This document shows, one piece after another, positions 1 through 64,000 of a DNA stretch of 64,000 bases. The notes beneath the pieces were generated by a model that was given only the letters and a program-made list of their open reading frames with translations, searched no databases and was not told where the DNA came from. How positions within the stretch are numbered: position 1 is the stretch's first letter; every line of letters starts with the position of its first letter. The position numbers and the translations under genes are program-made. The stretch is from NCBI GenBank assembly GCA_002964805.2, contig PUDQ02000045.1, positions 62,001 through 126,000 on the forward strand, in the 5' to 3' direction. The DNA comes from Trametes villosa. Taxonomy: Eukaryota > Basidiomycota > Agaricomycetes > Polyporales > Polyporaceae.

Positions 1-233
1 AGTTAGTGTACAATGTAATGATCATCATACATATGTAGTTACTTCGCAGAAATTAGGCAATTAGCGGTGGAATCTGTGGTTTGCTCCGGGGCAACGCGGC
101 GGACCCTTCGCACGAGACGCGCTACCCAGTGCAGTACGCGTTGTGTCGGCCTGTGACGCGTCAACACTCCGGAGAAGTCGTTGTACGTGTGCCGGGCGGG
201 TCATACATGCGGTGAACGCGCAGGCGAGGGGCT

Positions 234-590
234 GGACGCGTCGTATTCGCGTAGGAGGGGTTGTGCTGGCGTATGGCGCATCGTGACCGCGAAGAATATG
301 TCGTACGCTCGCTGGACGCGTCGCACTCCCATGGGACACGTGCTGGACGTGTCATACACGCGTTGGGCGCGTCGTACCGTGGTTGGACGCGTCGTGCATC
401 AGCGGGACGCGTCGCACTCCCGTGGGACACGTGCTGGACGCGTCATACACGCGTCGGGCGCGTCGTACCCTCATCAAACGCGTCGTATCATTGCGGGGCG
501 CGTCGCACACAGGCGAGGAGCGTCGTGCGCCGGGAGGACGCGTCATACGCGCAGAGGACGCGTCGTACACCGACGGGACGCGCCGGTCAC
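234..590. repeat. Degenerate tandem array, about 20-bp unit with ACGCGT core
   Basis: About 15 degenerate copies of a unit close to GGACGCGTCGTAC plus 6-8 variable bases follow each other with a period near 20 bp. ACGCGT itself occurs about 13 times between positions 140 and 570. No protein reading frame through it looks natural, since the translations are low-complexity Arg/Thr/Ser shadows. ACGCGT is the MCB element recognised by MBF (Mbp1/Swi6 family) in fungi, so the array may be a promoter array for the gene starting at 909, or simply a minisatellite. Confidence 0.8.
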
Positions 591-908
591 AATGGGGCCA
601 CGCACAATACCTCGGACTGGGTCTGCATTCCTCCTTAAGCCACAGCGCACGGGAGGGGCCTCGCTTGGCATGGCTAGCCAGGCTGTGCGATGCATTGTCC
701 CGCCATGCTGCGCGTAGTGCGAGCCACGTCTATTGTGCGGGAGGCCACATCGAACACAACCACAGCGACCCTGCAAACAAACCACCACTCCTTAAGCCAA
801 CATCCCGTTCCTCAACTTGCCGCAGCTCACAACGTCGATGACACTTCTTCTCTTTACCCCACTCTCCTTCCCTGTACCTTGACGCCTCCTACTTCCCTTC
901 GCACCAAG

Positions 909-3900
909 ATGCCTCGGTCCCTCTCCGCTGGAGAGTCGTCTCCCGCTGAACGGAAGAAGTCCTCCGCGACGCTGGAGGACGACGCTAGCTGCAACTCGGA
1001 TTCTGGTTCTACGGAAGGCTCTCCCGGGCCTCGCGCCCCGAAACGCCTGCGCAAGCACGACCTTGCCGCTGCTGAATCCGACGCCGACGAGGAGCCTCCG
1101 GCCCCCAGCCCTCCTCCCAAGCGCTCCAAGAAGCAGAGGAAAGCCCGTGGAAAAGCCAAACCGAAGCATGTTGAGCCCCTCTCGGACGAAGGCGAGGGCG
1201 ACAGCAACGAGAAGCCACCTCAGGACGCGAAGACACGCGCAACGCGCCTGTCCTGGAATTCCTATCCATCAGCGAAGCGGCACCTGAAGCAGTGCCTCCC
1301 CGAGTTCCAGTCCCGCCCGGAGAAGGGCGAGGACTGCCAGGCCGATTACGCGAAGGAAGTCGCCAAATATGTGGCCAACAATTTCACTTTCCCCACCCAC
1401 AAAGCCGAAGATGTTCGCAACGTATGTATCCCATACTTAGGCTTGAACGCGTGCTGACTGTGGGTACAGGCCGTCAGGAACTGGTTCTCGAACCACAAGC
1501 ACGACATTGTCGCCAAGAACGAAGTCGTCGCGGAAGAGCAGAAGCCTCCGAAGAACAACAATTTCCTTACCAACATCAATAGTGTTGCAGGGTCCGGTCC
1601 GGTCCGGTCTTTTGACCCAAAAAGGAAGGACCAAGGACCAGGACCAGGACTGGACCGCTCCAAAGCCGAAAGGACCGGACCAGGACTGCAGTCCTCGAAG
1701 GACTGGTTAGGACCACGGTCCTAGGACCAGTTAGGACCAGTCCAGGACTGATGTAGGTCCTAGACTGGTCCAGACCAGTCTTTGTCAGTCCTAGGACCAG
1801 TCCTCAACTAAAATATGTGCACAAGTTGCTTCAAAATCAAACATAATACTTTACCACCCTCCCAAACTCTGGTATCAATGTAGAAATGCTGTTAGCTAGA
1901 CAATATCATCAACCATATGTGATCCTCAACAGTACATAATCTCCCTATCACAACCTTAACATTACTGTTAGTACTAAAGACAATGGAAATAAGCCTGATT
2001 CCTTGGAAAACACTATACATATGTTGTGTAGAGAATATAATCTGACCATTTGGGCACATTTGTGGACATTTTAAGAGCATATACTGGCTGGTATGAGGAC
2101 CAGTCCAGGACCAGTCCTGACCGGTCCTGGGTGGTCCTCAGAAAATCCTGAATGACCAGGACTGAGGACCAGGACTGGGACAGGACCACTGAGGACCAGG
2201 ACCACAAACCGGTCCTAACCAGTCCAGTCCCGGTCCAGTCCTCGGTCCTTCAGCAGTCCTGGGACAGGACCCAGCAACACTAAACATCAAGGGCCGCGCT
2301 CCGTCTGCTCAGTCCCTCTGGGCGAAGGCTAATCACGACCTCGTCGAGAAGGCGCGAGACGGCGGCGACATCGGCAAGCGGCAGAAGGTCGTGGCTGAAT
2401 TGTTTGCGAACCTCCCCGCGGACGAGCAGGAGGTCTGGAAGTCGAAGGCGAAGGACGCAAAGGATGCGCGGTCGAATGCCGCTGAACAATGCTTCGAGTA
2501 CGTGATACATAGGAGTACGCCAATCTTTTACTGACAGATCTTCTCCCAGCGACCAGACTGGCTTCAGCGATTCGCTCGCCACAATGCTGCATGCCATCAG
2601 TGGCTTTGGACCCGATCAGATCGGCCACGCGATCTTCAGCGTGAAGTATGCATTCCGTGGTCGCGACGGCGCGGTCGAGACGAGCAAGTGAGTATATCGT
2701 GTGGCGGGGTCGTCTTCGCTACTGACAATGTTGGACAGGTTCTGCACGGGGGACACCGTAGACGGCGTATATTTCATCGACTACGAGGGCGGGACTCCCG
2801 CTGCAGAAGAAGACCGATGGGCAGCATATGCTCGGGCGGCACTTCGCACGTCACGCATGCCGAAGCATACGCTGCCACACTAACCCTCCCGTTCAGCACC
2901 CAACCCACAGCGCCGAGACCCACGGTCGAGTACGACGACACCGAGAAGCCTCTACTTCCCGCTTGGAACGACGACTGGAACCGTTCGCAAGCCACCGACA
3001 TCCTGACCGCGTACCTTCAAGCTATGTGGGGTAAGCGTGCAACCGATTGACATTAACATGTATGCTAACTCTCCAATGCAGCTCATGCTCATGATGGCAA
3101 CGCCCCCGTTCCCCTCGACCTATCTAGTCCGGAGGCCTCGCGGTACCTGCCGATCGAGTGGCAGGATGTCAAGAACCCTACAGATCTCAACATGGCTCGC
3201 ATCGTAGCCTTGCACGCGCATATTCATGACGCTCAGGATACCGACCGAGCTTTCGTGTTTCAGCTCAAGCCGCTCGTGCAGGACCTGTCCGCTCCGGGGA
3301 CGCCCAGTTTCAGACGTGTCACTACGTTTGTCTCCCCGGCACGCCCCAGTCGCAGCGCTACGCCACGCCAACCGTCTACGCGGAGGATCCCTATCGAGCG
3401 TCATGCACCATCGTTGCCCACCATCCCCAAGCTCCCTCACGAAGGGCCGGCGGCGTCCGTCGCCTCCCGATCTTCACCATCCCCAGAGCCCGTCGAGAGC
3501 GCTGCCGACTTGCCCCCGATTGCCAGCCTCGCACTTCACCCGGCCTCTACTGTCCCAAGCACTCAACACAGCTCGGAGCCAGTCGATGAGCTCGAAGGCG
3601 AGCAGGAGACCGAGACCGTGCACACCGGCGGTTTGATTGCGACAGAGGGTCCCGACGATGCTATGGAGGGCGGAGAGGATCCTAGCGAGGGGAGGGATGA
3701 AGTGGTTGGCGAGCGTGAGGGCAACGATGATGGGACCGCGCACAGCGAGGACAGCGAGGACGGTAAGAGCCAACAGAGCGACGACGGAGAGGGGAACGAA
3801 GACAACGACAACGACGATGACGATGACGATGCCGACAAGGCTGGGGAGGAGGATGAGGAGGAGGAACCGAGCACCTCGACTCGCGTTCCTGCCAAGCGCA

Positions 3901-4243
3901 AACGCAGGGCGACGTTTGGAGTCCGCCGTCGGGCGAACAAGAAAGCTCGTAGCGAGACCTCCGCGCCAGCTAAGGAGGACGACAGTGAAGGCGATGATGA
4001 ACCTGTCGCTGCGACGCGACGCCGGAAGGGCACCAGAGCCAAGAAGGAAGCTCCCACTAAGTATGTGTCCACCATTCCTCAACTCGCGACCTCACTAACC
4101 ATTCGAACAGGCAGCGCCCCCAGACGCGGGGAAGGCCCGGCACGGCGCCTTCAGCTCGCAGCACACGCTCGCAAGCTAACAGCGCCCAACGCCAGACGCG
4201 TAACCATGGGAAGGGTAAAGCTTGGGGAAAGTGCAGGGTGTAG
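909..4243 (+). pseudogene. HMG-like nuclear protein gene, disrupted by a MITE
   Basis: Six exons can be read (909-1421, 1470-1579 continued at 2291-2497, 2550-2687, 2739-3030, 3082-4060, 4111-4243), with introns of 48-52 nt and normal GT..AG ends. The start at 909 (MPRSLSAGESS) is preferred because the upstream frame is low complexity. The product has an acidic and basic Ser/Pro-rich N-terminus, a helical segment containing VRNWFSNHKHD, an HMG-like stretch (APSAQSLW through LPADEQEVWKSKAKDAK), a segment with GFGPDQIGHAIF, and a long acidic, Lys/Arg-rich tail. The gene at 26380 has the same layout. Coding is broken by the hAT MITE at 1580 and by an apparent 1-nt frameshift near 2850-2880 in exon 4. 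A DNA or chromatin role is inferred from composition; the family has no function I can name. Confidence 0.7.
1580..2282. mobile_element. Non-autonomous hAT-type MITE, 703 bp
   Basis: Termini are TAGTGTTGCAGGGTCC on the left and GGACCCAGCAACACTA on the right, an almost perfect inverted repeat of the hAT form. It is flanked by a perfect 8-bp duplication, AACATCAA, at 1572-1579 and 2283-2290. Removing the element with one duplication restores the reading frame of exon 2 of the surrounding gene. Both sub-terminal zones (1590-1800 and 2095-2270) are packed with AGGACCAG-type repeats in both orientations, as expected for transposase-binding sites. The AT-rich centre has no coding potential. Confidence 0.95.
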
Positions 4244-4369
4244 CAGGACCGTTTGCAGCCAGCAGTCAAATATCATGTACTATTATGACCCATTATCAGA
4301 ACCTCTTCATACCGAGAGTACTTCCCATCATGGACAATGATGCCCTATCATAGGTGTCTCGGCCTCAGC

Positions 4370-4889
4370 TAAGGCTGCACATAGGTCGATCCGTAGGTGA
4401 TCTGGATCTGTACCTATAGGTAATGGGAGATCATGAGCTATGATCTGGAACTGGGGTTGATCTGCCTTCTAGGTACCTGTGACCTAGTGATCTGTACCTA
4501 GTACCTACAGGTTGACCTATTCATGGTCTGTTTTGTGTATGCTGTACCAAATTTGGGTCATAATAGGTCTCATACAATGTCTAAACATATTATGACAGTA
4601 CAATAGAGTCTGTATATAGCTTGGGTGCATACCACCAACCCACATGCCTTGAGATTTACAACTTTTGAGGCCAGATATCATAATTTTGCACCTTCATTTG
4701 AGGTCAAGCGAGTGAATTTATCCTACAAACAGATCATGTAGGTCAATTAACTGGATCACAAGCCTTGATCCAGAGCTGGAGTTGATCTGCCATCTAGGTA
4801 CCTGAACCTAGTTGACCTGAACCTACAGGTCAATTTGCGGGTCAGATCAGGTCGACCTATGCAGTGACCTGAACCTATGTGCAGCCTTA
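4370..4889. mobile_element. 520-bp MITE, copy 1
   Basis: The termini TAAGGCTGCACATAGG and CCTATGTGCAGCCTTA form a 16-bp perfect inverted repeat, flanked by the 8-bp duplication GCCTCAGC (4362-4369 and 4890-4897). Sub-terminal zones are rich in AGGTACCT- and GACCTGAACCTA-type repeats. The 8-bp target duplication and the TA start suggest the hAT superfamily. A second copy of the same length lies at 8069-8588. It carries no gene. Confidence 0.95.
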
Positions 4890-5089
4890 GCCTCAGCCCT
4901 TGGGAGTTTAGCGGGTTGGGGAACATTTATTATATTCATGATCCCTCTGTATTACCATCTCAGCAACAAGCCAGTATGCACGAAGTGCGATAATAGTCTA
5001 TAATGGCGGTACACATTGAACTCATGCCATTGGTTTAATACAGCTCAATTACGCTCATGGACATTGTAATGAGTCATTTGCATTAACTA

Positions 5090-5202
5090 AAGGATATATA
5101 TAATGAATATAAAAAAGGCTTGTGACTCAGTTTCTTGGAACCCCTAGGCTCAGCTCCGTCGTCCTTCACTTCGTTGACCGCCACCACGCCTATCTTGCCG
5201 CC
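5090..5202 (+). promoter_or_regulatory. Promoter and 5' leader of the gene at 33412
   Basis: A TATA element (TATAAAAAAGG, near 5109) is followed by about 90 nt that ends at the gypsy-1 insertion. Joined across the CCGCC target duplication, this leader continues into 33403 and reaches the ATG at 33412. There is no ATG in the leader, so the retrotransposon appears to have inserted between the transcription start and the start codon. The leader has an open frame that joins the downstream ORF, but an in-frame TAA precedes it. Confidence 0.55.
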
Positions 5203-5847
5203 TGTTACATCCCATGCGCCACCTCCGAAGGTTCGGACCTCATGTCCGCCCAGGTCCGCTCGTGTCCGCCCATGTCCGCCGTACGTCCGCTCTAGTCCGA
5301 TACTTACTTACCATGTCCGCCATGTCCGCCTATGTCTGCTCATGTCCGCTCATGTCCGATACTTACTCCGCTCCTTATCTACGGTATTGACTCGGAAGGA
5401 CGAAGACAATAGCTTATTGTATTCGGACTTCCCTCTTTCGGACTTCCTTCCTTTTACGTCGCTCCTTATTGTTTCGCCAGAACAATTAGATTACTTCTAT
5501 AAATACTCGCCTGGATGTAGACTATTCCTCAGTTCGTATATCTCGTTGTAAAGCGTCTTATCCGCACTCAATCTACCTCCTCCGCATTCCCTACCTCTTG
5601 TCCGATCTCCTCCGCTCGTCCACCTCCGACCTCCGACCTCCGCCCGACCCTTGTCCGAAGTCAAGGACACGACTCAGACTCGAGGCGTTGCTAATAGCCT
5701 CGCCGAAGTCCTTACCTTGTGCGCTCGTCCCGAGTCCAGGTCCGACCTGACCCCCGACTCCGACTTCCGATCCCCGACCTCCGATCTCCGAGGTCCGACC
5801 CCGAAGTCCGACCCCGACTCGGTCCCCCGATCCGCACGGTCGTAACA
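5203..5847 (+). repeat. gypsy-1 5' LTR
   Basis: The LTR is 645 bp, starting TGTTACATCCC and ending GGTCGTAACA. Its first third holds many short ATGTCCGC repeats, probably enhancer-like U3 sequence. A TATA box (TATAAATA) is at 5498-5505. The likely transcript start, and therefore the U3/R boundary, is AGTTCGTATAT at 5531-5541, 33 nt downstream. Comparison with the 3' LTR shows only one visible difference (c at 5686 against t at 33236). Confidence 0.93.
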
Positions 5848-5849
5848 GT

Positions 5850-5860
5850 ATATACGAACT
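5850..5860 (+). promoter_or_regulatory. Self-priming site of gypsy-1
   Basis: ATATACGAACT lies 2 nt after the LTR and is the exact reverse complement of AGTTCGTATAT at 5531-5541, the predicted 5' end of the element's own transcript. An 11-nt match at this place is the arrangement known for Tf1 of fission yeast and related chromoviruses, where the mRNA 5' end folds back and is cleaved to prime reverse transcription. No TGG-initiated tRNA primer site is present. Confidence 0.8.
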
Positions 5861-5877
5861 CACCTCGAGTCTCCGTC

Positions 5878-7371
5878 ATGGACACCAATCCGGACAACAC
5901 TTTTCGGGGTTTCTCCAACCGACGCATCCGCGTCCCCATCCAGAACCCCTCTACTCCGCTGCAGGGCGAGTTTGTGCTAGACCCCCAGTTCTCCCAAACT
6001 CAGCTGCCGGGGCTCTTCTCCGACGGTTCCCCGAACAACCCGTTCGTCTCCGTCGACATCTCGAGGCAGCCCCAGGACACCCAAGCAGCTCTGCCGTTCG
6101 CGGAGCAGGCCGTGGCCCCAGGTCCGCTAGATGGCGGACCAGCGGCGCAACCTCCGCCTGAGGATGCGGCCCCCCGCACTCCCCGCGGCGGTGAGCCTCC
6201 TCCGCCTCTGCCTCCGTCGTCCGATCCGTCTACCCCGCCGGGTGGCGGACCTGGTGGCGGACCAGGTGGCGGACCTCCTCGTGGGCCTGGCCACTCCCCC
6301 AACAACCCCTTCCGACCCCAACCGTTCCAACCAGCTCAGGCGGACACCAACACCATGCTCGCCGGGGCCATTGCCATGCTGTCCCAGACCCTTCGGACCA
6401 CCGACAGGTCCGACAGGCCCTCCGAGCGGAGCAACGTCCGCGAGCCGGACCAGTTCGACGGAACGGACCCCAACAAGCTCCGCCTCTTCTTCGCCCAGCT
6501 GGAACTCGTCTTCAAAGCGCGTCCTCGGACCTTCAACTCCGAAGAGCGGAAGGTCACCTACGCCATCTCCTACCTCAAGGGGACTGCGCTGCAGTGGTTC
6601 GAGCCGTACCTCCTAGAAGGCGACTCCGACACTCCCCCGCTGTTCATGTCCGACTACGAAGCCTTCCAGGACGAACTCCGCGTCAACTTCGGACCTTACG
6701 ACACGTCCGGAGCTGCGGAGCACGACCTCATGAACCTCCGCATGACCGACAGCCAGCATATCGCGAAGTACATCACCCAGTTCACCCGCCTCGCGACTCA
6801 GGTCCGCTGGGGCAACGCGCCACTCCGATACCGGTTCTACGACGGACTTCCTAACCGCCTGAAGGACCGTATCTCCGAAGTCGGGAAGCCCGACACCCTC
6901 ATTGGACTTTGCGATCTCGCTCAGTCAATCGACAACCGCTACTGGGAGCGGCGTACCGGGCAGAATCGCGATTCGGGCACCTCCAAGTCCGACAACAAGT
7001 CCAAGGGCTCCTCCGACAAGTCGCAGCGCAAGTCCGGAGGCTACTCCGCGCCTGCCGCGCAGTCCTCCGGGGCGTCCTCCTCCAGGTCCGCCTCCTCCGG
7101 CACTCCGAAGTCCAACTCCGGCAACAAGTCTCCTCCGAAGCCGTACGCGGACAAGCTGAGCAAGGACAGCAAGTTGACCAAGGAGGAACGTCAGCGGCGC
7201 TTCGCGAACAACCTCTGCCTCTTCTGCGGCGGCGCGGGGCACACCGCCTCTGTCTGCCCGAAGAGGTCTTCCTCCGCGGCTAAAGGCCGAGCGGTGCAAG
7301 CTGCTCCGCCTGCTCCGCCTCTTCCGTCCGCGGCGGCCAAGATCGAGGCCGTCCCCGAGGCAAAAAAGTAG
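5878..7371 (+). CDS. gag: gypsy-1 Gag polyprotein
   Basis: This intact 497-residue frame starts at the first ATG after the LTR (MDTNPDNTFRGF). It contains a Pro/Gly-rich region (residues about 80-150), a retrotransposon-gag capsid-like domain (residues about 190-380, with FDGTDPNKLRLFFAQL and ALQWFEPYL), a Ser/Lys-rich linker and one CCHC zinc knuckle (C-x2-C-x4-H-x4-C, CLFCGGAGHTASVC) near residue 448. Gag forms the particle that packages the element's RNA. Codon use strongly favours TCC, and the tetramer TCCG recurs throughout. The frame ends in TAG directly after a slippery heptamer. Confidence 0.93.
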   Translation: MDTNPDNTFRGFSNRRIRVPIQNPSTPLQGEFVLDPQFSQTQLPGLFSDGSPNNPFVSVDISRQPQDTQAALPFAEQAVAPGPLDGGPAAQPPPEDAAPRTPRGGEPPPPLPPSSDPSTPPGGGPGGGPGGGPPRGPGHSPNNPFRPQPFQPAQADTNTMLAGAIAMLSQTLRTTDRSDRPSERSNVREPDQFDGTDPNKLRLFFAQLELVFKARPRTFNSEERKVTYAISYLKGTALQWFEPYLLEGDSDTPPLFMSDYEAFQDELRVNFGPYDTSGAAEHDLMNLRMTDSQHIAKYITQFTRLATQVRWGNAPLRYRFYDGLPNRLKDRISEVGKPDTLIGLCDLAQSIDNRYWERRTGQNRDSGTSKSDNKSKGSSDKSQRKSGGYSAPAAQSSGASSSRSASSGTPKSNSGNKSPPKPYADKLSKDSKLTKEERQRRFANNLCLFCGGAGHTASVCPKRSSSAAKGRAVQAAPPAPPLPSAAAKIEAVPEAKK

Positions 7372-7410
7372 TCCGCGGTCCTCCGAACTCCGTACCCGTC
7401 GAGGACCGCG
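7362..7410 (+). promoter_or_regulatory. Programmed -1 frameshift signal, gag to pol
   Basis: The slippery heptamer A AAA AAG (7362-7368) is in the gag frame and is followed immediately by the gag TAG. Five nucleotides later a perfect 10-bp stem begins: CGCGGTCCTC (7374-7383) pairs with GAGGACCGCG (7401-7410) around a 17-nt loop. The -1 frame entered by slippage is the protease-pol frame. This is the canonical heptamer-spacer-hairpin layout. Confidence 0.85.
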
Positions 7411-10400
7411 TTGACTCCTCCGGTACGGAGGTCACCCTCAGGCTCAACGTGTCCGCTCTTTCCGATCCCATGTCCCTCCATATTTCCCTCTTCTCCGACT
7501 CTATTCCGACTCCGTTCCGCGCCCTCATAGACTCGGGTTCGTCGCATTGCTTCGTGGACTCCGACTTCGCGGACAAGGCTCCGTTCCTCCGCTCCGACTG
7601 CATCTCTTCGACGGCACGTCCAACCAATACATCTCTAGGACTGTGTCTCTTCCTGTACATTTCCCTTCCGGTGAAGTCCTCGATATAGATTTCTATGTTA
7701 CCCCGCTCGACAAGTCCGTCTCCGCCGTTCTGGGATACAGCTGGCTCTCCGACTACAATCCGTTGATTGACTGGAAGAAGCGTAGCATCCAATTCCGAAC
7801 CACGCCAACGGCTCGTCCCGACTCCGCGCCGGCCAGAGCATCGGAGCTACCTCCGACTCCGCTCACGTCGACTCCGGCAACTCCGTCCCCGACTTCTCTG
7901 AACTCCGCCCCCCGCATTTCCCTGGTTAACGCGGCGGCGTTCGCCCTGGCCTGCAAGCTCCCCGGCTCGGAGTCGTACACCCTGAACCTCTCCGACGCCG
8001 ACTCCGCGTTCCTCCGCGCCTCCGCCACCTCCGACGGCCCTCCGGACCTGTCGGGCGTCCCCGCGGAGTAAGGCTGCACATAGGTTGATCTGTAGGTGAT
8101 TTGGATCTGTACCTATAGGTAATGGGAGATCATGAGCTATGATCTGGAACTGGGGTTGATCTGTGTTCTAGGTACCTGTGACCTAGTGATCTGTACCTAG
8201 TACCTACAGGTTGACCTATACATAGTCTGTTTTGTGTATGCTGTACCAAATTTGGGTCATAATAGGTCTCATACAATGTCTAAACCCATTATGACAGTAC
8301 AATAAGGTCTGTATATAGCTTGGGTGCATACCACCAATCCACATGCCTTGAGATTTACAACTTTTGAGGCCAGATATTATGATTTTGCACCTTCATTTGA
8401 GGTTAAGTGAGTGAATTTATCCTACAAACAGATCATATAGGTCAATTAACCGGATCACGAGCCTTGATCCAGAGCTGGAGTTGATCTGCCATCTAGGTAC
8501 CTGAACCTAGTTAACCTGAACCTACAGGTCAATTTGCGGGTCAGATCAGGTCGACCTATGCAGTGACCTGAACCTATGTGCAGCCTTACCGCGGAGTACC
8601 ACGAGTACGCGGACGTCTTCAGCAAGGTCAAGGCGGACACCCTCCCGGAGCACCGCCCCCACAACCTCAAAATCGTCTTAGAAGACGGGGCAACTCCGCC
8701 ACTCGGACCAATCTATTCGCTCTCCAAGGTCGAGCTCGACACTCTCCGCGAGTACATCGACGAGAACCTCCGGTCGGGGTTCATACGTCCGTCGAACTCC
8801 CCTTGCGGAGCTCCGGTCCTCTTCGTCAAGAAGAAGGACGGCTCACTCCGACTCTGCGTGGACTACCGGGGCTTGAATAAGATCACCCGGAAGGACCGCT
8901 ACCCTCTTCCGCTCGTGTCGGACCTGCTGGACACTCCGTGCAAGGTGTCGGTCTACACCAAGATCGACCTCCGACACGCGTAAAACCTGGTCCGCATAGC
9001 TCCGGGCGACGAGTGGAAGACCGCCTTTCGGACTCGCTACGGCTCGTTCGAATGGCTCGTAATGCCTTTCGGACTTTCCAACGCGCCCGCCGCTTTCCAG
9101 AGGTTCGTCAACGAGGTCTTCGCGTACTTGCTCGATGTCTGCGTCGTCGTCTATTTAGACGACATCCTCATCTACTCCGACAACCCTGACGACCACCGAA
9201 AGCACGTCAAGGAAGTACTCCGCTGACTCCGCAAGTACAACCTTTACGCGCGCGCGGACAAGTGCGAGTTCCACACCACCTCCGTCGAGTATCTCGGCTA
9301 CATCCTCTCCCCCGCGGGCCTCACTATGGCGGAGTCGAAGGTCCGGGCGATCTTGGACTGGCCCGAACCCCGAAAGGTCCGCGACATCCAGTCTTTCCTC
9401 GGGTTCGCGAACTTCTATCGGAGATTCATCCACAACTACTCCGAAATCGTCCTACCCCTCACCCGCCTAACCCGCAAGTCCGTTCCCTGGCACTTCTCCG
9501 ACGCCTGTCGGAGCTCCTTCAACGCCCTCAAGTCCGCTTTCACCTCCACCCCGATCCTCCGGCACTGGGAACCGGACCTCCAGATTACGGTGGAAACCGA
9601 CGCGTCAGACTACGCCATCGCGGGGATCCTCTCCGTCACCGACAACTCCGGCGAACTCCACCCCGTCGCTTTCCACTCCCGCACCCTCACCGGAGCGGAG
9701 CTGAACTACGACACCCACGATAAGGAACTACTGGCTATCTTTGAATGCTTCAAGTCTTGGCGACACTACCTCGAGGGGTCCGCAACTCCGATAGACGTCG
9801 TGACGGACCACAAGAACCTCGAGTACTTCGCGACTACGAAGCTCCTTACCCGCCGACAAGCCCGATGGTCGGAGTTCCTCTCGCAGTTCAACCTCGTTAT
9901 CCGCTTCCGCCCCGGTAAGCTCGGAGCCAAGCCCGACGCGCTCACCTGCTGTTGGGACGTCTACCCAAAAGAGGGAGGCAGTGACTACTCCGTCGTCAAC
10001 CCACACAACCTCCGACCGGTCTTCACGCAGGAGCAGCTCGCCGCCTCACTCCGCGCGACCTACCTCCGCGAGCCGGTCCTCCGCGCCTCCTTCCTTCTGG
10101 ACGACGCTCAGCTCCGCGCGGACATCAAGTCCGCTCAGTCCGCAACCCCGTCCTCCGATCCCGAACTCGCCGCAGGCCTCCGTCTCTCCTCCGAAGGACA
10201 TCCCCGCTGGACCAAGTCCGACGACGGGCTTCTACTCCTCAACGATCGGACGTACGTGCCGGACGTCGGTGACCTCCGACTCCGCGTACTCCAACAGTGC
10301 CACGATCATCCGACCGCTGGTCACTGGGGCCAGAACAAGACTCAGGCCCTCGTACTCCGAACGTACTCCTGGCCCGGACTCCGACTCTTTGTCCGCGACT

Positions 10401-11575
10401 ATGTGAAGTCCTGCACGACCTGCGCGCGGTCCAAGGTACCCCGACACCTTCCTTACGGGACCTTGAAGCAACTCCCTATCCCCGAACACCCGTGGAACTC
10501 CATCTCCATGGACCTCATCGAGCAACTCCCCAACTCCGAAGGCTACTCCGCCATCCTCGTCGTTGTGGACCGCCTCTCCAAGCAAGCGATCTTCATCCCG
10601 ACGCACGACACGCTCACCGCGTCGGAGCTGGCGGACTTGTTCGTCCTCCATGTCTTCTCCAAGCACGGAGTTCCCTCGCACGTCACCTCCGATCGGGGTT
10701 CGGAGTTCGTCTCCCACTTCTTCCGCTCACTCGGGAAAGTCCTCGAAATGCGCCTTCACTTCACCTCCGGCTACCACCCCGAAGGCGACGGACAAACCGA
10801 GCGGGTCAACCAGACCCTCGAGCAGTACCTCCGCGTCTACTGCAACTACCAGCAGGACAACTGGTCCAAGCTTCTCCCGCTGGCGGAGTTCGCGTACAAC
10901 AATGCTCCGAACGCGACCACCGGCATCTCCCCCTTCTTCGCCAACAAGGGCTACAACCCCGCCATCTCCGTCCACCCGGAGAAGGACCTCACCTCCGCAC
11001 GCGCCCGTGAGTACGCCCTCGACCTCGACGAGCTCCACTCCGCACTCCGACAACACATCTCCGACGCGCAAGTCCGCTACCAGATCCAGGCGGACAAGCA
11101 CCGGCTCCCTGCGCCGGACTTCAAGGTCGGAGATCAGGCCTTCGTACGTGCGGAGAACATTCGGACCACGCGGCCCTCGAAGAAGCTTTGGGAGAAGTTC
11201 CTCGGACCGTACCCCATTATTGCCCAACCGGGCACCCATTCCTTTACCCTTCGCCTTCCCGACTTGATGCGCGCAATTCATCCGGTATTCCACGTCTCCC
11301 AGCTGGAACCCGCAACTCCGAACACTATCCCCGGTCGCGTCCTTACCCCGCCACCTCCGATCGAGATCGACGGAGAACCGGAGTACGAGATCTCCGAAAT
11401 CCTCGACTCCAAGCTGGACCGCCGCCGTCGGAGTTGCCAACTCCTCTATCTAGTCCGATGGGCCGGCTACGAGGGCACCGACAAGGAGACCTCCTGGATC
11501 CTCGCGACGGAGCTCAGACATGCTCAAGAACTCGTGTCGGACTTCCACTCCGGACCTCTCGCTTTGCTGTCTTGA
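7369..11575 (+). pseudogene. pol: gypsy-1 Pol polyprotein (defective)
   Basis: Pol lies in the -1 frame of gag. The domains in order are an aspartic protease (LIDSGSSHCFVD near 7530), reverse transcriptase ([15 protein letters not shown] at about 9151), RNase H (VETDASDYAIAGIL; DKELLAI), an integrase zinc-binding HHCC region, an integrase core (D in SMDLIEQL, D in TSDRGSEF, E in GQTERVNQTLE), and a C-terminal chromodomain (EYEISEILDSK; YLVRWAGYEGTDKETSWI), which places it among chromoviruses. Lesions are a 1-nt deletion near 7605, the 520-bp MITE at 8069, TAA at 8981 and TGA at 9224, the latter consistent with C-to-T in a CGA codon. The 9326-11575 part is fully open (749 residues). Confidence 0.93.
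8069..8588. mobile_element. 520-bp MITE, copy 2, inside gypsy-1 pol
   Basis: It has the same termini and exactly the same length as the copy at 4370-4889, with its own perfect 8-bp duplication CCGCGGAG (8061-8068 and 8589-8596). Element plus duplication is 528 bp, a multiple of three, so the pol frame resumes in phase after it. It differs from copy 1 at roughly 20 visible positions, mostly C/T or G/A transitions, several of them CpG to TpG. Confidence 0.95.
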
Positions 11576-11693
11576 AGTCACGCCACGCCACAGTTCGCCT
11601 CAAGCCCTTTCTATTAGGGACGATACAGGCTACATTAGAGACATTGTAAGCTATATGTCCGTGGTTTAGTCCGACACCTCCGACCTCCGACGC

Positions 11694-11923
11694 CTACTCC
11701 GCCGCCTTGCCCTTGTCCGTCGTCTCCGCACCCTCACCCTCCTTCTCCGCTCCCTCACCCTCCTTCTCCGCTCCCTCACCCTCCTTCTCCGCGCTTTTGG
11801 GCTTCTCCGCGGGCTTGTCCGCTGCGTCGGCCGGCTTGTCCGCCACGTCGGCGGGCTTCTCCGCCTCCTCCGCGGGCTTGTCCGCCTCCTCCGCAGGCTT
11901 GTCCGCGCCCTCCCACCATCTGG
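11694..11923 (-). pseudogene. 3' part of the gypsy-1 antisense gene
   Basis: On the minus strand this is the C-terminal continuation of the gene whose first exons are at 30005-31336; the 18-kb element lies between. The peptide is Lys/Pro/Ala/Glu-rich, with repeated ADKPAEE-like units and three repeats of AEKEGEG (the matching DNA repeat is CTCCCTCACCCTCCTTCTCCG). The stop lies 118 bp from the pol stop, so pol and this gene converge. The part before the insertion has the same ADKPAE repeats, which supports the join. Confidence 0.75.
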
Positions 11924-12232
11924 TGTGGAAATGAAACTTCAACAACCGGTTGTTAGCCCGGCCTGCGATACAAATAAAGCCGGTTGTACACCTGAAGTTT
12001 CAGGTCCCCCCGGTGGCCTCCGGGGGTGCCTCTTGGGCCCCCTTCGGCTTCTCAGCTGCCTTCCTAAAGCGGTAGGTTGGCCTCCTTTCCTCCGCAACGC
12101 CCGCCAGGATGTCCGAAAGCAGCTCGGCACCTCCCGTCGGTGGCGCATAGCGTCCCAAAACGGTAGACCGCCTCCTCCGGGCGCTCCGCAGCCTCCCAAA
12201 GCGGCCCGTAGCCTCGCGCCGGCGCTTAACAC
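11924..12232 (+). repeat. Left terminal inverted repeat of the 18-kb element
   Basis: 309 bp, nearly identical in inverse to 29692-30000. It contains a 14-bp perfect palindrome AACAACCGGTTGTT (11941-11954) close to the tip and a second palindrome with 7-bp arms, ACCTGAA..TTCAGGT (11990-12005). Both are candidate transposase-binding sites. The inner boundary is sharp after CGCTTAACAC. Confidence 0.93.
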
Positions 12233-12315
12233 GACTGTATGTTGCCGCATTTTCTGACATACCCCACAGACGCATTGCAGGCAGCGTACAGATACAATAA
12301 ATAGTTATAAGTATA

Positions 12316-13353
12316 CTAGTCCAAGTTATCTGGCTCCTCCTGAACGCCTCCTGCAGCATCCGAGGGCCTATAGCCCTCGGAGCTAGTCAGAACATAGCCT
12401 GCAGGTGGCTCCCATTCAGGACCTGTACCCGCGTTAGCAGCCTGTGCGTTCTCTATACACACCGCTCGGAATACGATGCGCATCCCCCTCCTGATCTGGG
12501 CCTGATCATACGCGTACGAAACCAAGCCCTCCTGCAGGCGGCTGTCCACTCCAGCGCGTGAACCTGCGCGTCGCATCCACTCCTCCTCCTCGTGGCGCAT
12601 CGTCACGAGTACTCGACGCATCTCCTCAGGGAGGATCTTTGTTTCTTCCTCCCATCGCATGCAGCGCGCGCGAGCCTTGAGCCACTCAATACGAAGCGAT
12701 TCCACATGGGCCGCCTTCCCTGTGGCATCAGACGCGTTCCAGATCCAGGAGACCGTTCGGTGTCCATCACCTGGCCTGCTCGCGTTCTCGCCCTGCGTGC
12801 TCTTCCGCGAGTTCTTGTTCTTCTTCGGCTCGTCGACGTCAATCGCCACGACACCGCGCACGTCCTCATCCCGCAGAACGCGTAGGATCTCCTCCCATGT
12901 ACCGGGACCGTCGAGTGCCAGTTTGGCGCGGCGTGCGCAGCGGTACTTCTCGATCGCACGATCGCGTCGCGCCGCCTGTGCGTTGAGTTCTGCCTGTGCG
13001 CGCGTGTTCGGACCTTGATGCCGGACGTTCGCTTGCTTGTAGCGATGCAGGTGGTGGAGCGTGTGCAGCTTATTCCGTAGGTCCTGCAGCGCGTCTCGAC
13101 ACTGCGCCTCGCGAAGTCGAGACTCGAGCGCGAGGAGCTCAGAGCTGCAGACCATCTCGCGGTGGGGTGCGGAGATGTCGGATGGGAGGCCGAGCTGGAT
13201 GCTCTCGACAAGCTCCGTGTCCATCTGCGCTTGGGGGAGTTGTGCGAGGAGTGGGAGGGCGGCGGGCATGTACGTGGCTTGGAGGGTGCGGAATTTCTGG
13301 ATCCGTGTGCGGAGGGCGGTGCGGCGTTCAAACAGAAGGTGTCGTGGAGACGA
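12316..13353 (-). pseudogene. KDZ transposase, C-terminal fragment
   Basis: The frame runs from an apparent splice acceptor at 13353 to the stop at 12316. The peptide has the C-terminal signature seen in Kyakuja-Dileera-Zisupton transposases of mushrooms: a YMP-containing helix, LPSDISAPHREM, a long helical segment, GANTRA-like GPNTRAQAEL, LRVLRDEDVRGVV, TVSWIW, MRWEEETKILPEEMRRVL and GVDSRLQEGLVSYAYDQA. No catalytic residues lie in this part. It is separated from the N-terminal fragment (20055-21790) by the MULE. The two fragments appear to overlap slightly in homology (RRDGALRK against ERRTALRT), so they may be parts of one gene or of two copies. Confidence 0.8.
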
Positions 13354-13711
13354 CTAGACACCCTATTATTTTCCGCTTTTTCCCACCTTTTTACCTACAT
13401 ATTCACGAGCATAAGCACAGTACAAGTACGAAGCGCCTGAACCCGGTCAGGTGACAGGACATGTGATCGCGTCCATCCCCAGTATGTAGCTCCTTGATCT
13501 CTGAGCGGCCTTGTTCCCATTATGGCGGTTCTATTGTTCCTTGTTCTATTGTTCCTTGTTCGTACACGCTATTGTTCTCTGCTCTATTGTTCCACATTTA
13601 GCCACGCTATTGTTCCTTTGTTCTATTGTTCCTTTGTTCTTTGTTTAGGCACGCTATTGTTCACCCTAGATAGGAAGCTATTGTTCTCTCCAGTATATAG
13701 GTAGGGTAGAT
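13354..13711. repeat. CTATTGTTC repeat cluster
   Basis: Between 13531 and 13690 the motif CTATTGTTC (C/T) recurs about eight times at irregular 9-35-bp spacing, with CCTTGTT between copies. No coding frame is convincing. It lies between the C-terminal KDZ fragment and the MULE's left end, so it could be the remnant of an intron or a sub-terminal repeat. The rest of this interval shows nothing recognisable. The last nine bases (13703-13711, AGGGTAGAT) are the left copy of the MULE target duplication. Confidence 0.6.
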
Positions 13712-13725
13712 GGGGACCCACCAAA

Positions 13726-13935
13726 ATGGTGGAAGTGGAAGTCCGCTCCGGTGAGTCGGAGTTCCACTCGCCCTACTTCCACTTCCACTCGCCCTACTTC
13801 CACTTCCACTCGCCCTACTTCCACTTCCACTCGCCACCCCACTTCCACTCTCTGCCTCACTTCCACTCACCGGCCCACTTCCACTTGTTGATCCACTTCC
13901 ACTTCCAGTCTCAGCCACTGACAGTTCCACTCGGT
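13726..13935. repeat. Left sub-terminal repeat array of the MULE
   Basis: Several tandem copies of CTCGCCCTACTTCCACTTCCA and shorter CACTTCCACT variants are present, with one inverted copy (GGTGGAAGTGGAAGTCCG) at the outer edge. The array at the other end (19617-19738) uses the same CACTTCCACTGG core. Mirrored arrays like this are typical of transposase-binding zones. Confidence 0.8.
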
Positions 13936-14439
13936 CATAATTCACGTGCCTACCCGACCCGATGATGCAACTCCCTCGGCGCTTCCTCAACATGTAAGCG
14001 CCCAATTTGAACACTCTGCGCGAACTCGTCCATAACATCCGGGGCATAAATTAGTAAGGATAGATGCATGTACAGTAGTGTTCTATGTATGCTATAGTAA
14101 TATGAACTGCAGAGAAATTGTACCTCGGAGTGGTTTTGGGCATTCTATGAGAGTTACGAGTCAAGGGTACCAAGCGCCCATGTAGACCCTTCGTGTTGAG
14201 TCAAGTTCCTCGAGACCCCGAAAGACACTCAGGCCGCCCAGGGGGATAACAGATGTTTAGGGAGGTATAGCAAAGATCACACACTGTTAGCCAAGTTTCT
14301 GAGCGACAGATTAAGTGGTACATGAGATCTCACACCAGCCCGAGCATAGGATAGTGTAATGTCATATATTAGAACCCTGCGGAAATGTCTTGTAGTCTAA
14401 CCTCTCCGAAACTCAGAAATTCCTTCCTGTAATACCCTC

Positions 14440-17400
14440 TCATTCCCTCGCATAGGGGGGCCTGCTGGAGGGGGAGGCTTCTCCGTGGCTAGCACAACCA
14501 GCTGCAGAGTTATGACCCAGATCGTACATCTGGTTCGCAGCTGTGCAGCTTGTCGTGTTCCCCGGCTGCCAGCCAACCGGCGTTCGAGACGGCATTTCAG
14601 GCGCCCAGGAGGTGCTTGGGGCGGCGTACTGTGTAGGTGTCGAAGTCGATGGGTAGGGGAATAGAGAAGAGGGTGCGGAGGATGAACCTGCAGAGGGCGG
14701 CGCGTGCCCCGGGCTAATAGTTGGTGTCACCCTGTGCATGCGCGCGCCGAAGTTCGAGGGAGATGGCATGATGTGTCCGAGCGTGGATGACGCGTATCCG
14801 AGCGTGGATGACGCGTTGCTGCTGAGCCCCCTGGGCGCGTTGTAAGCTTGCGTCGGCGCGAAGGCCCCCGAGGACGGTGGGTGCGCATACGACGATGCTG
14901 CAGCCTGCGCCGCCGCTGACCTATGAGACGTCGGCGCAGTGGAGAACGCTGTAAGGAACGCTTGCGCGTTGGACCTCGAGGAGGAGGCCGCCGGGTGTGT
15001 GCTTGCATCCGTGCGGGTTTGCGCAGGTGCGAACTGCTGCGAGGCGGACCGCATGGACTGCGCCTGTGGCATACCTGCCTGCACAAATCGTGGCAAGGAG
15101 GACGCGTGCGTACTTGATGGCGTAAACACCAAGGACGGTATACGCATTCCTGGCTGCGGGAGGGGGGACGCGTGCATGCCCGGCGATGCAAATCCAGCGG
15201 GCGCGCGCAGGAGCGTACTAGGCTGGGGTAGAGCCTGTGACGATGGCGGGGTGTGTGCAGACATGGCCGGTGCGCTGTGTGTAGTCGGTGCGGAGGATGC
15301 GGGCACGTTCCAGCCTGACCAGACGGATCCAGATTGCGGTGCAGGGGGGAGCATGCGCGCGGGCGCGGGTGCCGGTGCGAGCGTATTCACGGCGGATGTG
15401 GGTGTGCTTCCGGAGGTGTGAAGGAATGACGGCCCCGGAGCAGCAGAGAGGATAGCAGGGGGAGTAGATGAGGTAGAGGCGAGAGGAATGGTAGTGGGCG
15501 CAGCATCAGTAGCAAGATGAATCTGCTGATGCTTACCCTTCCCATGTCCTGCCCGTGGCTTTGCGACCTTCTCGTCAGCTTGACGTTTATCCATAGCCTT
15601 TCGATGGCGTGCTTCAGCGCGTGCTGTGTTCCGCTTGAGGCGCTTAGAGGGCGTGTTGTGGAGGTTTGCCCGAACACCGCTGTCTTGAGTTGCGGATACC
15701 CTGGCTTCCTGCTGACGGTCGAGCTTCTCTGCGCTAGAGGGTCCTCAACGATAAGATGCTGTGTCACGCAGAGAAACAGAAGCGTACCTGACGATAGCCT
15801 CAAGGAGGGAAAGCCCGGTATTGGTGTACTTATTCGTCAGCGTGTGCGCACTCTCGTTGATATTGGTGTTGTTTGGAGTGAGCTGCCAATCCGCCGAGGG
15901 AATCTTCGAGAAGTGCCGATTGATTCCTGACCAGAACCATGGCATACCCTTCTTGTTGAGGTACCAGTCTAGACGTAGGGTTGCCGCCATCAGTCAAGGA
16001 GCTATCGACATTAATTTAGGTCAAACCTACCGCGCAGTGCCTTGTTATCTGTGCTCTCACAGAACACCTTGAAGTCGTCCAACTCGGACTCGGTGGTCAG
16101 GTTAGGTAGCTGACGTACGCGGGCCATGATCTCAGGAGAGCATTTGTGCGACAGCTCCATGAGGTTTCTGTTGATATTTGAGGAGGTTAAGTTAGCGATC
16201 AGGACACCGGGTTCCGAGGTGTGCTCGATGCGCGCACCGATCGAAATGGACTCCGCAGATTTTGACGAGGTATTCAACGAGTTTCTGAGGGTCAGTTTCG
16301 GAGACACCGCTGACCTCGGGCTTGTTGCGGCTGAGGAGGAAGTCGCCAAGGCCGTCAATCTGCGCTTGACAGCCATCAACGAGGATAGCGCAGAGGCCCG
16401 TGGGTTCATCGTCCTGAGGCGAAAACGGCTTGAATACTACTGTACTGCCAGTGACCCGATCAACGGCTTCGAAGAACAAGGCCCAGATACGCTGGAAGTC
16501 CTGCCGGCGTTCGCGTGTGCAATAGACGCGACCAACGGTTAGTCCTGCATGTTCACAGGGTCAGTAGAGTTATTGGTAGTGATCTGTGAATGGGCGCACG
16601 CATGTCGACCGTGGGCAACCACAGAACAACCTCCCACTCCTTCCATTCATTCCCGGCGATGCGCTTGTAGGTGTTATCGTGGAGTGTAGCCTTGACAGTA
16701 TGGATCAACTTCGCAAGGCCAGGGACGAACGTGACGATGACAGGCACCCCATCCTTGACATCGAAGTCATGGATGTACCGATCAGCCACTGGTTTAGCCT
16801 GCTCGTCAGCGAAACGTTTATACACGCCTACATACAGATGTCAGTCTAGCTTTCTATGGAGCACATTCAAGGTAACCAGTGATTGCGTACCACCAAATCC
16901 TGTGCCATCGGGCATCTCTCTCTTCTTCACGCTACGCACGACTTTGCGACGCTGATCGTTGTTCATGAGCGCAGGGTCAAAATCCCACGGGTTCTTGCCA
17001 TCGAAGAGCATGGCGGTACTCAGAGCTAACAACGACGCAATATATTTGAGACCTTACAGGAGAGAGTGAGTACAGATTAGAGACGCCTACCGCTATCGAC
17101 CTTCACCACCGTTGCACCGAACGGTCCCACCGCCTCCACTGCAGCTGCGTAACGTTGCCGGCCCTCTGTGGAGACCTTCGACTGTCGTGGCGTGGGGTGG
17201 TTGTGTGCGCGCTCGAAAGCGACTATGGCGCGGCGATCAGAGCGGTCGATGGGATGCCAGATGTTGACCCGGGTCGGACAGGTGCGCCGAACGAGGACAG
17301 CATGTACGACCTTGCCGTCAATGATGTGTGAGTGTGCTATCAAGGAAGCATCAGTATACACGACAGCGAGGGAGCTATCTTAACGCACGGCATTTGTGAG

Positions 17401-19288
17401 CACCTTTGCCTCCACTCCGCACGGGCACCATGTACGTGCAGGTGTAGCCCGTAATCGCTTGGTCAATACCATCTAAACCTGTCTTGAACTCGCCGCGGTG
17501 TTTGAACAGCTCCAGGACGAGTGTCTCGCTGATGTGCAAGGGAATTGGGACGTAGCGGTGCCCGCGCCCATGGTCGGGATCATCTTGTGACCATGCTGAG
17601 CACCCGATGAAGTAGAACTTGCCATCCGGCGATTGCTACCGTGTCGCTCGGTTATGTTGCTAGCAAGACTAAAGCAGAGGTATGAGACGTACCTGGGCTA
17701 GCTTCCGAATAACCGGAGAGCCGTCACACTGATCACCGTCCGGACAGGTGAGACGGCAAGTCTTGTAGCGGGACTGGACCATGTTATAGAAGCTAGATGA
17801 GCGATTTCATTAGTAATACAGTAACATAAAGGGAGCACACACTCACCTGACGGCCTCGGCCTCCTGCGATGAAGACTGCGCTGCGTTCTGCGCCTGTTCA
17901 GCTTCAGCGTGTTCGCGGACCTCCTCAACGCGAGGCTCGTAGCGTTCACAGTCGTCAAAGAGCTTCGGGTCGGCATAGGGGCAGTGATATACACCCTGGC
18001 AGAGATGCGTGGCATGCTGGCAGACGACTCCATCGCCACCGTTGTCAGAGTCGCTGTCTGCAAGAGCCAGCACCTTGACAGTCTTCGAATTGTTGATAGA
18101 GCCGCTGCTTCCCCCACCCCAGGCGTCCTGGTCCTGTATCGCTGTCATTACGAGGTGCTGAACGAAGTTAGAGCCACTCACCTCTGCCTTGATGATCGCC
18201 GCCATCGACATCTCCTCCCCATTCCGTACCCACTTGCCCGGGGCGTCCGCAGAAAGGTCAAGAAGATAGACAACATCTTTACCCTCCCTTGGAACCGTCC
18301 AGCAGGGTTTGGGAATCTCCGTCACGGTGCGCATCTCCTTGGCGTACGTCTGGCGCGTGATTTGAACCTTCTTGTTGTCGACGTCACGGTCGCCATCCGA
18401 GGATGCGTGTTTGCCTTTCTTTGCCTGCCGACGTGTCTGTTTGGCCGGCTTCGGAGACGGTGGAGCATCCCCGCTGAATTCGGGCATCGAAACGGGGGAA
18501 GCTTCGCGTTTGCGCTTGTGTGTCTTGTGCACTGAATGATTCCCACCGTTCGCTTCACGCGGTGTAGCGCGCAGCGCAGCAGCGGGTGGGAGGGATTCAC
18601 CGTGGCGATGAGCCTAGTGAATGATATATGTTAATTAGCTCATTGACGGCCTAGCTGTATGTCAGAAAACACTCACCATCGGCGCAATCGTGCTCTCGAC
18701 GTCCGAGTCACTGTTGTAGGTCGAACCAGAGGCCGAGTCTGACTGAGGCCGAGAGAGACGTAGAGCTGGTAGCGCAGGAAGTGGTACAGCATCATCGAAC
18801 TCCGGAGACGATGCCGGTGTAGGTACGTGGCTTGAGCCAATCCGGGGTGTGGGGGTTGCGAGCGAGCTTGACGCAGCCGAAGTTCTGGAATGGGAAGCGT
18901 GGGGAGTGCGTGACGGGCTGGTGACAGGGAGTTGGGACGATGTGCCCTGGGGACGACGACGCGAGGGCGTGGCCTGGGGAGACTGTGTCGCCGTAAGCCT
19001 AGCCACCTGCTCGGCTTGAAGCTTTCGGGCTAGCCACCCTCGGAAGGCGTCCTTGTTCACCCATTGCAAGGTGTTGTCCAGCGCAAAGAATTCGGGGCAG
19101 GCATCGTAGAGTACTGTGCCTTCGCAACACTGACCAACCATGCAATCAAGTTAGTGATTTGCAGTCAGAGGAATTCCCGACACTGTCACACATACCTCTG
19201 CCCTGTAGCTCAGCAGCTTTTCCTCGCCCGCAACAGCGAGTAGCCTCTCTAGCTCAATATCACCGCCGCTGGCGCTATCGAAGGCCAT
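14440..19288 (-). CDS. MULE transposase, multi-exon
   Basis: The gene reads from ATG at 19288 (MAFDSASGGDIELER) to the stop at 14440 through about a dozen exons with short introns. Seen in order are a Ser/Pro-rich N-terminus with a nuclear-type basic stretch (near 18420), a WRKY-GCM1-like zinc region (Cys residues near 17420, ending FERAHNHP near 17200), and a transposase core with a likely D in LHDNTYKRI (about 16670), a second D in ILVDGCQAQIDGLG (about 16380) and an E in NINESAHT (about 15850). A long Ser/Ala/Pro-rich tail (14440-15594) follows. The zinc region followed by D..D..E is the FAR1/MULE plan. Exon borders were drawn by eye; I saw no nonsense codon in the parts read. Confidence 0.72.
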
Positions 19289-19616
19289 TAGAAGACCTCT
19301 GGATATCTGAGCCGGCGGGGGTCAGGTAGGTGGATATGCGGGCGGAAATTCAAGCAGCAAGTGGCGAGGTAGTGGTGGTTGTGGTTGTTGAGAAGAAACA
19401 TGGTGCAGTGGCTGACGTCGCTTTTTAGATTGTACTGCAGTCAAAGCGTCCTCGGCCTATGTGGCTACGGTCTGCGCGTTCGACACAGGAGGAGGTGGAG
19501 GAGGAGGAGGGCGAGCGCGGCCACATTGAACGCGATCGCGTCTGCACGCGCTAGTCACGTGGGGAGATGCCCGGCGCCTGATTGAGTCCACCGGTAGATG
19601 GAACTCGACACACGCC

Positions 19617-19738
19617 ACTTCCACTTCTACTGAGCACCAGCCCCCACTTCCACTGGCCCAGTTCTACTTCCACTGGCCACCGAGTTCCACTTCCACTGGC
19701 CGAGTTCCACTTCCACTGGCCGAGTTCCACTTCTACTA
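19617..19738. repeat. Right sub-terminal repeat array of the MULE
   Basis: Five to six copies of CCACTTCCACTGGCC(GAGTT) occur in tandem with a period of about 21-23 bp. Together with the array at 13726 it brackets the MULE gene. It is followed by ACTTTAATATATACTC and the 9-bp duplication. Confidence 0.8.
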
Positions 19739-20054
19739 CTTTAATATATACTCAGGGTAGATATCGCCCCTGCTCCCCATCTTGACCTCTTACGTCATTG
19801 GGGACAGGTGAGCACTCCCTGTACTATGCATACCAGGCAATATACTTACGTCATTGGGGACAGTCTTGCGCCTTCGAGCCGACCTCTCCCTTGGCTCCCG
19901 TTGTCCGGGTCCGTAGCACACCGCTGTAGCCCTACCAGACCTCTGTCGGTACGGGGGATGCGCGTCCCTGCTGCGTACTTACCTCCTTATTCCTCATCTT
20001 ACCCGTGTTCGCCGCTGTTCGGGCCCCGCCGCTTGTCTCAGCACGTGTCCAGCC

Positions 20055-21790
20055 TCAGAAGGTTAAGTCCGCCTTCCTGAGCGCTCCGTCCCTCCGCGAC
20101 AAAAGGGGAAGGCGCGAGCCGGGGGCGCCCTTAGCATCCTCCTTCAGACGAATCCTAGTGAGCGTTAGTACAGAGCTCCGGGGATCACCTGTAAAGTAGA
20201 CGTACTGTTGCTCTTCCAGGTCTAAGCCCATGGAGATAAAGCCTAGTATGCTGACCTCATTGCAAGCCGTGAAACCGCGCACTGCACTAGCAGCTTGTTC
20301 CTCCGCCGCCATTTGCTGACGTACTTGCGCCTCAGTCGGTTCTAGACGTTTGCAGTCAGTACGGAGTCCACGACGGAGGCGCATTCGACGCACCGTTGCT
20401 AGCTGCCATGTACGGATCCTTGCGCGTGTTGTCCTTCTCCCACGCAACCACGTCCTTCTTCCAGGCGTTGACATGGCGCCGCTTGAGGGACGCGGTCAAC
20501 GAGGCGAGCAGACTACGGTGCCACGCTGGGCAGCGTACCGCTAACTCCCCCTGTTTAGTCCCTTCCACGCCGTCCGTACTGTGACCACGCCCAGCCCTCT
20601 TCAGCGGCTTGAGAAACCGCCACTGAGCCACCACTTGCATGAACATCTTGTAGCGGTCCAGCAGCTTTGTCGTCCCAGTGTTGTCCGTGAGGCGCTCCAA
20701 CGCTCGATAGTAGTCGAACATCGACACCTTGCCTTGGACGCTTTGCAGGTGATAATGTTCGAGGACGCGATACGTGAATGCGGTGTGTGGCTTGCTGTCG
20801 GTTGCGGGATACAGGCCACGCCGGAGGAGCTGCTGGGCGGGCGTGCCGGCGGGCCCGGCCATGTCGCAGCCACAGAACCGTAGATCGACCTTGTGCTGAC
20901 CGTTGACGTCGATCACGCAGAAGTCGGCGCGCGGGTGTCGCGGCCGCGTACACCTCGTGCTGTCCGCGTGGCCGAGCTGTATGAAGTGGCCGAGGGTGCG
21001 AAGAGAGGTAGGCTCAAAGAAGAGGCCTGACCAGCGCTGCACGCGTGTCGAAGTCAGCATCGAGAGCGCCCATCGAGGCATGAAGCACGCACCTGAATGA
21101 CATGAAATGGCATCTCCTCATGCCGCGCCACCGTGCAAGCCTCACAATACATCTTGGGCGAGCAGTCCAAGCATCGGATCGTTGGCTTGCGAGGCGGAGA
21201 GTCGCCAAGTTCGGGCATCTTGCAGCCAGGACACGTCGTAGAGGCGAAGTCCCCGCGTCCCTCGTACCGGAGGTTCTCGTCCAGATACTCTTGGGCCAGT
21301 GGGATCCACGCCTTCATGGGCTCGTCCTAGCACCAAAAAAAGCGGTCAGAGAGAATTTTTTCGTCGTCGAGGTGGGCGGGCTTACAGAGCTCTCGTACCG
21401 GGGCGCGTGTATGTGGTCAGACTCTTCGCATACCGCCGGGGACGGCTGGGACTCGTGGTCATGACTTGCTTGGCCAGTCTGGACGTCCGGAGGCGGGGGT
21501 GAGTCCCGTGGTAGGAATGGATCCCAGTCTTCTAGCGTTCCGATGTTGATTCCAGGCTCGAGGTTGGAGGTCGGTAACGCTGGGCTCGCGGACACGGATG
21601 GGCTTGAGAGCGGAAAGGCCTCCCGGAAGACGCGGCGTAGGTCGGAGGAAACATTGTCGACATGTAGGATAGGAGTGGTAGAGGTCGAGGGGATGTGCGC
21701 GGCGTTGGCCTCAGTCGCGGCGATGTCGAACTCGCAGTGGAAGTCGTCGTCGCAGGTAGGCCGTGGCCGCTTCGCAGCTCTACGGCGCAT
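20055..21790 (-). pseudogene. KDZ transposase, N-terminal fragment without catalytic core
   Basis: The start is MRRRAAKRPRP at 21790, and at least two introns are visible. Exon 2 carries a CxC2-like cysteine cluster (CPGC..CLDC..CEAC, followed by ARHEEMPFHVIQ). Exon 3 has the conserved opening of KDZ transposases (FEPTSLRTLGHFIQLGH; CRVID-like FCVIDVNGQHKVDLRFCGC; FDYYRALERLTDN; ELAVRCPAW). Then, instead of the roughly 300-residue DDE region, it jumps straight to the post-catalytic helices (LKRRHVNAWKKDVVAWEKD, later GFISMGLDLEEQQ). The catalytic core is therefore missing and the protein could not cut DNA by itself. It shares a 183-bp divergent promoter with the TET/JBP gene. Confidence 0.82.
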
Positions 21791-21973
21791 ATCGCCGCCC
21801 GGGAGTGCTTCTTTCACCAGAAATGGGTCGTGCGAGCACCAGGATTCCACCCTCAGCGCATCACATTCGGCACGGGCGCTACTACCTCTACGGTACGTCC
21901 CCTCCCCCTCCCCCTTCCCCTGCGCCAGCTCACCACCCATTTAACAACCCCTCCTCGCCAGCCACGCAAGAGC
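21791..21973. promoter_or_regulatory. Divergent promoter between KDZ and TET/JBP genes
   Basis: 183 bp separates the two divergent start codons. It contains a pyrimidine-rich run (CCCCCTCCCCCTTCCCCTG near 21900-21925) but no clear TATA box. Bidirectional control of a transposase and a DNA dioxygenase is inferred from position only. Confidence 0.5.
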
Positions 21974-23921
21974 ATGTCCCTCGCTCCGCCCCTCACAGCC
22001 ACAGCCAGAGCTCCCGGTGAGTTACTACTATATATTGCCTACCGCACACGTCGGGTCCACCTAGCGTGGCTTCAACTTTGGAACCCGGACAGCGGCATCC
22101 GGCGTGCGCGGTTGGTTTCACTTGCTTCGGCCTGTAGCTGACCATTCATTCCCCAGGATACCTCAATGCCCTCATTGATGCACCGGCCTTTTGTCAGGTA
22201 GGCACGCGCACCATCGGCACCGCGCGCCTCTACTAACCCCAGCCCGCTACACTACAGACACGAGGAGGCCGGGCGTTTTTGCCCTGGTCCACTGACTTCG
22301 GCACACCACTACATGCCCCGCAGGACTTCTCGCTTCAAGCCGGCAGCACTCAAGCCACGGGGGTGCTCTCGGACATGCTCGACACGATGGAGAAGTGCGC
22401 CCCCGCGCCCCCACCCGCATTGCCACCGACGATATCGACCCAGGCACGCGCCGATCGACCAGCCACCTCGCGCGCCCGGTACCCCGTTCGCCACGAGCGC
22501 CGTCAACTGCGAACGTGCAGCGCTGTCCACGCGCGCCCCGCCGAAGGTAGCGTCCGCGACGAAGGAGCTGTACCAGGCGAAGCAGCGCGCGAAGCGACGG
22601 CGTCAGACTGCGCGGGAACGCGCTGCAAAGGCGTCCGGCGTGGTTGACGCGATTGGGGCCAGCCTGAAGGCCGTCGCTGTCAAGCGGCGGGCGCAAGCGA
22701 AGGCCATCCGTCTCAATGAGCTGCGGGGCCTCGCGGGCGCCCTGGCGTCGACCACCACGCCGCTGTCTTTCAGGGACCACAGGCTGCCGGCTTCAAAGTC
22801 CGGGTACATCGCCTGGCGCGTCAAAGCAAGCGCGTCGGACAGCCGAGCTGTGTCGCTACAAGAGCTGCTGGAGGACGGGTTTGAGCACGTCCGTTGGGAT
22901 GGCCGGTAAGCGTTCAAGTGTGCGTTGCTATTAGGGCTCTGTAGAACTAACGTGCTGCATCAAGCACGCCTCGCCCGCTCCTCGACCGCGACGGCACAGT
23001 CTTCGCTGTGCTGGCGGGCTGTCCCAATGATGCAACCTGGGATGACGCCGCACGCGAGGCGGCATCATTGTTGGAGGGCGCGCGCCGCGCGCGCGAGGCG
23101 TTCGGCACGCAAGGCATTCACCGCCGCGGAGCGTACCCGTGCATCACGACGGGTATATCCTACGGCGGCGGGCAGACGGTATGCTACTACGGACTGTGCT
23201 GCACGCGCGCCCCTCTAACCAGACCTCCAGTATCCGAAGAACTTTTCCAACCCCGAGCCGGTCCAGCGCATCGCTGATGATCTTGTCGCTAGCCTGTGCA
23301 TCGAGCACCTTGCGCACTTTGGTAGTAGTAAGTACGCTCCCACCACTGACTAGCGTACTGCACGTACTGAAGCTCGCTCAAGGCGTGCTTCGGCTCTTTG
23401 CCCCGCGTCTGCACGGGTATTACAGGCGCACGCTGGACGGCTTGTGCGCGCGCGACAAAGACCTCGCCCCGCTCTTCCCGCGCAGCGCCTTTGCGGCCTG
23501 CACGTTCAACCTCGGTCCCAAAACCGTGACATACGTGCATACGGATGGCTTCAATCTGCCCTGGGGCTGGTGCGCGGTCACGGCACTTGGCGACTTCGAT
23601 CCTACAAAGGGCGGACATCTCGTCCTATGGGATCTGAAGATGGTCATCGAGTTCCCGCCAGGGGCGACTATCCTCATCCCATCGGCTGTCCTCCGCCATT
23701 CGACCACCCAGCTGCACGACGGTGAGACTCGCTACTCATTCACGCAGTACTTTGCCGGCGGACTCTTCCGCTGGGTAGACTATGGATACCGCCCCAAGAA
23801 GGTCTTCGACGAACTGCAGAGGCTTGAGGGATGGTCGCGGCCAGCCGGTCCGGCCTGGGGGCAGGATGGCCTGCAGATGTTGAGTAAGTGGGCGGAATTT
23901 GCAGACTTATACCAACAGTAG
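21974..23921 (+). CDS. TET/JBP-family 2-oxoglutarate/Fe(II) dioxygenase
   Basis: Proposed exons are 21974-22016, 22157-22197, 22258-22905, 22965-23178, 23231-23327 and 23383-23921. The family oxidises 5-methylcytosine or thymine in DNA; the basidiomycete branch is expanded and often linked to KDZ transposons. Visible family marks are GISYGGGQ (about 23155-23175), the Fe-binding HTD motif (His-x-Asp, 23538-23546), GGHLVLWDLKMVIEFPPGATILIPSAVLRHS with the distal His, and ETRYSFTQY with the 2-oxoglutarate-binding Arg, then GGLFRWVDYGY. A basic N-terminal region (KQRAKRRRQTARERAAK) suggests nuclear targeting. One problem is that exon 3 switches frame between about 22430 and 22500, which needs a small unseen intron or is a 1-nt lesion. 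All catalytic residues I can recognise are present. Confidence 0.85.
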
Positions 23922-24161
23922 ACATCTCGCATAGGTACTACCTTAGATCCACCCTAATGAATTCGCGCGCGCGCTGAGGCCAGATGCGTGGTGAGACGCG
24001 TCTCGTCTGGGCGCGGTAACATCTACCCGGCGCGCGGACGCAGTCTCCCTTCATCGATCGAGGAGTGAGACGCGTCTCACCATCCAGTAGCGCCTGCGCG
24101 CCGTCCAGTCGCGCCGCCATCCCGCTGTGTTAGCACGCCCCTGTCTCCTCTTGCTTGTCTC
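23922..24161. promoter_or_regulatory. Intergenic region with two GAGACGCGTCTC palindromes
   Basis: GTGAGACGCGTCTCGT begins at 23991, and the 16-bp perfect palindrome GTGAGACGCGTCTCAC occupies 24065-24080. The two sites are 74 bp apart, about seven helical turns, and each has an ACGCGT (MCB-like) core. Nothing coding is evident. They lie downstream of the TET/JBP gene and upstream of the small gene at 24162. Confidence 0.6.
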
Positions 24162-24902
24162 TTGCCACCCCACGAAGCTCGCGCCCGCTGCTTTTCATCA
24201 CTCGCACACCTGGAACAAGGCGTCGACATGCAGGACCCTGTGCAGGATGCTCAGGCTGAGCGGGCAGCTCGAGCCAAACTCCTTCGCAAGGCTCGCAATT
24301 TGCGCCATCGCGAGAAACTCAAGCAGTCAGTACCGGGCTGCAGTCCGCCGCTTTCGATTCGTTCTCTAATCTACCGACTTGCACAGGCGGAAGGCCAGCC
24401 GGGACGCCCCTACCGCGGCGGCTGCACTCCAAGTCGCAGTTCAACCGATCGTGGCCAGGTGAGCGTCGCACTTCACTACAGCGTCAATGGCCCCCTGCTG
24501 AGCTGAGACTAACACAGGCAGAACGCCATCCTGATTCCACGCATGCCAAACACGGTGCTGACCTCCGCCCTCGCCGTGCTCAATTCGCGCCTCCGCAACT
24601 GGGGATTTTGATATGATAGAGATGGGCACATTGCCGCAGTAGACGAGGACCTTTGAAGTGCGCAGGAGTCGGCGGAGGCGTACGAGGGCTGGGTAGGGCG
24701 TTGGAATAGCTGGGTAATGGAAGGTGATCAGATTCTAGACGACATGGAGGTTTTGCTGGGAGATGGCATGCTGGACAGTCTTGGACATCAGGATGCCCTG
24801 TCTATGTGGAGGTCCATGACCTCTGTTGTCTTTCAGGCGCAGTGGATGATCGCTGTTGCAGAAGCCCGCGCCGATAGCACAGAGACTGTAAAAGCAATGT
24901 AA
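24162..24902 (+). pseudogene. Small decayed gene, unknown product
   Basis: Exon 1 (start at 24162 or ATG 24228, MQDPVQDAQAERAARAKLLRKAR) is helical and basic. Two introns with good GT..AG ends follow, leading to a segment ending in LNSRLRNWGF. After a stop near 24611 the sequence still looks coding (DGHIAAVDEDL, then ESAEAYEGWVGRWNSWVMEGDQILDDMEVLLGDG to 24902) but is broken by a frameshift and a TGA. I do not recognise the family. The pattern suggests a former nuclear, coiled-coil protein. Confidence 0.45.
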
Positions 24903-25007
24903 CAGATCATACAATTGAAACGTTCCAGAGCACTACAGCGCGTCGAGCTACACGACATACAAGGACTTGCTACCAGGCCGGCGAGATATACAGCGTGGTG
25001 GCCGGGT

Positions 25008-26149
25008 CTACAGCTCGCTGCCGCTGTACGCGTACAGTTGCTCGTCCTCATCGTCCTCACCGTCCTCGTCGATCTCGACGACGGGGACTCCCACCTCCCC
25101 CTCCATGTAGCTCTCGACGAAGAACCGCGCCGCCTGGGCTCGCGTCGGGAACGGGACGATCTTCATGCCGGGGTGCCATCCTGCATTGAGGAGGGCTGTC
25201 GGTCTGTTTCAATTAGCTAAGCATCCGATAAGCAGGAGCATGTGGACGTACCTATCGTGATACACGCCGGGGCGATCACCGCGCACCACAACGTACATCG
25301 TGTTCCCCGGGCGCACAACGATCTGCTCGAGCCCGCGCGCCGAGCCTGTGCCCGCGCAGTTGCCGCCCTTGGCAGCGCGCGAAGTGGACTTTGAGGCAGC
25401 GCTCGTCGACGAGGCGACGCTAACGCCCGAGGAGCGAGTACGGTGGCGAGGAGCGCGCGTGTTCGAGGCCGCTGACTTGGAGGGCGAGCGGGCTGTATCT
25501 CCTCGAGGGCGGCCCGAGATTGGGGTGCTTGACCGAGAGTTGCTATCGGCGTCGAGGGCGCTCGAGACACTGGATTCCCTGGAGATTGAGGATGCGGGCG
25601 AGGCCGGGGTTGGAGAGCGCCTGCGGGTGGTGCGCCTGCGTCGCGGGGCAGCGCCCTCCTCTGCTGCCTCTTGCGGGAGGCGGATAGGGATAGCGGGGGG
25701 AGGAGAGAGGATGGGGACGGTCTGTTCGTACGTGGCATCGTCCGGTGCGCTTGTATCACGCTTTTCCCCAGTCAAGCCTGGCGTCGCGTGTGCCGGACGA
25801 GGCGCGGGAGGGACCCAGTTGGGGAGCTTGGACGGGCCCTCAGCCCATGCAGTGCGCGCATCTTCGAGGCGGCGGAAAGACTTGTGGATACCGCCCGGAA
25901 AAGCTGACACCATTGCGCTTGTGAGGCCCCTACCGGACATTTAGTACACGTCGTGGCAATGATTCGAGACACTCACCAGTTGTTAAAGAGCCCGATGGCT
26001 CGTCCTACCCACACAACATAGGTCTTGCCCTTGGGGCAGCGGGCGCCGATCGGGACGATGAAGCCGTTGGCATCGAGCTTCGGGGTGTCGCCCAGGGACC
26101 CAGTGAGCTGGTCCCAGTCTTGGATGAGAACCGGGCTGACCCTTCCCAT
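25008..26149 (-). CDS. Protein with two RNase H1-N-terminal-like (Cauli_VI) domains
   Basis: The start is MGRVSPVLIQDW at 26149, with introns at about 25921-25980 and 25206-25256. The first domain is TYVVWVGRAIGLFNNW followed across the intron by FPGGIHKSFRRLEDARTAW. The second is TMYVVVRGDRPGVYHD followed across the intron by PTALLNAGWHPGMKIVPFPT and ARFFVESYMEGE. Both fit the compact fold found at the N-terminus of eukaryotic RNase H1 and in caulimovirus protein VI, which binds RNA/DNA hybrids or double-stranded RNA. Between them is a Ser/Arg-rich linker of about 150 residues. No catalytic RNase H domain is present. It is divergent to the gene at 26380. Confidence 0.65.
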
Positions 26150-26379
26150 GAGAGCAAGGCGAAAGAGCAGGTAGCTGCAGCGAAGGCAGGAAGCAGGGAG
26201 AGTTGGTGGTGGTGGGGAGATAAGGAACAGCGCATCCCGGCGGCTCAGGCTCGCGCATCGATCAAGTTCGGTTTGCTCACGTGATCCCCTTGAGACTTGC
26301 GCGCGTGGCTCCGGTTTCGACGCGCCGCACCTCCTCCTCCACCTCCCGTCGTGTCGCTTGCTGCTGAAAGCCCTCCGAC

Positions 26380-29300
26380 ATGGCGCCCCCTGTGAACTTC
26401 GATGCGACCGACATCACCGCTAATTGCGCGCCGAATACGAGCTCCCAAGCCACACGCGACCGGCGGAAGAAGAGACACCAAAAGGAGAAGAAGGGAGGCA
26501 AGGCCGGGAACCAGGGCAACTTCCACGGCGCCCGGAAGGCGTTGTTGGACGAATACTTCCCGGAATTCGCGGAGATCAAGGGGTCGGGGCGCACAGTTAC
26601 GAACAAGTACTGGGACAAGCTCTTCGCGGCATACTGGGCCAAATTCCCCTGGTACCTCCCCCTCAACAAGGAGCCCGAAGATCTTCACGAGTATCCGGCG
26701 CCCAAATCTAGCCCTGAGGTGGACGAGGAGCATGGCAAGGTTGTTGCCAAGACACAGCAGGTAAGTAGCGCATTCCTATTTCTGCAGGCATGTCCTGACG
26801 TCTTACACTTCCTATAGCGCATCAAGAGCCACTTGGGCTACCGCTACACCCAAACACAGCTCAAGGAGCAGAACCCCTGGCGCCCCCTCCTTGCTTGTCT
26901 CAAGACCCGAGCGAAGGCCCTTCCGCCGCCGCGCCGCGTGGCAGGTGTTCATGAATCAGAACCCGGACACGGTCAATGAGCTTTTTGAGGAACGGTGGGC
27001 GGGCAAGGACCTCCCGAAGGAGGAGCATCTCAATGCTCGCGGTGAGATCGCGCGCGAGCTGTTCGCGCAGGAGCCGAAGGAGGTACAAGACGCGCTCGAG
27101 GTAGAGGCCGATCGAACGCACCAGGAGGATCTCACCGCGTATCAAACGGCTGCCCTGCCTGCAGCGGAGGAGACAGACGAAGATTCGCTCAACCGGTATG
27201 TACACGTCTCCGATGGATCCTCTCTCAAGCTCACCTCATACAGTGCGCGCCAGGACTTTGCGACAGTCGTGCAGCCCCTCCTAGAGCTTCTACAGGAGTA
27301 CACGGGCCTCTACTGCACGCTCATCGCCGGAGTACCGCTCCCCGCAGGCCCACAGGAGTTCTTCCTCAAAGTGTGAGTACGCTCATCCGGGAGGAGGCGG
27401 CTTGCTCATCTGTGTGATCTAGCGTCACGAGCGGCCGGACGGCTGGCCCCGTGCCCCAGCCATGGCACGTCTACGAGAAGGAACACTTCTCCACAGATGT
27501 GATGCACTCCTTCACGCGCTTCCTGATGAAAACGCCAGGTACGTCGAACCCAGCTCGTGTTGTATTGCATCACTAACACTCCGCATAGAGTACATTCAAC
27601 GAACGAACGGCGCGGGATCGTCCAACGCGGCAGGGCAGAACAGTCCCTCCCCGAGCGATTCGGGTCTGGCAGCACTCTCGTCCCTCGGCCTGAAGATCTC
27701 TCCTCTCCCAAGCCCATCCGCCGGCGCAGGGGCACGTAGTGGAGCCGCACGGCGAAAGGGGAAGCAGCCGGCGCGCGCATCGCTTCGCAGCCAGAAGGGC
27801 GAGGAGCCGGACGCGACCTCGAGCTCAGAGAGTTCGGATGACGAGGAAGATGAAGAGGATGACGAAGACGATAGCGACGACGTCTCGGAGGAGGAGGAGG
27901 AGGAGGAGGAGGAGGAGGAGGAGGAGGAGGAAGAGGAGGAAGGAGACGAGCTCGCCGGGGAGGAGGCGTCGGGAAAGCCACGTGCTCCTACCCCCACCAT
28001 GGAGGAGCTTGGGTTTAGGGGCGCGATGGCTGCGAGGCTGAACGCGCTCCCGGCTCGACAGCGCCGCGCGCAAATGTTCCGGTGGAGTTTCGCCTCGGAC
28101 TGGGAGCGCGAAGCCGAGAACCTCCGCGCTCAGAACACCGACGCCATGTCCGAAATCTCTCGCAAGTACGGTGTTCCCTTCAAGAAGCCAGAGCAGAAGA
28201 AGCGAAGGGCGAAGAAGCATGCGCCCGACGCGTCTACCGCATCACAGCCCCCAAGGCGGTCAGGTCGCCTTCAGGCACGAGGGGATGATGGTGCCTCTGT
28301 GCCCACATCCCCTGGAGCTGCGACGTCTAAGCCGCCGACGCCCCCGCCTGCAACGTCGAGCACGCCCGCCGCATCGAACACGCCCACCGCGACGAACTCC
28401 CCCGCCGCGATCAACACGCCCGCCGCAACGAACACGCCCGCCACGTCAGACCCCGCTGCGGCGTCGAACACGCCCGGGGCTACCAGCGCCCCCGCCGCGT
28501 CGAACGGCGCCCCTGCCGCGTCGACCACGCCCGAGGCCATCAACGCACCCGTGACATCGAACGCGCCCGCGGCGTCGAACGCGCCCGCGGCGTCGAACGC
28601 ACCCGGCGCGTCAGACGCCTCCGCGCCGTCGAACACGCTTGCAGCGTCAAAGGCGCCCGCGCCCACCGCGCCCGCACCCACAGCGTCCACCACGGCTGAT
28701 CCGCCGCGCCCGCGCCCGCGCGCCCCTCAAACGACGTCTGCCACGCCTGCCCCCACAACACTCTCTGCGCCCGCGCCCGCGCCTGCAACTTCCACTACGC
28801 CCGCTCGCCCAGCTCCTGCAACCGTCTCGACGTGGCCATCGACATGAGCGGATGGCCATCGTGGATCAAGGAGGCGTTCAAGCGCCTGGACAGAGAAGAC
28901 TACGGGGAGGACTTCCGTCGCGCTGTCGCCTGGTGGACGGTGTACGAACGCACGCACGAGTGGGAAACCACGGTGAGTACGCTCTCGTGTAGGCTAATAT
29001 TATTCTTTTTTGCCGATCTACTTGCTCAGACAAAGAGCCTCCCGACCAAGGCCCGCCCGCCTGCGATTGCGGAGTGGGTCAAGTACGGGCGGAAGCTGGA
29101 CAAGAACCCAAAGATACCCGACGACGAGGTCTACGCACGCGCCTGGAACGCGTGGTGGCTGGAGCTACAGCCGGATTGGCGGAAGGACAAGCATGGCGGG
29201 ACTCTCCGTGTGGGCTCGGGACCATGGGGGGCACTCGATCACCCCGGGAAGAACGGCGTATTCATGGCGCTCCTCTCCCTCATGTGGTGGAAAGACGCTG

Positions 29301-29509
29301 CCATCGCTACCGAGGATGAGTGCCAGGAGGCCGTTCTTGACATTGGATGGGTGATCTGGCAGATGGTGTCCAGTGGCGCCCGGGTTGGAGGGTAAGTCTT
29401 CAGTACACCTTCTGCTTCTTCCGCCATATTCACATACTAATTGGCCTGCAGAAAGTGTCCAGCAGATCCTGAGCAGCCCACCAGCAAGGCCAAGAAAATG
29501 CGTCACTAG
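26380..29509 (+). CDS. HMG-like nuclear protein with acidic and Ala/Pro-rich repeats
   Basis: The start is MAPPVNFDATDIT at 26380 and the TAG is at 29507. Introns of about 48-60 nt are visible (for example 26761-26818, 27196-27242, 27375-27421, 29391-29450). The layout follows the gene at 909: an N-terminal helical segment (DEYFPEF, TNKYWDKLFAAYW), an HMG-like region (WQVFMNQNPDTVNELF to EADRTHQEDL), a LIAGVPLP segment, then a poly-Glu run (27890-27950), an Ala/Thr/Pro minisatellite (28330-28700) and a conserved C-terminal block (GWPSWIKEAFKRLDRED; WWLELQPDW; GIFMALLSLMWWKD-like GVFMALLSLMWW). A frame change near 26935 looks like a 1-nt lesion, and another near 28735-28815 can be solved by a 74-80-nt intron. 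It may be functional or lightly decayed. Confidence 0.65.
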
Positions 29510-29691
29510 TAGTACTACCTATGTTGAACTGTCCCTCCCTGTATGCGTGCACCGTCTCCCCCTGTACAATTTTGTTATGTGCTGAATATACCTATTGTGT
29601 GCTTCATTGACGTCCTGGTGATTGCCCCCTACCTGCCTGCAGCTTGATTAGAGAATAAACAACTTATTGTGGATCATCGCTTGCTGCCCAA

Positions 29692-30000
29692 GTGTTAAGC
29701 GCCGGCGCGAGGCTACGGGCCGCTTTGGGAGGCTGCGGAGCGCCCGGAGGAGGCGGTCTACCGTTTTGGGACGCTATGCGCCACCGACGGGAGGTGCCGA
29801 GCTGCTTTCGGACATCCTGGCGGGCGTTGCGGAGGAAAGGAGGCCAACCTACCGCTTTAGGAAGGCAGCCGAGAAGCCGAAGGGGGCCCAAGAGGCACCC
29901 CCGGAGGCCACCGGGGGAACCTGAAACTTCAGGTGTACAGCCGGCTTTATTTGTATCGCGGGCCGGGCTAACAACCGGTTGTTGAAGTTTCATTCCCACA
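29692..30000 (-). repeat. Right terminal inverted repeat of the 18-kb element
   Basis: Inverse copy of 11924-12232, with the palindrome AACAACCGGTTGTT at 29970-29983. Differences from the left repeat are few. The 182 bp between the stop of the preceding gene and this repeat hold nothing else I can identify. Confidence 0.93.
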
Positions 30001-30004
30001 CCAG

Positions 30005-31336
30005 CAGCTGGCCCTCCGCGGGCTTGTCCGCGCCCTCCGCCGTCGTGCCCAACGGACCTGCGCCCGCGGTCTGCCGGGCGCCGGACCTCGTCATCACCCG
30101 CTCCAGCCGGACCTCCTCCAGCACCCGCTCCCAGTCCTTCTCGTTCGAGTCGAACTCGTCGGAGTCCATCGGAATGTACTCCGACTCCTCGTCATCGGGG
30201 TCGGAGTCGGGTGCGCGGTGGCGGCGACGGATCATCGCGCGGTATACTGCCGTGCAGTACCCCACGATGACCTCCTCACGGTCCTCGATGGCCTCGCACC
30301 TCGCCTCCCGCTCCACCGCCAACTCATGGCGGAGCAGCTGCACCTCTCCGAGGAGAGCGTGCATCAGCTCCACCCCGCTGAGCGGACCTGGCCCCGCGGA
30401 CCAGATGTTTGCGGCCGCCAGCGCCGCGGTCGGGTTGCTGGGCACCATCGTGAAGAATGGCACCCCCGTCCCGGGCGCTGGGTGAACGGGCCCCGCTGGT
30501 CCGCCGCCTCCGCCACCTCCGGCTGCTCCAACTCCGACACCTTCGCCCACTCCCCCGACGGCGACCCCACTTGCGCGACTCGGCCCCGCCTGGGGTTGAG
30601 CCGGCGCGGGCTTGCGGGGCGTCGACTCCGGCGACGAGTCAACCTTGCGCTTCTTCTTCGGCCGGTCGTCCTCCTCCGACTCCACGTCCGCCTTGGCGGG
30701 CTTCTTCCCCGCCTTTTTGTCGGCCCTTGCCGCCGCCTGCTCCGCCTTCTTCGCCGCCACACGGTCGGCGTTGTCCCGCTCGTGCTGGCGGAGTCGGTTG
30801 GTGAGCTCCGGGGGCATGCCGCCACGAGCCCCGACGCACGGTTTCTTGTGGTGCTGGCACTCCGTGCAGGAGCTCGTCTTCGGGCCTTGCCAGAAAAGGC
30901 ATTCCACGTCGTTGTTGCCGCAGTGGTGGCAGGGGATCCTGTAATAAGGCCGTTAGCCACTCCCTTACTCCGCCAACCCCGCCACGTCCGACTTACTCCG
31001 GCTGGATGAGCTCGCCATCCTCATCCTCGTCGTCAACGTCGATCGGCTTGCGCTTTTCTCCGCGCGGCTGGCCCTACGTCGGGGTTAGCTCCGACATCCG
31101 AACCCCGAACCCCGCCGCGTACTCACCTCGAGCGCGACGTTCCGCGCCACCACCCGATCCCGCTCGATCTGCGCCAACCTCTCCTCCTCGGCCTCCCTCT
31201 CCGCCCGCGCCTTCTCCTCCGCCGCTTTTCGCGCCTTCGCGGCTGCCCGCTCCGCCTTGCTCTGCGCGAAGAACTCCAACACGCGGTCCTCGTAGTCCGA
31301 CTCCGTCTCGTCGGGCTTGCGTTTGGGGGCGTCCAT
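30005..31336 (-). pseudogene. 5' part of the gypsy-1 antisense gene: Zn(II)2Cys6-type protein
   Basis: Exons are 31127-31336 (MDAPKRKPDETESDYEDR, then a Lys/Glu/Ala coiled coil), 30997-31073 (acidic, DVDDEDEDGE) and 30938 down to the insertion point near 30005. Exon 3 opens with six cysteines spaced C-x2-C-x6-C-x10-C-x2-C-x6-C, which is exactly the Zn(II)2Cys6 (Gal4-type) spacing, although the first loop (GNNDVE) lacks the usual basic residues. A Lys-rich nuclear stretch (DDRPKKKRKV), a Gly/Pro-rich part and an acidic tail follow. The gene runs antisense to pol, lies between pol and the 3' LTR, and is interrupted by the 18-kb element. It resumes at 11923. Confidence 0.75.
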
Positions 31337-31507
31337 TGTCGGGGTTGGCTGGTGCGGAGGCGTCCCTGTAGACAGGATATAGTTTCTCCTACAGTTGCTG
31401 TAGCGCGAGTTACAGTTTCTCCAGCAACACCAGGGACTGAAGTTGCTGGAGAAACTATGTCACGGACTCAGCTTCCAAAGGAGGTAAAATGTGGAAAGTG
31501 CAGAAAA

Positions 31508-31590
31508 TGGCACTAGCAGGGATTGAACCCGGGACCTCCATGATCTGAGCATCATTAGAGTTACTAGTGCTTACCACTGCACCACCAGTC
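31508..31590 (-). ncRNA. tRNA-like sequence, left copy
   Basis: Read on the minus strand it has an A-box-like GGTGCAGTGGTAAGC and a perfect B-box GGTTCAATCCC, ending TGCTAGTGCCA. The acceptor and T stems pair poorly, so it is a tRNA-derived promoter rather than a working tRNA. Confidence 0.6.
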
Positions 31591-32103
31591 TGATATTTTC
31601 TCTAGGGTGTAATCCCAATATATCACTATCTTTTGGCTCCCCTATACCTATAGTAAGTGTCTATAGAGAGTATCTAAAAAGCGGTCAAAAGTGCGACCAA
31701 ACACCATACTATAGGGGTTCTTATACTGTACCTATATGACCAATCCGGCGGGTCACAGGTCACACGGACCCCCGCCGCACCGGATATGGGTCGGTGTCCC
31801 GCGTCACAGCAGTCCCCGCCGCTTTGGGGCTGGCCAAGGCCCGGTCACAGCCAAAAATTGGCGCCGGAGCGGCCCTGCGGGGCCACCGCGCCGCTTTCCG
31901 TACCGGCCGGTCACAAACTGCCGCCGGTTGCGCCGCTTTGGGCGGCCGCGCCGCTTCCGTCCGCCCGGTCACAGCCCAAACCCCGCGCCGGATTGGTCGT
32001 ACAGCTACAGTAGCCTGTATAGAGTGCATATTGAGCTACTATAGAGGCTGGGGGGGGCAAAAAAGCGGTGATATATTGCAATTAGAACCCTGAAAAAGCA
32101 ACA

Positions 32104-32184
32104 GTACCACGGTGTAGTGGTTAATATTAGTTGGGTTAGTTCCTGGTCACCTTTAGGTCCCGGGTTCAATCCCTGCTGGTGGCA
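32104..32184 (+). ncRNA. tRNA-like sequence, right copy
   Basis: Plus-strand A-box-like GGTGTAGTGGTTA and B-box GGTTCAATCCC (32163-32173), ending TGCTGGTGGCA. It shares AGGTCCCGGGTTCAATCCCTG with the left copy. Stems are imperfect, so a pol III promoter role or a SINE origin is more likely than a functional tRNA. Confidence 0.6.
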
Positions 32185-32288
32185 ACTTCTGCATTATGGC
32201 GCATTTTCCTTTCCTTGGGGAAGGCTGCCGTGCAACATAGTTTCTGCAGCAACTTCAGGCCCTGATGTTGCTGGAGAAACTGTAACTC

Positions 32289-32752
32289 ATGTGGGAATCA
32301 GAGCTCGAGGAGGGCGGACGCAGGCGGTTTGCCTTGAGACGGGGCGAACGAAGGGTGTCTCGTTGCAAACGCGTGAGGTACAATCGAGTAATCTACGCGG
32401 TATATATACGAGCACCGGGGCGGAATGCAAACGGAAAGACGCCGGGCCGAGCGTAGCCGCTCATACCGAACGGCGAAATACAACAACTCGCGCTACAGCA
32501 ATTCCAGGAGGAAACTATATCCTGCCCACACCCACTGGTGTGGTGCGAGTTTTTTCGAGTTGAGAGTGGTTAAGGAAGAAAAGGCAAAGTCTCACCTCAC
32601 CCCTGCGCTCAAGATTATATACTACCCCCGAACCCCGATCTCCGATTCCGACCCTGCGTACCTCCGTCCTCTCTTTTTTTCACGCGCTAAACTTTAACGG
32701 ACAGGTCACGTGCTCTTAGGCCCTCATGGGTTCGGGCCTAGTGGGGAGGCAC
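32289..32752. other. gypsy-1 region before the 3' LTR, with polypurine tract
   Basis: No convincing ORF. On the minus strand a TATA-like AGTATATAATC near 32605-32620 could serve the antisense gene; on the plus strand GGTATATATACG lies near 32400. The last bases before the LTR (AGTGGGGAGGCAC) act as the polypurine tract for plus-strand priming. Confidence 0.55.
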
Positions 32753-33397
32753 TGTTACATCCCATGCGCCACCTCCGAAGGTTCGGACCTCATGTCCGCC
32801 CAGGTCCGCTCGTGTCCGCCCATGTCCGCCGTACGTCCGCTCTAGTCCGATACTTACTTACCATGTCCGCCATGTCCGCCTATGTCTGCTCATGTCCGCT
32901 CATGTCCGATACTTACTCCGCTCCTTATCTACGGTATTGACTCGGAAGGACGAAGACAATAGCTTATTGTATTCGGACTTCCCTCTTTCGGACTTCCTTC
33001 CTTTTACGTCGCTCCTTATTGTTTCGCCAGAACAATTAGATTACTTCTATAAATACTCGCCTGGATGTAGACTATTCCTCAGTTCGTATATCTCGTTGTA
33101 AAGCGTCTTATCCGCACTCAATCTACCTCCTCCGCATTCCCTACCTCTTGTCCGATCTCCTCCGCTCGTCCACCTCCGACCTCCGACCTCCGCCCGACCC
33201 TTGTCCGAAGTCAAGGACACGACTCAGACTCGAGGTGTTGCTAATAGCCTCGCCGAAGTCCTTACCTTGTGCGCTCGTCCCGAGTCCAGGTCCGACCTGA
33301 CCCCCGACTCCGACTTCCGATCCCCGACCTCCGATCTCCGAGGTCCGACCCCGAAGTCCGACCCCGACTCGGTCCCCCGATCCGCACGGTCGTAACA
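32753..33397 (+). repeat. gypsy-1 3' LTR
   Basis: 645 bp, identical to 5203-5847 except for one visible base (33236). The right flank CCGCC equals the left flank of the 5' LTR, which shows that the two LTRs belong to one insertion although 27 kb lies between them. Confidence 0.92.
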
Positions 33398-33411
33398 CCG
33401 CCCTTCCGTCC

Positions 33412-34784
33412 ATGGACAAGGGCATGTACCACAACACAGTGGTACAGACGTGCATGGCGGTATCGAATGCTCAGCCGATTCTGAAGGAGTTCAAGATTGA
33501 TGTTCCAGTATTCATCCCCGTTCCAGTGGACATTCTCTGTGGCTTTGTGAGGCTCGATTGCGCCTATCTGCATGTTTGTCTCGGCGGTAAGTCTAAACAC
33601 TTCAGTGTCACCGCTACGGAGAGGCTGAACTTGTGCTACAGACGTCCCCCTCGACTTCGGCCTCGTCGACGAACTTCCTACGGTCGCCACCCATCCTCCG
33701 ACGCAGACGCACCCCGCCTTCGCCGCCCCAATCCCCGAATACGCGCCAGTCCCCGGAGTCATTCGCCCGCGTCTCGCCACACTTGTGCGGCTGGAGGTGA
33801 TCTGGACAAACGAGACAGACTTCCAGTCCATCGTCAGCTCGCTGGCCCTCGACAACCTTCAGCACATATCCATTAAGTCAATCGACTACTCCAGCCAGCA
33901 CTTCCTCGACGACGTCGCGGCTCTTATCGAGCACGCTCAGGCCTCGCCGGCCCTGCACACGGTAGAGATTTTCGCATCGAATCTGGGCGGCGCCGTCCAC
34001 GTCTGTAGCGACCTCGCCCCGTTCTTGGCCCCGTTGGCGGCTTGCAGAGGGCTCCGCCGAGTCACTATCTCGCTCTCAGGCTACCGCTTCCTGTTCGAGG
34101 TGGACGACCTTGAAAGCCTGGCACGAGCCTGGTCCGAGTTAGAAGTTCTCAGTCTGAGCTTCGCGCTGGGGACGTCCGTGGAGCCGCCCAGCTTTCAGCT
34201 TTCCCTCCCATACATCTGCAGCCAGTGTCCCCGCATTCTATATCTCCACGTCCCCTGCTTGATTACCACCCCTGGGGCCCTCAGCTTTCTCCCCACCTTA
34301 CCTCGGAGTCAACTTTACCACCTCTCCTCGGACATGCTTCAGCTGAATCACACCCCGGTGGACGCCGCATACGCTCTCCAGCAGGCCTTCCCCCGTCTCA
34401 TTCGGTTGGGACCGCCCCGTATAGTGCACGCCGTCTCGAGCGAGCGCTGGGCGCAACTTCACCGCCTTGTATATGCCTTCCGCTATACGCGGTTCGAAAT
34501 CCTCTTCGACCACACTGCGAGATCGATAAATACCGGCATGTACGCCAACTGTCCCCCGTGAGTGCTCAAATGATACAAGTCTGCTTAGTTGCACCACTAA
34601 CCGCTGAGACAGGATTGCCATCTTTGCAGTGATGCTTGAAGAGCTTCTGAAGCGGGTAAGCCCTGTAGACTTCGGCAAGAAATTACAGCTGACGTTCCGT
34701 TTTGTGTAGCCTCACGAATGTGATATCGTGGCGGCCTTGGTCCGCAGGGCCCTCGGAATGGTAGACGAAGCTAGCGGTCACTAA
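33412..34784 (+). CDS. Leucine-rich, F-box-like hypothetical protein
   Basis: The start is MDKGMYHNTVVQ at 33412. Introns are at about 33587-33640, 34560-34613 and 34657-34710, and the stop TAA is at 34782. After a hydrophobic first exon (VPVFIPVPVDILCGFVRLDC) the product has LRR-like segments (LATLVRLEVIWTN, LDNLQHISIKS, LHTVEIFASN, CRGLRRVTISLSGY, ELEVLSLSFA, PRILYLHVPC), as in the many LRR/F-box-type proteins of Agaricomycetes. No canonical F-box could be confirmed. It looks intact, but gypsy-1 separates it from its TATA box, so it is probably silenced or driven by the LTR. Confidence 0.6.
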
Positions 34785-36073
34785 TCACGGGCGAGGCGCG
34801 GCGGCGGGACCCACGGCGAAGCAGTGTCACCGCACTCGGTATGCCATACATATTCTTCAAGTACCTTCCCCTGCTCCCGCTACGTATCGTTCCGGAATAC
34901 AATGAATCGTTGTCTGTGGACTTGCAGCTCGAGCGGTGCCGCGGAGAGCGAGGTTCAAGTTCATTGGCAGACGATAGAGTCAAATCGATGGTGCGTCGCG
35001 GATTTGTCACGCCCACGTGACACACCTGGCCTGCAAATATTCTGCGCGTCCTCGCCCTTCATCTCTCTCCCCCCACAATCCTCTCGCCCCCTTTCTCTCT
35101 CAAGCATCGACTTCGGCAGTGCAAGACGTGGTTGCACGGCGACGCCGCCGCTAGTCCATCCGCCTACGTCGGCTGCATAACGACCTCAACTGCATTGCGC
35201 CTCAACAATTTTCAACGGCGGCACCAGTCTCCCCAAGCCAACGCCGTCGCCCACCTCGAGATTCATCACCTAGCGCGGAGGATTAGCTTGGAAGGACCCT
35301 CAGTAAGCAGTCTCAGTACTATTTGAGGGTGTTCCCCACGCACTTCGTCGCCGGCATCGTTGGAGCCTCGGACATCGAGCCCTCCAACGGCCGCGGACAC
35401 CGCTGATTTGTTTTCTTTGCCAGGGACTACTGCACAACAAGGTAGCCGGTACGTACCCTTGTCTATGCGTTTTCTTCATCCCCCACGGCGTGTATCTTGC
35501 GCTGCAAGTCTGCTCTTCAATTTTTTTTTTTTGGCCTACCAGGCGCCGCCCCGCGGTTCATTTGATACACGCTAAGCCTCTGAGCAACCTGCGTGCAGTA
35601 CCGAATCGCGGGCGGCCTCATCGTGCCGCGGTGAGGCGACATTGAGGCGGCGACCGCGTGTCGCGAGCGCTCTCCTCGCTACTGCTCTGTGGACTCGACC
35701 CCGGGACCCAGAGTCAGTACGTGGGTGTAGCGTGCCTGCCGGCAGGCCGTGCCCAACGCAACCCGCATGACGCTGCGCTTCTCTGTGGACTCGACCCCGG
35801 GACCCAGAGTAAGCGCAGTGGGCATCGTTGTGCCGCTCGGTTGAGTGTTGCTTCTCTGTGGACTCGACTTTGGGACCCAGAGTGAGCAGCATTCTCTCCG
35901 AGTGGCGACTCGCTGCGCATACCGTGCCTTACCCTGCAAGTCCCTGGCAGAGTGTGTGCCTGTCGCACCCTGTTGCTGACCGCTTTGCTAATACACCCCT
36001 GATAGACTTCGATATCCTCACCAAGACTCAGACACGCGTTACTACAAGTGAGTTCCGATTTCCTAGTCCTCAG
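34785..36073. other. Intergenic region with a 30-bp repeat in three copies
   Basis: No convincing gene. Three copies of a 30-bp sequence beginning CTCTGTGGACTCGACCCCGG and ending ACCCAGAGT lie at 35685-35714, 35781-35810 and 35854-35883. The ends CTCTG and CAGAG can pair. The reverse complement contains GGGTCGAGTCC, one mismatch from a pol III B-box. A run of 12 T lies at about 35520-35532. Confidence 0.55.
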
Positions 36074-37644
36074 TATGTCTGCCCGTTCAAGACCGTCGCT
36101 GAACTCGCCGAATCACGAACCCCGACGAACGACTACGCGCTCTAGCATCTACAAAATGACGGAGAGCGATCAGTACGAAGGGCTATTCCGCCCCAGTCAC
36201 GTAAGTCGCTACTATTCAGTCAATCCAGTGTACGGCATATGACGGCGGTATGTAGACGTGATCTGGAGCCGAGTATTCCCCATGCCCGCAGCGCCTCTCC
36301 AGACCTGTTTGGGTAGGGGTTGATCTTGCACCGCTGGCACAAGTGGCTGCAGAGAATGCTATCGTCGCGGCCAATTCCAGGTGCTCGACGACAACGAAGT
36401 CCTTCCGTCACAGCGGTACGTCCACGATTACATCCATCACAGCGGTACGTCCACGATTACATCCGTCTCACCCACCACTAAGTATTAGCTGCTCAGTCTT
36501 GTAGCACCCACCTCGACGTCGCCCTTGGCCCCCATACCGACCGCCGCGAGCGGTGAAAAACCAAGGGTGGTGGGCGCCTTGCCCGAGACAAACACAGATC
36601 CAAGTTGCGCCGTTTCTCGGCGCGTCTCGCACTGCTGAAGGAACAGCATCTGCAAGAATCAGCGGCTCCTCTGATCAAGCAGGTAGCCCTGAAGCTACGC
36701 AGCACAATCACCAGCCTTCGGACAGAGGTTGACGCGACGTGTGAGCTTCACAACAGCGCCTCCCCGCCTCCGCATTCCCAACGCGACTCACGCTCTCCCA
36801 GTTTCAAACACCCCTCAAAAATCGACTCGCCCGCCCTCTAAGGGGCAGAAGGGCTTCGTCAAGAACCCTGTCGCGTCAAGCGGCTTCGTCGGCCGTAGGT
36901 CCGCCCAGGACGTGGAGGATTGCCGCGAGTTGACCAAGGCGGAGGCTCTTGCGCTCGGTTTCGAGTACGTGCCCTGGGATGGACGGTGAGAGTAGTCTGA
37001 AGCGTCTGAAGCTGCTGCAAAACCCCTCCATCAAGCGTCTGGCTGGCTTTGGTAACTGTAAGTTCATACGCTGTCTGTCAAAATCGGAAATGCCCGGCAC
37101 GACGCTTACAAGCACTGTGTTTAGCATGCCTTAAGTTATTCGCGCCGCGACTCTACCAGTACTACGCGGGCACGATGGCCAGTCTGCAGGCAAGCAATCC
37201 TACGCTCAAGCGGAATTTCAAGAACAGCGTCTTCGGCGCTGCGACGTTCAACCTCGGGCCTCGTGTGGCCACTTACGTCCACACGGACCACCAAAACCTC
37301 CCCGCCGGGTGGTGTGCTGTTACCACGCTCGGCCAATTCAACGTGAAGAAGGGCGGTCATCTTCTGCTATGAGACCTCAAAGGCTCAACCTCATGGTGGA
37401 ATTCCCCGCCGGCGCCCTCGTTCTCATCCCTTCGGCGATTCTTCGCCATTCTAACACCGTAGTATCGCCGCGAGAGCACCGCTACTCATTCACGCAGTAC
37501 TCGGCCGGCGGACTCTTTCGTTGGGTCGAATGCGGCTGCAAAACGCAGAAGCAGTTCGATCGCGAAGGCGGCGTCCACGCGATTACGGGCTCGGAGCGAT
37601 GGCTTCAAGGTATTGAAAGGTGGAATACCTGGGATGAGATGTAA
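36074..37644 (+). pseudogene. Second TET/JBP dioxygenase gene, decayed
   Basis: Several exons match the gene at 21974: LALGFEYVPWDGR, LQNPSIKRLAGFGN, LKLFAPRLYQYYAGTM, FNLGPRVATYVHTDHQNLPAGWCAVTTLG (HxD kept), GALVLIPSAILRHSNT and HRYSFTQYSAGGLFRWVECG. The region that carries GISYGGGQ in the other copy is missing (the exon ending in DGR is followed almost directly by LQNPS). A TGA replaces the Trp codon after GGHLLL (near 37371), followed by a frame change. A 28-bp tandem duplication (CACAGCGGTACGTCCACG..) lies at about 36407-36465. The possible first exon is at 36074 (MSARSRPSLNS). Confidence 0.75.
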
Positions 37645-38050
37645 GGGCCGCGACGAGGTTGAGGTACGTTCGAACAGTTCTGACGCTCCGCCGACTTGTC
37701 CTCATGTGTCGTCTAGGGGTGGCGATCGTAGACGGCGCGGTGGAACAACCGCCAAACTGACGCCACACGATAGCAGCACTGAATACACTGCGGGCCCTCG
37801 TTACGTACATGTCATCCTTTGTTTGAGAACTACCGGCCATGCGCCTGTATCTCGGTCCCCCGGGCTAGCGTCCCTCACCACTAGAAACGTAGCGAGTCTT
37901 CCCTATACACCTCCTGCCATGAGTACAGCCGACATTCACGAGGTTGAACCGTAGTTCATCCCATTCCATTGACCTTCCAGCTGGCGGCCCTTAGTATAAA
38001 AGCGAGGCCGTCCGTAGGGTGTACTGCCCAACAAGACGCCTACCGCCCAC
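37645..38050 (+). promoter_or_regulatory. Promoter region of the Plavaka transposase gene
   Basis: A TATA box (TATAAAAG, 37995-38002) lies 49 nt before the ATG at 38051. The remaining 350 bp show no gene and no repeat that I can identify. Confidence 0.6.
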
Positions 38051-39916
38051 ATGGACCCTGGCTCGCGCGCTCAGAATCCCCTCAGTCCTAGTTCTGGTGC
38101 CTATTCAGGACCCTCTCAGGGTATCCCCTGCACGGCTCCTGGTTGTCTTCGCGTCCTAAGGAACTTGGCTGGTTACAATCAGCATCTCTACATGGCGCAC
38201 CCCCAAGAGTACCGAGACCTACCCCCTCCTTCCATATCTTCACCAGCCCGTTTCGGCGATGCAGTCGTTCAGTCTCCCGCAGGTCGAGGAACGCCCGGTA
38301 TTCCGTGGAGACTGCGTGCGAATTTAGTCGACTGTGAGCGTTACTCCGGCGAGTTTGCGCCCCACGCTAATGACTAGCATCTCTAGCTTCTGAGGACGAA
38401 GACGAGGGCTCTTCTAGCGACTCGAGCTCAGACTTCCATGCCGGGTCAGACTGGAATGGATCCGTGTCGAGTCGCAGTGAGGCTGGGTACGAGACAAACC
38501 CAACCGATACCGAGCCTGGGGATGAGCTCTGGGACGACGATGAATTACCGTGCGTATTTACTTCTCAGCAATGCGAGGACAGCACTCCTGACAATCGTTT
38601 CCAGCGCTCTGATCGACATATCCGACGACGAGGACGACACTGAAGGCCCCCAATACTCTGATTGGGCAGCTATGCTCGAGGAAGCCGGCATCACAGCAGG
38701 GAACCACTCTGAAGAAGCTCCAGGGGGCTCCGACGTCGGCAGCTCTTCATCACCAGCCGAAGTTTTGGTACAGCCACTCGAGTTGGTAGAGCCCGCCCTC
38801 TACGATGCTCACAGCTCTTCCCCGACGTCTGAACATACCGGTCACATTCCTCACGTCGGAGTGGCTGATGATTTCAGTGGGGACGACGGCCCTACGTGGA
38901 GCTCCTCCCCAGATGCCGAAGCGGGAAGGCGCGCAGCTCTACGCGATGTTACGACACCCCCGAGCTCCAGCGATGATGAACAATCCTCAGACGCCGATCT
39001 ACGCCCGTTCATCACGCTGCACCCGGTCATGAACGGTATGATTCGTCCCTGTGTTGCGTGCTGTAAGTACAGCACCTGAGGAACGAGGCTCATATATTCT
39101 GATAGGGCGTCGGTGCGACATCCAGGGGGGCTTCATTGATGAGAACGTTGCTTCGCCCTCCACCCCCCCATACGATTTCCACGCATCCATCCCTCCTATT
39201 GCTGCGGCAGCGCTCGCCCCTCAGGCTCGCTCGTCTACGCCAACAGACTCGAACTCGACGCCCACACCGGCCCACGGGTACGCCGACTCAGCCTATCTCT
39301 CTACAGCCCACACCGTTCCTAGTGCTTCTCAAGCCGATGTCCCAGCCGCGGACGAGCAGGAATGGGCGCCGTTCGAAGGCAGGCTCCACTTCGAAGCCGC
39401 CGAGTTCTTGTACGCTCGGGAGCAGATGAGCGGCGCCAACACCGACCGATTGCTCGAGCTCTGGAACGCTTCTTTGCTGCAGCACGGATCTTCTGCACCA
39501 TTCAAGAACCACACCGACCTCTACGAAACGATAGACTCCACTACACTCGGCGATGTCTGCTGGGAGTGCTTCACGATGCAATACCCAGAGGACCGCGTAC
39601 CAAAGCCAACGAGCACCGCGCCGACGTGGATGACCGATCAGCATGAGGTCTGGTACCAAAACCCTCATTCGATCATCAAGAACATGCTCGCCAATCCGGA
39701 CTTCAAGGCTCAGCTAGACTACGCCCCACTCCGGGAGTTCGCCGCCGACGGTTCACGCCGCCTCCGGAATTTCATGGGCGGAGACTGGGCGTGGGCGCAA
39801 GCGGTAGGGCAGCACACATCCTCAGTTTGTTTGTTCTCTTTACTGATCGCGTTCGTAGGACAAACTGGCTAAACACGACGGCAATGATGGGGCGGTGTTC
39901 GTTCCTATACTGCTCT
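38051..39916 (+). pseudogene. Plavaka transposase, N-terminal half
   Basis: The start is MDPGSRAQN at 38051. A C2H2 finger (CTAPGCLRVLRNLAGYNQHLYMAH) comes first, as is usual in this family. Acidic linkers and introns (about 38333-38386, 38550-38604, 39036-39105, 39805-39859) follow, then the conserved run WNASLLQHGSSAPFKNHTDL, CWECFTMQY, HEVWYQNPHSIIKNMLANPDF, PLREFAADGSRRLRNFMGGDWAWAQA and, across the intron, GAVFVPILL. Homology ends at about 39916, where the family normally continues with the catalytic region. The rest of the gene resumes near 56486. Plavaka transposases belong to the CACTA-like group. Confidence 0.85.
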
Positions 39917-40051
39917 CCCGCAGCGCTGGCCGCTTTGCTCTTGTACATGTAGCCCTCAATATAAGCAGGACATTCACGTCCATTTCGACACCTACTCTTA
40001 CCCGCTACCTGCATCATCTACTGCCGCTCGACGACCTCCCCAACCAGCACT
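39917..40051 (+). promoter_or_regulatory. Left edge of the inserted KDZ segment and promoter of the RTC4-like gene
   Basis: The Plavaka frame breaks off at about 39916. A TATAAG at 39960-39965 precedes the ATG at 40052, so the breakpoint lies between 39917 and 39955. No terminal inverted repeat matching the right edge could be read. Confidence 0.5.
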
Positions 40052-40750
40052 ATGGCGCAACCAGCCTCCCTGGTTGTCGTCCCAGATCCAAAGGTGCAGC
40101 CTATATTCAACTGTGAAAAATGCGGAGGTTGTATGGGTCCGCTTCGCGTGCACGAAGGTACCGGCGTTCACGGACCTGTAGATAGAGGCCGGATTGTTCA
40201 GACGGTATGTTCATCTCTGCATGCTCCCTGTCGAGGTACTCATAGGCTTTATAGTGCACCAACCGTAGGACCTGCCACTGGACATGGTACCTTACGGACG
40301 CCTTCGTCTATGAGGACGCCCGGCTCCTCCTCCATCGCCTGGAGGCACGTCAGGCTAATCCTGAGGAGTATCCGCAGTACTTCTCTCCCGAAGGTGCCGT
40401 TCTGCACCTTGCGCCGCTTATCAGTTCGCAACAGCCCCCATCTCAGGGCGCCGGCACCAGTAGCACCTCAGCTACTGCTCGGAACCGTCAGCAGCTCCAT
40501 GTCCCCCACAGTATCCCCTCTACGGCTCCTGCCAGCACCGCGACAGCACCACCCCTTCTCCTCTGCAAGGTTGAGACCTGCGTGCACAAGAACGGCATCC
40601 GCACGCGTGCTAGTCGTACATGTATCGACACCTTATACCGCGCGCACTGCGTGGAGGCAGGCGAGGCCGCCCGCAACGCGCATACTCATCGGCTACTCTG
40701 CAAGGCACACAGCGTTGAGGGATACGAGGCCCCGCGCATCGCACAGACGG
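40052..40750 (+). pseudogene. RTC4-like gene, 5' part (split by gypsy-2)
   Basis: Exon 1 (40052-40204) encodes a start MAQPASLVVVPDPK followed by a Cys-rich turn (CEKCGGCMG). After an intron ending at about 40255 the frame continues with CTNRRTCHWTWYLTDAFVYEDARLLLHRLEARQANPEEYP and a second Cys-rich block (LLCKVETCVHKNG, CIDTLYRAHC, RLLCKAHSVEGYEAPRIAQT). The frame runs into the gypsy-2 target duplication GACGG (40746-40750) and resumes at 51130. Confidence 0.7.
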
Positions 40751-40975
40751 TGTAAGAAACTGTAGTCGCCCGTGGCTCAGACCACCAGTGAACTGGAATG
40801 CAGTGTGATAGTCAAGCTAGTAGGCGTGTAGTGTGATACAGGTGAAGCAAACGAGTGTCCGTAATGAGCGATCTCAGGAACTGTATAGTTCCACAGCCAC
40901 GACCCACGGGCGCCTAGCGCCAGACCCCCGGGCGACCCAGTCGCCCGCTGACCCTAACCTAGCCCAGCCCTTACA
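40751..40975 (-). repeat. gypsy-2 3' LTR
   Basis: 225 bp, identical by eye to 50900-51124. It includes the short palindrome GGAACTGTATAGTTCC (40877-40892) near the presumed start region. It lies next to the polypurine tract at 40976-40987. Confidence 0.95.
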
Positions 40976-41060
40976 CCCTCCCCCTCTGGATTGAGCCCAA
41001 TCCTCATGGTGGTACCCGTGCGCGACGTCGAGGACGTCTCGGCGGCGACCGCGCGAGGTC

Positions 41061-43223
41061 CTAGTCGACGTCGATGAGCGCGTCGGCTTCGTCAAGGTTG
41101 GAGGTGAACCCGTCGTCGATCTTCTCGCCCCAGGCAATGGAGTCGTACGGAACGAGCTCGGCCGAGTGGGCGGGGGTGGTGAGTGACGCGAAGTCGACGG
41201 GGGCGCAGGGCCAGGGGTCATTGCTCTCGGGGTTGCGGCTGAGGTCCATGTTACGATGGATGCGGCCCCACCGCTCGAGGCTGGCGATGTAGCGGGGGTA
41301 GAGGGCGAGGCCGTGGGTGGCGAACCATGCCGCGACGTGGAGGTGGGTGATGTCGGTCGTGGAGTATGGGAACCGAACGGGTGCGGATGCCGGAGCGCGA
41401 TCGTACTGGCCACCAGTCACGATCCACGCGTACCAACCCTCGATCGAGAACAACTCGACGGCGAGGTCGTGGAAGTGGACGTCGTGCCCGTGGAAGGGAT
41501 TGGCGGGGCGCCGCGTGGGCAGGATGTGGCCGAGGAGGAAGTACGCGAACGAGTCCGCGAGGTGGGGGACCCGATAGACGTTGACGTCCATGGGAGGCGT
41601 ACGACCGTCCGCCATGCGGAGTCCCACCGGCCAAGTTCCCGCGGGCGCCCCACGGAAGAACCGCCAGGCGGTCTCTTCGCTCGACGACGCGGCAGGGAAC
41701 CGACCCAACGCTTCGCGCGGGCTGCCCAGCGGGCGCGGGAGGGGCTCGCGGCTCTTGAACCGAGGAGCATCCACAGACGACCAGCGATTGAGGTACCGCA
41801 CGCCGGCAGGCCGGATGCGGTGCCCGGGGTTGTAGAAGTGGGTGTGGAAGCGGTAACACTGGATGGCTTCCTCATCGAACTCCACGACGGCCCACCATCG
41901 CAGGTTGTGAGCCTGGACGACGGAGGTGATCGTCGTGCCCACCCATACCCCGTACTTCTCCTCCTGGGGAACCGTCGGGATGGTTTTGTCGGCCGACTGG
42001 CCAGGCTTCGCCTTCCGCGCCGCACGCATGACCTCAGTCGCTTGCGCGGCCGGGGTCATGTCGTTGCGGAACGACTCGATGGGGTCGGGCAGGACGGTGC
42101 CCGCTCCGGGCTGGTCGTCGAGGACGTCGTCGTGGCCGATGGCCTCGAGCGCCTCGGCGACCGACACCGCGCTCAGCCAGTACTTGTACCATACTGACTT
42201 CGGCTGCCCGGACTGCTCGAGAGCCGGGTCAGGCTTCCACTGAAGCGCGTCCACCGCCGCCAGCGCACGCTCCGCGTCGGTCATGACGTTATCGGGGTCG
42301 ACGTCCATGTGGTCGTCGTCCCCCGCACCGTCGGCGACCGCCTTCCCCTTGCCCTTGCGCGAACGCTGGGTGGCGGAGGTAGTGCCGGCGACGGGCGTAA
42401 CCGATCCCGACTGTGCCGGGGGGTTGGGGTTCGTACTGCCCGAGGGCGGTACTGATCCTTCGCGCCGCGACGAGGAGGCGTGGTGCCGTCCGTCAGAGCT
42501 CCCACTGGGCCCCACGACGTTCCCGTCGTTCGTCGCGGTGTCCGTCACGGTCGCAGGGTTGGGAGCCCAGCTGCTGGCGGACACTCCCCACTCCAGCACC
42601 GTTGACAGAGACGTGGACCCAGCCACCGACGGAGGCGCAGCGCCCCAATCGGCGATGGGGTTGGGCGCCGCTTGGGTCGTGGGCGGCGGAGGGGGCGCGT
42701 TAGCGGGAGTCGGGGCCCGGGGCACAAAGTGTCCGGGTCCTCCCCCGCGCCCGCCGCGCCCTCTCCATCCTCGGTCGGATGCAGGGTACCTAAACCCAGG
42801 TTGACCTGAGGCCCGGTTGGCCGCAGCCCGTGCTCGATTGAGCTCGTCCTGCAGCCGGACGTTTTCTTCGCGCAACCTGCGCGCCTCGTCCTCGAAGGCC
42901 CCGAGTTGAGTGACGCGGGCGGTGAGCGCGTCGCGCTCCTCCACCAACGACCTCACCTTGGCCTTCAACTCGCTGACGCGTTGCTCGCGGTCCGCAATGC
43001 GGAGGTGGAGCTCCGTCTCAGTCCGTCGCGCCTCGGCGACCTCCTGCATGGCGGCGAACGCACGTTCCCAGGGGTTTGGGCTGTGCCCTCCCCCAGTCCC
43101 GCCGCTGGCTCGCCCTCCCCCTCTCGACGCGGCAGGCGAGTGGTCGTCGTCGACGTCCATCCGAGCGCGCTTGTTGTGCCCCGTGGGCGCATCTTGCGTG
43201 CCGGTGTGGGAGTAATCAGACAT
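41061..43223 (-). CDS. gypsy-2 third ORF: coiled-coil and RGG-type protein of unknown function
   Basis: This is an open 720-residue frame in the same sense as gag and pol, lying between pol and the 3' LTR, where env sits in errantiviruses. It has no signal peptide or membrane segment, so it is not env-like. Seen are a nuclear-type start (HNKRARMDVDDD), a heptad coiled coil at residues about 55-140 (EAVAEARRTETELHLRI..LREENVRLQDEL), an RGG-like patch (RGWRGRGGRGGG, about 150-165), a low-complexity middle with GKGKAV, and a conserved-looking globular C-terminal half (KYGVWVGTTITSVVQAHNLRWWAVV to HRNMDLSRNPESNDPW). RNA binding or a particle-associated role is inferred from the RGG patch only. 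Confidence 0.8.
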   Translation of the reverse strand: MSDYSHTGTQDAPTGHNKRARMDVDDDHSPAASRGGGRASGGTGGGHSPNPWERAFAAMQEVAEARRTETELHLRIADREQRVSELKAKVRSLVEERDALTARVTQLGAFEDEARRLREENVRLQDELNRARAAANRASGQPGFRYPASDRGWRGRGGRGGGPGHFVPRAPTPANAPPPPPTTQAAPNPIADWGAAPPSVAGSTSLSTVLEWGVSASSWAPNPATVTDTATNDGNVVGPSGSSDGRHHASSSRREGSVPPSGSTNPNPPAQSGSVTPVAGTTSATQRSRKGKGKAVADGAGDDDHMDVDPDNVMTDAERALAAVDALQWKPDPALEQSGQPKSVWYKYWLSAVSVAEALEAIGHDDVLDDQPGAGTVLPDPIESFRNDMTPAAQATEVMRAARKAKPGQSADKTIPTVPQEEKYGVWVGTTITSVVQAHNLRWWAVVEFDEEAIQCYRFHTHFYNPGHRIRPAGVRYLNRWSSVDAPRFKSREPLPRPLGSPREALGRFPAASSSEETAWRFFRGAPAGTWPVGLRMADGRTPPMDVNVYRVPHLADSFAYFLLGHILPTRRPANPFHGHDVHFHDLAVELFSIEGWYAWIVTGGQYDRAPASAPVRFPYSTTDITHLHVAAWFATHGLALYPRYIASLERWGRIHRNMDLSRNPESNDPWPCAPVDFASLTTPAHSAELVPYDSIAWGEKIDDGFTSNLDEADALIDVD

Positions 43224-43590
43224 GAGGTACCGAGAGTGTGGAAAGAAGAGTCTCGAGCGGTAAGATGTCGGTAGCGAGTTGGGAACCGGCGAGCGTCAGA
43301 GTTCAGCGGGGCGACGCAAGCGCAGTCCGCGTCAAACTTTAGCGCTGCAGTTGGCCTGGTAAGGTTCGGACTCCGCCGGCATTCCCCGCGCGCGCGCGTG
43401 CGACGAGCGCTACGGCCGCGCCGTGCGATCAACGCCTCCACGTCGATCGCCAAGACTCAACGACGCCCTCCCCCACGTTCAGACCCGCAATGCGGGGCGG
43501 GACGATGCATGCATCGACACCCGTGCCTCGTTTCGCCATCACCAACCCGAACTACCCACCCGACGCATGCGCCGGGGTGGCTAGCTTCGG

Positions 43591-46500
43591 TCAACGCGAT
43601 TTGGACTTGCGCGGGAGGTGGCGCCAGTCGTCAACGCCCATGAGGGCGAGATAATCGTCCAACGCCTTTAACTCGTCGCAATGCGCGAGTGGCTCCCAAG
43701 TATGCTCCCCCGTCGACCAGTGGACGAGGAACTCGATCGATCGGGCCTTCCACTGGTGTCCGATGATGTCCTCGACGAGCCATTCCTGATCGTCGGGGGT
43801 CCCGAAGTCGTAGAACTTCTGGGCCTCCCGACGTGGAAACAGGGCGTCGTCATTCGCCTCATGGCGGCGCAACAGGGACGAGTGAAACGTAGGGTGGATC
43901 TTCCGCTTCACGAGTTCCTCCGGGAGCTCCAGTGTATACGTCGACGACTCCGGGTGGGTAGTCGCCACGCGGTATGGGCCGATGTACTTCGGCGCCAGCT
44001 TCCTGGCACGCCCCTTGGGTAGTGTCAGGTTCTTGGTGGACAAGTACACCAGGTCACCTTCGGCGAAGGGAGACCGCTCGTCAGTACGTCGGCGATTCGC
44101 ATAGTGGGTCATGGCCACGCGCGACTCGATGAGCGCGTCGTGAGCCATCTCCAAGTTAAGCCGAGCCTTGTTCACAAACGCCTCCACCCCCGGGTACCCC
44201 GAGGCTTCTTCACTGAACTTGGTCATGCGAGGCATGTATCCATAGTTCAGTTCGAAGGGCGCGAATCCCGTGGATGAGCTCACGCTAGAGTTTATCGCAA
44301 ACTCTACCATGGGCAGCCGGTCTACCCAATCTAACTGGTCCGCGTTCACCACGGATCGAAGAATTTGGGTGACGTTCCGGATGGCCCGCTCCAACGCGCC
44401 ATCTGTCTGGGGGTGGAAAGCCGTCGACATCAGGAGCTTGGTCCCCAATTGTCGGTGAACCTCCTTCCAGAAGATGGAGGTGAACTTGGAATCCCTATCT
44501 GACACTATAGTGTCCGGAAGTCCGTGTAGCCTAACGACGTCACGTACATAGTACGAGGCGACCTGGGCAGCGGTGTCCGTCACCTTGCAGGGGATCAGGT
44601 GCACCATGCTGGTCAGCCGGCAAATGACGACCAGCATGTAGTTGAACCCGTGAGCGTCGGGGAATGGACCCACAAAGTCCATGCCCATTGACTGCCACGG
44701 AAACATCGGAATAGGCATCGTATGTAGCAGGCCCGCTGGCGGCGCGTTGACGCTCTTGGACATCTGACAGGCTCCGCACGAAGTGCAGAACTTGTCTATG
44801 TCCTTGGTCATACGTGGCCACCAGAACCATCGGCGAACATATTCCGCAGTCTTTTGGCTACCCAGATGGCCTATGATGGTGTGAGCGTGATCGATGATCA
44901 TCCCCGTAATTCTACGCCGGCGTAGAAGTCCATGGGGCACACACACGACCTTGTGGCCGAAGCGAGTCGTCACATATAGGAGGCCATCCTTCATAGCGAA
45001 TGAGGGGTACGCGCCCAGGTTGGCCACGACCTTTCCAAAGGTGCGGTCATCCTGGTACGCGGCCTTCATCGCCTTCTCCATGCCGTCGAACTCGCCCAGT
45101 ACCCCCGCACGCGGAGGACCATCCTGGAGCGCGTCAGCGACTTGGATAGTAGCAGTGACTCCCTCCGGTGGAGGGGGAACCCAAGCGGTGGCCATTTCAG
45201 CCGCTTCCCGCTCCCTATCTTCGACAACCTGTCGAAGGGCGCGCAGCGCCACGCCTTCCACTTCCCGCGCGATCTCGTCCATGCGGACGTTCGGCAAGTC
45301 CTCCATGGTCGGGTCCAGTCTCACGTCCGCGTTGACTATGTCATGCGCCGGGCGGAGAATGTCCGGCGGGTCGCTCTCGTAATAGCGGGAGAGGCAGTCT
45401 GCCACCTTGTTTTCCACACCCGGCACATGTTCGACGTCGTAGTCGAATCGAGACATATACTCTTCCCATCGGATGAGTCGTCCCGAGTTCGTATCTCGAC
45501 GCACTCGTTTCATCGTGGTCAGTGCCTCATGGTCCGTGACTACCATGAATCGACGGCCCAGTAGGCGATCCTCCCACTTGAGGAGTGCCTCGATGACGCC
45601 CAGAGCCTCCTGCTCGTAGGTCGGGTATGACCTCTGAGCTGAGCTGAACTTCTTCGACATAAACCCCGCAGGACGGCACGTCTTCCAGTCGGGCCCCTGA
45701 CCATACACCGCGCCCACGCCAAACATGGATGCGTCCGTGATCACCCATATGGTATCCGGACACGCAGGGTCAATCGGCTTGAGTATGGGGGACCGACACG
45801 CTAGCGCCTTAATCCGGTCCAGACATGTCTGGTGGAGCGGGCGCCAGTGAAACGGTTGCCCATTGCGGCCAATACTCTCCAAAGGAGAGGTGTATGCCGA
45901 TAGGTCGGGCAGGAAATGGGCGAGGTACTGGACTAGCCCCAGGAATCGGAGGACTTCGTCCTTGGACTTCATGGGGGGCCAGTCCCGTATCTTCGCCATC
46001 TTATCCGAGTCAGCATGGAGCCCCTCGGCATCTATGAGATGTCCCAGGCAGTCCATGCGATCCGAATATAGATCAAGCTTCGAGCGACTCAAATAGAGCT
46101 TTTGCTCTCTGAGTCGGTCGAATACCAGGCGTAAATGTTCCTCGTGCTCGGCGATGCTGCGAGAGAACATGAAGATGTCGTCCAGATATACATGGACGAA
46201 TACTCCAATATAGTCTCGGAATATCCATGTCATCAGGCGTTGGAACGTGCCGGGCGCGTTACAGTCGCCCTGTTGCATGACATGCGAGACCGCCGTCCCG
46301 AAGATAGTGGAAAATGCCGTTTTCCAGACATCTTCTACCTCGATGCGGATTTGCTCATAAGCGTCCGACATATCGATCTTCGATCGGAACGGGGCGCGAG
46401 CCACATCCTGCCGGATATTATCCTGGTCAGGGAATGGGGTCACGTCCTTGTACGTGTTGTCATTACGCTGCCTCGCATCGACCACTGTCCGAAGCTTGCC

Positions 46501-47307
46501 GTTCTTCTTGAGAACGCAAAGCAACGGTGCAGCCTGATTGGCGGGGCGCATCTCCCACCACCCAGCCGCAATATATCTATCCATTTTCTCCTTTAGTTCC
46601 CCACGCATAGCGTCGGGACAGCGAGGGTGATGGTAGTTATACCGGTGGGCCTCATCTATGATGGGTATCCTGTGGTTGATCTCTCGCATAGGGGGTAGTT
46701 CAAGAGGGATAGGACCGACTAAGTCGTCCACCTTCTTGATCCACTCACCCCTAAGGTGCGGGATCACTTCCGGCGGTTTGAGAAACTGCCTCTCGGGCAT
46801 GTCCTCGAGGTAGCGAGTCACTTCATCGAATAGGAAGTCGTTGAGACCGTAGCGATCCTCATTACCGTACTTATCACGCTTGATGCGAGATGAGTGTAGA
46901 AGGATGGGGTCGCGACTGGTCAATTCCGGCATGTCGGGTGGATTCCGCTTATCGCGGTTCCACTTATGCTTGTACCGGCGCGGTAGTTCACTGTCCTCCG
47001 GATACACCAACTGAATAACTCGTGGGACATGTCCCGAGCGTTCCAGTGGCGGTTCCGGGGGATCAGGGGCAGTATCGTCACCTGTCGGAGCGGTATCGCA
47101 TCGCTCCGGAGAGGGACCAACAGGGTTCTCTCCGGCACTCAAGTTTTCGGGGAAGCGGTCGGGAGGATGAGTAACCCCTAGGGGGTCGTCATCCGTCTCA
47201 CGACTCTCCTTCCGTTTTCGTATTTCTTCAACAACGTATGGGAGATGACCGTCGAGTACCTCTGCAGGGACTCGAGCGGCCTCACCCTCGTCCTCAACGA
47301 CTTCCAT
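43591..47307 (-). CDS. pol: gypsy-2 Pol polyprotein
   Basis: 1238 residues from the first ATG, and the frame is open back to the gag UGA at 47377. The domains are reverse transcriptase (LLCVLKKNGKLRTVVDAR; KIDMSDAYEQI; VYLDDIFMF), RNase H (VITDASMFGVGAVY; YEQEALGVIEAL; VTDHEALTTM), an integrase zinc region (IGHLGSQKT..CTSCGACQ), an integrase core (D in GMDFVGPF, D in VSDRDSKF, E in GALERAIRNV) and a C-terminal chromodomain (EWLVEDIIGHQWK; EFLVHWSTGEHTWEP). It shares the gag frame, so it is probably made by readthrough. No lesions are seen. Confidence 0.95.
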   Translation of the reverse strand: MEVVEDEGEAARVPAEVLDGHLPYVVEEIRKRKESRETDDDPLGVTHPPDRFPENLSAGENPVGPSPERCDTAPTGDDTAPDPPEPPLERSGHVPRVIQLVYPEDSELPRRYKHKWNRDKRNPPDMPELTSRDPILLHSSRIKRDKYGNEDRYGLNDFLFDEVTRYLEDMPERQFLKPPEVIPHLRGEWIKKVDDLVGPIPLELPPMREINHRIPIIDEAHRYNYHHPRCPDAMRGELKEKMDRYIAAGWWEMRPANQAAPLLCVLKKNGKLRTVVDARQRNDNTYKDVTPFPDQDNIRQDVARAPFRSKIDMSDAYEQIRIEVEDVWKTAFSTIFGTAVSHVMQQGDCNAPGTFQRLMTWIFRDYIGVFVHVYLDDIFMFSRSIAEHEEHLRLVFDRLREQKLYLSRSKLDLYSDRMDCLGHLIDAEGLHADSDKMAKIRDWPPMKSKDEVLRFLGLVQYLAHFLPDLSAYTSPLESIGRNGQPFHWRPLHQTCLDRIKALACRSPILKPIDPACPDTIWVITDASMFGVGAVYGQGPDWKTCRPAGFMSKKFSSAQRSYPTYEQEALGVIEALLKWEDRLLGRRFMVVTDHEALTTMKRVRRDTNSGRLIRWEEYMSRFDYDVEHVPGVENKVADCLSRYYESDPPDILRPAHDIVNADVRLDPTMEDLPNVRMDEIAREVEGVALRALRQVVEDREREAAEMATAWVPPPPEGVTATIQVADALQDGPPRAGVLGEFDGMEKAMKAAYQDDRTFGKVVANLGAYPSFAMKDGLLYVTTRFGHKVVCVPHGLLRRRRITGMIIDHAHTIIGHLGSQKTAEYVRRWFWWPRMTKDIDKFCTSCGACQMSKSVNAPPAGLLHTMPIPMFPWQSMGMDFVGPFPDAHGFNYMLVVICRLTSMVHLIPCKVTDTAAQVASYYVRDVVRLHGLPDTIVSDRDSKFTSIFWKEVHRQLGTKLLMSTAFHPQTDGALERAIRNVTQILRSVVNADQLDWVDRLPMVEFAINSSVSSSTGFAPFELNYGYMPRMTKFSEEASGYPGVEAFVNKARLNLEMAHDALIESRVAMTHYANRRRTDERSPFAEGDLVYLSTKNLTLPKGRARKLAPKYIGPYRVATTHPESSTYTLELPEELVKRKIHPTFHSSLLRRHEANDDALFPRREAQKFYDFGTPDDQEWLVEDIIGHQWKARSIEFLVHWSTGEHTWEPLAHCDELKALDDYLALMGVDDWRHLPRKSKSR

Positions 47308-47373
47308 CGTAGGCTGGCGGTAAGATCCCGCGATCTTGCCCCACTGGTCTGTGACCGTCGGCTTCGAACCGGC

Positions 47374-47379
47374 TAGTCA
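47374..47379 (-). promoter_or_regulatory. UGA-CUA stop-codon readthrough site, gag to pol
   Basis: The gag frame ends TGA (47379-47377) followed by CTA. The same frame then stays open through all of pol. UGA CUA is the best known leaky stop context in eukaryotes and their viruses. Just after it CGGTTCGAAGCCG can form a small stem. Readthrough at this codon is the simplest way to make Gag-Pol here. Confidence 0.75.
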
Positions 47380-50300
47380 TGCGGTCGGCGACTTGCCTCG
47401 CTTAGTCCCAGACGCTTTCGAAGCACGCCTGCGGGCGCGGAATTCCTCATCGACCGGGAAAGAGAAGGCGGGCACTGTGTGTCCCCCGACTCTGACCGCT
47501 CGTTTCTCGAAATCGAGAGATATTCCGTGTCGGTTCATGAACGGCGTTCCTATGACGCAGTCGTAGCGATCTAGGTTGACTATGTCGAAGTACATAGTCT
47601 CCTGAATATCACCCAGCTGTATGGGTACCCATGTGCCGTAGTTGATCTTCGATCGACTACCAGCACATCCCAACTGGAGAGTGATCTGATCCTCTAGTTT
47701 CACCGGTTTCGCTCCAGAGATGTGCGCAAACTCCGGTGATACTGAGTCAGTGGTGCTTCCTGAGTCGAACAACGTGTAGGCCAGTAGCCCATTGACGTTG
47801 ATCTGCGCGCATAATGCGGCTTGGATAGCCTTATCCCTCTTCGGCTGCGCCGAATCGGGAGTGGACTCCTTTCGCCGCACTGCCGAGCTGTGTTCCACAC
47901 GGCCAGCCCGCAGCTCTAGTACGATTTCATCGTCGTCGTCGTTCATCGGTCGCATCGCCATGGCGTGGACGGTATTGTCGTCACTATCATCGACTACTCG
48001 CATCGCCATGGCGCGCTCTACTTCCGACTCTCCCCCTTCCGATGAAGGAGTACTCGGACGAGGCACCTCGTCCTCACTGTCGTAAGCCGAGCCGCCCCAC
48101 TTATCCCCGGCCCCGTCGTCCTCTACACGCTGAGCGTGGAATCGGGCCTTCGGGGGTCGGTCAGGCTTCGGTTTGCCAAACTGCGGACACGTCGGATCGT
48201 TCTGGTAATGTCCCGTTTGGCCGCACGCAAAGCACGCATTGCCTTCGGGTCGCGTGCGACTTTGACCCCCGGTCGCAGCCGGAGTCGGAGGCCTCTGGTC
48301 GAGACTTCGAAACTTCGACCCGCCTTGTCGTTCACGCGACACCGCGCGCGGGGCGCGCGAGTCCTGCGTGTCGCGGGGCTTGTCCTTCGTGGCCTTACCA
48401 GTCGTCGGCGCAGCCGACGCACCTGGCTTGGTGTCACGATGCTCGCGTTTGCGCACCCGACTGAGGGCTTGCTCGATCTGACGCACGTTCGTAACTATCT
48501 CATCCAACGAGCACTGCTCGGGATTGATATTACGATCGATTGTTAAGATGCGATAAGTCTCCTGGGGGAGCCCATCGACGAGCTTCAGGCGCAACGCGTA
48601 GTCGGTCGGGGCTTCAACCATTCGCGAAGCGAACTTCATCATTTCCGCATAGAACGAATCGATACCTTCGTTCGAGCGGTATCGCACTTGCTCGAAATCA
48701 TGCGTTGCTTTCGCCGCCGAGCTCGAATGCACGAACCGGCGGTGCATCGCACATATCGTCTCCGTGAACGTAGGCTGGTAGCCGAGCATCGGGTTGTCGA
48801 TACACTGCGAGAACCACTCTTCGGCATGAGCCTTGAGCAGTGGACGCATGTAATACACCCGGGTATGGTCCGTCTCTCTACCGCATATGTTGTAGGCCCT
48901 CAGCCAAGTGAGGTAGCCGTCCAACCAGTTGTAGAAGACGTCGTGATCATTCTCCCCGGCGTATTTGCCGGGTGAATCAATTTTTGGCTGTTTCACCCCA
49001 TCGGGGAGCGGTGGTAGCCTACGGCCCACCTTGAACGCTATATTGTTGCACAACTGCTTCAACATAACATCGCGGTGGCCCTCATGATCCATCAGTGGCC
49101 CGTTCATGCTCGCCAGCGGCATCGCCACTGATACCGGCATGATTGGGTCCTGCTCCGTGTACGGCGCCGTATTGGGTGGATACGCCGAAAACGTCCGCCC
49201 TCCCCCGGGAGCGTGACTGTATGGTCCCGACTCACCTGGGACCCGGAATGCCTTTGGCTTCGGCCCAGTGGTGATTGGGGGCGGAGAATCATCGTATTCC
49301 TCGCGTGGATGTGCTCTACGTGCTCGTTGCTGAGCAAAACGGACAGTCTCGATAGCTTCGGCCACGTTGGGTTCCAACGCCGATTGCACTCGAGCGGCCC
49401 GCCGAGCGTCCGCGTCCATTCTACGATTGTACTCGTCGATGTCCTCCTCCTGTCGGCGGGGACTAGTCCCATGAGACGGCAGGTGGGGGGGCGCATCCCT
49501 CGAGTAACGCTCACTATCGTAGCGGCTATGGGACTTAGGAAGCGAATGTTCGTGCGACCGCTGTGCGGAGCTTCGCGTTCGATCCTGGCCCTGATGTGAA
49601 CCACTCTGGGTACCCCGCTGCGAAGGGTGCTCAGATTCCGATGGATCCGAGAACCCTGCTGCCGGTGGTCTAGGAGGCAGAGGCGGTCCCCCACCACCGC
49701 CGGCTCCGGTCATCGCGTGCTCGATCACGGGCTGGGGGGGTAGAGCTGATCCTCTCCGGCTGCCAGAGTGGAACGTCGCTGCGGGGGGAGTGGACGTCGC
49801 CAAGGGCGCAGTTATCCACTCCCGAGTATGCGCTAGTCCGCGATCGACGTCAAGTAACAGACGAGCACTGTCGTCTATCACCCGGTTCATGCGGGATCGC
49901 ATAGCCAGGACTTCGTCCGCGAACTCCTGCACTACAGTCTGGCCTTTTACGGCCATGGCGTCGATCTCCGCCGCGTTAGTGCGGAGCTGTTGGTTACGAG
50001 CCAGCACCTGTTGTCTTAACGACTCCTGCTGTTGCTGTAGGACACGCATGGAGTCCGATACAGTTCGGCTGGCAATGCCAGTCACCGTAGGGTCGTCGTA
50101 CACCATCTGGGATTCCATTTGCCCCCTAACTCCAGGGGCGTAGATGGATTCCAATATGGTAGTCTGGTTCTGTGGAGCCATCCCCGCAGTATCCGTAGCC
50201 GTTGGTCTCGGCATCGCCGGGTACCGGTACGGATCGCTGGATATGCTACTGGGCATCGCCGTCCACCCCGACACTCCTGGGTTGGGAATGCGAGGCGTGG

Positions 50301-50835
50301 GTTGCGCCGGTGCACTATGTCTGCCCGTGACCTCGTCCTGTCGAGGTCGGACTCCGAACGGGTCGGCCGCCAATGGCGGTAGATCTCCGAGGGTAGAGAA
50401 ATTCCCTATCCTCTGGCGCGTTTGCGCAGAGGAATGGAATACCATCCCGTCCCACTCGACTCCACCTCGAGGGGAAGGGCTAGGAGGAGAGACGCGCACT
50501 CCCTGCCCTGCAGTGTTTCCAGCTGGATGATTAGGGGGCAATGCCACTCCTATCCCACTGGTTTCGTTGTACTCGCTCTCACGGTTGGAAGGGTAGCCAT
50601 CAATTCTGATGGTTCCTCCACTGTCCGAGTGCGCGGTAGTAAATGTCTCGTTACCCGAGCTGAGCGCGGCCGTCTGGTGCTGTGCTCCAGATGTCCCGGC
50701 CATGCTCGGGTCTCCGTACGGCGGTACCGTCGACTGGTCTCCGGAGGAGTGGCCGCGATCTTGCGATCTCGGCATCCGCCTATCCGAAGACTCGACATCT
50801 TCCTGTGAAGATGATTGACGTACCGAGGGATCCAT
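47377..50835 (-). CDS. gag: gypsy-2 Gag-protease polyprotein
   Basis: 1152 residues, unusually long because of a disordered Ser/Pro/Arg-rich N-terminal half and because the protease lies before the stop codon. A helical stretch (LQQQQESLRQQVLARNQQLR) is followed by a capsid-like domain (YAGENDHDVFYNWLDGYLTWLRAY; AEEWFSQCIDNP; FVHSSSAAKATHDFEQVRY), one zinc knuckle (CFACGQTGHYQND, last Cys six residues after His) and an aspartic protease (YTLFDSGSTTDSVSPEF; YDCVIGTPFMNRHGISLDF). It ends in the UGA readthrough codon. The start ATG at 50835 is the first in the leader. Confidence 0.93.
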   Translation of the reverse strand: MDPSVRQSSSQEDVESSDRRMPRSQDRGHSSGDQSTVPPYGDPSMAGTSGAQHQTAALSSGNETFTTAHSDSGGTIRIDGYPSNRESEYNETSGIGVALPPNHPAGNTAGQGVRVSPPSPSPRGGVEWDGMVFHSSAQTRQRIGNFSTLGDLPPLAADPFGVRPRQDEVTGRHSAPAQPTPRIPNPGVSGWTAMPSSISSDPYRYPAMPRPTATDTAGMAPQNQTTILESIYAPGVRGQMESQMVYDDPTVTGIASRTVSDSMRVLQQQQESLRQQVLARNQQLRTNAAEIDAMAVKGQTVVQEFADEVLAMRSRMNRVIDDSARLLLDVDRGLAHTREWITAPLATSTPPAATFHSGSRRGSALPPQPVIEHAMTGAGGGGGPPLPPRPPAAGFSDPSESEHPSQRGTQSGSHQGQDRTRSSAQRSHEHSLPKSHSRYDSERYSRDAPPHLPSHGTSPRRQEEDIDEYNRRMDADARRAARVQSALEPNVAEAIETVRFAQQRARRAHPREEYDDSPPPITTGPKPKAFRVPGESGPYSHAPGGGRTFSAYPPNTAPYTEQDPIMPVSVAMPLASMNGPLMDHEGHRDVMLKQLCNNIAFKVGRRLPPLPDGVKQPKIDSPGKYAGENDHDVFYNWLDGYLTWLRAYNICGRETDHTRVYYMRPLLKAHAEEWFSQCIDNPMLGYQPTFTETICAMHRRFVHSSSAAKATHDFEQVRYRSNEGIDSFYAEMMKFASRMVEAPTDYALRLKLVDGLPQETYRILTIDRNINPEQCSLDEIVTNVRQIEQALSRVRKREHRDTKPGASAAPTTGKATKDKPRDTQDSRAPRAVSRERQGGSKFRSLDQRPPTPAATGGQSRTRPEGNACFACGQTGHYQNDPTCPQFGKPKPDRPPKARFHAQRVEDDGAGDKWGGSAYDSEDEVPRPSTPSSEGGESEVERAMAMRVVDDSDDNTVHAMAMRPMNDDDDEIVLELRAGRVEHSSAVRRKESTPDSAQPKRDKAIQAALCAQINVNGLLAYTLFDSGSTTDSVSPEFAHISGAKPVKLEDQITLQLGCAGSRSKINYGTWVPIQLGDIQETMYFDIVNLDRYDCVIGTPFMNRHGISLDFEKRAVRVGGHTVPAFSFPVDEEFRARRRASKASGTKRGKSPTA

Positions 50836-50899
50836 GATGCTTCACTTGTGCCTTCGTCGAGCCCTAGCGGTTAGACGAGTCAAGCAGAGTTCAAAAAAA

Positions 50900-51124
50900 T
50901 GTAAGAAACTGTAGTCGCCCGTGGCTCAGACCACCAGTGAACTGGAATGCAGTGTGATAGTCAAGCTAGTAGGCGTGTAGTGTGATACAGGTGAAGCAAA
51001 CGAGTGTCCGTAATGAGCGATCTCAGGAACTGTATAGTTCCACAGCCACGACCCACGGGCGCCTAGCGCCAGACCCCCGGGCGACCCAGTCGCCCGCTGA
51101 CCCTAACCTAGCCCAGCCCTTACA
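50900..51124 (-). repeat. gypsy-2 5' LTR
   Basis: 225 bp, identical by eye to 40751-40975, and followed on the plus strand by the target duplication GACGG (51125-51129). It begins transcription toward lower coordinates. Confidence 0.95.
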
Positions 51125-53635
51125 GACGGTCAATTCCTCGCCCACGCAGAACACGCCTCCGGATGCTCGAAGTGCCGCCGACACCGCCGCTATCCTAGCA
51201 GCGTCTCTTAACCTCTCTACTGACGACCCGGCTCTCTCGGCCATTCTGGCCATGCCTTCCGACCGTCTGGACATTCTTCTGAAGACATTGGCCGCCCCAC
51301 CCGCTTCCACTGCCCACAGCTCGGGGGCGGCATCCTCTACTCCCGGGCCTTCGGTGGCTTTACAGCCTGCTGCGCCTTCGATGTCAGCCCCGGCTCGCAT
51401 GGTTGCAGCACCGCAATCCGCGACTGCTAACACAACCTCGCACACCTCTGGGGGACGCCTCGCCCAGCCGATCTCAAACCTGTGGGTAGAGAGAGCTCAG
51501 GGCGCCCGGATTGAACCACAGCAGCCCAAGACTATGAAGGCCACTATGCAGCTGCTGAAGTCGGACGAAGATCACTCCGTAACCATTGTCATCTGGCACA
51601 CGGTAAGCCATTCTCTGTCACTATCAGTGCCTTCGCTCATCATTCATGCTGGCAGGACGGCGAGGAGCCGCTCACCGTTCAGAAGGTCCTTCCCACCTAT
51701 CCGCGCCTCCAGGTCATGCAGTTCCCCGAACTCATGAATGCCCTGAACTTGACTCCCTCGTCGCTTGTACAGCGCTGGGACGTCCCTGAGCGTGGGTGGG
51801 TCATGGGAGACTGTCGTACGGTTATGTCTGTCGGTTCCTCCTCACGCATTGCGCTTCGCCTGCCGCCGTTGTTGCTGCACAAGTGGGTCGATTGTCGGGG
51901 CCTCGACGAGGAGATACAGCGACTCGAGCATCGCAAAAAGCGCCGTGGGCCCGTTAGTGCTCCGATGTCCCCTCCGCCGAAGGTGCGCAAGCTTGACATG
52001 CCCATTGGGCAGCCTACTCTGCCAACCGCCGATCAACCTGAAGCTGTCAACTTTGGTTCACCTATCCCTACCGCTATCAACACTACACCCACCGCGCCGA
52101 CTCCGGCGCATACATCAACTGTTGTAGGCTCATCAGACGCCGAGCCGTCTATGGCGGTGACAGTGCATGACGAGAAGCGACACTGGCCGCGCGAATATTT
52201 CGTTGCAGAGGTCGCCGCCGGCTTCGACGAGATGGCAGCGCTCACTGGGCAATCACACAACGCCAAGATGCAGTCGGGCAAGCGGAGATTTCTGACAAAG
52301 GATGCCGCCTTTCGGAATGTCTTCGGCACCGATAGGAAGCGTACGACCTGGAAGGTCAACTGGGCCCTATGGCGCGAGGCATCGCAAGCATTGAAGGCCG
52401 AGTTCATTGCCTATGGCATGACGGGCAAACGTGGGCTGTGGCCAGCTTTCGTAAAAGCACATCGCGCTGGTAGCTCGAAGGGGAAAGGCAGAGCAGTCAC
52501 GGTGTCCGACTCTGACTCAGACACCGAGTTCGAGGCCGGCGAGCTCTCTAACTCGGCCGCAACCCGGCCACAGAGCACACTCGCCGCAGCCGACCCCATC
52601 TCTCGGTTGTCCCCCTTACAGTCTCCGACAATCTCTGCCCACAACGAGCGCGTGATCCTCGCTGCTTCGCAGATCACAGCTCAATCAGCCCCCCTGGATG
52701 ATGCTGATACATTCGATGCCGACCTCCCACCTCAAACCGAGAACTCACGGGCGATGCTGCCGCGCTGTGACTTCTGCGACGAAGTATTGACCTCCGAGCC
52801 ATCCCTCATCCTCCTTGACATGCGCGTTCACCTGGAGAACCAGTCGTGGCCCGACCCAATCCTGGAAAATCCCCACCACCGTGCCACAGAACATTGGAGT
52901 GTTGCCGAGCGATACTGCCAACAGCACCGCTTCGAGGGCCGTGTGCTGCCCCTCGCGAGGGAGAAAGGCTGGCCTCGCGAGCTTGAGCTTGATCGTGTAT
53001 GCGATCGCGTCTTTGCTCTCAAAGATGAGCTCATGGCACTTATCCTGGACCCGAGAGGTAATGAGTTCTATGCGCAAGTGCGTAATATCATGCTCGCGGA
53101 GAACGGGCTCAGTGGCAAGGAGCGCCGGGAGGAATTGATGGATATGGAGATAGCTGGATAGTGAGTCCTTACGCCGCTCATCCCTGCACCGTCTACTAAC
53201 TTTTATTATGACATAGTTATGGTGAACAGGGGCACGAACTCGTCCGGTTCATGCTGCTGCACATGTATCAAGGTATGGATTGCAAGCACATCAGGCCTGT
53301 CTCGTTTGAGACCTTCATCGGATGTGTCTTGCTTCCGGAAACGGTCTTGCGGCTCATCGCTGAAGACCGCAACTGTGACCGCGCAGTTGCTTGGGACATC
53401 TATCAGGAGAGTACGGAGTACGGCAACAGGATGTTTGGCGCTGATACGGTGCCCGGCGAGTGCATCCCACTCGATCGCGCGCTCCTACGGGCGCAGGAGG
53501 TCTTGGGCATCAGCGGCCCACTACCAGTGCATATCAAGGAGGAGCCCATGGACGTTGAGCTTCCGGTTCGGGCTTGCAGTGGCATGGGCGGCTTTGTTGA
53601 AGTGGAGGAGGGCGGGCGTGTGGTACTCTAACTGA
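51125..53635 (+). pseudogene. RTC4-like gene, 3' part
   Basis: This continues the frame that stopped at 40750. A Ser/Pro-rich region (NSSPTQNTPPDARSAADTAA) with a hydrophobic helix (LPSDRLDILLKTL-like) leads, after an intron at about 51603-51657, to a globular block (VLPTYPRLQVMQFPELMNAL; LHKWVDCRGLDEEIQRLEHRKKRR) and then the C-terminal part CDFCDEVLTSEPSLILLDMRVHL, YCQQHRFEGRVLPLAREKGWPREL, and after an intron (about 53160-53216) GEQGHELVRFMLLHMYQG and FIGCVLLPETVLRLI. The last part resembles the RTC4-like C-terminal domain common in mushroom genomes. The gene converges with the KDZ gene, the stops being 72 bp apart. Confidence 0.65.
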
Positions 53636-53706
53636 TAGATTAGGGATAATGCGAGTCTTGGCAATAGATTGTACTCTCATATACTACATAGAGGCCGCAG
53701 GTTCAA

Positions 53707-56049
53707 TCACATCTCCTGTCCTATAAGACACTCCATAGGAATATTGTATGGGGCATACCCCCGCCGCCGAAGCTCATCTACGATATATTCGTTCCGCCGC
53801 TTAATCGCCTCATCGAGGAAGAAATTATACCGGTCAACCTGCATCTCCCGAACGATGGGCTGAAACTTGTCTGCCCACACGTTCGCCTGCTCAGCTGCAG
53901 ACGAGTTGAACCACCACTTCCCATCCCCAGTGCGCAACTCGGGCCATATGTAAGGGTTGCAATGTGTACCGCACACCACATCGGTTTCCTTATGCTTACA
54001 CTTGAAATGGAAAACGTCGACCGGAAGAGCACAGTGCGCGAAATGAGCGCGTGTTTGCGCATCGGCGTTCTGAAGCACTGCCCAAAGGCGACAGTTCTGA
54101 TCATGCCACATCACCTGTGGCACGGATGCCGGGGTGGGGAATAGCGTCTTCCAAAAGTGCTGCCAATGAAGATATGGTTAGAATATTTATTGACACAGTA
54201 GCGTAGGACGGAGGCTCACCAGAACACCGTTGACCGCCTTCGAACCCATGAACGTCGCTCGGCCTAGTATGACACCGCAAGACGCAACGGCAAGCTCCTC
54301 GTTATGCGTCCTACGCTGTCCGAACTGGGCACGGTGCCGCTTATTCCCGCTGGAAGACTTCTCGGCATCACATTCGACGCCGCCATTGTCGACAAGACGA
54401 TCGACATGACCCAGGAGCTTGGCGTCTGCGGGCGGCTCCACAGTCTCGTTGTCATTGCACAAGATCGGTGCAACACCGGCAGTCTCACGCAGAGCGTCCA
54501 GCTGCGTGGGGGTAAGCGTGGTCGTAGGTGTTGCCCCAGTCGTCTTCGAGCTCGGGTTGAGCTGCTCGAGGCGGCGTCGGAGCTGGAACATAGCTTTGTT
54601 TTCGAGGCGTAGATAGTCGTCTAGCGCACGATGGCCAGGTTCGGAGCATGTGCGATAGTCGCCGACAGCAAGGTTGGTACAAGAGAGAACGGCGCACTCC
54701 AGTTCCTTGCCAGAATGCCGAAGACAGTACCGTGCGCCCTTCTTCATGACAACCGGATCTTTGCAGTCGTGGACGGCGCAGCAGGGATGCCCGATGCTGA
54801 CACCATCGGTAACACAGGATCGGAGCGCGCCTGCACGGGGGTAAGTACGGCTGCGATGGAGGAATAAAGGTGGGCGTACGTGTCTGCCCTTCCTCGTCTT
54901 TGCTAAGCCAACAGCAGAGATCACACGCGTGACTCCACTGGGGCTGCCCGGGTCCCGCCATGGCCAGGTTCCGCTTCTGGAGGGCTGGTAGGAGGCGCTC
55001 GAACTGAGTCACCGCCAGATGGGGCAGTTCGAGCACAGTGCCACGCTCGCTGGCATCCTGCAGGAGAGCGCGGAGGAAAAACGCGTCCCATACGTGCTCG
55101 ACCTCGACCTCCGGATTAGACGGCCAATCCGTTGGGAAGAGATACCGGTGCCCGTGTTCACGCATGGAGAGGTTGTATACCCGGGCACAGTTGGTCGCGG
55201 ACGTCCTGTCAAGATGGTGAGACAACTGTACAGCGGGTGCTCCCGATGCTGAGGTATAGCAACTTACCAAGCGAACACCATCATGTTAGTGAATAGCTCG
55301 CATACATCAGCGTCCACGAAGTGATGTGTCGAGACATGTATGCTAGCGGGAGGTTCGGCGTAGTATGTGCGCAAGGTCGCCTGGTGGTGCACATAATACC
55401 CAGGATGATAGCGGGTCTTGCAGCCTGGATATAGAACGTCAGACACCCTGCGCATCCAGAGAGGCAAGTGTACGTACCACGACAATATAGGGATGTCGTC
55501 ATGATGGGGACCGGCCCCAGGTCAATGGTGAAAAGTGTGGCGGCATGACTCAACGGATGATCTAGTTCCATCTGTCGTGTCTGTCCTGGGAGCATGGATA
55601 GCTCGACGTAGCACGCCGGGTCAAGGCATGTGCGGGTAGGGGGACGGAGGTTGCGATAGCCTGGTTTTGGTCAGTACGCCACCTTCGAGTACGACATGAA
55701 TTGATTGTTGCTCACCGATGCCGTGAGCTGGACCGCACGTTAGAAACACTTCTATCATCCCCTTGATACGCGGCTCGACCTCGGAGATGCTCAGGTCCCA
55801 GATGTCGATTCGGAGAGCGCACCACAACGCTGCCGCCACCGTGTGATCAATCTTGAGTGCGTCCACTAAGAACTCAGTCACATTCTCAGGCAAGATGTCG
55901 GGAGGAGCAGTCGCATAAGAAGGCTGAATAGAAGCAATGTCGGCCTTCAACCAGCGCGCGAGATCGCAGAACCGTGTCACAGCTTCAAGCTCGATCTCGG
56001 ACAACTGAGGATACCCGAGGAGTCGACGGGCGAGGGGCTGCAGCTTCAT
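53707..56049 (-). CDS. KDZ-type transposase with CxC5/CxC6 cysteine clusters
   Basis: The start is MKLQPLARRLLGY at 56049 and the stop is at 53707. Exons are separated by introns near 55670, 55240, 54900 and 54190. The first cluster is CRGCKTRYHPGYYVHH and THHFVDADVCELF, followed by TSATNCARVYN. The second is CAVHDCKDPVV..YCLRH..C..LSCTN..CSEPGHRA. The core has RRTHNEELAVASCGVILGRATF, a D in MWHDQNCRLW, VDVFHFKCKHKETDVVCGTHCNP, and an E in NSSAAEQANVWADKFQPIVREM, then DRYNFFLDEAIKRRNEY. This is the plan of CxC5/CxC6 transposases of the KDZ group. The frame appears complete, so this copy could be functional, in contrast to the gutted KDZ at 20055. Confidence 0.8.
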
Positions 56050-56485
56050 GGTACGAGAGGGTGGGCATGGCCCCGAGGGCGCAAAAAATGCTGTATTATG
56101 TATGGTACGGTACAGGCCACTGCGTGGAGTTCGTCAGCAGTCTATCGGGTCCGTGCAACGCAGGGACATACCTAGGTACTTCGAGACAAACCCCAATAGC
56201 TTACAAGTAGTCCATTAACGCTATTCGGAGAGCATCACCGCGGGTGGCGTGGCGGCGGGGTGGCGTCGAACAGCGACGAGAGGAGGCGGCACAGTGACGA
56301 CGAGACGGTAGGAGGAGAGCAAAGCGGGGAGCGCAACCGCGCGCGATGGCTGTCACGAAATTGGCGACAAGCTGTAACTGGAGTCACTAAGCGTGACGCT
56401 CGCTGTTAGCGCCTGTTCCGTTGTTCCGCAGAACATGTTCCGCGGAACGCCCATGCCAGGGGACCGGACTTTCTGGCCCCTTCCG
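56050..56485. other. Right edge of the inserted KDZ segment
   Basis: The region between the KDZ start codon and the resumption of Plavaka homology. It contains the palindrome GTTCCGCGGAAC (56439-56450), and a 23-bp unit beginning TTCATGGAGCATC occurs twice in tandem (about 56490-56535). The Plavaka frame lacks roughly 80-100 residues compared with its family at this junction, so the insertion was accompanied by a deletion or the boundary lies inside a lost segment. Confidence 0.5.
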
Positions 56486-58676
56486 GGCGTTCATGGAGCA
56501 TCCGGAGCTCGTTCATGGAGCATCTGGAGCTCGTTCGCTGCTCGGACGGCTACTACCGCAAGGTGGTGTATGGGCTGGGCCCGTATATCGCCGACTACCC
56601 TGAACAGGCACTCCTTGCTTGCATTGTTCAAGGCTGGTGCCCGACGTAAGTAAACGAGTCGCCATCTTGCTTACAGAGTGCTCTGACCACCAATCGATCT
56701 AGTTGCACGGCGGCTAACAAGGATCTCGACGGCCCCGGCGCTGGCCGGAGATCTCGAGAACACACGGATGGTCTCGTCGCGATGTTCGAGCTCGGGGAGC
56801 TGTGGGACAACTACGGCATAGTAGGCGATGTCGTTGTCAGTCGTTGCGGATATCTAGGGTGAAGTGCTTCTGACAGTGTACCAAACTTCGCAGCCGTATA
56901 CAAACACCTTTCCCCGCGCTGATATTCATGAACTCATGGCTCCGGATATCCTCCATCAACTCGTGAAGGGGACATTCAAGGACCATTTGGTCGCGTGGGT
57001 CGAGTCCTTCATCACCGCGACTCACGGAAAGTCTCGCAGAGTTCAGGTGCTCGCAAACCTAGACAGGCGGTGAGTGGTTCACAACTGAGCTATGCATCCC
57101 GGGGCCGCGCAGCTGACTTTCGTAACCATGCAAACGGGGCAGACTCGCCGTTGTTCCTCCGTTTTCCCGGTTGAGGCGCTTTCGGGAGGGGCGAGGCTTC
57201 AAGCAATGGACGGGCGACGATTTGAAGGCGCTTATGAAGGTAAGCCTTTGTCTCATGCTGCCTTGTTCAATCTTGGAGAGGCCACTGACGATTCCTAGGT
57301 CTATCTGCCCGCTCTTCACGGTCTACTCCCCACAGATGTACTGCGCTCTGTCAGGGTGTTCCTGGAGTTCTGCTACATCGTCCGACGCGACGTCCATTCC
57401 GAGGCGTCTCTCAACCAGTTGAAAGACGCTCTCGCGCGTTTCCACCAACACCGAGAGGTCTTTCGCACAGCCGGAGTACGAGAGGATGGCTTCTCGCTGC
57501 CTCGCCAGCACTCAATGGTGCACTATGAACGACGCATCTGGGACTTCGGCGCACCAAACGGGCTATGTACCTCCATCACCGAGTCGAAACATATTCAGGC
57601 TGTCAAGGAGCCTTGGCGGCGGTCGAACCACTTCGAGGCACTCGGTCAAATGTTGCTCACCAATCAGCGCATGGACAAGCTCGCGGCGAGCCGCGTCGCC
57701 TTCGAAGATCGCGGAATGCTGGAGGGAACGTATCTCAGAGAGGTACAGCTTGCACTCGGTTCGTGAAATTGCTGCTGTCGGCTGAACGTGCCTGAAATAC
57801 TAACCCATGGCCACAAGATCCCAATGCTGTACAGCCATCTCGAAGAGGTCCTCGCGGCCGAAACGTCCAATCTCGAGGGCGCGATGCCGGAAGTACGGCC
57901 GATGAGGAGCCAGAGATTCTTGCCGACGTCAGTCTATCCGTCGGGGTGAGTATGCTTTCTTGCTCGCTCTTTACAGTACATGAGAGTCGCTGCTGACAGA
58001 AGCATACTGCTAGAAAGTCTCTCAGGATATCCTCACGCTCAGCAGCAAGCTCCGCGTCCCATCCCTTGTCGATCTGGTCCGCCGATTCCTCTTCCACCAG
58101 CTGAATCCAGACAGCGGAAGGTCGGGGGTGAGCCTACCCCTCCGCGATTGCCCGGCCTTCAACCAGCGCGTGAGCGTTCACCAATCCGCCGAAGCTACGT
58201 TTTATGCTCCTAGCGATCCGTCTGGAATGGCCGGCATCCGTCGAGAGTTCATCCGAGCCACTCGTTCTTGGCGGAAGAAGCATCCCCGGTACGACTGTGT
58301 CTTCGTGAACAAGGACTCCGCCCTGCCCAGACTGTTTGGCCTGGACGTAGCGAGAGTTCGCTGCTTTTTCTCTTTCAAGTATAACACCGCACTCTACGAA
58401 TGCGCCTTGGTTCACTGGTATGCTCAAGTTGGGGATAGGCCGGATGAAGACACCGGCATGTGGATTGTGCGGCCCAGCTTTCTACGGGGGCGTCTCCCTC
58501 TTCTTTCCGTCATCTCTGTTGACTCTATATTCCGCGCAGCTCACCTTATTGGCGTGAGTAAAGGCAGCAAGGTGAACTTGGTAAAGCTTGGCTATCACAA
58601 GTCTCTCGATACCTTCGAACGGTTTTATGTTAACAAATATATAGACCACCACGCCTTTGAGCTTTTACATATCTAG
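56486..58676 (+). pseudogene. Plavaka transposase, C-terminal half
   Basis: Exons contain, in order, LGPYIADYPEQALLACIVQGWCP, CTAANKDLDGPG..REHTDGLVAMF, PYTNTFPRADIHELMAPDILHQLVKGTFKDHLVAWV, LRRFREGRGFKQWTGDDLKALMKVYLP, FLEFCYIVRRDVHSE, FRTAGVREDGFSLPRQHSMVHY, FGAPNGLCTSITESKHIQAVKEPWRRS, and the terminal block VHQSAEATFYAPSDPSGMAGIRREFIRAT, RYDCVFVNKDSA, LDVARVRCFFSFKY, ALVHWYAQVGDRPDEDTGMWIV, ISVDSIFRAAHLI and FYVNKYIDHHAFE. All are hallmarks of Plavaka transposases. The introns (57071-57129 and others) splice cleanly, so this half is well preserved. It belongs with 38051-39916. Confidence 0.88.
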
Positions 58677-59870
58677 GCCGCTATATGTCTACTACACCAC
58701 GCTACCTCGAGTATCTATGTATCCACCGTTGCTGCGAACATGGAAAGTCAAGCACACCGCTCTCCGCCTCCATCTGCACCAGGCCCTGCTGCCCCACCTC
58801 CTTCCTGCCCACTCCGATCTGGCATCTGCCCAGACACAGACGCACGAGCACACTCGTCCAGCCGCAGATGCGTATACGCGCCCGCGCATGCTCCGAGTTC
58901 TCCTGTGTCTGGCTCTGAAGCCCTCGTGCGCCGCCCGCCACTCACGCAAGTCCTATGTTCCCCCACGCTTGCCGCAGCTCACGTCAACAAAGTTTGTGAG
59001 TTCACACAAGTACACCTCGTTGTCATGCACGTTCTCGCGCGCCGCGTGGAATTCCAAGCCGACGGAGCGCAGATTTTGGGGACCGACCCCGCGGCGGGGG
59101 CGAGAGCCCCATGCGAGGAGGCACTGCTAAGCCATGAGCGATACGCGCGACGCGCGCGGCATGGACGACGCGATTGACTTCGGTCGCCTACGCTGCTCGG
59201 CGCCCATCATCCCGCCACGCGCCACGCCGCTGTAGTATAGGGACACGCTCGTCAACGCGTACATGGGTAAGTCGTACGGGTGGACTGCCGTACTGCTGTA
59301 GCCGTCTGTACGAAACAGAGCCCCTGAAATGCGCGCAATGATACTGTCAGTAGGCTTTCGAGAGGACGCACCCGTGACTCCGATGGATCCCTGCTCGAGT
59401 GAACTGGCCTTGGACTATTCGGCAATCGGGTACGATAGCTACACGTCCGTGTATAATCTCTTGATAAATCTGAATGGCGTTCTGCGCGTTGACCTCGCGC
59501 GAAGCTTCACGTTAACGCGACGCTTGAGCGATCTTTGAGTTCGGAAGACGACTTTCAAATTTTGAAGTACTTTCCGGCAATCGTGGGTTTTCGGAGGGGA
59601 GTGAGCAGACTGTTTGTAATTCCAGAGTTTTTGCATACTTCGAGAGCGATAGTATCCCGAGGGGTTGCAAAACAGTCATAGTCGCGAAGAAAGTTTCAAA
59701 CAGCCTCGGGGACAAGCGTCCGCGTGAGATCACGTGATCACATGGCTAATACGCGCCGAAGCCACGCGCGGGGATAGCGTTGTTCACATCCACCATCTAC
59801 TCAATGCTCCCTGACCTTTCGACGTGGTTAGTATGTTCTTTTCACACCATTATGCACATCTATATCTCCT
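58677..59870. other. Low-gene region after the Plavaka gene
   Basis: A 145-residue plus-strand frame (58740-59177, MESQAHRSPPPSAPGP) is open but low in complexity, and I cannot support it as a gene. AT-richer sequence at 59530-59700 has no gene. GATCACGTGATC (59728-59739) is a 12-bp palindrome containing an E-box. Confidence 0.4.
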
Positions 59871-62029
59871 ATGCGCTACGGAGAATTCACCACTGACGAT
59901 TCCGGCCTCCAGCTTCAGGTACGTCCCAACTCCCTGCGACGTGGCAAACGCGCCACCCTCGTCTCTTGGCCTAAGCCCCCTGGAATTCGACGGTGAGTTC
60001 TAACATGGAGATATGTCGCTCTTCACGTGCTTTGAGTGCTATGTACGCTTTGTATTCGGAGCTGGAGGACTTGCTTGCTAGGCTGGGGCTATGGTCAGCG
60101 CCAACAAATCCTTCTATGCTCGGCTCTTCCGCTCATAGCTCTCTGGACGTCTCTTTGCTTGCTTTACAGAATCAATGGAGGTAGGCTTCGCGTGACGCAT
60201 GTGGACGAGGGCTCATTTTGGCAGGTCTCATCTGCGTCTGTGACACACCATATCTCGGATGCACGCGACTACACTCGTAACTCGTGCTCTGAACTCGATT
60301 TGTGTCTGTCGTGCGCAGGCAGGTCGTCCTCGTCTATATCTCAGCACAAGCTGTGGTAGTTATAATATAACATGTACCGTCTAATAGCCCAGAGCGCATT
60401 ACATTAGGAACCGTAGGGCTTTTATTATAACATTTTCCGGCCCTCCCGCCCTATTAGCAGCCCGGGCACCTGCCTAATACGGCCGATTTCGGCGGGTGGC
60501 TGCTTATCAGCCCGGGCCCTTCTTATCTCTTGTAGATAACACACTAATCTCATCAATCCGAGCTTCCGGCCACCCGGGTGGCGCGGGAATACGAGCGCTT
60601 TGGCTCTCGGCTGGGAACCGCCCCAATTAGGCAGGTTCCCCTCATCCCACCTCCCCTAGGCAGCTCTCCCTCCCCGTATCTCGTGCGTTCCGCATCCGAT
60701 TCGCCCCGCAAGTGGCTCCTCGGATTCGCATTTTCAAGGGCTACACGATGCGACGAACGCGCAATTATTCCGGTAGGTACTTATGTTGCTACATAGTGAT
60801 CACCTAAGCCCCCTTGGGCGACGCGATCCAGGCGATATCTCGCCCGTTTCGCGTCGCACCGTGGCGCGTTTGGGCTCCCCAGAAAGAGGCTGCAAAGAGC
60901 TTTCTGTCGAGACCATGCGCGCGCGATTCCGCCCAGCGGTTCGCGTTCGGTGCTCTGCCCATCTAGGGAAGCAGCACAGAATCCCCTCCCAGGCTGTACA
61001 TCGCTCAATTCGCCTAAGATGCGGCTTAAACTTTGTACAGCCTCCCACAACATGATGGTCGTTCGCTCATCCGAGTTTTCAGCCCAGGTAGAATATGTAG
61101 AAAATAGTAGAAAGCACCGTTCTAGGGCCCTGCCCCTGGACGACGATTTCCTCCATATCTCGGGCGTCCGGACGCGCGCCGCCACCGCGTGCATACCCCC
61201 GGAAAGCTGCATTCAGCAGCTTTCTGACGGTATGCTTGCTGTGGCGATCTGACCGCTCGTCGTTGCGCAGCCCCTTGTCCCCCTCCCCATGTTACTCTCC
61301 CCCTTCGCCTCCCTTCCCTTCACTCAGCTGCACTTTTCTGAGCAATACAGACCATGCCCAGGTAGACCCCAGTGCTCAGGTAGATATCTGAGCTGCCCTC
61401 TTATGTACACAATTGTGCAATACTATGTAATGGTACAATATTGCCAATCTGGCACCTTGAGAGTCCCACATAGTACCCCATGGCCGGTGATGGCTGTAAT
61501 GGGTCAAGTAGAAGATATTCAGGCTATATAGTGCTATTGTATTACCTTTCCAGGGAATCCAGAATGGAGGCAAACGGAGAGGAACTTGAAGATATATGTA
61601 TTTTATACCTCTGGATGGGCTCCTTCCAGTGCTGTACTGCATGCAAGCCCGGGGCAGCCGCCGAGACCGTCTTAAACTTCAGGTTAATCACCCAACAGGT
61701 TTGCTCGGGGATTCAAACTCCGCTGTGGCTGCATCAGTTCGCGCCACAGCGGAGGTCCGGCGTCTACTCATATGTCGCGCGCGGCCCCGCGCGACGGGCG
61801 CTTAAGGCGCGCGACCGCGTTCAACGCCGCGCGACGTCGCGCGCACGGCGCGCGCGAGCGTCGGCCTCGCGCGCGCTTTGTTTGTTTCTGTATGTAGCTC
61901 GTTCCTAGGTAGCACGTGCTCCCTGGACCTACAAACCGCCGTTGAGGCGGAATAGCGTAGATACAATTAAAACGGTTACTACAGCATACCAAATGTGAGA
62001 CTCGGGTCAGCATCCCTGCGCCCGCGGAC
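59871..62029. other. Low-gene region left of the copia-type element
   Basis: A possible short exon at 59871-59992 (MRYGEFTTDDSGLQLQ, ending at a GT donor) is not followed by a recognisable gene. GCCCGGGC-containing repeats (AGCAGCCCGGGCAC, TCAGCCCGGGCCC) lie at 60460-60520. A perfect hairpin (GAAAGCTGC, 5-nt loop, GCAGCTTTC) is at 61202-61224. A very CpG-dense GCGCGC block covers about 61780-61880. Nothing else is supported. Confidence 0.4.
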
Positions 62030-62245
62030 TGTTGGACGGAGTGTGGGGCGCCTCTGCCCTCACTCGGGGTTCTGGGGGCCACGGTGTCTGGGGTCCTCCC
62101 CTGGGTGCCAGCTCGCCGCTGTGCTGTAGCTACAGGCTCTCTTTGTACCGCTATCTACTGCTCTACCCACCTGCTTGCTAGTCTGCTTGCTTGCTGCCCA
62201 ATATCTGCTTGATATCTCCTCGACTCAGTGCACCAGTTTCCGACA
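62030..62245 (+). repeat. Left LTR of the gag-only copia element
   Basis: 216 bp, starting TGTTGGACGGAG and ending CCGACA. The matching start at 63821 is preceded by a purine tract, which fixes the right LTR's left edge. Confidence 0.9.
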
Positions 62246-62265
62246 GGTTATGAGCCCTGCCACGC
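62246..62265 (+). promoter_or_regulatory. Primer-binding site for a half initiator tRNA-Met
   Basis: Directly after the LTR, GGTTATGAGCCCTGC matches the complement of the anticodon arm of fungal initiator tRNA-Met (CAT anticodon inside GGGCTCATAACC). Use of an internal tRNA fragment as primer is known for copia of Drosophila and Ty5 of yeast. Confidence 0.8.
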
Positions 62266-62533
62266 TGGATTAAACCCAAAGCTCAACAACTGGTGCTGTC
62301 TTCATTTTCCACTCTTTTCCACTGCTTTGTCTTCCTCCACGTCCCTTCAGCAACTCTGTGCTTCACTCCTTGATCATTCTCAAACTCAGTCCTTCAACTG
62401 AGCTCATCCCCCACTCTTTGTGTTGCACTTCCTTTTTGGGCGCACGGCATCGCGTCGCACTACCATATTTGGTAGCACAACCACCTACCAGCGCCTATCC
62501 CCATTTCACGCTGTCCCCCCTGCCTCATCGACC

Positions 62534-63682
62534 ATGACGACCCCTACCGATCTCTCCAAGGTCAAGATCATTGTCACCAATGCGATCTCCAACTTCCCCC
62601 CTACCAGCCAGCTCGATGGCAACAACTGGGCGACGTTCTCGACGGAGGTGGAGATGTCGATGTACACGGTGGATGAACGGGTCTGGGCCCATTTCACAGG
62701 CGAGTCTGTCCGTCCCTCCCCCGACACGGCCGTTGCCTCCCGCGATGCGGACATCAAGGCCTGGGACGTCATCGAGAACCTCGCGTTCTTGTTCCTCTGG
62801 CGCACGGTCAAGGACGTCACCCTCAAGTCCGCCCACATCAAGAAGGGCACCCCCGTTGCGACCATCTGGTCGAGCCTGAAGGGGGTCTACGAGAAGGACA
62901 CCCGCTCCCGCCGCTTTGAGCTCAAGCGTGCACTATACAACCCGGTGCACGACTCCACGAAGCCTATCGGCGACTACGTGCAGGCGATCGTCCACGCCAG
63001 TGAGTCCCTCACCGCCCTTGGCCACACTCCCCCCTCCGTCGATGTCGTCGACTCCATCATCATGCACCTCGACACCTCCCACCCCCAGTGGCGACTTGTG
63101 CGCAACCTCCTCACTACCCGCACCTCGGACCCGACTCTCGACGAACTCCGCAGTCTCCTCACCGAGCATGAGAACGTCGAGAAGCTCGATGAGCAGGCCG
63201 AGGGCGCGGGTGGTGCGCCGTCCGCACTCTACACTGGTGGGAAGGGGAAGGGGAAGGGGAAGGACAGGAAGCCGAAGAAGACGCGTCGTCATTCCCCTAG
63301 TCCCGCGCGTTCCGAGTCGGACACCGATCATGGCGGTCAGTCGTCCTCTGGTACGGATGACCAGTCGTTCTCTTGGCTCAACCCCAGGGATCCCATCCGC
63401 GACTGCCACCGCTGTGGTCGACGTGGTCACCTCGCTCGCCACTGCATGTTCGACATGCCAGACGACATCAGGGACAAGCTCGCCCGGGCGCGACGTGCCA
63501 GCAAGAAGGCCTTCCATGCATCCCTCGGTCTCCCCAGCGACGACAACCTCAGCGACGCAATGGCTGGTGCCGCCCTTGGCTCGGACAGCGACTCAGGCGA
63601 GTCCTTCTCTGCTGCCCTCCTCCCGAACTTCGTCGGCACCGCGCAAGAACGTCGCGCCCTCGTCAAGCGCATTCAGGCGTAG
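62534..63682 (+). CDS. gag: Copia-type Gag (UBN2-like) with zinc knuckle
   Basis: The start MTTPTDLSKVK at 62534 is chosen over an in-frame ATG at 62420, because the extra 38 residues look like leader sequence. The product has about 382 residues. It opens with the copia Gag entry (LDGNNWATFSTEVEMSMYTV), then a helical UBN2-type capsid domain (ATIWSSLKGVYEKDTRSRRFELKRALYN; SLTALGHTPPSVDVVDSIIMHL), a Lys-rich linker (GKGKGKGKDRKPKK) and one CCHC knuckle (CHRCGRRGHLARHC) near residue 300. It is intact. Keeping an open gag in an element with no pol suggests selection on Gag or recent origin. Confidence 0.9.
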   Translation: MTTPTDLSKVKIIVTNAISNFPPTSQLDGNNWATFSTEVEMSMYTVDERVWAHFTGESVRPSPDTAVASRDADIKAWDVIENLAFLFLWRTVKDVTLKSAHIKKGTPVATIWSSLKGVYEKDTRSRRFELKRALYNPVHDSTKPIGDYVQAIVHASESLTALGHTPPSVDVVDSIIMHLDTSHPQWRLVRNLLTTRTSDPTLDELRSLLTEHENVEKLDEQAEGAGGAPSALYTGGKGKGKGKDRKPKKTRRHSPSPARSESDTDHGGQSSSGTDDQSFSWLNPRDPIRDCHRCGRRGHLARHCMFDMPDDIRDKLARARRASKKAFHASLGLPSDDNLSDAMAGAALGSDSDSGESFSAALLPNFVGTAQERRALVKRIQA

Positions 63683-63820
63683 GAGTCCGTTGGAGTTCAG
63701 TGGGAGGTTGTGCAGGGTCAGTGGGAGCACGTGCGGACGTTGGACTTCACGGTTCGTTTTTTGTTTGTTTGCTTGCGCATTTGTGGACTCCCCTCGTTGT
63801 GGTCTTTCGGCGAGTGGGAG

Positions 63821-64000
63821 TGTTGGACGGAGTGTGGGGCGCCTCTGCCCTCACTCGGGGTTCTGGGGGCCACGGTGTCTGGGGTCCTCCCCTGGGTGCC
63901 AGCTCGCCGCTGTGCTGTAGCTACAGGCTCTCTTTGTACCGCTATCTACTGCTCTACCCACCTGCTTGCTAGTCTGCTTGCTTGCTGCCCGATATCTGCT
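63821..64000 (+). repeat. Right LTR of the gag-only copia element, partial
   Basis: Begins TGTTGGACGGAGTG directly after the polypurine tract and matches 62030 onward for 180 bp, with one visible difference (CCGATATC against CCAATATC). It is cut by the window end. Confidence 0.9.

Follow-up and report, generated by a model that had tools for sequence, protein, structure and literature searches.

A five-gene, TET-bearing Kyakuja element and its defective copy in a chromovirus of Trametes villosa

The window, the whole stretch of 64,000 nucleotides of Trametes villosa DNA analyzed here, contains a chromovirus (5202..33397) with integrase, RNase H and chromodomain matches. Its two 646-bp LTRs (5202-5847 and 32752-33397) show a single difference (99.85% identity). 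Inside it lies an element of 18,097 bp (11914-30010), whose ends were set by lining up five complete copies. The element is bordered by the target-site duplication GCCCTCC (left 11907..11913; right 30011..30017, from comparison of complete copies). Alignment of its arms gave terminal inverted repeats of 319 bp of the CA..TG type, with outer end CACCATCTGG on the left (11914..12232) and CAGCTGCTGG on the right (29692..30010); the first alignment in the window had paired 11892-12232 with 29692-30032 at 95% over 341 nt. An earlier note on this DNA had reported two near-perfect inverted repeats of 309 bp. The arms are indeed present, with five differences across the inner 309 bp and three in the outer 10-bp tip, but the four other complete copies place the true ends 10 bp further out. 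The 14-bp palindrome noticed near the tip occurs in both window arms. Among the 10 arms of the five complete elements only 3 keep it, and it was discarded as a functional mark.

The transposase gene, E, is encoded on the minus strand and is split. Its 3' part (12256..13339, ends approximate) matches the copies of E in the elements C5, C3, C16 and C93 and has no Pfam hit of its own, while its 5' and middle part (20102..21940) carries a CxC2 zinc domain at 20674-21003 (PF18803, 4.2e-40). The remaining sequence contains one stop, and a deletion of about 1.47 kb at 20521/20522 has taken out all three catalytic motifs. The missing stretch corresponds to 14680-16151 of C5, and the motifs are present in C5, C3, C16 and C93. 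The KDZ domain (PF18758) scores above its cut-off in these same four elements, the KDZ core itself being deleted in the window copy. What had been taken for a KDZ remnant is the element's own transposase with its catalytic part deleted. Kyakuja elements are recognized by a KDZ transposase with CxC2, a 7-bp duplication (8 bp in Zisupton and Dileera) and 5'-CA..TG-3' termini; by its CxC2 domain, 7-bp duplications and CA..TG ends, the element is classified from its sequence as a Kyakuja (KDZ) transposon. A Zisupton or Dileera element was rejected, as 8-bp duplications would be expected and 7 bp were found.

Between the two parts of E lies a 6.8-kb insertion (13340..20101), absent from the other four complete elements and, like the small gene C described below, from the earlier note. 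Its ends read TGTCG..CGACA, with an imperfect 5-bp duplication CCTTT/CCTTC (read by eye), and no Pfam family was found at E <= 0.01 in the six ORFs tested. The last 357 bp of the insertion (19745-20101) recur at seven other places with 95-99% identity; two of these lie in the same orientation, separated by 2.4 kb. This repeat is LTR-like, although it is absent from the other end of the insertion.

Gene D (22551..23921, plus strand) encodes a TET/JBP-like dioxygenase from exons 22551-22905, 22965-23178, 23231-23327 and 23383-23921; the 5' exon may begin upstream of 22551. The gene is open over 399 codons and all its splice sites are GT-AG. The HxD motif (HTD), distal His and Arg of the iron/2-oxoglutarate site are kept, at columns that are invariant or nearly so among 23 aligned sequences. 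For P0018, a relative that shares 41% identity with the C5 protein, CcTET, NgTET1, TET2 and CMD1 were clearly the top fold matches. PDB and Pfam sequence searches with D gave no relevant match: Pfam returned only PF13640 for the window protein (E 0.0036, under its cut-off) and nothing for the C5 copy. PF12851 matched neither of these two proteins and 4 of the 23 aligned members (best 1.6e-5); a genome search with PF12851 gave no matches, its control being silent as well. The TET/JBP identity proposed earlier is thus supported by the relatives and by the fold of P0018, while the window protein itself lacks a Pfam TET match. In a viral library, D had 29 matches at E <= 0.001, two of which are named 2OGFeDO JBP1/TET (Caudovirales phage, Sylvanvirus).

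Kojima 2025 (PMC12730594) defines AG-type TETs by Asp at the position of CcTET Asp337 and Gly or Ser at that of Gly331. Counting from the first His of the iron site, window D has instead Asn at +5 and Cys at +11; identity to CcTET of Coprinopsis cinerea is 13%. The Asn is found in 117 of 118 relatives and the Cys likewise in 117 of 118, where positions were counted from His326 in the numbering of that paper, by pattern and not by structure-based residue alignment, 2 of 120 relatives falling outside the pattern.

The remaining three genes lie to the right of D. Gene C (24228..24902, plus strand) encodes a small protein with no family assigned; its frame is uncertain, since, like C5, it shows two stops when compared with the C3 model. 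Gene B (25008..26149, minus strand; exons 26149-25977, 25929-25252 and 25203-25008) encodes two RNase H1 N-terminal, RNA:DNA hybrid-binding domains. Its middle exon is read as one since the ORF 25209-25940 is continuous, while the comparative model splits it. The two domains announced from the letters alone were confirmed by PF01693, which matched two stretches of the C5 copy (1e-14), the window exon (2.7e-4; 21.5 bits, where the cut-off is 21) and all six database relatives of B (Lenzites, Earliella, Trametes, Ganoderma). No stop was found in the 278 of 285 codons mapped in window B. Gene A (26380..29395, plus strand, 3' end approximate) encodes a large nuclear-type protein with an HMG-box-like domain, an acidic middle and a conserved C-terminal domain. 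Pfam and PDB sequence searches with A gave no relevant match, and Foldseek found nothing significant; a second look with VIA gave HMG boxes. The HMG-like character has moderate structural support from a relative, but the window copy is frameshifted by an 8-bp deletion at about 26925/26926, at the start of the HMG-like part.

The 309-bp arm was then compared with the whole 46.7-Mb genome. The 13 matches comprised ten arms in five inverted pairs, one older left arm and two 37-bp fragments. Five complete elements (window, C5, C3, C16 and C93) and two older partial copies (C93b and C1:5708346) were recognized; in the latter two the left tip is present and the right end was looked for and not found. 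All five complete elements have long arms, CA..TG termini and perfect 7-bp target duplications (GCCCTCC in the window; CATGCAA, GCGGATG, TCTGCGT and GGGTCTG). Their lengths (18.1, 18.0, 26.2, 16.1 and 12.9 kb) vary largely owing to stretches present in one or two elements only. According to a comparative gene model across copies, genes A to E are arranged alike, in order and in orientation, in all five complete elements, and A, B and D occur in the same order in all seven when the older copies are included; the count for gene C covers C1, where it is present, and leaves out C93b. The earlier suggestion to look for the same genes between other arm pairs was thus answered positively, since all five pairs enclose A, B and D and the first of the two results it had named as refuting did not appear, and its view of one bounded mobile element is upheld by the long arms, the perfect duplication and the recurring copies.

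Several of these loci are nested. The 12.9-kb C93 element sits inside the older C93b, between its TET and transposase genes (C93:8414-33000), and the C3 element hosts a second KDZ element of 10.3 kb with the 7-bp duplication ATGCACG (oriented 2608-12887; C3:2978342-2988621). Inspection restricted to the interior of Kyakuja loci also revealed 2.6-kb elements with inverted arms of about 910 bp, CA..TG tips and perfect 7-bp duplications at all five places found: in the C3, C16 and C1 elements, in C53 (L032/L033 3920-6534) and in C110 (L034/L035 14435-17050). They look like non-autonomous fold-back elements of Kyakuja type.

The two arms of an element show 7-13 differences over 319 sites (29 over 318 in C93), while divergence between elements is mostly 8-30%, apart from the close pair C3/C16, whose 3-7% overlaps the within-element range. 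The outer tips are side-specific in all five complete elements, with CAGCTG.TG. at one end and CACCATCTGG at the other. Because divergence within elements is mostly low and the tips stay side-specific, the arms seem to be homogenized within elements, with the exception of the tips, by which the transposase presumably distinguishes one end from the other. Besides the five elements, the tip 14-mer was found at one extra site, C1:629460 (about 0.35 expected by chance, by our own estimate).

The chromovirus antisense gene interrupted by the element is present in at least ten copies in the genome, the window one included. All five of the others that were examined run uninterrupted across the joined flanks, with 81-88% identity in four and 75% in the fifth, which has extra changes in a 21-bp repeat. 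These empty sites bear out the insertion of the element in one piece. They also weigh against the idea that separate insertions piled up by chance between two inverted repeats. One separate insertion does lie inside (13340-20101) and nesting is common in the family, yet five copies are colinear, with perfect duplications outside the arms, and the target gene is uninterrupted elsewhere; a pile-up is therefore extremely improbable, and a chance or composite origin of the whole element was ruled out on these grounds.

Cargo genes were also searched for away from the arms. D was found outside the family at 26 of 33 loci and B alone at at least two places, whereas A was found at no other locus; the counts for A and B are lower bounds. 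The second result named as refuting in the earlier note, cargo genes without the TIRs, was therefore seen in part. The B-like genes at C3:2264377-2265405 (L026) and C69:30003-30269 (L028) have neither A nor D nor E within the surrounding 10-20 kb. Over 10 copy pairs, NG86 estimates of dN/dS were 0.17-0.30 for A, 0.18-0.38 for B, 0.12-0.48 for C, 0.12-0.31 for D and 0.07-0.20 for E. The values for C are the least certain, as they come from 118-190 codons and two copies contain stops, and the gene models were picked by a score favoring conserved frames, which biases the ratios down somewhat, though hardly to such values over hundreds of codons. Genes A to E are under purifying selection. It is accordingly very improbable that A to D are host genes or chance passengers carried without function: relatives of D are widespread in Agaricomycetes and D lies at many loci, and A has relatives in three further genera, as passengers might, but the arrangement of A, B and D is the same in seven elements, in order as in orientation, dN/dS is well below 1 at dS up to about 1.7, and A was found in the genome searched only within family elements.

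The window copy itself is defective: E lacks its catalytic motifs and carries the 6.8-kb insertion, and A is frameshifted. The working cassette imagined earlier is thus not supported for this copy, as both genes are broken. Among the other copies, single stops against the models were seen in A of C5, A of C93 and E of C16. For changes unique to the window copy, replacement/silent ratios were 0.11 (A), 0.17 (B), 0.18 (D) and 0.12 (E), compared with 0.12, 0.15, 0.15 and 0.06 in C5 and 0.10, 0.14, 0.09 and 0.10 in C16 for the same genes. Some relaxation is possible in the window copy, since its B, D and E ratios are the highest of the three, and the damage looks recent in the history of its lineage. 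The arms differ more than the LTRs of the host (5/309 against 1/646; Fisher p 0.015), which suggests that they were already non-identical at landing. Several lesions within so young a host likewise suggest that the element was already defective and moved in trans, probably by the transposase of a relative; this reading would be weaker if the LTRs had undergone conversion or the element had decayed fast once inserted.

The TET exon was found at 33 loci in the genome: seven belong to the A-B-D elements, four lie next to other KDZ/CxC2 matches, and 22 are neither. For 18 of the 26 loci outside the family, a KDZ/CxC2 or Plavaka match lies no more than 5 kb away. The four compact KDZ-linked loci (C110, C1:9.33M, C53 and C88) have no A, B, C or long arms in the 16-18 kb around each. 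Among the 22 non-KDZ loci, which include C126, C71, C19, C10:3188867 and C129, a Plavaka transposase match lies within 5 kb in 14 and within 10 kb in 17, as counted by eye from tables. A second TET/JBP gene, broken by one TGA and a frame break, lies in the window itself (37130-37569; C45:99130-99569), about 2 kb from a Plavaka match (39501-39809; C45:101501-101809). In an unrooted tree of 13 TETs over 141 columns, those of the seven A-B-D elements came together (91/91) and grouped with two Plavaka-linked TETs, a split of 100/100 separating them from the four compact loci; the Plavaka-linked sequences are only two, one flagged as a long branch whose position is uncertain, the other from a broken gene. 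Such a grouping across superfamilies points to exchange of TET genes between them.

That a bounded element carrying a TET gene would be new is not supported, because TET+ Kyakuja elements that end in CA..TG and make 7-bp duplications were published in 2025, together with a proposal that they escape silencing (Kojima 2025, PMC12730594). According to that paper, the TET+ Kyakuja of Agaricomycetes (Kyakuja-1_LB, Kyakuja-2_LB and others) share with our element the KDZ transposase, an internal TET/JBP gene, 7-bp duplications, 5'-CA..TG-3' ends and the proposed role. They differ in that the two L. bicolor families have no inverted repeats as described there, against 319 bp here, in that three further conserved genes are present here, and in the AG-type residues of their TETs. 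TET+ Plavaka elements also have a TET gene beside a DDE transposase, but the same source describes for them an unrelated transposase, 2-3-bp duplications and PE-type TETs with HxE, whereas the two Plavaka-linked TETs of Trametes villosa examined (C129 and window 37130) carry HxD. KDZ1, KDZ2 and KDZ3 of Cryptococcus neoformans (PMC12810828) likewise combine a KDZ transposase with a CxC zinc domain (CxC1 as named there) and long inverted repeats (241, 139 and 169 bp). They are 9-11 kb long and have been shown to move in the laboratory, with duplications of 8 bp (KDZ1) or 4-8 bp (KDZ2, KDZ3), and no TET is described in the available part of that report. The conserved five-gene set and the 319-bp arms seem to be new here, as does, from sequence comparison, a putative TET without AG-type residues that groups with Plavaka-linked rather than compact Kyakuja TETs. 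Iyer et al. and Chavez et al. (2014) reportedly deal with KDZ and the Coprinopsis TET, and may contain part of the five-gene layout. In the literature searched, no description of the A-B-C-D-E layout was found.

Taken as a whole, the locus is probably best explained as a copy of a five-gene, TET-bearing Kyakuja element with a defective E, moved by a relative and carrying anti-silencing cargo. We infer the anti-silencing role as follows. E would recognize the two slightly different tips and mobilize the element by cut-and-paste, the cut being staggered by 7 bp. D would oxidize 5-methylcytosine on or near the element, which would thereby stay transcribed; A, through its putative HMG box, may bend or open DNA at the long arms or promoters, and B may bind RNA:DNA hybrids, perhaps R-loops from the element's own transcription. 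Active E cannot come from the window copy. The main alternative, which we consider unlikely, is that A, B and D serve transposition or target choice and not anti-silencing, A acting as a bender for end pairing, B on hybrid intermediates, and D marking or reading modified target DNA. All five genes are constrained alike, as this would have it, and for Sleeping Beauty the abstract of PMC10138897 gives an HMG-box protein as a host factor. The four compact loci without A, B and C in the 16-18 kb around each also fit, indicating that TET action does not in itself require A and B. CpG is not depleted (observed/expected 1.02-1.14), so that CpG decay gives no trace of methylation. Against this alternative, oxidized 5mC around Coprinopsis Kyakuja, reported in Kojima 2025 (PMC12730594), fits an epigenetic role of D.

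If the anti-silencing module works as proposed, one DNA transposon would carry several chromatin-acting proteins beyond TET alone, and their joint loss or gain could be tested. We would extend this proposal, tentatively, to a Polyporales Kyakuja lineage with a co-inherited chromatin-opening kit (a TET-like oxidase, an HMG-box protein, a double hybrid-binding protein and the small fifth protein), whose TET came from or was shared with Plavaka and whose E-less copies jump by means of their relatives' proteins. A single genome offers here a comparison of five-gene Kyakuja with A, B and C to KDZ-linked TET loci without them, together with a defective copy in a young retroelement, and the five-gene layout makes the idea of a self-protecting, multi-part jumping gene testable. 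Elsewhere in the window, further long direct repeats were seen at 40751-40975/50900-51124 (100%), 4370-4669/8069-8368 (96%) and 62026-62209/63817-64000 (99%), which are perhaps other LTR elements.
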